This document shows positions 1 to 22,753 of a DNA stretch of 22,753 bases, piece by piece. A program made the translations under genes and the position numbers. Position 1 is the stretch's first letter. The number at the start of each line of letters is the position of its first letter. The notes beneath the pieces are model-generated. The model had not been told where the DNA came from. It did no database searches and saw only the letters and a list, made by a program, of their open reading frames with translations. This stretch comes from Clostridia bacterium (GTDB taxonomy: Bacteria > Bacillota_A > Clostridia > Oscillospirales > Acutalibacteraceae). Where the stretch lies: assembly GCA_017435305.1 (NCBI GenBank), contig JAFSFH010000003.1, forward strand, positions 1 to 22,753, given 5' to 3'.

Positions 1-75
1 CTGGTCTACTGCGTGGTGACCGACAAGTACGGCAAGACCGTCAAGTCCACCACCGTCCGTCTGAAAATGAAATAA
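1..75 (+). CDS. C-terminal end of a secreted or surface protein (partial)
   Basis: The reading frame is open from the window edge and ends with TAA at 73-75. The visible 24 residues read LVYCVVTDKYGKTVKSTTVR and then LKMK. A pattern of the type YxCVVTDxYGxxVxSxxVxL is common as the last strands of Ig-like or PKD-like beta-sandwich domains in large Clostridia surface proteins, so this is probably the end of such a protein. The bulk of the gene lies outside the window and its function cannot be read. A strong intrinsic terminator follows 22 bp after the stop, which supports a real gene end. Confidence 0.7.
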   Translation: MVYCVVTDKYGKTVKSTTVRLKMK

Positions 76-97
76 GCTTTCAGCGCGAAATTCTAAC

Positions 98-131
98 AAA
101 AAACCGCCACCCACACGGGTGGCGGTTTTTC
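98..131 (+). terminator. Intrinsic terminator of the upstream partial gene
   Basis: A perfect 9-bp GC-rich stem (CCGCCACCC at 104-112, GGGTGGCGG at 117-125) has the 4-nt loop ACAC and is followed by TTTTT at 126-130. An A run precedes the stem, so it could also work on the other strand, but no minus-strand gene arrives here. Confidence 0.9.
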
Positions 132-162
132 CTTTTACCTAAACCCACCTTGCATAGAATCC

Positions 163-286
163 GTAGGGGACGGGTTTCCCGTCCCGCGAAGATACCAACC
201 AACGGGCGGATATGGAATCGCGAGTTTTGCGGCAGAGCCGCAAAATCTCGACGGACTTCGCCGCAGGCGAATGTCCTCGCCCCTAC
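163..286. repeat. Palindromic dispersed-repeat-like element with GTAGGGG/CCCCTAC ends
   Basis: The element is bounded by inverted ends GTAGGGG (163-169) and CCCCTAC (280-286). It contains three nested hairpins with 3-nt loops: GGGACGGG/CCCGTCCC (167-174/178-185), TTTTGCGGC/GCCGCAAAA (225-233/237-245) and TTCGCC/GGCGAA (257-262/266-271). No credible gene lies inside. This organisation resembles the short palindromic intergenic repeats scattered through gut Clostridia genomes. Copy number elsewhere cannot be seen here. Confidence 0.6.
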
Positions 287-317
287 GATACCTAACCAAC
301 GTCGCATAGAATCAAGC

Positions 318-436
318 CTCCCTCTTGAGGTTGATTTCCCCCGATAGCGGGGGAAAATGTCGGCATAGCCGACAAAAGGGGGGCCGTTTCGCGGCGAGCG
401 AAGGTGGATTTCGCCGCAGGCGAAAGACGGAGGGAG
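318..436. repeat. Second hairpin-rich intergenic repeat with CTCCCTC/GAGGGAG ends
   Basis: Inverted ends CTCCCTC (318-324) and GAGGGAG (430-436) enclose hairpins TTTCCCCC/GGGGGAAA (335-342/349-356), TGTCGGC/GCCGACA (358-364/368-374), TTCGC/GCGAA (388-392/398-402) and TTTCGCC/GGCGAAA (409-415/419-425). The last shares its core (TTCGCC, loop GCA, GGCGAA) with a hairpin in the neighbouring element at 257-271. The segment 140-500 holds no gene that I can support. Confidence 0.55.
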
Positions 437-502
437 TATAAATAAAGAGGGCGGTGGCCGTGACGGAGGGATTGTCAATAAAACAAACACTCCTCACCCC
501 CA

Positions 503-541
503 CAAAAAAACCGCCCCTGCCGTGGTCGCCAGGGGCGGTTT
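503..541 (-). terminator. Intrinsic terminator of the minus-strand redox operon
   Basis: A perfect 9-bp stem CCGCCCCTG (511-519) / CAGGGGCGG (530-538) is flanked by an A run at 504-510. Read on the minus strand, this is a stem followed by a U tract, about 20 bp beyond the stop codon of the Fe-S/thioredoxin gene. Confidence 0.88.
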
Positions 542-561
542 CATCTACACAAATGCGGCGT

Positions 562-2037
562 TTACCCGATGGCCTCGGTCACCGCCTGCTTGAGCATATC
601 GTAGGTGACGGAGGACACGAACACGTGGGTGATCACGCCGTTCTTATCCAGCACCAGGGTGTAGGGATAGGCGTTGTTGCGCCCGCCCAGGGTGGTGTAA
701 TAGCCGTTCTCGATGTTGCCGCCCTCGGGGATGTAATCGTAGGCGAACACCATCTTGGTGTCGGGATAATGGTCGGCGATATAGGCGGGGGCGGTATTGG
801 TGGCCATACCGTGGGCGGCCACCACCGTCACCTGACCGTCGTATTCGGCGGCGATGCGGTCGAAGAAGGGCAATTCGTTGACGCAGGGGGTGCACCAGGT
901 GCCCCAGAAGTTGATCACCGTCACCTTGCCGGTGGCGGAGGGGTCGATGGTGGCGCCGGTGGGACCGTTGCCGTCCACCACCGTCAGGTCGTAGCCATAG
1001 CACAGGTCGCCCACCTGATTACCGCGGTCCTGCTGACCGACGGGGTTGGGGGCGGGGGCGGTCTCCTGCAGGGCGAAGTGGGTGACCGAGCCGATCAGCA
1101 CCACCGCCATCACCACCGCTACGATGCTGCGCACCACGGTGCGGGCGGTCTTGTGCTTGCCGTCGTCCGACTTGTTCACCAGGAACTTGGGACCCTTCCA
1201 ACGAATGGCGTCGGTGGGGCACACCGCCGCGCACTCGCCGCAGCTGATGCACTCCTGATCGCCCACTTGATGGATGTCCATTTTGCAGTGGGCGATGCAC
1301 TTGTTGCAGTGGACGCATTTGTCCTCATCCAGCTTGATGCCGAATACCGACAGCTTGTTAAACAGACCGTACAGCGCGCCCAGCGGGCACAGGAATCGGC
1401 AGAACAGACGGAATACGAAAATACAGCCCACCAGGATGCTCACCATCATCAGGAATTTCCAGGTGAAGATGGGACCCAGCATGGAGAAGAAGCTGTCGTT
1501 GACCTTGTTGGACAGCAGGGTCATACCGCCCTCCAGCGTGCCGGCGGGGCATATGTATTTGCAGAAGGCGGGCAGGGGGGTGTCCCGCAGGGCATACAGG
1601 ATGGGGATGATGAATACGAACACCACCAGAATCACGTACTTGAGATAGGACAGCACGCGGGTGACAGGGCTCTTTTTCACTTTGGGGGTCTTGAGCTTAT
1701 ACAGCCACTCCTGTACCAGACCAAAGGGGCACAGCCAGCCGCAGATCATACGTCCGAACATAATGGAGTACAGCAGCAGGGTACCGCCCACGTAGAACAG
1801 GGTACTGCGCTGGGCGCTGAAGGAGCCCTGCAGAGAGCCCAGGGGGCAGGCACCCACCGCGCCGGGGCAGGAATAGCAGTTGATGCCCGGCGCGCACACC
1901 ACCTTGGTGTTGCCGGTGTAGATGTTGCCGGTGACGAAGCCCTTTAGGTTGGCGTTGAACAGCACCGCAAAATACAGCTGCATCCACTTGCGCTTGGTGG
2001 GCCAGTATTTTTTGAAAAATCCGATTATCTTCTTCAT
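562..2037 (-). CDS. Polyferredoxin-like 4Fe-4S membrane protein fused to a TlpA/ResA-type thioredoxin domain
   Basis: This 491-aa protein joins two modules. The N-terminal module is of the NapH/CcoG-like membrane Fe-S type: hydrophobic segments near 80-100, 132-150, 193-212 and 301-320, membrane-edge cysteine motifs CGWLCP (99-104), CKYICP (159-164) and CRFLCP (213-218), an N-terminal Cys cluster (48, 54, 57, 64), and two classical 4Fe-4S motifs at C241/244/247/251 and C263/266/269/273. From about residue 345 a thioredoxin-fold domain follows, with active site WCTPC (C382, C385). The expected reading is electron transfer through the membrane to an extracytoplasmic thiol-disulfide domain; partner and substrate are unknown. 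I chose the start at 2037 because it lies 5 bp after the upstream gene's stop and gives a normal MKK N-terminus. A longer frame to 2103 runs into the upstream gene. It is co-transcribed with the CxxC-tail membrane protein. Confidence 0.9.
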   Translation of the reverse strand: MKKIIGFFKKYWPTKRKWMQLYFAVLFNANLKGFVTGNIYTGNTKVVCAPGINCYSCPGAVGACPLGSLQGSFSAQRSTLFYVGGTLLLYSIMFGRMICGWLCPFGLVQEWLYKLKTPKVKKSPVTRVLSYLKYVILVVFVFIIPILYALRDTPLPAFCKYICPAGTLEGGMTLLSNKVNDSFFSMLGPIFTWKFLMMVSILVGCIFVFRLFCRFLCPLGALYGLFNKLSVFGIKLDEDKCVHCNKCIAHCKMDIHQVGDQECISCGECAAVCPTDAIRWKGPKFLVNKSDDGKHKTARTVVRSIVAVVMAVVLIGSVTHFALQETAPAPNPVGQQDRGNQVGDLCYGYDLTVVDGNGPTGATIDPSATGKVTVINFWGTWCTPCVNELPFFDRIAAEYDGQVTVVAAHGMATNTAPAYIADHYPDTKMVFAYDYIPEGGNIENGYYTTLGGRNNAYPYTLVLDKNGVITHVFVSSVTYDMLKQAVTEAIG

Positions 2038-2042
2038 CCCGA

Positions 2043-2801
2043 TCACCCCAATCCGATGCACTCGGTGCAGATGTTGATGGCCTTGGTCAGCACGTCCGCC
2101 CAACCGTCATAGGTCAGACCGCCGGCGATAAAGCCGATGGCCACACCGATGATGACACACCGCGCGACGGTGATGCCCACCGCCTTTTTCGGGGCGGGGG
2201 CGGGGGCAGGCTGACCGGGCAGCTGCCGCAGCAGAGCGATCTCGCGGCGGATGCTGACACGGCTGTAGTAGGCGGTGAACACGCCGTAGGCGAAGGGGAT
2301 ACCCACGCAGGGCAGCAGCACCCACATAGCGGCGATCATAGAGCCGTTGATATTCTCCATGGTGAAATGGGCAAAGTCCAGCGCATACCACAGAAACACC
2401 GCCGCACCCACGGCCAGCAGACCCAGGGTGATGCCGCGGTGGAGCAGGCGGCTGTTATGCTCCTTACGGATGGCGGCGGCCAGCTCGGGGGAGCACACCT
2501 CACCCACGTCGCGGCTGAGCAGCCGTTTGAGCACGGCGCGGTCACGGTCGGGGTCCGCCTCGTCCGCGGTGGGGAGCAGGGGATGCAGGATGATACCCAC
2601 CGCCAACAGCCCCAGACATACGTACAGCGGCACCGCAATGCTGTCCAGGGCGGCGGCTACCACCTCACGGGTAAAGGGGTGGTCGCCGGTGCGATAGATG
2701 CCCACGCAGGCCGCCATCAGCAGCACCGCCGCCACCGCCAGCATCAGGGTGACCAGTACGTAGTAGACCACCCGTATGATTTTTTTGGTTTTTTCGTTCA
2801 T
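2043..2801 (-). CDS. Five-TM membrane protein with C-terminal CD1871A-like CxxC tail
   Basis: This 252-aa membrane protein has hydrophobic segments near 8-32, 54-76, 122-140, 155-178 and 208-229. I do not recognise the first 195 residues. After a Pro/Ala linker (198-204), the last 45 residues are one TM segment followed by VLTKAINICTECIGLG with C245 and C248. That tail matches what I recall of the small stand-alone CD1871A-family CxxC proteins of Clostridia, which end in a similar NICLECIG-type motif. The downstream gene is an Fe-S/thioredoxin fusion, so a role as thiol or electron-transfer partner is plausible but inferred. The start at 2801 follows an ideal RBS (AGGAGG, 2807-2812). The longer start at 2834 would overlap the promoter -10 box. 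Confidence 0.85.
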   Translation of the reverse strand: MNEKTKKIIRVVYYVLVTLMLAVAAVLLMAACVGIYRTGDHPFTREVVAAALDSIAVPLYVCLGLLAVGIILHPLLPTADEADPDRDRAVLKRLLSRDVGEVCSPELAAAIRKEHNSRLLHRGITLGLLAVGAAVFLWYALDFAHFTMENINGSMIAAMWVLLPCVGIPFAYGVFTAYYSRVSIRREIALLRQLPGQPAPAPAPKKAVGITVARCVIIGVAIGFIAGGLTYDGWADVLTKAINICTECIGLG

Positions 2802-2829
2802 AGCTTCCTCCTGACGAAATTCTTCCATC

Positions 2830-2858
2830 ATCATAGCATAATTCTGCCGAAATGTAAA
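2830..2858 (-). promoter_or_regulatory. Sigma-A-type promoter of the redox operon with extended -10
   Basis: On the minus strand, TTTACA (2853-2858) and TATGAT (2830-2835) are separated by exactly 17 bp, with TGC directly before the -10 (extended -10). The predicted start of transcription is near 2823, giving a leader of about 22 nt with AGGAGG at 2807-2812. This placement excludes the longer start codon at 2834. Confidence 0.72.
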
Positions 2859-2871
2859 CGCCTGCAGGCGT
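2858..2871. promoter_or_regulatory. 14-bp perfect palindrome abutting the redox-operon -35 box
   Basis: ACGCCTGCAGGCGT is perfectly self-complementary and shares base 2858 with the -35 box of the minus-strand promoter. The surrounding region is AT-rich, so this GC-rich palindrome stands out. The position would suit an operator, but no cognate regulator is visible nearby. Confidence 0.4.
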
Positions 2872-2940
2872 GAAAAGAAGAATATGGTAGAAATAACAAA
2901 AAATTCATAAAATATTTTAACAATTTACCACACAAAACTA

Positions 2941-2969
2941 TTGCTTTTTCTACTAAAAAAAGGTATTAT
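2941..2969 (+). promoter_or_regulatory. Sigma-A-type promoter of the protease-importer operon
   Basis: TTGCTT (2941-2946) and TATTAT (2964-2969) are separated by 17 bp, downstream of an AT-rich stretch (2885-2940) that could act as an UP element. Transcription would begin near 2976, giving a leader of about 94 nt before the ATG at 3070. A second TATAAT lies at 3006-3011 but has no matching -35 box. Confidence 0.6.
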
Positions 2970-3026
2970 ATAGGATGGTATACCCTGGAGTACTATGCAG
3001 TGCTATATAATATTACATAACATAGA

Positions 3027-3055
3027 CTTCGGTACAGTAACGAATTCTGTCGAAG
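3027..3055 (+). promoter_or_regulatory. Leader hairpin directly before the protease RBS
   Basis: CTTCG (3027-3031) pairs with CGAAG (3051-3055) and ACAG (3034-3037) with CTGT (3047-3050), with a 2-nt bulge and a 9-nt loop. The RBS AAAGGA (3056-3061) begins at the next base and lies 8 nt from the ATG at 3070. The hairpin could tune initiation on this very long message; no ligand-binding fold is recognisable. Confidence 0.4.
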
Positions 3056-3069
3056 AAAGGAAACCGTTC

Positions 3070-6000
3070 ATGAAAAAGACACACACCACTCACATTCTGC
3101 GCTCCTGCCTGAGCCTGTTGCTGGCGGCTGTTATGCTGGTCAGCATGGTGCCGGCGGTGCTGGCCACCGATGGTGCTGCAGAAACCACCGTCCAGAACGG
3201 CAATATTCAGCTGCTGGACGGACTGAAGTTCGATTATTCGGACTATCTCAACAGCGAGGTGGCCTTCCGCCTGCCGGACGGCATCGCTGAGGATGAGGAG
3301 ATATCGGTCATTATCCGTCACGACGTGCCGTCGCTGATGGACGCCTATGACAAGACCGATAAAACTATGAGCCTAAAGGAGTATGCGACCACCGACGAGG
3401 CGGCTGAGGTGCTCCGCCGTATCCGCACCCGTCAGGAGGCCATCCTGACCGCTCTGGACGAGCAGGGCGTGGAGTACGAATTGGGCGAGGAGTACGATAC
3501 GCTGTTCTCCGGCTTTGAGCTGCTGATCAAGGGTGGCGACTATACCGTCACCTGTATGACCATGGCAGACGGCGAGAGCGTGGTGCTGGGCAACAAGTAT
3601 AAGCCCCAGGAGGCTCAGCTGGTGGAGAACGACGTTAACGTGTACGAAACCGGTATCTTTAACGCCTCCGACGTGCCCTATGACGGCACCGGTATGGTGG
3701 TGGCGGTTCTGGACACCGGTCTGGACTCCAATCACTCCGCTTTCTCTCTGGATAATTTCACATCCGATCAGCTGGGTCTGACCTATGAGGACGTTAAGAA
3801 GCTGGTGGGCAAGACCAAGGCATATGAGTGGGCCAAGGGTCTGTCCGTTGACGATGTGTTCATCAATAATAAGGTTCCTTTCGGCTACGACTACGCGGAT
3901 AACGACCCCGACGTGTATTCCACCCACAACAACCACGGCACCCACGTGTCCGGCGTCATCGTAGGTAAGGACGATACCATTACCGGTGTGGCGCCCAACG
4001 CCCAGCTGGTGTCCATGAAGATCTTCTCCGACGTAGAGGATTCCGCCATGAGCTCCTGGATCCTGGCGGCTCTGGAGGATTGTGTGATTCTGGGCGTGGA
4101 CGTTATCAATATGTCCCTGGGTACCGCCTGCGGCTTTGACCACGAGACCGAGGAGGAGCTGCTGGACGGTGTGTACGACCGCCTGCGTAAGGCGGGTATC
4201 GCCGTTGTGGTGGCCGCCTCCAACTCCTACAACTCCGCCTACGGCTCCGAGGCCAACGGTAACCTGCCCTTGACCTCCAACCCCGACAGCGGCACCGTGG
4301 GCTCCCCCGGCACCTACGCCGGCACCCTGTCTGTGGCGTCGGTCAACGGCGTGGAGACCCCCTATATCAAATACGGCGATTCCATCATCTACTTCGATGA
4401 GGCCAATGACAACGCCGGTAAAGAGAAGCACTTCTTCGACACCCTGCTGGGTGACGTCGAGGGCAAGCAGATCGAGTACGTGACCGTCCCCGGCGTGGGT
4501 CGTTCCGCGGACTACACCGGTCTGAACGTCAAGGGCAAGATCGCGCTGGTGCGCCGCGGCTCCAACACCTTCGAGGAGAAGGCGCTGATCGCCGAGGCCC
4601 AGGGCGCGGTGGGTATCATCATCTACAACAACGTGTCCGGTGAGATCAAGATGAACATCGGTGACGCCACCCTGGCGGTGTGCTCCATCTCTCAGGACGA
4701 CGGCGAGGTGCTGGCGGCTGCCGGCTCCGGTATGCTGAACATTGACAAGTCCCAGACCTCCGGTCCCTTTATGTCCGACTTCTCGTCCTGGGGTCCCACC
4801 CCCAGCCTGGGCATTAAGCCGGAGATCACCGCCCACGGCGGCAACATTCTGTCCTCGGTGACCGGCGGCGGCTACGACCGTCTGTCCGGTACCTCCATGG
4901 CCTGTCCCAACACCGCCGGTGCGGTGGTGCTGATGCACCAGTACGTGGTGGAGAATTTCCCCGAGATCGCCGACGACCCCGGTGCTGTGACCGCGATGGT
5001 GAACCGCCTGATGATGTCCACCGCCGACATCCTCATCAACACCAACGGACAGCCCTACGCGGTGCGTAAGCAGGGCGCCGGTCTGGCCAACCTGCTGTCC
5101 GCCACCAAGACCCCTGCCGCCATCATCACCTACGATAAGGACGGCAATCCCATGGACACCACCAAGCTGGAGCTGGGCGACGACCCGGACAAGAAGGGTG
5201 TCTATGAGATGACCTTCGCCGTGGACAACTTCAGCAAGAAGCAGCTGATGTACAACGTGTCCGCCAGCATCATCACCGAGGGCGTGTCCGATACCAAGAC
5301 CAACGCCGGTGAGACCACCGTGACCGAGCAGGCTCACGTGCTGGAGGGTGCCGAGATGGAGATCCTCTCGGTGGACGGCGGCACCAAGCTGGGCAACAAC
5401 GTGATCGTCGGCAAGGGTAAGCAGGCCACCGTTAAGGTGCGCATCACCCTCAGCGACGAGGATAAGAAATATCTGGATGAGTCCTTTGAGAACGGTATGT
5501 ACGTGGAGGGCTTCATCTCTCTGGAGGCCAAGCTGGGCACCAAGATCGACCTGAGCGTTCCCTATCTGGCCTTCTACGGCGACTGGACCCGGGCGCCTAT
5601 GTTCGACCTGGAGTACTACGACACCAACGCCGACGAGCTGGACGACGGCATCGACCCCGAGGATAAGCTGATGGCGGATTCCTTCCCCTCCCGTGCGGTG
5701 GGCGGCATCTCCAGCGACTTCGTCAGCTATCTGGGCTCTTACTACTTCGTGCAGGATCCCGACGACGTGGTCATCTCGGCTAACAAGGATTACATTGCTC
5801 TGTCCAACCAGACGGGCTCCATCTGCTCCCTGCGCTTTGTATGGGCGGGTATGCTCCGTGCCGCCAGCTCCATCGACATCACCATCACCGACGACGCCAC
5901 CGGCGAGGTGGTGTTTGAGACGGTGGAGAAGGACGTGCGTAAGTCCTATGGTGACGGCGGTACCATCCGTCCCTCCAACATCGAGATCGAGTTTAACGTG

Positions 6001-9000
6001 CAGGAGCACAACCTGGCCAACAACGCTCACCTGACCGTTAAGCTGGTGGGTCACATGGACTACGGCGACGGCGGCGAAAAGGCCAACCGCAGCCGCACCA
6101 TGGAGTTCCCCATGACCATCGACTTCGAGGCCCCCACCATCAGCGACGTGGAGTACTACTACGAGTACGATAAGACGGCTAAGAAGAATAAGCTGTTTGC
6201 CAAGGTGGCGGTGTACGATAACCACTACGCCATGTGCGGCCAGCTGGGCTACGTTAAGATGTCCACCGATGACGACGGCAACGAGGCTCCCGAGCTGGTG
6301 GCCTTCGAGCAGTTTATGACCCCCATCTATTCCAAGGAGAACAGCACCACCTACGTCACCCTGGATCTGACCGATTACGTCTACACCATTAAGGATGACG
6401 CGGTGAACAAAAACTCCTTTGTCTTTACCACCTACGACTATGCGCTGAACTACGCCTCCTACGAGATCCGCCTGCCGGACTCCTTTAAGAAGTTCACCTT
6501 TGAGGGTCTGGAGGAGGGTCTGACCCTCAGCCCCAACGAGGTATACACCCTGGCCCCCATCGTGGAGCCCAGCACCTCCTGGAGCGAGCTGCTGGAGTTC
6601 AAGTCCTCCAAGCCCAGCGTGGTCCGCGTGGTCAACAACAAGCTGGTAGCCGCCAAGTCCGGTCGCGCCATCATCCGTGTCACCGATCCGGAATCGAAGC
6701 TCAAATACACCTTCCCCGTGACGGTGCTTAAGGAGGGCGACGAGGGCTATCGTCGCTACGACAAGCCGGTGGCGGATATGTTCATCCTGACCGGCTACAC
6801 CACCCAAAAGGCGTACTACATGCTGGAGAATGAGGATAAGGATATCGGCGACACCGGTAACATCCGCTTCTTCGAGGGTAAGTACAACCTGTCCATGTAC
6901 CCCTCCGAGTCGGTGGTGCTGAATATGGATATGGATCCCTTCTATCCCCGTGATACGCAGGTGATCTTTGAATCCAGTAACGAGGACATCGTCAAGATCA
7001 CCTCCTCCGGACAGGTCACCGCGGTGGCAGAGGGCTTCGCCTCGGTCACCGTCAAGATCCAGCAGGACGGCAAGAACACCTTCTACTCCGAGTCGGTGTC
7101 CGTAGAGGTCAAGGATCCCTACGACGTCACCGGCGGCATCCTGAACCACTACTACGGTCTGGGCGGTCTGGTAGAGGTGCCCGCCCGCCTGCGGCTGAAG
7201 GAGATCGGCAATTTCGCCTTTGCCAACTTTGAGTACATTGACAAGACCCCCGAGGAATTGGAGCGGGACGACCGCGAAACCACCAAGCAGTGGTTCATCG
7301 GTGACGGCACCGTCACCAAGGTGGTGCTGCCCGAGGGCATCGAAAAGATCAACGCCTACGCCTTTGCCAATCTGACGGCGCTGGAGGAGATCGTACTGCC
7401 CTCCACCCTGACCGCCATCGAGTACGGCGCGTTCTACAACTGTACCTCGCTGAAGAAGATCACCTTCAGCGGCGATAACAACCTGCAGATCATCAACCAG
7501 AACGCTTTTGAGAAGTGTGACCTGGAGGGTACGCTGGAGCTGCCCTCCGCCTGCGTGATCTCCGATTACGCCTTCGCCGGCAATAAGAAGCTGGAGAAGG
7601 TGGTCACCGGCGACAGCCTGCTGTCCATCGGTCAGTACGCCTTTGCCGGCTGTGAGAGCATCGCCGAGGTCACCGTCACCGCCAAACTGGTCAAGTACGG
7701 CGGCTACGCCTTCACCGGCTGTGAGGAGCTCAAGAAGTTCTACGTCAACTCCGTGGTGCTGCCGGAGGGTATGTTCTACGAGTGCGAAAATCTGACCGAG
7801 GTCACCATCGGTCCCGACGTCAACACCATTGACGAGTTTGCCTTCCGCGACACCGACGTCAAGACCCTGATCGTCAAGTCCGGCAACAAGGCCTTTAAGA
7901 CCGGCAAGAACGGCTACGTTCTCTCCAAGAACGGCAAGACGCTGGTGGCCGTAGCCCCCACCGTTAAGGGCAAGGTGGACGCCGAAACCTTCGGCGGCGC
8001 CAAGATCACCGAGGTGGGCAAGGGAGCCTTCTCCCACACCAAGCAGGTGACCTCCGTGAACCTGCCGGAGGTTACCAAGGTGGGCGACTACGCCTTCGGC
8101 TCCGCCAGCGGCATTAAAAAGGTGACGCTGGGTGAGCTCAAGCAGATCGGCGAGTACGCCTTCTTCGAGACCGGCATCACCCGCCTGCCCGCCTTTACCG
8201 CCAAGACCAAGATCGGCAAGTATGCCTTTGCCTTCACCGCCATCAAAAAGGTGACCGTACCGGATAAGATGAAGGTGGAGGAGGGCGTGTTCAGCGAATG
8301 CGCCGACCTGGAGACGGTTGTGGTGGGTGACAACGTCACCCTGGGCAAATACGCCTTCGGTATGGATAAGGACAGCGCCTTCACGGTGGAGCGCACCGAG
8401 ATCGACGGCAAGCGCTATTTCTACTACACCTTCGGCACCGCGCTGAAGAGCGTGACCATCGGCGAGAATGCCGACATCGGCGAGACCGCCTTTACCAATG
8501 CCGCCAGCCTGAAAAAGGTCACCCTGGGCAAGGGCGCCAAGCTGGGCAAGATGGCGTTCTACAACAACGCCAGCCTGGAGGAGATCGACCTGTCTGCCGT
8601 GACCGAGCTGGGCGACTACGCCATGTCCGGTGACGTGTACTATATGTGTCTGGACGACCAGATGAGCGTGGCGGCGGTGGATAACACCGGTCACTATATG
8701 TACACCTATCACTCCCCCCGCATTAAAAAGGCGGATCTGTCCGCCGCCAAGAGCGTGGGCGAATACGCCTTCGCCTATTGCCGCGATATGGTCAGCGTCA
8801 AGCTGAACGATAAGATCACCGAGATAAAGCCCTACACCTTCGCCGGCTGTGAGAAGCTGCAGAGCGTCAATCTCGCCGCCGTCAAAACGGTGGGCGAATA
8901 CGCCTTTACCGAGTGCGGCAACCTGCGCAAGGCGGACCTGTCCTCCGCCAAAGAGATCGGCGAGTACGCCTTTGTGTACAACCGTAAGCTGAACAACGTG

Positions 9001-12000
9001 ACCTTCAATCCCAAGGGCGCTACCATTGACGAGGCTGCCTTCTCCTACTGCGATATTCTCAGCAAGGTGGAGAATCTGGACAAGGTCACCTCCATCGGCA
9101 ACTACGGCTTCGCCTACTCCGCTCTGACCGAGGCGGTCCTGACCGACGTCGAGCACATCGGCGACCACGCCTTCCTGAAGGAGGAGTACACCCCCTTCAA
9201 GGTGACGCTGGGCGAGGAGCTGGAGACCATCGGCGACAACCCCTTTGCTATGTGTATCATCGCCCCCTTCACCGCTGAGAAGGAGGAGAAGGTGAACGGC
9301 GTCCGCCAGACGGTCACCACCGACACCTTCGACCTGAATAAGAACGTCACCGTGTACGGCGGCTCGCTGTACGGCAAGGTGCCGGAGGGCTGGGAGCTGA
9401 TCACCTATCTGGGCAAGGATCCCCTCAAGGCGACCGTGATGGATAACACCGTCCGCGTATCCGCCATGGCCTTTGTAGGCGCTGACGTGAAGCTGGTGGA
9501 TCTGCCCTATACCGTGTCCGCTGTGGGTCACAAGGCGTTCTACGACTGTGACCGGCTGGAGATGGTGGTATTCAAGAGCTACCGTGCCCCCGTGCTGGAG
9601 GAGGCCTTTGATCCCACCTACTACGAGAGCTACACCCACGTACCCGGCACCGGCGACTACGGCACCTACACCGATTACAACGGTGAGGAGGTCGCCATCA
9701 CCGGCGAAGGCATCCTGCCCTACTTTATGTGGAATGCCACCGGCGGTATGTACTCCAACGTGTTCTACGGCGCCAACTTCAAGGATTACGTTGGCTACGT
9801 CAAGGACAAGGTGGCGATGATCCGTCCCACCAACGGCATTAACTACGATTCCTACATTTACAACCAGTACTTTGACCTGCGTCTGGACGGCACCATCGCC
9901 GCCGAGGATTACGCCGTGGCCGCCATTAAGGCGATCGAGGCGTTGCCAGAGCGGGTGACTGCGGAGCATCGCCCCTTGGTCAAGGCCGCCCGCGCCGCCT
10001 ACGATAAGGTGCCCACCACCCTGCAGCAGGGTCTGGTGTACAACTATTCCGACCTGGTTACGGCCGAGCAGCGCCTGGCGGCGCTGGATAAGGCCGAGGA
10101 GGAGCCCGAGACTGAGCCGGTGGAGGAGGAGAAGCCCTCCTTCGCCTGGATCTGGTGGACGCTGCTGGGTCTGGTGATTGCCGCGGCGCTGATCGGTCTG
10201 TGTGTGCTGGCCTATCGCATCAAGTACGGCTTCACCTCCGAGGAGGACGTGGTCAACGCGGTGAAGACCGCTCCCCGCCGCTTCTGGAATTGGTGCAAGA
10301 CCGTCCCCGGTAAGTTTATCGCCTTCTGCAAGGCGTTCCCCGCCGGCTTCGTCCGGTTCTGGAAGAACTTCGGCTGCGGCTTTGTCCGCTTCTTTAAAGC
10401 GTTCCCCGCCGGCTTTGTGAAGTTCTTCAAGGAATTCCCCGGCAAGTTCATCGCCTTCTGCAAGGCGTTCCCCGCCGGCTTTATCCGCGTGTGCAAGACG
10501 GTGGCTCACTGGTGCGTCGTCGCCGCTCTGGCGGTGGCCGCCCTGGCACAGCTGCTGTGGCGCGACCTGAAGAAGCTGGCTCTGTGGGTGTGGCCCTACA
10601 TCAAGAAGGCCGCCCTGTGGGTATGGGGTCTGCTGAAAAAGCTGTACGCCCTGTGCGCCCCCGTGCTGGATCCCGCCATCGCCTTTATCGTTAAGATCTG
10701 GGGCATCGTGGCCGCCTTTGTGGTCAAGATCTGGCGCATCGTCGCCGCATTCTGCGGCAAGGTGCTGCGTCCCGTGGGCGCCTTCTTCAAGAAGATCGGC
10801 TGCGCCGTGGGCGCCTTCTTCCGCAAGGTGTTCCCCAAGCGGGAGAAAAAGGAAAAGCCCGCGAAAGAGCCCAAGCCCGCCAAGGAGCCCAAGCCCCGTA
10901 AGGAAAAGAAACCCCGCAAGGAGAGAAAGCCGCTCCCCGTCTGGATCAAATGGGTGCTGATGGGCATCGCTGCGGCGGCGGCGGTGGCTCTGCTGGTGTG
11001 GTGGCTCGCCACCGCGGATTTCGGCGGCGTTAAGACGCCCTACGAGATCAACGACGAGGTCAATTACACCGTCAGCATTAAGTTCGATGCCAACGGCGGC
11101 ATCTTCACCACCAACACCGACGTGATGGTGGACTCCTACAACGTGTCCGATATGCCTGTGGGCGCCGACGGCAAGGTGTCGTTGGCCCTGCTGGCGCCGG
11201 ACAACGTGCAGGTGCGCGGAAAGGGTAATGCGTTTACCGCCTCCAAGACCGGCTGTATGCTGGCCGGCTGGTACACCCAGCGCACCGAGAGCGGCACCGA
11301 CGCCGACGGCAATCCCACCTACACCTACAGCGGTCTGTGGGATTTCGCCGCCGACCGTCACGCTGTGGATCCCAGCGGCACCTACACCAGCGCCGAGCCG
11401 GTGCTGACCCTGTACGCCGCCTGGGTGCCCAAGTTTGAGGTGCAGTTCTACGACCGCAGCAACCCTGACACCCTGCTGGGCAGCCACGAGTGCAGCACCC
11501 TGGGCGAGACCCTGACCCTCCCCGTATGGAACGAGGAGACCGGTGCTATGGATATGAACGACGTCCCCGAGCGCAACGGCTACACCTTTGATAAGCTGTA
11601 TCTGGATGCCGAGGGCAAGCAGCCTGTCACCGACGGCGTCATCACCCACACCGGCACCCTGAACGCCGACAACGGCACCGCCGAGGGCGCCGTGATGAAG
11701 GTGTACACCGACTGGGTCGAGGGCGAGTGGTATCACATCTACACCGCCGAGCAGTTCATTAAGAATGCCAGCGTCAACGGCTCTTACGTCCTGCACGACG
11801 ATCTGGACTTTAACGACAAGTATTGGCCCGACTCCCTGATGACCGGTAATTTCGCCGGCACCATTCAGGGCAACGGTCACGTCATTCGCAACGTGACCCT
11901 GGAGCAGAGAAACTCCTCTAAGACCAACGTGGGTCTGTTCGGCACCATCACCGAAAAGGCCACCATCACCGACGTCACCTTCGAAAAGGTCACCCTGACC

Positions 12001-12285
12001 ATTAAGAAGGGCGCTATGAAGGTGGGCAGCTCCTTCGGCGTGCTGTGCGGCACCCTGTCCGACAAGGCCACCCTCAAGGGCGTGACCCTCAAGGACAGCA
12101 GCCTGCTCATCGACTCCGGCTGCTACTTCGGCACCGACGATTACGCCATCGGTCTGGTGTGCGGCATCGGCGATGGAGATGCCGTCAAGGCTCAGGACGT
12201 TACCTGCTCCGCCACCGGCGAAAAGCCGTCCCGCGTGAAGATCAAGGTGGACGGCAACACCGTAACTCTGGAATTCGTGGATTGA
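3070..12285 (+). CDS. Giant multidomain S8 (subtilisin-family) cell-surface protease
   Basis: This 3071-aa protein starts with a signal peptide (1-33). A propeptide-like region (about 85-195) precedes an S8 catalytic domain (about 205-660) with D215 (VLDTG), H289 (HGTHVSG), oxyanion N385 and S609 (SGTSMACP). A PA domain is inserted at about 473-551. The order resembles lactocepin/C5a-peptidase-type envelope proteases. After it come Fn3-like strands (about 710-850), two Big_2-like Ig domains (about 1140-1222, 1290-1350), a long BspA-type LRR_5 array (about 1372-2180), a helical segment (2274-2341), an acidic linker, TM1 (2359-2383), 14 amphipathic 11-mer repeats (2399-2589), a Lys/Pro-rich stretch (2589-2623) and TM2 (2627-2649). 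Two B-repeat-like units (2666-2883) and a GLUG-like beta-helix end (about 2889-3071) complete it. The catalytic residues appear intact. The start at 3070 gives RBS, signal peptide and normal spacing; an upstream ATG at 2995 has none of these. Only 33 bp separate it from the binding-protein gene. Confidence 0.92.
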   Translation: MKKTHTTHILRSCLSLLLAAVMLVSMVPAVLATDGAAETTVQNGNIQLLDGLKFDYSDYLNSEVAFRLPDGIAEDEEISVIIRHDVPSLMDAYDKTDKTMSLKEYATTDEAAEVLRRIRTRQEAILTALDEQGVEYELGEEYDTLFSGFELLIKGGDYTVTCMTMADGESVVLGNKYKPQEAQLVENDVNVYETGIFNASDVPYDGTGMVVAVLDTGLDSNHSAFSLDNFTSDQLGLTYEDVKKLVGKTKAYEWAKGLSVDDVFINNKVPFGYDYADNDPDVYSTHNNHGTHVSGVIVGKDDTITGVAPNAQLVSMKIFSDVEDSAMSSWILAALEDCVILGVDVINMSLGTACGFDHETEEELLDGVYDRLRKAGIAVVVAASNSYNSAYGSEANGNLPLTSNPDSGTVGSPGTYAGTLSVASVNGVETPYIKYGDSIIYFDEANDNAGKEKHFFDTLLGDVEGKQIEYVTVPGVGRSADYTGLNVKGKIALVRRGSNTFEEKALIAEAQGAVGIIIYNNVSGEIKMNIGDATLAVCSISQDDGEVLAAAGSGMLNIDKSQTSGPFMSDFSSWGPTPSLGIKPEITAHGGNILSSVTGGGYDRLSGTSMACPNTAGAVVLMHQYVVENFPEIADDPGAVTAMVNRLMMSTADILINTNGQPYAVRKQGAGLANLLSATKTPAAIITYDKDGNPMDTTKLELGDDPDKKGVYEMTFAVDNFSKKQLMYNVSASIITEGVSDTKTNAGETTVTEQAHVLEGAEMEILSVDGGTKLGNNVIVGKGKQATVKVRITLSDEDKKYLDESFENGMYVEGFISLEAKLGTKIDLSVPYLAFYGDWTRAPMFDLEYYDTNADELDDGIDPEDKLMADSFPSRAVGGISSDFVSYLGSYYFVQDPDDVVISANKDYIALSNQTGSICSLRFVWAGMLRAASSIDITITDDATGEVVFETVEKDVRKSYGDGGTIRPSNIEIEFNVQEHNLANNAHLTVKLVGHMDYGDGGEKANRSRTMEFPMTIDFEAPTISDVEYYYEYDKTAKKNKLFAKVAVYDNHYAMCGQLGYVKMSTDDDGNEAPELVAFEQFMTPIYSKENSTTYVTLDLTDYVYTIKDDAVNKNSFVFTTYDYALNYASYEIRLPDSFKKFTFEGLEEGLTLSPNEVYTLAPIVEPSTSWSELLEFKSSKPSVVRVVNNKLVAAKSGRAIIRVTDPESKLKYTFPVTVLKEGDEGYRRYDKPVADMFILTGYTTQKAYYMLENEDKDIGDTGNIRFFEGKYNLSMYPSESVVLNMDMDPFYPRDTQVIFESSNEDIVKITSSGQVTAVAEGFASVTVKIQQDGKNTFYSESVSVEVKDPYDVTGGILNHYYGLGGLVEVPARLRLKEIGNFAFANFEYIDKTPEELERDDRETTKQWFIGDGTVTKVVLPEGIEKINAYAFANLTALEEIVLPSTLTAIEYGAFYNCTSLKKITFSGDNNLQIINQNAFEKCDLEGTLELPSACVISDYAFAGNKKLEKVVTGDSLLSIGQYAFAGCESIAEVTVTAKLVKYGGYAFTGCEELKKFYVNSVVLPEGMFYECENLTEVTIGPDVNTIDEFAFRDTDVKTLIVKSGNKAFKTGKNGYVLSKNGKTLVAVAPTVKGKVDAETFGGAKITEVGKGAFSHTKQVTSVNLPEVTKVGDYAFGSASGIKKVTLGELKQIGEYAFFETGITRLPAFTAKTKIGKYAFAFTAIKKVTVPDKMKVEEGVFSECADLETVVVGDNVTLGKYAFGMDKDSAFTVERTEIDGKRYFYYTFGTALKSVTIGENADIGETAFTNAASLKKVTLGKGAKLGKMAFYNNASLEEIDLSAVTELGDYAMSGDVYYMCLDDQMSVAAVDNTGHYMYTYHSPRIKKADLSAAKSVGEYAFAYCRDMVSVKLNDKITEIKPYTFAGCEKLQSVNLAAVKTVGEYAFTECGNLRKADLSSAKEIGEYAFVYNRKLNNVTFNPKGATIDEAAFSYCDILSKVENLDKVTSIGNYGFAYSALTEAVLTDVEHIGDHAFLKEEYTPFKVTLGEELETIGDNPFAMCIIAPFTAEKEEKVNGVRQTVTTDTFDLNKNVTVYGGSLYGKVPEGWELITYLGKDPLKATVMDNTVRVSAMAFVGADVKLVDLPYTVSAVGHKAFYDCDRLEMVVFKSYRAPVLEEAFDPTYYESYTHVPGTGDYGTYTDYNGEEVAITGEGILPYFMWNATGGMYSNVFYGANFKDYVGYVKDKVAMIRPTNGINYDSYIYNQYFDLRLDGTIAAEDYAVAAIKAIEALPERVTAEHRPLVKAARAAYDKVPTTLQQGLVYNYSDLVTAEQRLAALDKAEEEPETEPVEEEKPSFAWIWWTLLGLVIAAALIGLCVLAYRIKYGFTSEEDVVNAVKTAPRRFWNWCKTVPGKFIAFCKAFPAGFVRFWKNFGCGFVRFFKAFPAGFVKFFKEFPGKFIAFCKAFPAGFIRVCKTVAHWCVVAALAVAALAQLLWRDLKKLALWVWPYIKKAALWVWGLLKKLYALCAPVLDPAIAFIVKIWGIVAAFVVKIWRIVAAFCGKVLRPVGAFFKKIGCAVGAFFRKVFPKREKKEKPAKEPKPAKEPKPRKEKKPRKERKPLPVWIKWVLMGIAAAAAVALLVWWLATADFGGVKTPYEINDEVNYTVSIKFDANGGIFTTNTDVMVDSYNVSDMPVGADGKVSLALLAPDNVQVRGKGNAFTASKTGCMLAGWYTQRTESGTDADGNPTYTYSGLWDFAADRHAVDPSGTYTSAEPVLTLYAAWVPKFEVQFYDRSNPDTLLGSHECSTLGETLTLPVWNEETGAMDMNDVPERNGYTFDKLYLDAEGKQPVTDGVITHTGTLNADNGTAEGAVMKVYTDWVEGEWYHIYTAEQFIKNASVNGSYVLHDDLDFNDKYWPDSLMTGNFAGTIQGNGHVIRNVTLEQRNSSKTNVGLFGTITEKATITDVTFEKVTLTIKKGAMKVGSSFGVLCGTLSDKATLKGVTLKDSSLLIDSGCYFGTDDYAIGLVCGIGDGDAVKAQDVTCSATGEKPSRVKIKVDGNTVTLEFVD
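10264..10887 (+). repeat. Tandem 33-bp (11-residue) repeats inside the protease gene
   Basis: Seven consecutive units of the type K-x-F/V-P-x-x-F-I/V-x-F-C/F/W run from residue 2399 to 2475 (10264-10494). Three LKKLALWVWPY-type units follow at 2500-2532 and four VKIWGIVAAFV-type units at 2541-2584. The 11-residue period holds within every block and Lys recurs once or twice per unit. The segment lies between the two TM segments. Confidence 0.85.
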
Positions 12286-12318
12286 TCCACTCATTAAACT
12301 AGTAAAGGAAGCGATAGT

Positions 12319-14892
12319 GTGAAACGGAAAATTCTTTGTTTGCTGCTGTGCCTGTCTTTGATGATCGGCATGGTCTCGACCTTCTCCGGCTGCGGCAAGA
12401 GCGTGGACGCTTTTGTTATTATGACCGATCAGCCCGAGGGTCTGTTCAACCCCTTCTTCTCTACCTCTGCCGCGGACGGCACCATCGTGTCTATGACTCA
12501 GATCGGTATGCTGTCCTCCAAGTTTGTTGACGGCGAGGTGGAGGTGGCCTACGGCGATGACGAGGCCGTGGTCACCAAGGATTACGAGATCGTGGAGAAC
12601 GACGACGGCACCATCTCCTACTACTTCGTGCTGAAGAACGGCATCCAGTTCTCCGACGGCCATCCTCTGACCATGGAGGACGTGCTGTTCAACTACTACG
12701 TGTATCTGGATCCGGTGTACACCGGTTCCAACACCCTGTATTCCACCGATATTCTGGGTCTGGCGGAGTACCGCACCCAGACGGTCAGCTCCACCAACGA
12801 CGGCGGCAGTGATGCTCTGATCTCTTCTCAGGCGGACACCCGCGCCGACGCCCGTATCAACGAGCTGGTCAACCTGTTCATCTCCGAGCGTGAGGCCTCT
12901 CCCACCAACGAGGTCAGCTATGAGGATATGAAGAAGGCCATCTCTGGCTATTCCGTGTCCTCTGGCTATCAGTCCGCCATCTCCAACAACCCCGAAGAGG
13001 TGACCAACAGCACCCTGCTGATGGACTATGAGACCACCCTGAAGATGTTCAAGGAGGAGCTGTACGACGACTTTGTCAGCGTGCAGGAGTCCTACACCGA
13101 CGAGCCCTATAAGTCCCACGAGGAGTTTAAGGACGAGGTGTTCCGCTTTATGTTCGCCGAGGGCTACGTTGAGGTGGAGTACGCCGAGGACGCCGAGGGC
13201 AAGAAGGATCGCACCAAGATCCAGAAGCTGACCCCCCAGTACCCCAACACCATCAAGGATAAGGATGCGGCCGTCAGCTATGTTTACAACGATATGATCG
13301 CCCGTCAGCTGGACATCATCCTGTACTTCTCGGTCACCGCCGGTGAGCTGAAGACCGACTACGCCGCCAAGGCCCGCGAGCTGATTCTGCACGAGAACAC
13401 CGAGGACGGTGAGCTGGCTGTGCAGAACATCTCCGGTATCGAGTCTCTGGGTCACACCGACGCCGCCGGCAGCACCATCACCGTCAACGGCACCGAGTAT
13501 AAGGTGGCCTCCGATCACAACGAGGACGGCACCGTTAAGAATGCCGACGAGTACGACGTGCTGAAGATCACCATCAACGGCGTGGACCCCAAGGCCATCT
13601 GGAACTTTGCGGTCACCGTGGCTCCCCAGCACTACTACGGCGAGGGCAGCTCGGTGGAGATGGACATCGCCAACAACAAGTTCGGCGTGGAGTATGCCAG
13701 CTTCGACTTTATGAGCGGCATCATCCAGTCCTCCCGCAACGTTAAGCTGCCTATGGGCGCCGGTTCCTATAAGGTGACCAACAACGCCAACGACGACAAC
13801 CCCAGCGAGTCCGATTTCTATAAGGACAACGTGGTCTACTTCAAGGCCAACGATAAGTTCACCACCGTGGGCGAGGGCATTGAGAATGCCAAGATCGACA
13901 AGGTCCGCTATAAGGTGGTTTCCTCCAACAACGCCATCGGCGCCCTGCAGACCGGCGAGGTACACTACATCACCCCCTCTCTGACCGCCGATAACTACGA
14001 TAAGCTGCAGGCCATGGGCAAGGACGGCTACAATATGATCACCACCGATCAGTTGGGCTACGGTTACGTCGGTATCAACGCCAACAAGGTGAACGACATC
14101 AACCTGCGCCGCGCCATTATGTGCGCTATGAACACCTCTCTGGCCATCGACTACTACCGCGTCGGTACCGCCGAGCAGATCTTCTGGAATATGTCCATGG
14201 TCAGCTGGGCGTACCCCACCGATGAGAACGGCGAGTTCATCAAGGACAACGGTCACGACTATCCCATGGCCGATACCTGGAGCGAGGACATCGCCCGCAG
14301 CAACATTGAGAAGTATATGAGCGAGGCCGGCGTGTCCGAGGGCTCCAGCGACCTGAAGATCACCTTCACCATCGCCGGCTCCACCCTGCAGGATCACCCC
14401 ACCTATAAGGTGTTCCGTGACGCCGCCGCTCTGCTGAACAGCATGGGCTGGGAGATCACCGTGGTGTGCGATACCCAGGCTCTGACCAAGATCTCCACCG
14501 GTTCTCTGGCCGTGTGGGCGGCTGCCTGGTCCTCTGCTCTGGACCCCGATATGTATCAGGTCTATCACAAGGATTCCACCGCCACCAGCACCCTGGCCTG
14601 GGGCTATAACTACCTGAAGAACAGCGGCACCTCTGAGGAATTGGGCATTCTGGACGACCTGTCCGATCTGATCGATGAGGCCCGCGAGACCAACGATAAG
14701 GATGAGCGTAAAGAGCTGTACAAAGAGGCTATGGGCTACATCCTGGATCTGGCGGTTGAACTGCCGGTGTACCAGCGCGACGTGCTGTACGCCTATGACG
14801 GCAACGTCATTAACCCCGACAGCCTGCCCGAGAACGTGAACCCCTATTCCTCTCCCTTGGATCGCCTGTGGGAGCTGGAGTTCGCCAACTAA
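12319..14892 (+). CDS. Oligopeptide-binding lipoprotein of the ABC importer (SBP family 5)
   Basis: This 857-aa extracytoplasmic solute-binding protein has a lipoprotein signal, with Lys/Arg residues 2-4, a hydrophobic core and lipobox FSGC with C25 as the lipid-anchored residue. Family 5 features are visible, including the early FSDGHPLTMEDVLF segment (about 110-125) and a C-terminal VELPVYQRD-type segment. Typical family members have 500-600 residues. The excess is an acidic, helix-prone insertion at about 157-415. Sequence context suggests it captures peptides released by the protease encoded 33 bp upstream; substrate specificity is not readable. The start is a GTG at 12319, supported by AAAGGAA at 12304-12310. 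No terminator separates it from the protease gene. Confidence 0.9.
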   Translation: MKRKILCLLLCLSLMIGMVSTFSGCGKSVDAFVIMTDQPEGLFNPFFSTSAADGTIVSMTQIGMLSSKFVDGEVEVAYGDDEAVVTKDYEIVENDDGTISYYFVLKNGIQFSDGHPLTMEDVLFNYYVYLDPVYTGSNTLYSTDILGLAEYRTQTVSSTNDGGSDALISSQADTRADARINELVNLFISEREASPTNEVSYEDMKKAISGYSVSSGYQSAISNNPEEVTNSTLLMDYETTLKMFKEELYDDFVSVQESYTDEPYKSHEEFKDEVFRFMFAEGYVEVEYAEDAEGKKDRTKIQKLTPQYPNTIKDKDAAVSYVYNDMIARQLDIILYFSVTAGELKTDYAAKARELILHENTEDGELAVQNISGIESLGHTDAAGSTITVNGTEYKVASDHNEDGTVKNADEYDVLKITINGVDPKAIWNFAVTVAPQHYYGEGSSVEMDIANNKFGVEYASFDFMSGIIQSSRNVKLPMGAGSYKVTNNANDDNPSESDFYKDNVVYFKANDKFTTVGEGIENAKIDKVRYKVVSSNNAIGALQTGEVHYITPSLTADNYDKLQAMGKDGYNMITTDQLGYGYVGINANKVNDINLRRAIMCAMNTSLAIDYYRVGTAEQIFWNMSMVSWAYPTDENGEFIKDNGHDYPMADTWSEDIARSNIEKYMSEAGVSEGSSDLKITFTIAGSTLQDHPTYKVFRDAAALLNSMGWEITVVCDTQALTKISTGSLAVWAAAWSSALDPDMYQVYHKDSTATSTLAWGYNYLKNSGTSEELGILDDLSDLIDEARETNDKDERKELYKEAMGYILDLAVELPVYQRDVLYAYDGNVINPDSLPENVNPYSSPLDRLWELEFAN

Positions 14893-14908
14893 TCAAAACG
14901 ACAACCCA

Positions 14909-14940
14909 CCAAGGGGGTGGGGGAGACCCCATCCCCTTGG
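14909..14940 (+). promoter_or_regulatory. Intercistronic RNA hairpin with GAGA loop
   Basis: A 14-bp stem (14909-14922 with 14927-14940) has a single G-U wobble and closes on GAGA, a GNRA-type tetraloop. No U tract follows, so it is not a canonical terminator. It lies between the binding-protein stop (14892) and the permease RBS (AAAGGA, 14944-14949). In binding-protein-dependent transport operons such structures can protect the upstream message and raise binding protein over permease; that role here is inferred. Confidence 0.72.
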
Positions 14941-14957
14941 AGTAAAGGACGAAGCTT

Positions 14958-15953
14958 ATGTTAAAGTATATAGTTAAACGATTGGGTTACGCCATCGTGG
15001 TTCTGCTGGGCGTGTCGTTGATCATCTATTTCCTGACCCGCCTGATGCCCATCGACTTTGTCCGTGACAAAGTGGTGGCCATGCAGACCTCCGGCGCCGA
15101 AGTGACCGCCGAGCAGGTGGAGAAGATGTACCAGGCGTACGGACTGATCGAGAATGCCACCCCGTGGCAGATCTTCCAGGGCTATCTCAGCTGGCTGGGC
15201 GACCTGTGCCGTCTGGATCTGGGCATCAGCTTTAAGTACGGCGTGCCGGTGGCGGAGAAGATCGCTCAGCATATGGGCACCTCCTTTGCCATCGCTCTGA
15301 TCGCCACCATCTTTGAGTTCTTGATCGCCATCCCCCTGGGCATCACCGCCGCCACCCACCAGTATAAGTTCCGTGACTATCTGGTCACCGTGCTGGTGAT
15401 GGTGGGTATCTCCCTGCCCGCCTTCTTCTTCGGTAATATGCTGAAGAGCTGGCTGGCGCTGGATCTGGGCTGGTTCCCTGCCAGCGGTCTGGGCGATGCC
15501 ACCACCACCACGACCGGCATCGGTCTGCTGCTGGACTACGTCCGCTATGCGACGTTGCCGATCCTCACGGTGGTCATCCTGTCCATCGGTGCCCGTATGC
15601 GTATGACCCGTACCAATATGCTGGAGGTGCTGGGCTCGGATTACATCCGCACCGCCCGCGCCAAAGGTCTTAAGGAGAGCGTGGTTATCAATAAGCACGC
15701 CTTCCGCAATACCTTGATTCCGCTGGTGACCTCTATGGCCGGTCTGCTGCCGTCCCTGTTCTCCGGCGCCATCATCACCGAGCAGGTGTTCGACCTGCCC
15801 GGTATCGGTAACATCGCTCTGCAGGCGATGAACGCCGGTGACATCCCCTTTATTATGGGCTACAATATGTTCCTGGCTGTGCTCAGCGTGCTGGGCGTGC
15901 TGCTGGCGGATCTGATGTACGGCATCGTGGATCCCCGCGTCAAACTGGAGTAA
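14958..15953 (+). CDS. oppB: Oligopeptide ABC transporter permease, OppB/DppB type
   Basis: This 331-aa integral membrane protein matches the first permease of peptide importers. It has an N-terminal TM (about 9-28) followed by a family-typical segment with YGLIENATPW (61-70), further TMs near 106-130, 140-165, 196-212, 252-272 and 300-322, and an EAA-type cytoplasmic loop (about 221-240, GSDYIRTARAKGL) that contacts the ATPases. The ending VDPRVKLE is usual for the family. The ATG at 14958 follows AAAGGA at 14944-14949. Dipeptide, oligopeptide or nickel specificity cannot be separated from sequence alone; position after a protease favours peptides. Confidence 0.92.
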   Translation: MLKYIVKRLGYAIVVLLGVSLIIYFLTRLMPIDFVRDKVVAMQTSGAEVTAEQVEKMYQAYGLIENATPWQIFQGYLSWLGDLCRLDLGISFKYGVPVAEKIAQHMGTSFAIALIATIFEFLIAIPLGITAATHQYKFRDYLVTVLVMVGISLPAFFFGNMLKSWLALDLGWFPASGLGDATTTTTGIGLLLDYVRYATLPILTVVILSIGARMRMTRTNMLEVLGSDYIRTARAKGLKESVVINKHAFRNTLIPLVTSMAGLLPSLFSGAIITEQVFDLPGIGNIALQAMNAGDIPFIMGYNMFLAVLSVLGVLLADLMYGIVDPRVKLE

Positions 15954-15966
15954 GGAGGGTGGCTGT

Positions 15967-17034
15967 ATGGAAGAACTGAAATTGAAAGAGCAGGACGTCC
16001 AGGAGCAATCCGTCGACACCGCTGACAACACCCCCCTTGACAAAAACGTGCGGCTGATGTCCCCCACCCAGATGCTGCTGCGGCGCTTTTTCCGCTCCAA
16101 ATTGAGCATCATCGGTCTGGTGATGGTGCTGGGTCTGTTCCTGCTGTGCTTCGCCGGTCCGCTGGTGTATACCCAGTGGGGCGAGACCGAGCTGGATAAG
16201 AGCGGTAAGACCAGCTACGCCACCTCCGAGGTGACCTATGAGGTGGACGGCGTCACCTACGTCATCCAGCAGACCACCGAGACCAAGCTGGCGGACAATT
16301 TCCTGTCTCCGCCCTCTGCCCGCCATCCGCTGGGCACCGACGACCAGGGCTACGACGTGCTGGCTCGCCTGATGTACGGCGGTCGCGTGTCCCTGCTGGT
16401 CAGCTTTATGACCGTGTTCCTGCTGACTCTGTTCGGCGTACTCATCGGCGGCATCGCCGGTTATTTCGGCGGTATGGTGGACAACGTGATCATGCGTGTC
16501 TGCGACGTGCTGATGTGCCTGCCCGGCATCCCGATTCTGCTGATCATCTCCTCCGCCTTTGACGGCTGGGTATCCTTGGGCAGAGTGGAAGAGGACTGGC
16601 GTATCTACGTGCTGATGATGTTCCTGACCTTTATCTCCTGGCCCGGCACCGCCCGTCTGGTGCGCGGTCAGATTCTGTCCCTGCGTGAGCAGGAGTATAT
16701 GGTGGCGGCGGAGGCTATGGGCTATTCCACCGGCCGCAAGATCTTTAAGCATCTGGTTCCCAACGTGATGCCCCAGCTGATCGTGCAGATGTCCCTGAGT
16801 CTGGGTAGTATGATCCTATATGAGGCGTCCCTGTCCTATTTGAATATGGGTATTAAGGCGCCCTACACCGCTTGGGGCTCGATGATCAACATCATCACCA
16901 CCAACCCGGAGATCCTGCAGAACCACCTGTACGTGTGGGTTCCCGCCGGCGTGTGCATCGTCATCGCCGTGCTGGGCTTCAACTTCGTGGGCGACGGTCT
17001 GCGGGATGCCCTTGACCCGAAAGCGAGGCGATAA
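15967..17034 (+). CDS. oppC: Oligopeptide ABC transporter permease, OppC/DppC type
   Basis: This 355-aa second permease has a cytoplasmic N-terminus (1-44), TM1 (about 46-66), an extracytoplasmic segment (67-135) containing HPLGTDDQGYDVLARLMYGG (120-139), which is diagnostic for OppC-like proteins, and four to five further TMs. The EAA loop at about 242-258 reads EQEYMVAAEAMGYSTGRKIF. It ends GDGLRDALDPKARR, as expected. The extracytoplasmic segment carries about 30 extra residues (78-108), rich in Thr/Glu, beyond the family minimum. The RBS AGGAGG overlaps the end of oppB (15954-15959), and the gap between genes is 13 bp, which indicates translational coupling. Confidence 0.92.
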   Translation: MEELKLKEQDVQEQSVDTADNTPLDKNVRLMSPTQMLLRRFFRSKLSIIGLVMVLGLFLLCFAGPLVYTQWGETELDKSGKTSYATSEVTYEVDGVTYVIQQTTETKLADNFLSPPSARHPLGTDDQGYDVLARLMYGGRVSLLVSFMTVFLLTLFGVLIGGIAGYFGGMVDNVIMRVCDVLMCLPGIPILLIISSAFDGWVSLGRVEEDWRIYVLMMFLTFISWPGTARLVRGQILSLREQEYMVAAEAMGYSTGRKIFKHLVPNVMPQLIVQMSLSLGSMILYEASLSYLNMGIKAPYTAWGSMINIITTNPEILQNHLYVWVPAGVCIVIAVLGFNFVGDGLRDALDPKARR

Positions 17035-17037
17035 CTG

Positions 17038-18246
17038 ATGGCTGGAAAGAATGAGAATAAGAATTACCTGTCCGGCCGTGAGATTCGCGCCATCGCCAAG
17101 GCGAACGCCAAGGAGATCAAGCGGCTGGAGGCCTACAAAAACCGTAAGGCCCCCGAGAGCGAATTTTTGTCCGAGATGAAGGACCCCGCCAACATTCTGG
17201 AGATCGAGGATCTGCACACCTATTTCTACACCGAGCAGGGTGTGGTCAAGGCGGTGGGCGGCGTGTCCTACGACGTGCCCAAGCACTCGGTTGTGGGTGT
17301 GGTGGGTGAGTCCGGCTGCGGTAAGTCGGTGACCAGTATGTCGGTGATGCGTCTGATCCAGGGTCCCACCGGTCAGATCGTGGAGGGCTCTATCCGTTTC
17401 CAGTCCTCCGAGTACGTCCGTGACGAAAAGGGCAACCCTGTCACCGACGATCAGGGCAACCTGGTCACCGAGGATAAGGTCTACGACATCGCCAAGATGC
17501 CCATCCACGAGATCCATCGCATCCGCGGCAAGCAGGTGGCGATGATTTTCCAGGAGCCCATGACCTCGCTGAACCCCATCTTCACCATCGGTCAGCAGCT
17601 GGACGAGGTCACCCTCATCCACGTGCCCAACGCCACCAAGGAGCAGGCGAAGGAAAAATCCTATGAGATGCTGCGCTTGGTGGGCATCATCCCCGAGAAC
17701 GTGTATAAGGCGTTCCCCCACGAGCTGTCCGGCGGTATGCGTCAGCGCGTGATGATCGCTATGGCGCTGGCGGCGGAGCCCCGTCTGATTATTGCCGACG
17801 AGCCCACCACCGCGCTGGACGTGACCATTCAGGCGCAGATCCTGGAGCTCTTACAGGATATTAAGAATAAGATCGATGGCTCCATTCTGTTGATTACCCA
17901 CGACCTGGGCGTCATCGCCGAGATGGCGGACTACGTGGTGGTTATGTACGCGGGCAAGGTGATCGAAAAGGGTACCGTCCACGAGATCTTCGAGGATCCC
18001 CGTCACCCCTACACCATCGGCCTGCAGAAGTCCAAGCCCACGATGACGCTGGACGACAACACCGAGCTGTACAACATCCCCGGCAACGTGCCCAACCCGG
18101 TGAATATGCCCTCCTACTGCTACTTTAAGGAGCGCTGTGCCATGTGCACTCACCGCTGCGGCGGCGATTATCCCGAGATGGTGCAGGTGAGCCCCACCCA
18201 CTTTGTGGCGTGCCACCTGTACGGAGAGGAGGCAGAAAATGGCTGA
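17038..18246 (+). CDS. oppD: Oligopeptide ABC transporter ATPase, OppD/DppD type
   Basis: This 402-aa ATPase carries Walker A GESGCGKS (90-97), Q-loop Q172, signature LSGGM (230-234), Walker B LIIADE (250-255), switch H288, and the peptide-transporter C-terminal domain with cysteines C361, C367, C370, C374 and C392. Such cysteines may hold an Fe-S cluster in some OppD relatives; that is uncertain here. It differs from short family members in a basic, helix-prone N-terminal extension (1-50) and an acidic insertion at 125-150 with two similar GNPVTD/GNLVTE units. The gene begins 3 bp after the oppC stop and overlaps oppF by 8 bp, so its translation is tightly coupled. Confidence 0.93.
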   Translation: MAGKNENKNYLSGREIRAIAKANAKEIKRLEAYKNRKAPESEFLSEMKDPANILEIEDLHTYFYTEQGVVKAVGGVSYDVPKHSVVGVVGESGCGKSVTSMSVMRLIQGPTGQIVEGSIRFQSSEYVRDEKGNPVTDDQGNLVTEDKVYDIAKMPIHEIHRIRGKQVAMIFQEPMTSLNPIFTIGQQLDEVTLIHVPNATKEQAKEKSYEMLRLVGIIPENVYKAFPHELSGGMRQRVMIAMALAAEPRLIIADEPTTALDVTIQAQILELLQDIKNKIDGSILLITHDLGVIAEMADYVVVMYAGKVIEKGTVHEIFEDPRHPYTIGLQKSKPTMTLDDNTELYNIPGNVPNPVNMPSYCYFKERCAMCTHRCGGDYPEMVQVSPTHFVACHLYGEEAENG

Positions 18247-19330
18247 TGATAAGGTAACCACCACCGCCGTCGAATACGACGACGCGGCGTTGGCCGCAGA
18301 GTATGCCGCCGCCCGTAAACAACAGATCGAGGAGGATCTGAAGAAGCCCTTCGACCCCGACTGCTTGCTGGAGGTGCGCCACCTGCGCAAGTGCTTCCCG
18401 ATGAAGAAGACCATGCTGGGCAAGGTCACCAAGGAATTGGTGGCAGTGGACGACATTTCCTTTAAGCTGAAGGCGGGCGAGACCCTGGGTATCGTGGGCG
18501 AGTCCGGCTGCGGTAAGACCACCGCCGGCCGTGCGATTCTGAAGCTGCACGAGCCCACCGGCGGTCAGATCATCTTCAACGGTCAGGATATCACCCACCT
18601 GAAGCCCTCCCAGATGCGGGAGGTGCGCAAGCAGATGCAGATCATTTTCCAGGATCCCTATTCCTCTCTGCCTCCCCGTGACACCGTGGGCGGACTGCTG
18701 TCCGAGCCGGTCAAGGTGCACAACATCGTGCCCAAGGAGCAGGTCAAGGACTACGTGCTGGAATTGATGGATAAGTGCGGTCTGCGGGATTACTATTTCG
18801 AGCGGTATCCCCACGAGTTCTCCGGCGGACAGCGCCAGCGTATCTGCATCGCCCGCGCCCTGTCGGTGAACCCCAAGCTGGTCATCTGCGACGAGCCGGT
18901 GTCCGCTCTGGACGTGTCCATTCAGGCGCAGATCATCAACCTGCTGAAGAAATTGCAGCGGGAGATGAATCTGGCGTACGTGTTCATTTCCCACGACCTG
19001 TCGGTGGTTAAGTTTATCTCCGATAAGATCGGTGTGATGTACCTGGGCGGTATGATGGAGTTCGGCAGCAAGGAGGATATTTTCAAGAATCCGTTGCATC
19101 CTTATACCAAGGCGCTGTTCTCCGCCGTGCCCAACCCCGACCCCAACCATAAGATGCAGCGCATCCCGCTGGGCGGCGATATTCCGTCCCCCGCCAACCC
19201 GCCCAAGGGTTGCCGCTTCCACACCCGTTGCCCCTACGCCAAGGAGATCTGCAAGCACGTGGTGCCGGAGTATAAGGAATACGAGCCCGGTCACTTTGCG
19301 GCTTGTCATTTGTTGGAAACCACCGATTAA
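18239..19330 (+). CDS. oppF: Oligopeptide ABC transporter ATPase, OppF/DppF type
   Basis: This 363-aa ATPase is the partner of OppD. It has Walker A GESGCGKT (87-94), Q138, signature FSGGQ (194-198), Walker B LVICDE (214-219), switch H252, and C-terminal CRFHTRCPYAKEIC with a later CH, typical of the family. The segment after the Q-loop reads SSLPPRDTV where many members have SSLNPR. A 40-residue charged N-terminal extension precedes the usual LLEVRHLRKCF start of the domain, as in OppD. The start at 18239 is chosen over an upstream ATG at 18203 because a strong GGAGAGGAGG RBS lies at 18223-18232. Confidence 0.93.
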   Translation: MADDKVTTTAVEYDDAALAAEYAAARKQQIEEDLKKPFDPDCLLEVRHLRKCFPMKKTMLGKVTKELVAVDDISFKLKAGETLGIVGESGCGKTTAGRAILKLHEPTGGQIIFNGQDITHLKPSQMREVRKQMQIIFQDPYSSLPPRDTVGGLLSEPVKVHNIVPKEQVKDYVLELMDKCGLRDYYFERYPHEFSGGQRQRICIARALSVNPKLVICDEPVSALDVSIQAQIINLLKKLQREMNLAYVFISHDLSVVKFISDKIGVMYLGGMMEFGSKEDIFKNPLHPYTKALFSAVPNPDPNHKMQRIPLGGDIPSPANPPKGCRFHTRCPYAKEICKHVVPEYKEYEPGHFAACHLLETTD

Positions 19331-19491
19331 ACCTTGGTCGCCTTTCTCGACGGCCGCTGTTCCGTCGGCAGCGCCAAAAATGCTCGGCAATACATACAGT
19401 ATTACCTGCGCTTTTTGACTTCCCCGACAAAAAATCGGCACGCCGATAAAAACAACCCGGTTATCATCGGCGGTTTCAAGAGGAGAATGTT

Positions 19492-19746
19492 ATGTCGAAC
19501 AAACCGAAAAAAGAGAAGATCGAGTATATCGACGACGGTCGCACGCTGGCGGATATGTCCGGCGTGGACGCCGGCTTCGGCAAGTATTTTCGGTCGGATG
19601 CAACCCCCTCGTATTCCTCGTTTGGGGATAAGCTGCGCACCTTCTGGATGGCGTTTCGTATGATGCTGCTGCCCACGTTGGTGTTTGCCGCAGCCCTGTG
19701 CGTGATGTTCGGCGTGGCGTATTTGATTTTCAAATACGCGGCATAA
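19492..19746 (+). CDS. Small single-TM membrane protein, unknown function
   Basis: This 84-aa protein has a charged, soluble N-terminal half (1-50, beginning MSNKPKKEKIEYIDDGRTLA) and one hydrophobic helix at about 58-80, ending KYAA. It starts at ATG 19492 behind AGGAGA (19481-19486). No terminator is evident between oppF and this gene and no convincing promoter was found in the 161-bp gap, so it is probably the last gene of the protease-importer operon. Its stop is followed by a strong terminator. It could be a membrane accessory of the transporter or unrelated; sequence does not decide. Confidence 0.75.
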   Translation: MSNKPKKEKIEYIDDGRTLADMSGVDAGFGKYFRSDATPSYSSFGDKLRTFWMAFRMMLLPTLVFAAALCVMFGVAYLIFKYAA

Positions 19747-19782
19747 CCACTCGTTTCACACACGAAAACCGTTTCACACATT

Positions 19783-19819
19783 AAAAAAGGCTCTGTCCAT
19801 CACGGACAGAGCCTTTTTG
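19783..19819 (+). terminator. Intrinsic terminator ending the protease-importer operon
   Basis: A perfect 10-bp stem GGCTCTGTCC (19789-19798) / GGACAGAGCC (19804-19813) is followed by TTTTT and preceded by an A run. It is the only strong plus-strand terminator seen downstream of position 3070 before the end of this operon. Confidence 0.92.
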
Positions 19820-19829
19820 TTGTAATAGA

Positions 19830-20094
19830 AACCCCCCGGCTGTGCCGGGGGTTCCGTATAGCTTTCAGCGTTCCTTGCCTCTCCCGTTGGGAGAGGTGTC
19901 GCCACAGGCGACGGAGAGGGAGCCCCCCTTGCCTAAAGGGGGGTGTCAGCCGATAGGCTGACGGGGGATTGTCATTAGTTATGAGTTTAGAGTTATGAAT
20001 TTGCTTACAGCAAATGTTATGAGAAAGCCTGCGGCTTTCGTTGGGGTTGCTGCGCAACGGTAACTTTCAGTTACTGGGGGAGATGGCCAGTAAC
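19830..20094. repeat. Train of short hairpins (modular intergenic repeat cluster)
   Basis: Nine or so hairpins with 3-5 nt loops follow each other: 19833-19851, CCTCTCCC/GGGAGAGG (19878-19896), GTCGCC/GGCGAC (19898-19912), CCCCCCTT/AAGGGGGG (19923-19943), GTCAGCC/GGCTGAC (19945-19962), ATTTGC/GCAAAT (19999-20015), GAAAGCC/GGCTTTC (20023-20039), GTTGC/GCAAC (20046-20058) and GTTACTGG/CCAGTAAC (20070-20094). None has a U tract after it, so they are not ordinary terminators. No gene is supported between 19747 and 20126. Confidence 0.65.
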
Positions 20095-20126
20095 GTGAGA
20101 TGACAGCCACCTGCAGGCCGCCCCCG

Positions 20127-20669
20127 TCATTCCTCCATCTGCTTGCCCAAAAACGCGGCGGCCACCTGGGCCAGCCGCACGTCCCCCTCGGAGGGGGCGG
20201 CACCGCTTTCGGGCTGGATGAGGCACACCGCGCCGGTGATGTCGCCGGCGGCGAGGATGGGGGAGGCCACGGCGGCGAAGCGGGTGACCGCCTCCACCGG
20301 CTGCAGGCGGTGGTTGCCGCCGGTGACGGCGACAAAGGACTGGCGGCTTTCCATGACGTCGTCCAGACCTGCGGACACGCGGCGGTCGTAGAATTCCTTG
20401 CGGTTGGGACCGGCGGCGGCGATGACGTGGTCGCGGTCGCACACCAGCACGGTCATATTGCAGGCGCGGGACAGCACGTCGGCATACTGCACCGCAAAGG
20501 GGGACAGCTCCCCCACGGGAGAGTATTTTTTGAACACGACCTCCCCATCCTTCTCGGTAAAGATCTCCAGCGGATCCCCCTCCCGAATCCGCATCGTCCT
20601 GCGAATTTCCTTGGGAATAACAACTCTGCCCAAATCGTCTATTCTTCTCACAATACCCGTTGCTTTCAT
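20127..20669 (-). CDS. spoVT: Stage V sporulation protein T (AbrB-family regulator)
   Basis: This 180-aa protein begins MKATGIVRRIDDLGRVVIPK, the hallmark of SpoVT, with an AbrB-type DNA-binding swapped-hairpin domain (1-50) and a GAF-like domain (about 56-178). SpoVT is the forespore transcription factor that tunes sigma-G-dependent genes, so the organism is presumably a spore former. Length and both domains match the family. The start at 20669 follows AAAGGAG (20679-20685, 9 nt spacing) and replaces a longer frame from 20720. The RBS lies inside a 12-bp inverted repeat, and a candidate sigma-G promoter sits just upstream. No U-tract terminator is seen downstream, where the hairpin cluster begins. 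Confidence 0.95.
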   Translation of the reverse strand: MKATGIVRRIDDLGRVVIPKEIRRTMRIREGDPLEIFTEKDGEVVFKKYSPVGELSPFAVQYADVLSRACNMTVLVCDRDHVIAAAGPNRKEFYDRRVSAGLDDVMESRQSFVAVTGGNHRLQPVEAVTRFAAVASPILAAGDITGAVCLIQPESGAAPSEGDVRLAQVAAAFLGKQMEE

Positions 20670-20674
20670 ATATA

Positions 20675-20729
20675 AAAACTCCTTTGTTGATTTGATAACA
20701 CTTCTATTATCTGTCAGCAAAGGAGTTTT
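20675..20729 (-). promoter_or_regulatory. 12-bp inverted repeat spanning the spoVT RBS
   Basis: AAAACTCCTTTG (20675-20686) and CAAAGGAGTTTT (20718-20729) are perfect complements with a 31-nt loop. On the minus strand the second arm contains the spoVT RBS and is followed by U residues. A transcript coming from the upstream regulator gene could therefore form a stem that ends transcription or hides the RBS. Confidence 0.6.
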
Positions 20730-20733
20730 ATAC
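20705..20733 (-). promoter_or_regulatory. Candidate sigma-G-type promoter of spoVT
   Basis: On the minus strand, GTATA (20729-20733) fits the -35 pattern GHATR. GATAATA (20705-20711) differs by one base from the -10 pattern CATNHTA. The spacer is 17 bp. Transcription would begin near 20698, inside the loop of the inverted repeat, so the message would lack the arm that can hide the RBS. spoVT is known to be sigma-G dependent in Bacillus. Confidence 0.42.
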
Positions 20734-20736
20734 TGC

Positions 20737-21063
20737 TTATTTCAAAGATTCAACATAAACACTCAAAAGTTTTAATGCCGTTTCTTTTTCATTATTTGAA
20801 CAATCCTTAATTGTTTCTGCTATATCCTGTTCAGTTATTTCAATAACATTATCCGATACTAAAATATCGTTCGGTGTAATATTTAATGCCGTGCATATTT
20901 TTAATAGCGAATCAACACGCATTGTAACACTTCCGCGTTCAATATCCGCATAAGTGCGGTCGGAAAGTTCTGCCTTTTCTGCAACCTCTGCTTGAGTTAA
21001 TCCTTTTGCTTTTCTAACTCCATATAAATTATTTCCAATATTATGCAAATCCAAAATAAGCAT
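20737..21063 (-). CDS. Xre-family (HTH_3) transcriptional regulator
   Basis: This 108-aa protein has a Cro/C1-type helix-turn-helix (about 8-65): GNNLYGVRKAKGLTQAEVAE, then LSDRTYADIERGSVTMRVDSL, with an RSxT-type recognition helix. The C-terminal part (66-108) is acidic and helix-prone and may be a dimerisation segment. The start at 21063 follows GGAGGAG (21069-21075). A frame extending to 21120 would cross the divergent promoter. The codons are AT-rich, unlike the flanking genome. It is divergent from a two-gene operon whose promoter region carries symmetric AT-rich sites, so it probably represses that operon and itself. Confidence 0.9.
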   Translation of the reverse strand: MLILDLHNIGNNLYGVRKAKGLTQAEVAEKAELSDRTYADIERGSVTMRVDSLLKICTALNITPNDILVSDNVIEITEQDIAETIKDCSNNEKETALKLLSVYVESLK

Positions 21064-21078
21064 TTTAGCTCCTCCATT

Positions 21079-21148
21079 ATAACCATATATAAGAATTATA
21101 CTTCCTAAAACGCTTGACAAATAGGAACTATATATGTATAATTATAGG
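21079..21148. promoter_or_regulatory. Divergent regulatory region with paired AT-rich operator-like sites
   Basis: The minus strand carries GGAAGTATAATTC followed by TTATATATGG (about 21079-21104), and the plus strand carries GGAACTATATATG followed by TATAATTATAGG (21124-21148). The two sites face away from each other and each covers the TATAAT of its own promoter. The plus-side site contains an imperfect palindrome CTATA...TATAG (21128-21147). This is a likely operator pair for the adjacent Xre protein. Confidence 0.5.
21114..21142 (+). promoter_or_regulatory. Perfect consensus sigma-A promoter
   Basis: TTGACA (21114-21119) and TATAAT (21137-21142) are separated by 17 bp, a full match to the sigma-A consensus. 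Transcription would start near 21149 and lead into the RBS AAGGAGG (21166-21172). A promoter this strong next to a dedicated Xre gene suggests that expression is normally held off. Confidence 0.85.
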
Positions 21149-21179
21149 TGCTATAGCTCTTGTTCAAGGAGGTGCATCT

Positions 21180-21455
21180 TTGGAAAATTGGAATTTTCAC
21201 GGATATATTGCTTTACCCTTGGAAGAATATGGGAGAGTATATTTCGGTGATTCTCGCATAACTGCAGATGAAATTGAATGCGGCAAATTTGTTGATGCCA
21301 TGTTTTCTATTCTGTCAATTAAATTTGGAAGCCTAAAAGGCATTCCGGATTTCGTTTGTTTATGCGAAGATTATGCGGATATGTCTATGTCAAAAATTCC
21401 CAAAGAAAAAGCAACCGAAATGTTTAAAGAATTTAAAAGAATTTTAAACACATAA
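21180..21455 (+). CDS. 91-aa protein of unknown function, first gene of the Xre-linked operon
   Basis: I do not recognise this protein. It begins (M)ENWNFHGYIALPLEEYGRVY and has no signal peptide or TM segment. The middle has three Cys residues and the C-terminal 25 residues are a charged helix-prone stretch (IPKEKATEMFKEFKRIL). The start is a TTG at 21180, placed 7 nt after an excellent RBS (AAGGAGG, 21166-21172). The upstream ATG at 21114 is part of the -35 box, so it cannot be the start. A four-TM protein gene follows 16 bp downstream. Confidence 0.78.
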   Translation: MENWNFHGYIALPLEEYGRVYFGDSRITADEIECGKFVDAMFSILSIKFGSLKGIPDFVCLCEDYADMSMSKIPKEKATEMFKEFKRILNT

Positions 21456-21471
21456 TGAAAGAAGGAAAAAT

Positions 21472-21939
21472 ATGAATCTAAAGTCTAAGAGTATAATACA
21501 ATTAACAATGCAATTATTGGCAGCAGTATTACTGTTTGTTGATGGAACGATTACATACAAGGCCATGCGGTATGACGAGTTTAATTACGATGGTCCCGCA
21601 TCGTTTTTCTGGAAGATGGGTAAGGTAGCTGACAGTCAAATGGTCGGCACCATTGCATTAGCATTTATGATAGTAACGTCATTGATTATTATCTTACAAA
21701 TAGTCAATCAAAAATCATACAAGTTTTCTATTGCCCCAATAATAGTGCAAATTATATGTTTTGAGGTGTTTTTTAACAACTATCTTACTACTGAACCTGG
21801 TTCTATGGGATACCATTTTAATTGCGAAAGAGGTCCGTTATCTTATTTGATTACAGCAATTCTCGTTTTATTTGCAGCATATACATTGATAAGTAATATT
21901 AAAACAAAAGAAGAAATTACTGATGAAAAGAAAAATTAA
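21472..21939 (+). CDS. 155-aa four-TM membrane protein, unknown function
   Basis: Hydrophobic segments lie at about 8-28, 58-78, 84-104 and 122-143, with a charged C-terminal tail (TKEEITDEKKN). Both loops after TM1 and TM3 are probably extracytoplasmic and contain aromatic and acidic residues, including YDEFNYDGPASFFWKMGK (34-51). No family is recognised. Start at 21472 follows GAAGGAAA (21461-21468). The gene is AT-rich like its partners and ends in a 90-bp spacer before a bidirectional terminator. As the partner of a small cytosolic protein under an Xre regulator, it could be a membrane effector, immunity or signalling protein; this is not decided by the sequence. Confidence 0.82.
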   Translation: MNLKSKSIIQLTMQLLAAVLLFVDGTITYKAMRYDEFNYDGPASFFWKMGKVADSQMVGTIALAFMIVTSLIIILQIVNQKSYKFSIAPIIVQIICFEVFFNNYLTTEPGSMGYHFNCERGPLSYLITAILVLFAAYTLISNIKTKEEITDEKKN

Positions 21940-22025
21940 CTCGAAGTATAAGGAAACGAGATTTTTTTGAATACAGGTGTCATTGTTTAAGAGAAATATA
22001 AAAAAGTAGAAGTAATGAATTAAAT

Positions 22026-22054
22026 AAAAGCGAGGTGAAATTCACCTCGCTTTT
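22026..22054. terminator. Bidirectional terminator between the island operon and the Nudix gene
   Basis: GCGAGGTG (22030-22037) pairs with CACCTCGC (22043-22050), with a 5-nt loop, AAAA before and TTTT after. It can end the plus-strand two-gene operon and the minus-strand Nudix gene (stop at 22083). Confidence 0.88.
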
Positions 22055-22082
22055 GCTATGTGTCGGTTAAATTTTACTGTTT

Positions 22083-22469
22083 TTATCCGTATTGCCGGCG
22101 GATGCGGTCCAGGATGGCGGTGTCGGCGGGGCAGAAGGCGTAATCGTCCATCTGCGCGGGGGTGATCCATGCCGCGTCCGCGTGCTCCAGCAGGCGGGGC
22201 GTGCCCGCCGCAATGGTGGCGTGGTACAGGGTCAGGTGCACGTGGATGTCGGGATACCGATGGGTCACGTCCATAAATCGATCCCCCACCGCCACGGTCA
22301 CGTCCAGCTCCTCCCGACACTCCCGCATCAGCGCTTCGGCGTGGGTCTCGCCCGGCTCCACCTTGCCCCCCACAAACTCCCACAGCAGGGCGTTGGACTT
22401 ATGGGCGGGGCGGCGACAAATGAGAAACCGCTCGCCGTCCCATATAAGCGCCGCGACGACCTCTACCAT
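22083..22469 (-). CDS. mutT: MutT-like Nudix hydrolase
   Basis: This 128-aa Nudix protein begins MVEVVAALIWDGERFLICRR and has the Nudix box from about residue 34 to 57, matching Gx5Ex7REUxEE (G-KVEPG-E-THAEALM-REC-REE) with the final Gly replaced by Asp. This is the layout of small MutT/8-oxo-dGTP-type nucleoside triphosphate pyrophosphohydrolases, which clean the nucleotide pool; the exact substrate is not shown. The start at 22469 is chosen because AAAGGA lies 10 nt upstream and a promoter -10 box sits at 22495-22500. A frame reaching 22670 and an ATG at 22496 both collide with that promoter. It is a single-gene transcript ending at the bidirectional terminator. Confidence 0.88.
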   Translation of the reverse strand: MVEVVAALIWDGERFLICRRPAHKSNALLWEFVGGKVEPGETHAEALMRECREELDVTVAVGDRFMDVTHRYPDIHVHLTLYHATIAAGTPRLLEHADAAWITPAQMDDYAFCPADTAILDRIRRQYG

Positions 22470-22494
22470 ACCAACCACATCCTTTCTTTTCCCC

Positions 22495-22523
22495 ATTATA
22501 TCACCCGGCGGGGCACAATGCAA
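22495..22523 (-). promoter_or_regulatory. Sigma-A-type promoter of the Nudix gene
   Basis: On the minus strand, TTGCAT (22518-22523) and TATAAT (22495-22500) are separated by 17 bp. Transcription would begin near 22488, 19 nt before the chosen ATG at 22469. Confidence 0.75.
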
Positions 22524-22527
22524 ACGC

Positions 22528-22563
22528 AAAAACGCCCTGCGGCAGGGGAAGGACCGCAGAGCG
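22528..22563 (-). terminator. Minus-strand intrinsic terminator upstream of the Nudix promoter
   Basis: CGCCCTGCGG (22533-22542) pairs with CCGCAGAGCG (22554-22563) with one mismatch, and the A run at 22528-22532 becomes a U tract on the minus strand. It would insulate the Nudix gene from a minus-strand gene to the right. Confidence 0.75.
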
Positions 22564-22671
22564 CCTTTGCAGAGCAAGAATAAAAAGAAAGGAGTCAGAA
22601 AGAAGAAAGAGGTAGGGTAGAGCAACAAATCCGAACCCGCCTTAAAGCGGCGGATTTTGGTGCTTTTCACC

Positions 22672-22752
22672 CTATTTGTTCTCGAAAGGCATACAGCCTT
22701 TCATCGCCCCAATAGAATAAAAACCACTCAAAATCTGCTCGCTTTCAGGTCG
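22672..22752 (-). CDS. Possible C-terminal end of a minus-strand gene (partial)
   Basis: One minus-strand frame is open from the window edge to TAG at 22672-22674 and ends LSGFYSIGAMKGCMPFENK. The only support is the minus-strand terminator about 110 bp downstream and a hairpin (AAATCCG/CGGATTT, 22627-22633/22651-22657) just after the stop. The stretch is short and could equally be an intergenic repeat. The rest of 22470-22753 holds the Nudix promoter and terminator. Confidence 0.25.
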   Translation of the reverse strand, partial: RPESEQILSGFYSIGAMKGCMPFENK

Positions 22753-22753
22753 C

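Follow-up and report, generated by a model that had tools for sequence, protein, structure and literature searches.

The window, a stretch of 22,753 nucleotides from a Clostridia bacterium, contains the gene of a large subtilase-LRR membrane protein, which stands first in line before a set of oligopeptide importer genes. Its open reading frame runs from 2995 to 12285 on the forward strand (3096 codons). Translation probably begins at Met26 (ATG at 3070), which has an AGGA motif 8 nt upstream and is also the starting point of the relatives P0001 and P0002; counted from there, the gene (3070..12285) specifies 3071 amino acids, or 336 kDa before processing. Residues are numbered here from position 2995, and differ by 25 from those of a preliminary description of this DNA, which were counted from Met26. 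A 3731-aa open frame spans the subtilase and OppA genes in antisense (3373-14568, reverse strand) and most likely reflects nothing more than G+C-rich codon usage.

The importer genes lie on the same strand as the subtilase gene and encode an OppA-like solute-binding protein (SBP_bac_5; 12319..14892), OppB-like (14958..15953) and OppC-like (15967..17034) permeases, and OppD-like (17038..18246) and OppF-like (18239..19330) ATPases; for the last, the ATG at 18239 is preferred over the listed TTG at 18203. A genome scan with the A3 query found no relative, and OppA was used as query instead. Among the best 80 of 318 OppA relatives on genome contigs, picked by OppA similarity and coming from herbivore-gut or other Clostridia/Oscillospiraceae MAG records, a subtilase relative precedes OppA on the same strand wherever at least 8.5 kb of upstream sequence is available (71 of 71 loci), and OppBCDF follow wherever the downstream sequence reaches 5.5 kb (63 of 63).

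The reverse strand of the window also encodes a membrane 4Fe-4S protein that ends, within the same frame, in a redoxin/thioredoxin-like domain (565-2103), a SpoVT-like regulator (SpoVT_C; 20130-20720) and a NUDIX protein (22086-22670). The G+C content is 0.317 between 21001 and 22000, within a window of 0.53-0.63; this stretch may be a recent acquisition, and it includes a forward ORF (21472-21936) for a hydrophobic protein of 155 aa, in which no Pfam match was found.

Domain organisation of the protease

Pfam searches identify a Peptidase_S8 domain (3685..5082) with a PA domain inserted at 4504-4710, Big_2, and BspA-type leucine-rich repeats, the best of six LRR_5 stretches lying at 8746..9051. 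The closest solved chains to the Peptidase_S8 domain are those of C5a peptidase, chemokine protease C and cell envelope proteinases. Its combination of Peptidase_S8 and PA domains, together with the similarity to C5a peptidase and cell envelope proteinases, places the window protein with the S8 cell envelope proteinases. Streptococcal and lactococcal members of this group typically carry an LPXTG cell-wall anchor; an LPXTG-like anchor (pattern LP.[TSA]G) is absent from the window protein.

Towards the C-terminus, a first hydrophobic segment, TM1 (residues 2384-2406; 10144..10212), is predicted to act as a stop-transfer sequence leading from outside to inside. It is followed by the repeat arrays described below, a Lys/Pro-rich linker (10822..10938), a second hydrophobic segment, TM2 (10942..11010), and an exported C-terminal domain (11029..12282), in which a Flg_new match stays below threshold (25.0 bits against a cut-off of 27). 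All these features are on the forward strand.

The 11-residue arrays

The preliminary description reported fourteen 11-residue units with one or two Lys each between the two hydrophobic segments, and this count holds. Array 1 has seven units with the consensus KAFPAGFVRFC (residues 2424-2500; 10264..10494), array 2 has three of the LKKLALWVWPY type (2525-2557; 10567..10665) and array 3 has four of the VKIWRIVAAFC type (2566-2609; 10690..10821), while the end point given previously, 10887, falls within the Lys/Pro-rich linker. Over residues 2390-2590, identity at lag 11 amounts to 67 matches (z = 13.3 against composition shuffles), the second-best lag being 22 (z = 7.5), and z is 14.8 when the entire cytoplasmic stretch is taken. 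Arrays 1 and 2 are separated by a hydrophobic, Ala-rich stretch (10495..10566), whose counterparts in P0001 and P0002 are broken by Lys.

The preliminary description had also held that homologues in which the period is not kept would speak against its interpretation. The period is kept in array-bearing homologues, and all three array indels between the window protein and P0001 measure 11 residues. There are exceptions, such as P0002, where a 4-residue indel breaks the period and an acidic repeat replaces part of array 3; its indels relative to the window protein measure 11, 4, 11, 14, 10, 5 and 1 residues, the last ones lying at the acidic repeat. With this exception, the arrays are tandem 11-residue repeats in register, as in 11/3 repeat helices.

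Fusion with a neighbouring lipoprotein gene

The C-terminal domain is homologous to the product of a separate lipoprotein gene of relatives. Of the best 80 of 318 OppA loci, ten encode subtilase and C-terminal domain in one frame; the remaining 70 have a subtilase that stops after TM1, hidden by contig ends in a few. The place of the C-terminal domain is taken in 69 of the 70 unfused loci by a separate frame directly before OppA, and a check of these neighbouring frames found a lipobox-like signal in 63 of the 70. Of the remaining seven, four (L014, L023, L026 and L071) are truncated at the start of the contig or short, one has no frame (L078), and two have the separate frame, in which the pattern used found no lipobox (L053 and L076). 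Since the separate gene of relatives has its lipoprotein signal peptide at the equivalent position, TM2 is, judged by position, what is left of such a signal peptide after loss of the Cys. The TM2 region has no Cys at all in the window protein, P0001 and P0002, and a lipobox Cys occurs at TM2 in none of 14 other fused proteins.

On a FastTree phylogeny of 82 rows, in which 20 of the 79 inner branches are open, the fusion requires at least nine state changes. Seven distant relatives (L037, L050, L056, L058, L059, L061 and L063) have the subtilase-lipoprotein fusion and no 11-mer arrays. In the fused relatives L128, L129 and P0002, the segment leading from the array or TM1 to TM2 contains acidic AEETPAEE-type repeats, which replace the Lys/Pro-rich linker or accompany it.

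An arrangement designed as a belt between two transmembrane segments, as first proposed, finds no support in these comparisons: TM2 derives from the fused neighbour gene, and most relatives are array-less. The idea that the array serves as a bridge from TM1 to TM2 was likewise rejected, because unfused relatives (L007, L022 and L031) carry arrays in their C-terminal tails. Since the array is lacking in most relatives, anchoring does not depend on it.

Membrane topology

The preliminary description had placed the arrays in the cytoplasm by the positive-inside rule. Homology leads to the same side: in relatives, the parts flanking the array are encoded by two distinct genes whose products are both exported, so that the ends of the array come to lie in the cytoplasm. 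On a crude insertion scale, array 1 has no transmembrane candidate below 5 in the window protein, against about -2.5 for TM1 and -1.8 for TM2.

The same crude scale leaves room for a partial crossing, in which a transmembrane hairpin made of residues 2504-2522 and part of array 3 would place array 2 outside. Residues 2504-2522 are borderline (about -0.3), residues 2562-2580 score about 1.0, and an even number of crossings would leave both ends outside. However, the Lys-rich array 2 would then be external, the stretch equivalent to 2504-2522 contains Lys in P0001, P0002, L083 and L120, and its score is higher in P0001 (0.3), L083 (1.0) and L120 (1.7), though not in P0002 (-0.2); array 1, moreover, offers no candidate segment. 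We regard such a hairpin as decidedly unlikely, and favour a wholly cytoplasmic array.

Helical geometry

Amphipathic repeat helices of the 11/3 type are known from eukaryotic lipid-binding proteins. Their geometry was compared with that of 18 arrays of four unit types, cut by hand from 13 proteins and folded on 11 columns; these are related rows rather than independent ones. In 15 of the 18, the strongest harmonic is k=3, equivalent to 98.2 degrees per residue or 11/3; array 2 of the window protein and the second arrays of both L083 and L120 depart from this. By column permutation, 13 arrays reach p < 0.05 and five do not. The 11/3 amphipathic geometry proposed previously is thus supported for arrays 1 and 3 of the window protein and for most arrays of relatives, but not for array 2, which is periodic without 11/3 amphipathicity (strongest harmonic k=1, p = 0.34).

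For array 1, coherent summation across its 77 residues gives a moment (0.57) equal to the average of local 18-mers (0.58), which means that the hydrophobic face stays in phase, and the Lys/Arg centre lies 167 degrees away from the hydrophobic centre. Coherent moments of whole arrays likewise equal local ones in the wider set, with Lys/Arg opposite the hydrophobic centre. Of the 139 gaps between successive prolines in 25 distinct arrays of the KPI type, 130 measure 11 residues, eight measure 7 and one measures 18. Five tails of 35-73% identity share invariant Pro and Lys columns, spaced in steps of 11 residues. The angular position of Pro is near +60 degrees in array 1 of the window protein and in the L115/L116 types, and near -100 to -137 degrees in others. 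Because of this variation no single curvature is claimed, and the idea of one curvature imposed by Pro kinks was dropped. Two AlphaFold models draw mostly helix at mean pLDDT values of 35.9 and 46.2, and are not counted as evidence.

Arrays in related proteins

The survey of relatives covered 87 distinct tails, 32 of them too short to test. Ten of the 55 testable tails reach z >= 7 at lag 11, which is the best lag in all ten, and three further arrays were spotted by eye (L091, L115 and L116). The KAFPAGFVRFC unit type is shared by the window protein, P0001 and P0002; KVFAPVGRFLK is found in L007 and L067, FCKPIIDKITT in L022, L031, L091, L121, L122 and L123, and FFKKLPGRTVR in L115 and L116. 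Arrays are present in 12 of the 82 tree rows, with at least five changes of state, by gain or loss. Two fully supported clades mix fused and unfused array proteins (L067 with L007; L134 with L031, L130 and L135). Among unfused tails without an array, 43 of 63 are net acidic.

Rates of substitution could be compared in four of seven pairs, in which dS is finite, the other three being saturated. Array dN/dS is 0.28, 0.32, 0.43 and 0.27, against 0.05, 0.09, 0.26 and 0.26 for the body of the protein; it exceeds the body value in all four, narrowly so in the closest pair (0.27 against 0.26). The array is therefore under purifying selection, though less constrained than the body.

This looser constraint, the differing number of units among relatives, the many array-less relatives and the repeated gains or losses are what would be expected if a short juxtamembrane amphipathic stretch had been multiplied by 33-nt slippage and kept as harmless. 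Several features are hard to reconcile with such a tolerated expansion: array dN/dS is well below 1, the proline gaps of 11 residues prevail across 25 arrays, and the Pro/Lys columns remain invariant in tails as little as 35% identical. In addition, TRF finds 33-nt DNA units matching at 86% in array 3 (10680-10748) and 76% at array 2 (10556-10626), but at only 64% in array 1 (10323-10497), so that array 1 is no fresh duplication and slippage there is not recent. We judge expansion without function to be unlikely on this evidence, and prefer a functional cytoplasmic segment.

Other hosts and known systems

Searched alone, the segment of the window protein had no match among 4506 candidates, all between roughly 129 and 410 aa long, a negative that does not extend to hosts of about 410-1700 aa. 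With limits on length set for whole proteins, the window array matched two proteins and the L031 array 21 more, of 2538-3039 aa and all with S8 and LRR_5 domains; in 15 genomes the two array queries matched subtilase frames only (6 and 4 matches). Within these searches, then, this protease is the only host of the repeat. Pfam searches with three array queries gave no perilipin, apolipoprotein or synuclein family at E <= 10.

The nearest structural parallels are the 11-mer repeats of perilipin 4 (Plin4), apolipoproteins and alpha-synuclein, which one study describes as tandem units plotted as 3-11 helices with a hydrophobic and a polar face (PMC5889406). Those proteins are eukaryotic and fold in a lipid-dependent manner, and a Plin4 33-mer is given there the smallest hydrophobicity among lipid-binding amphipathic helices, whereas the arrays described here are bacterial, tethered to a transmembrane segment, cationic, rich in Phe, Trp and Ile, and mostly provided with one Pro per unit. 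In bacteria, an amphipathic helix is reported to position PlsX of Bacillus subtilis in a region of the plasma membrane (PMC6702220); there a single short peptide belongs to a peripheral enzyme, and is not an 11-mer array. Among open-licence papers, which give weak evidence of absence, no bacterial surface protease with an amphipathic 11-mer tail was found.

The lactococcal cell envelope proteinase shares the S8 and PA domains and supplies peptides to the Opp importer, and a direct handover of peptides from proteinase to OppA has been proposed (PMC7783315). That enzyme is covalently linked to peptidoglycan, while the window protease has a transmembrane anchor, an LRR region, a cytoplasmic array and a fused exported domain, and no LPXTG-like motif.

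The constancy of the Opp genes as neighbours, and the invariant Pro/Lys columns, would also suit a soluble helical bundle, or a site of oligomerisation or docking for a partner such as OppDF, the period then reflecting packing of protein against protein. Yet Opp genes equally adjoin array-less subtilases, unit number and sequence vary widely while the pattern of faces is kept, and the hydrophobic face is rich in Phe and Trp and adjoins a transmembrane helix. A bundle or docking site consequently seems to us very unlikely, and membrane contact the better account.

Functional implications

On balance, and with a little more confidence than doubt, we interpret the array as a cytoplasmic amphipathic segment of a transmembrane-anchored, cell-envelope-proteinase-like subtilase, forming a belt on the inner leaflet. 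The array is predicted to form an 11/3 helix lying on the membrane, with Lys/Arg on one face, Phe, Trp, Ile, Val and Cys on the other and, in array 1 and most first arrays of relatives, a Pro about once per unit. It probably adds contact area on the inner leaflet next to a single transmembrane helix, and this extra contact would hold the 336-kDa protease, slow it and gather it close to the Opp importer, whose genes belong to the same cluster. The sequences themselves show the period, the in-phase amphipathicity, the cytoplasmic side (by homology), the gene cluster, the fusion and the purifying selection, whereas helix formation, membrane contact and retention or clustering are inferred from them. 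Nearness of protease and importer would be a sensible aim given the direct handover to OppA put forward in PMC7783315. In the window lineage, the tail was also joined to the lipoprotein encoded downstream, and the signal peptide of that lipoprotein turned into TM2.

A bolder reading, tentative and in our estimation unlikely, is that giant perilipin-like 11/3 belts evolved several times on the cytoplasmic tail of this protease, with different units and one geometry, most arrays also having prolines 11 residues apart along one side of the helix. The belt would then serve as a physical device for placing or bending the inner leaflet where protease and importer assemble.

If the belt is real, it would represent a transmembrane-tethered cytoplasmic 11/3 repeat in a bacterial surface protease, and the related natural arrays, which differ in length and unit sequence, together with array-less relatives, would form a comparative set for the effects of belt length, charge and Pro spacing on the placement of membrane proteins. 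The family also illustrates repeated fusion of a protease with a neighbouring lipoprotein, in which a lipid anchor is exchanged for a transmembrane one.
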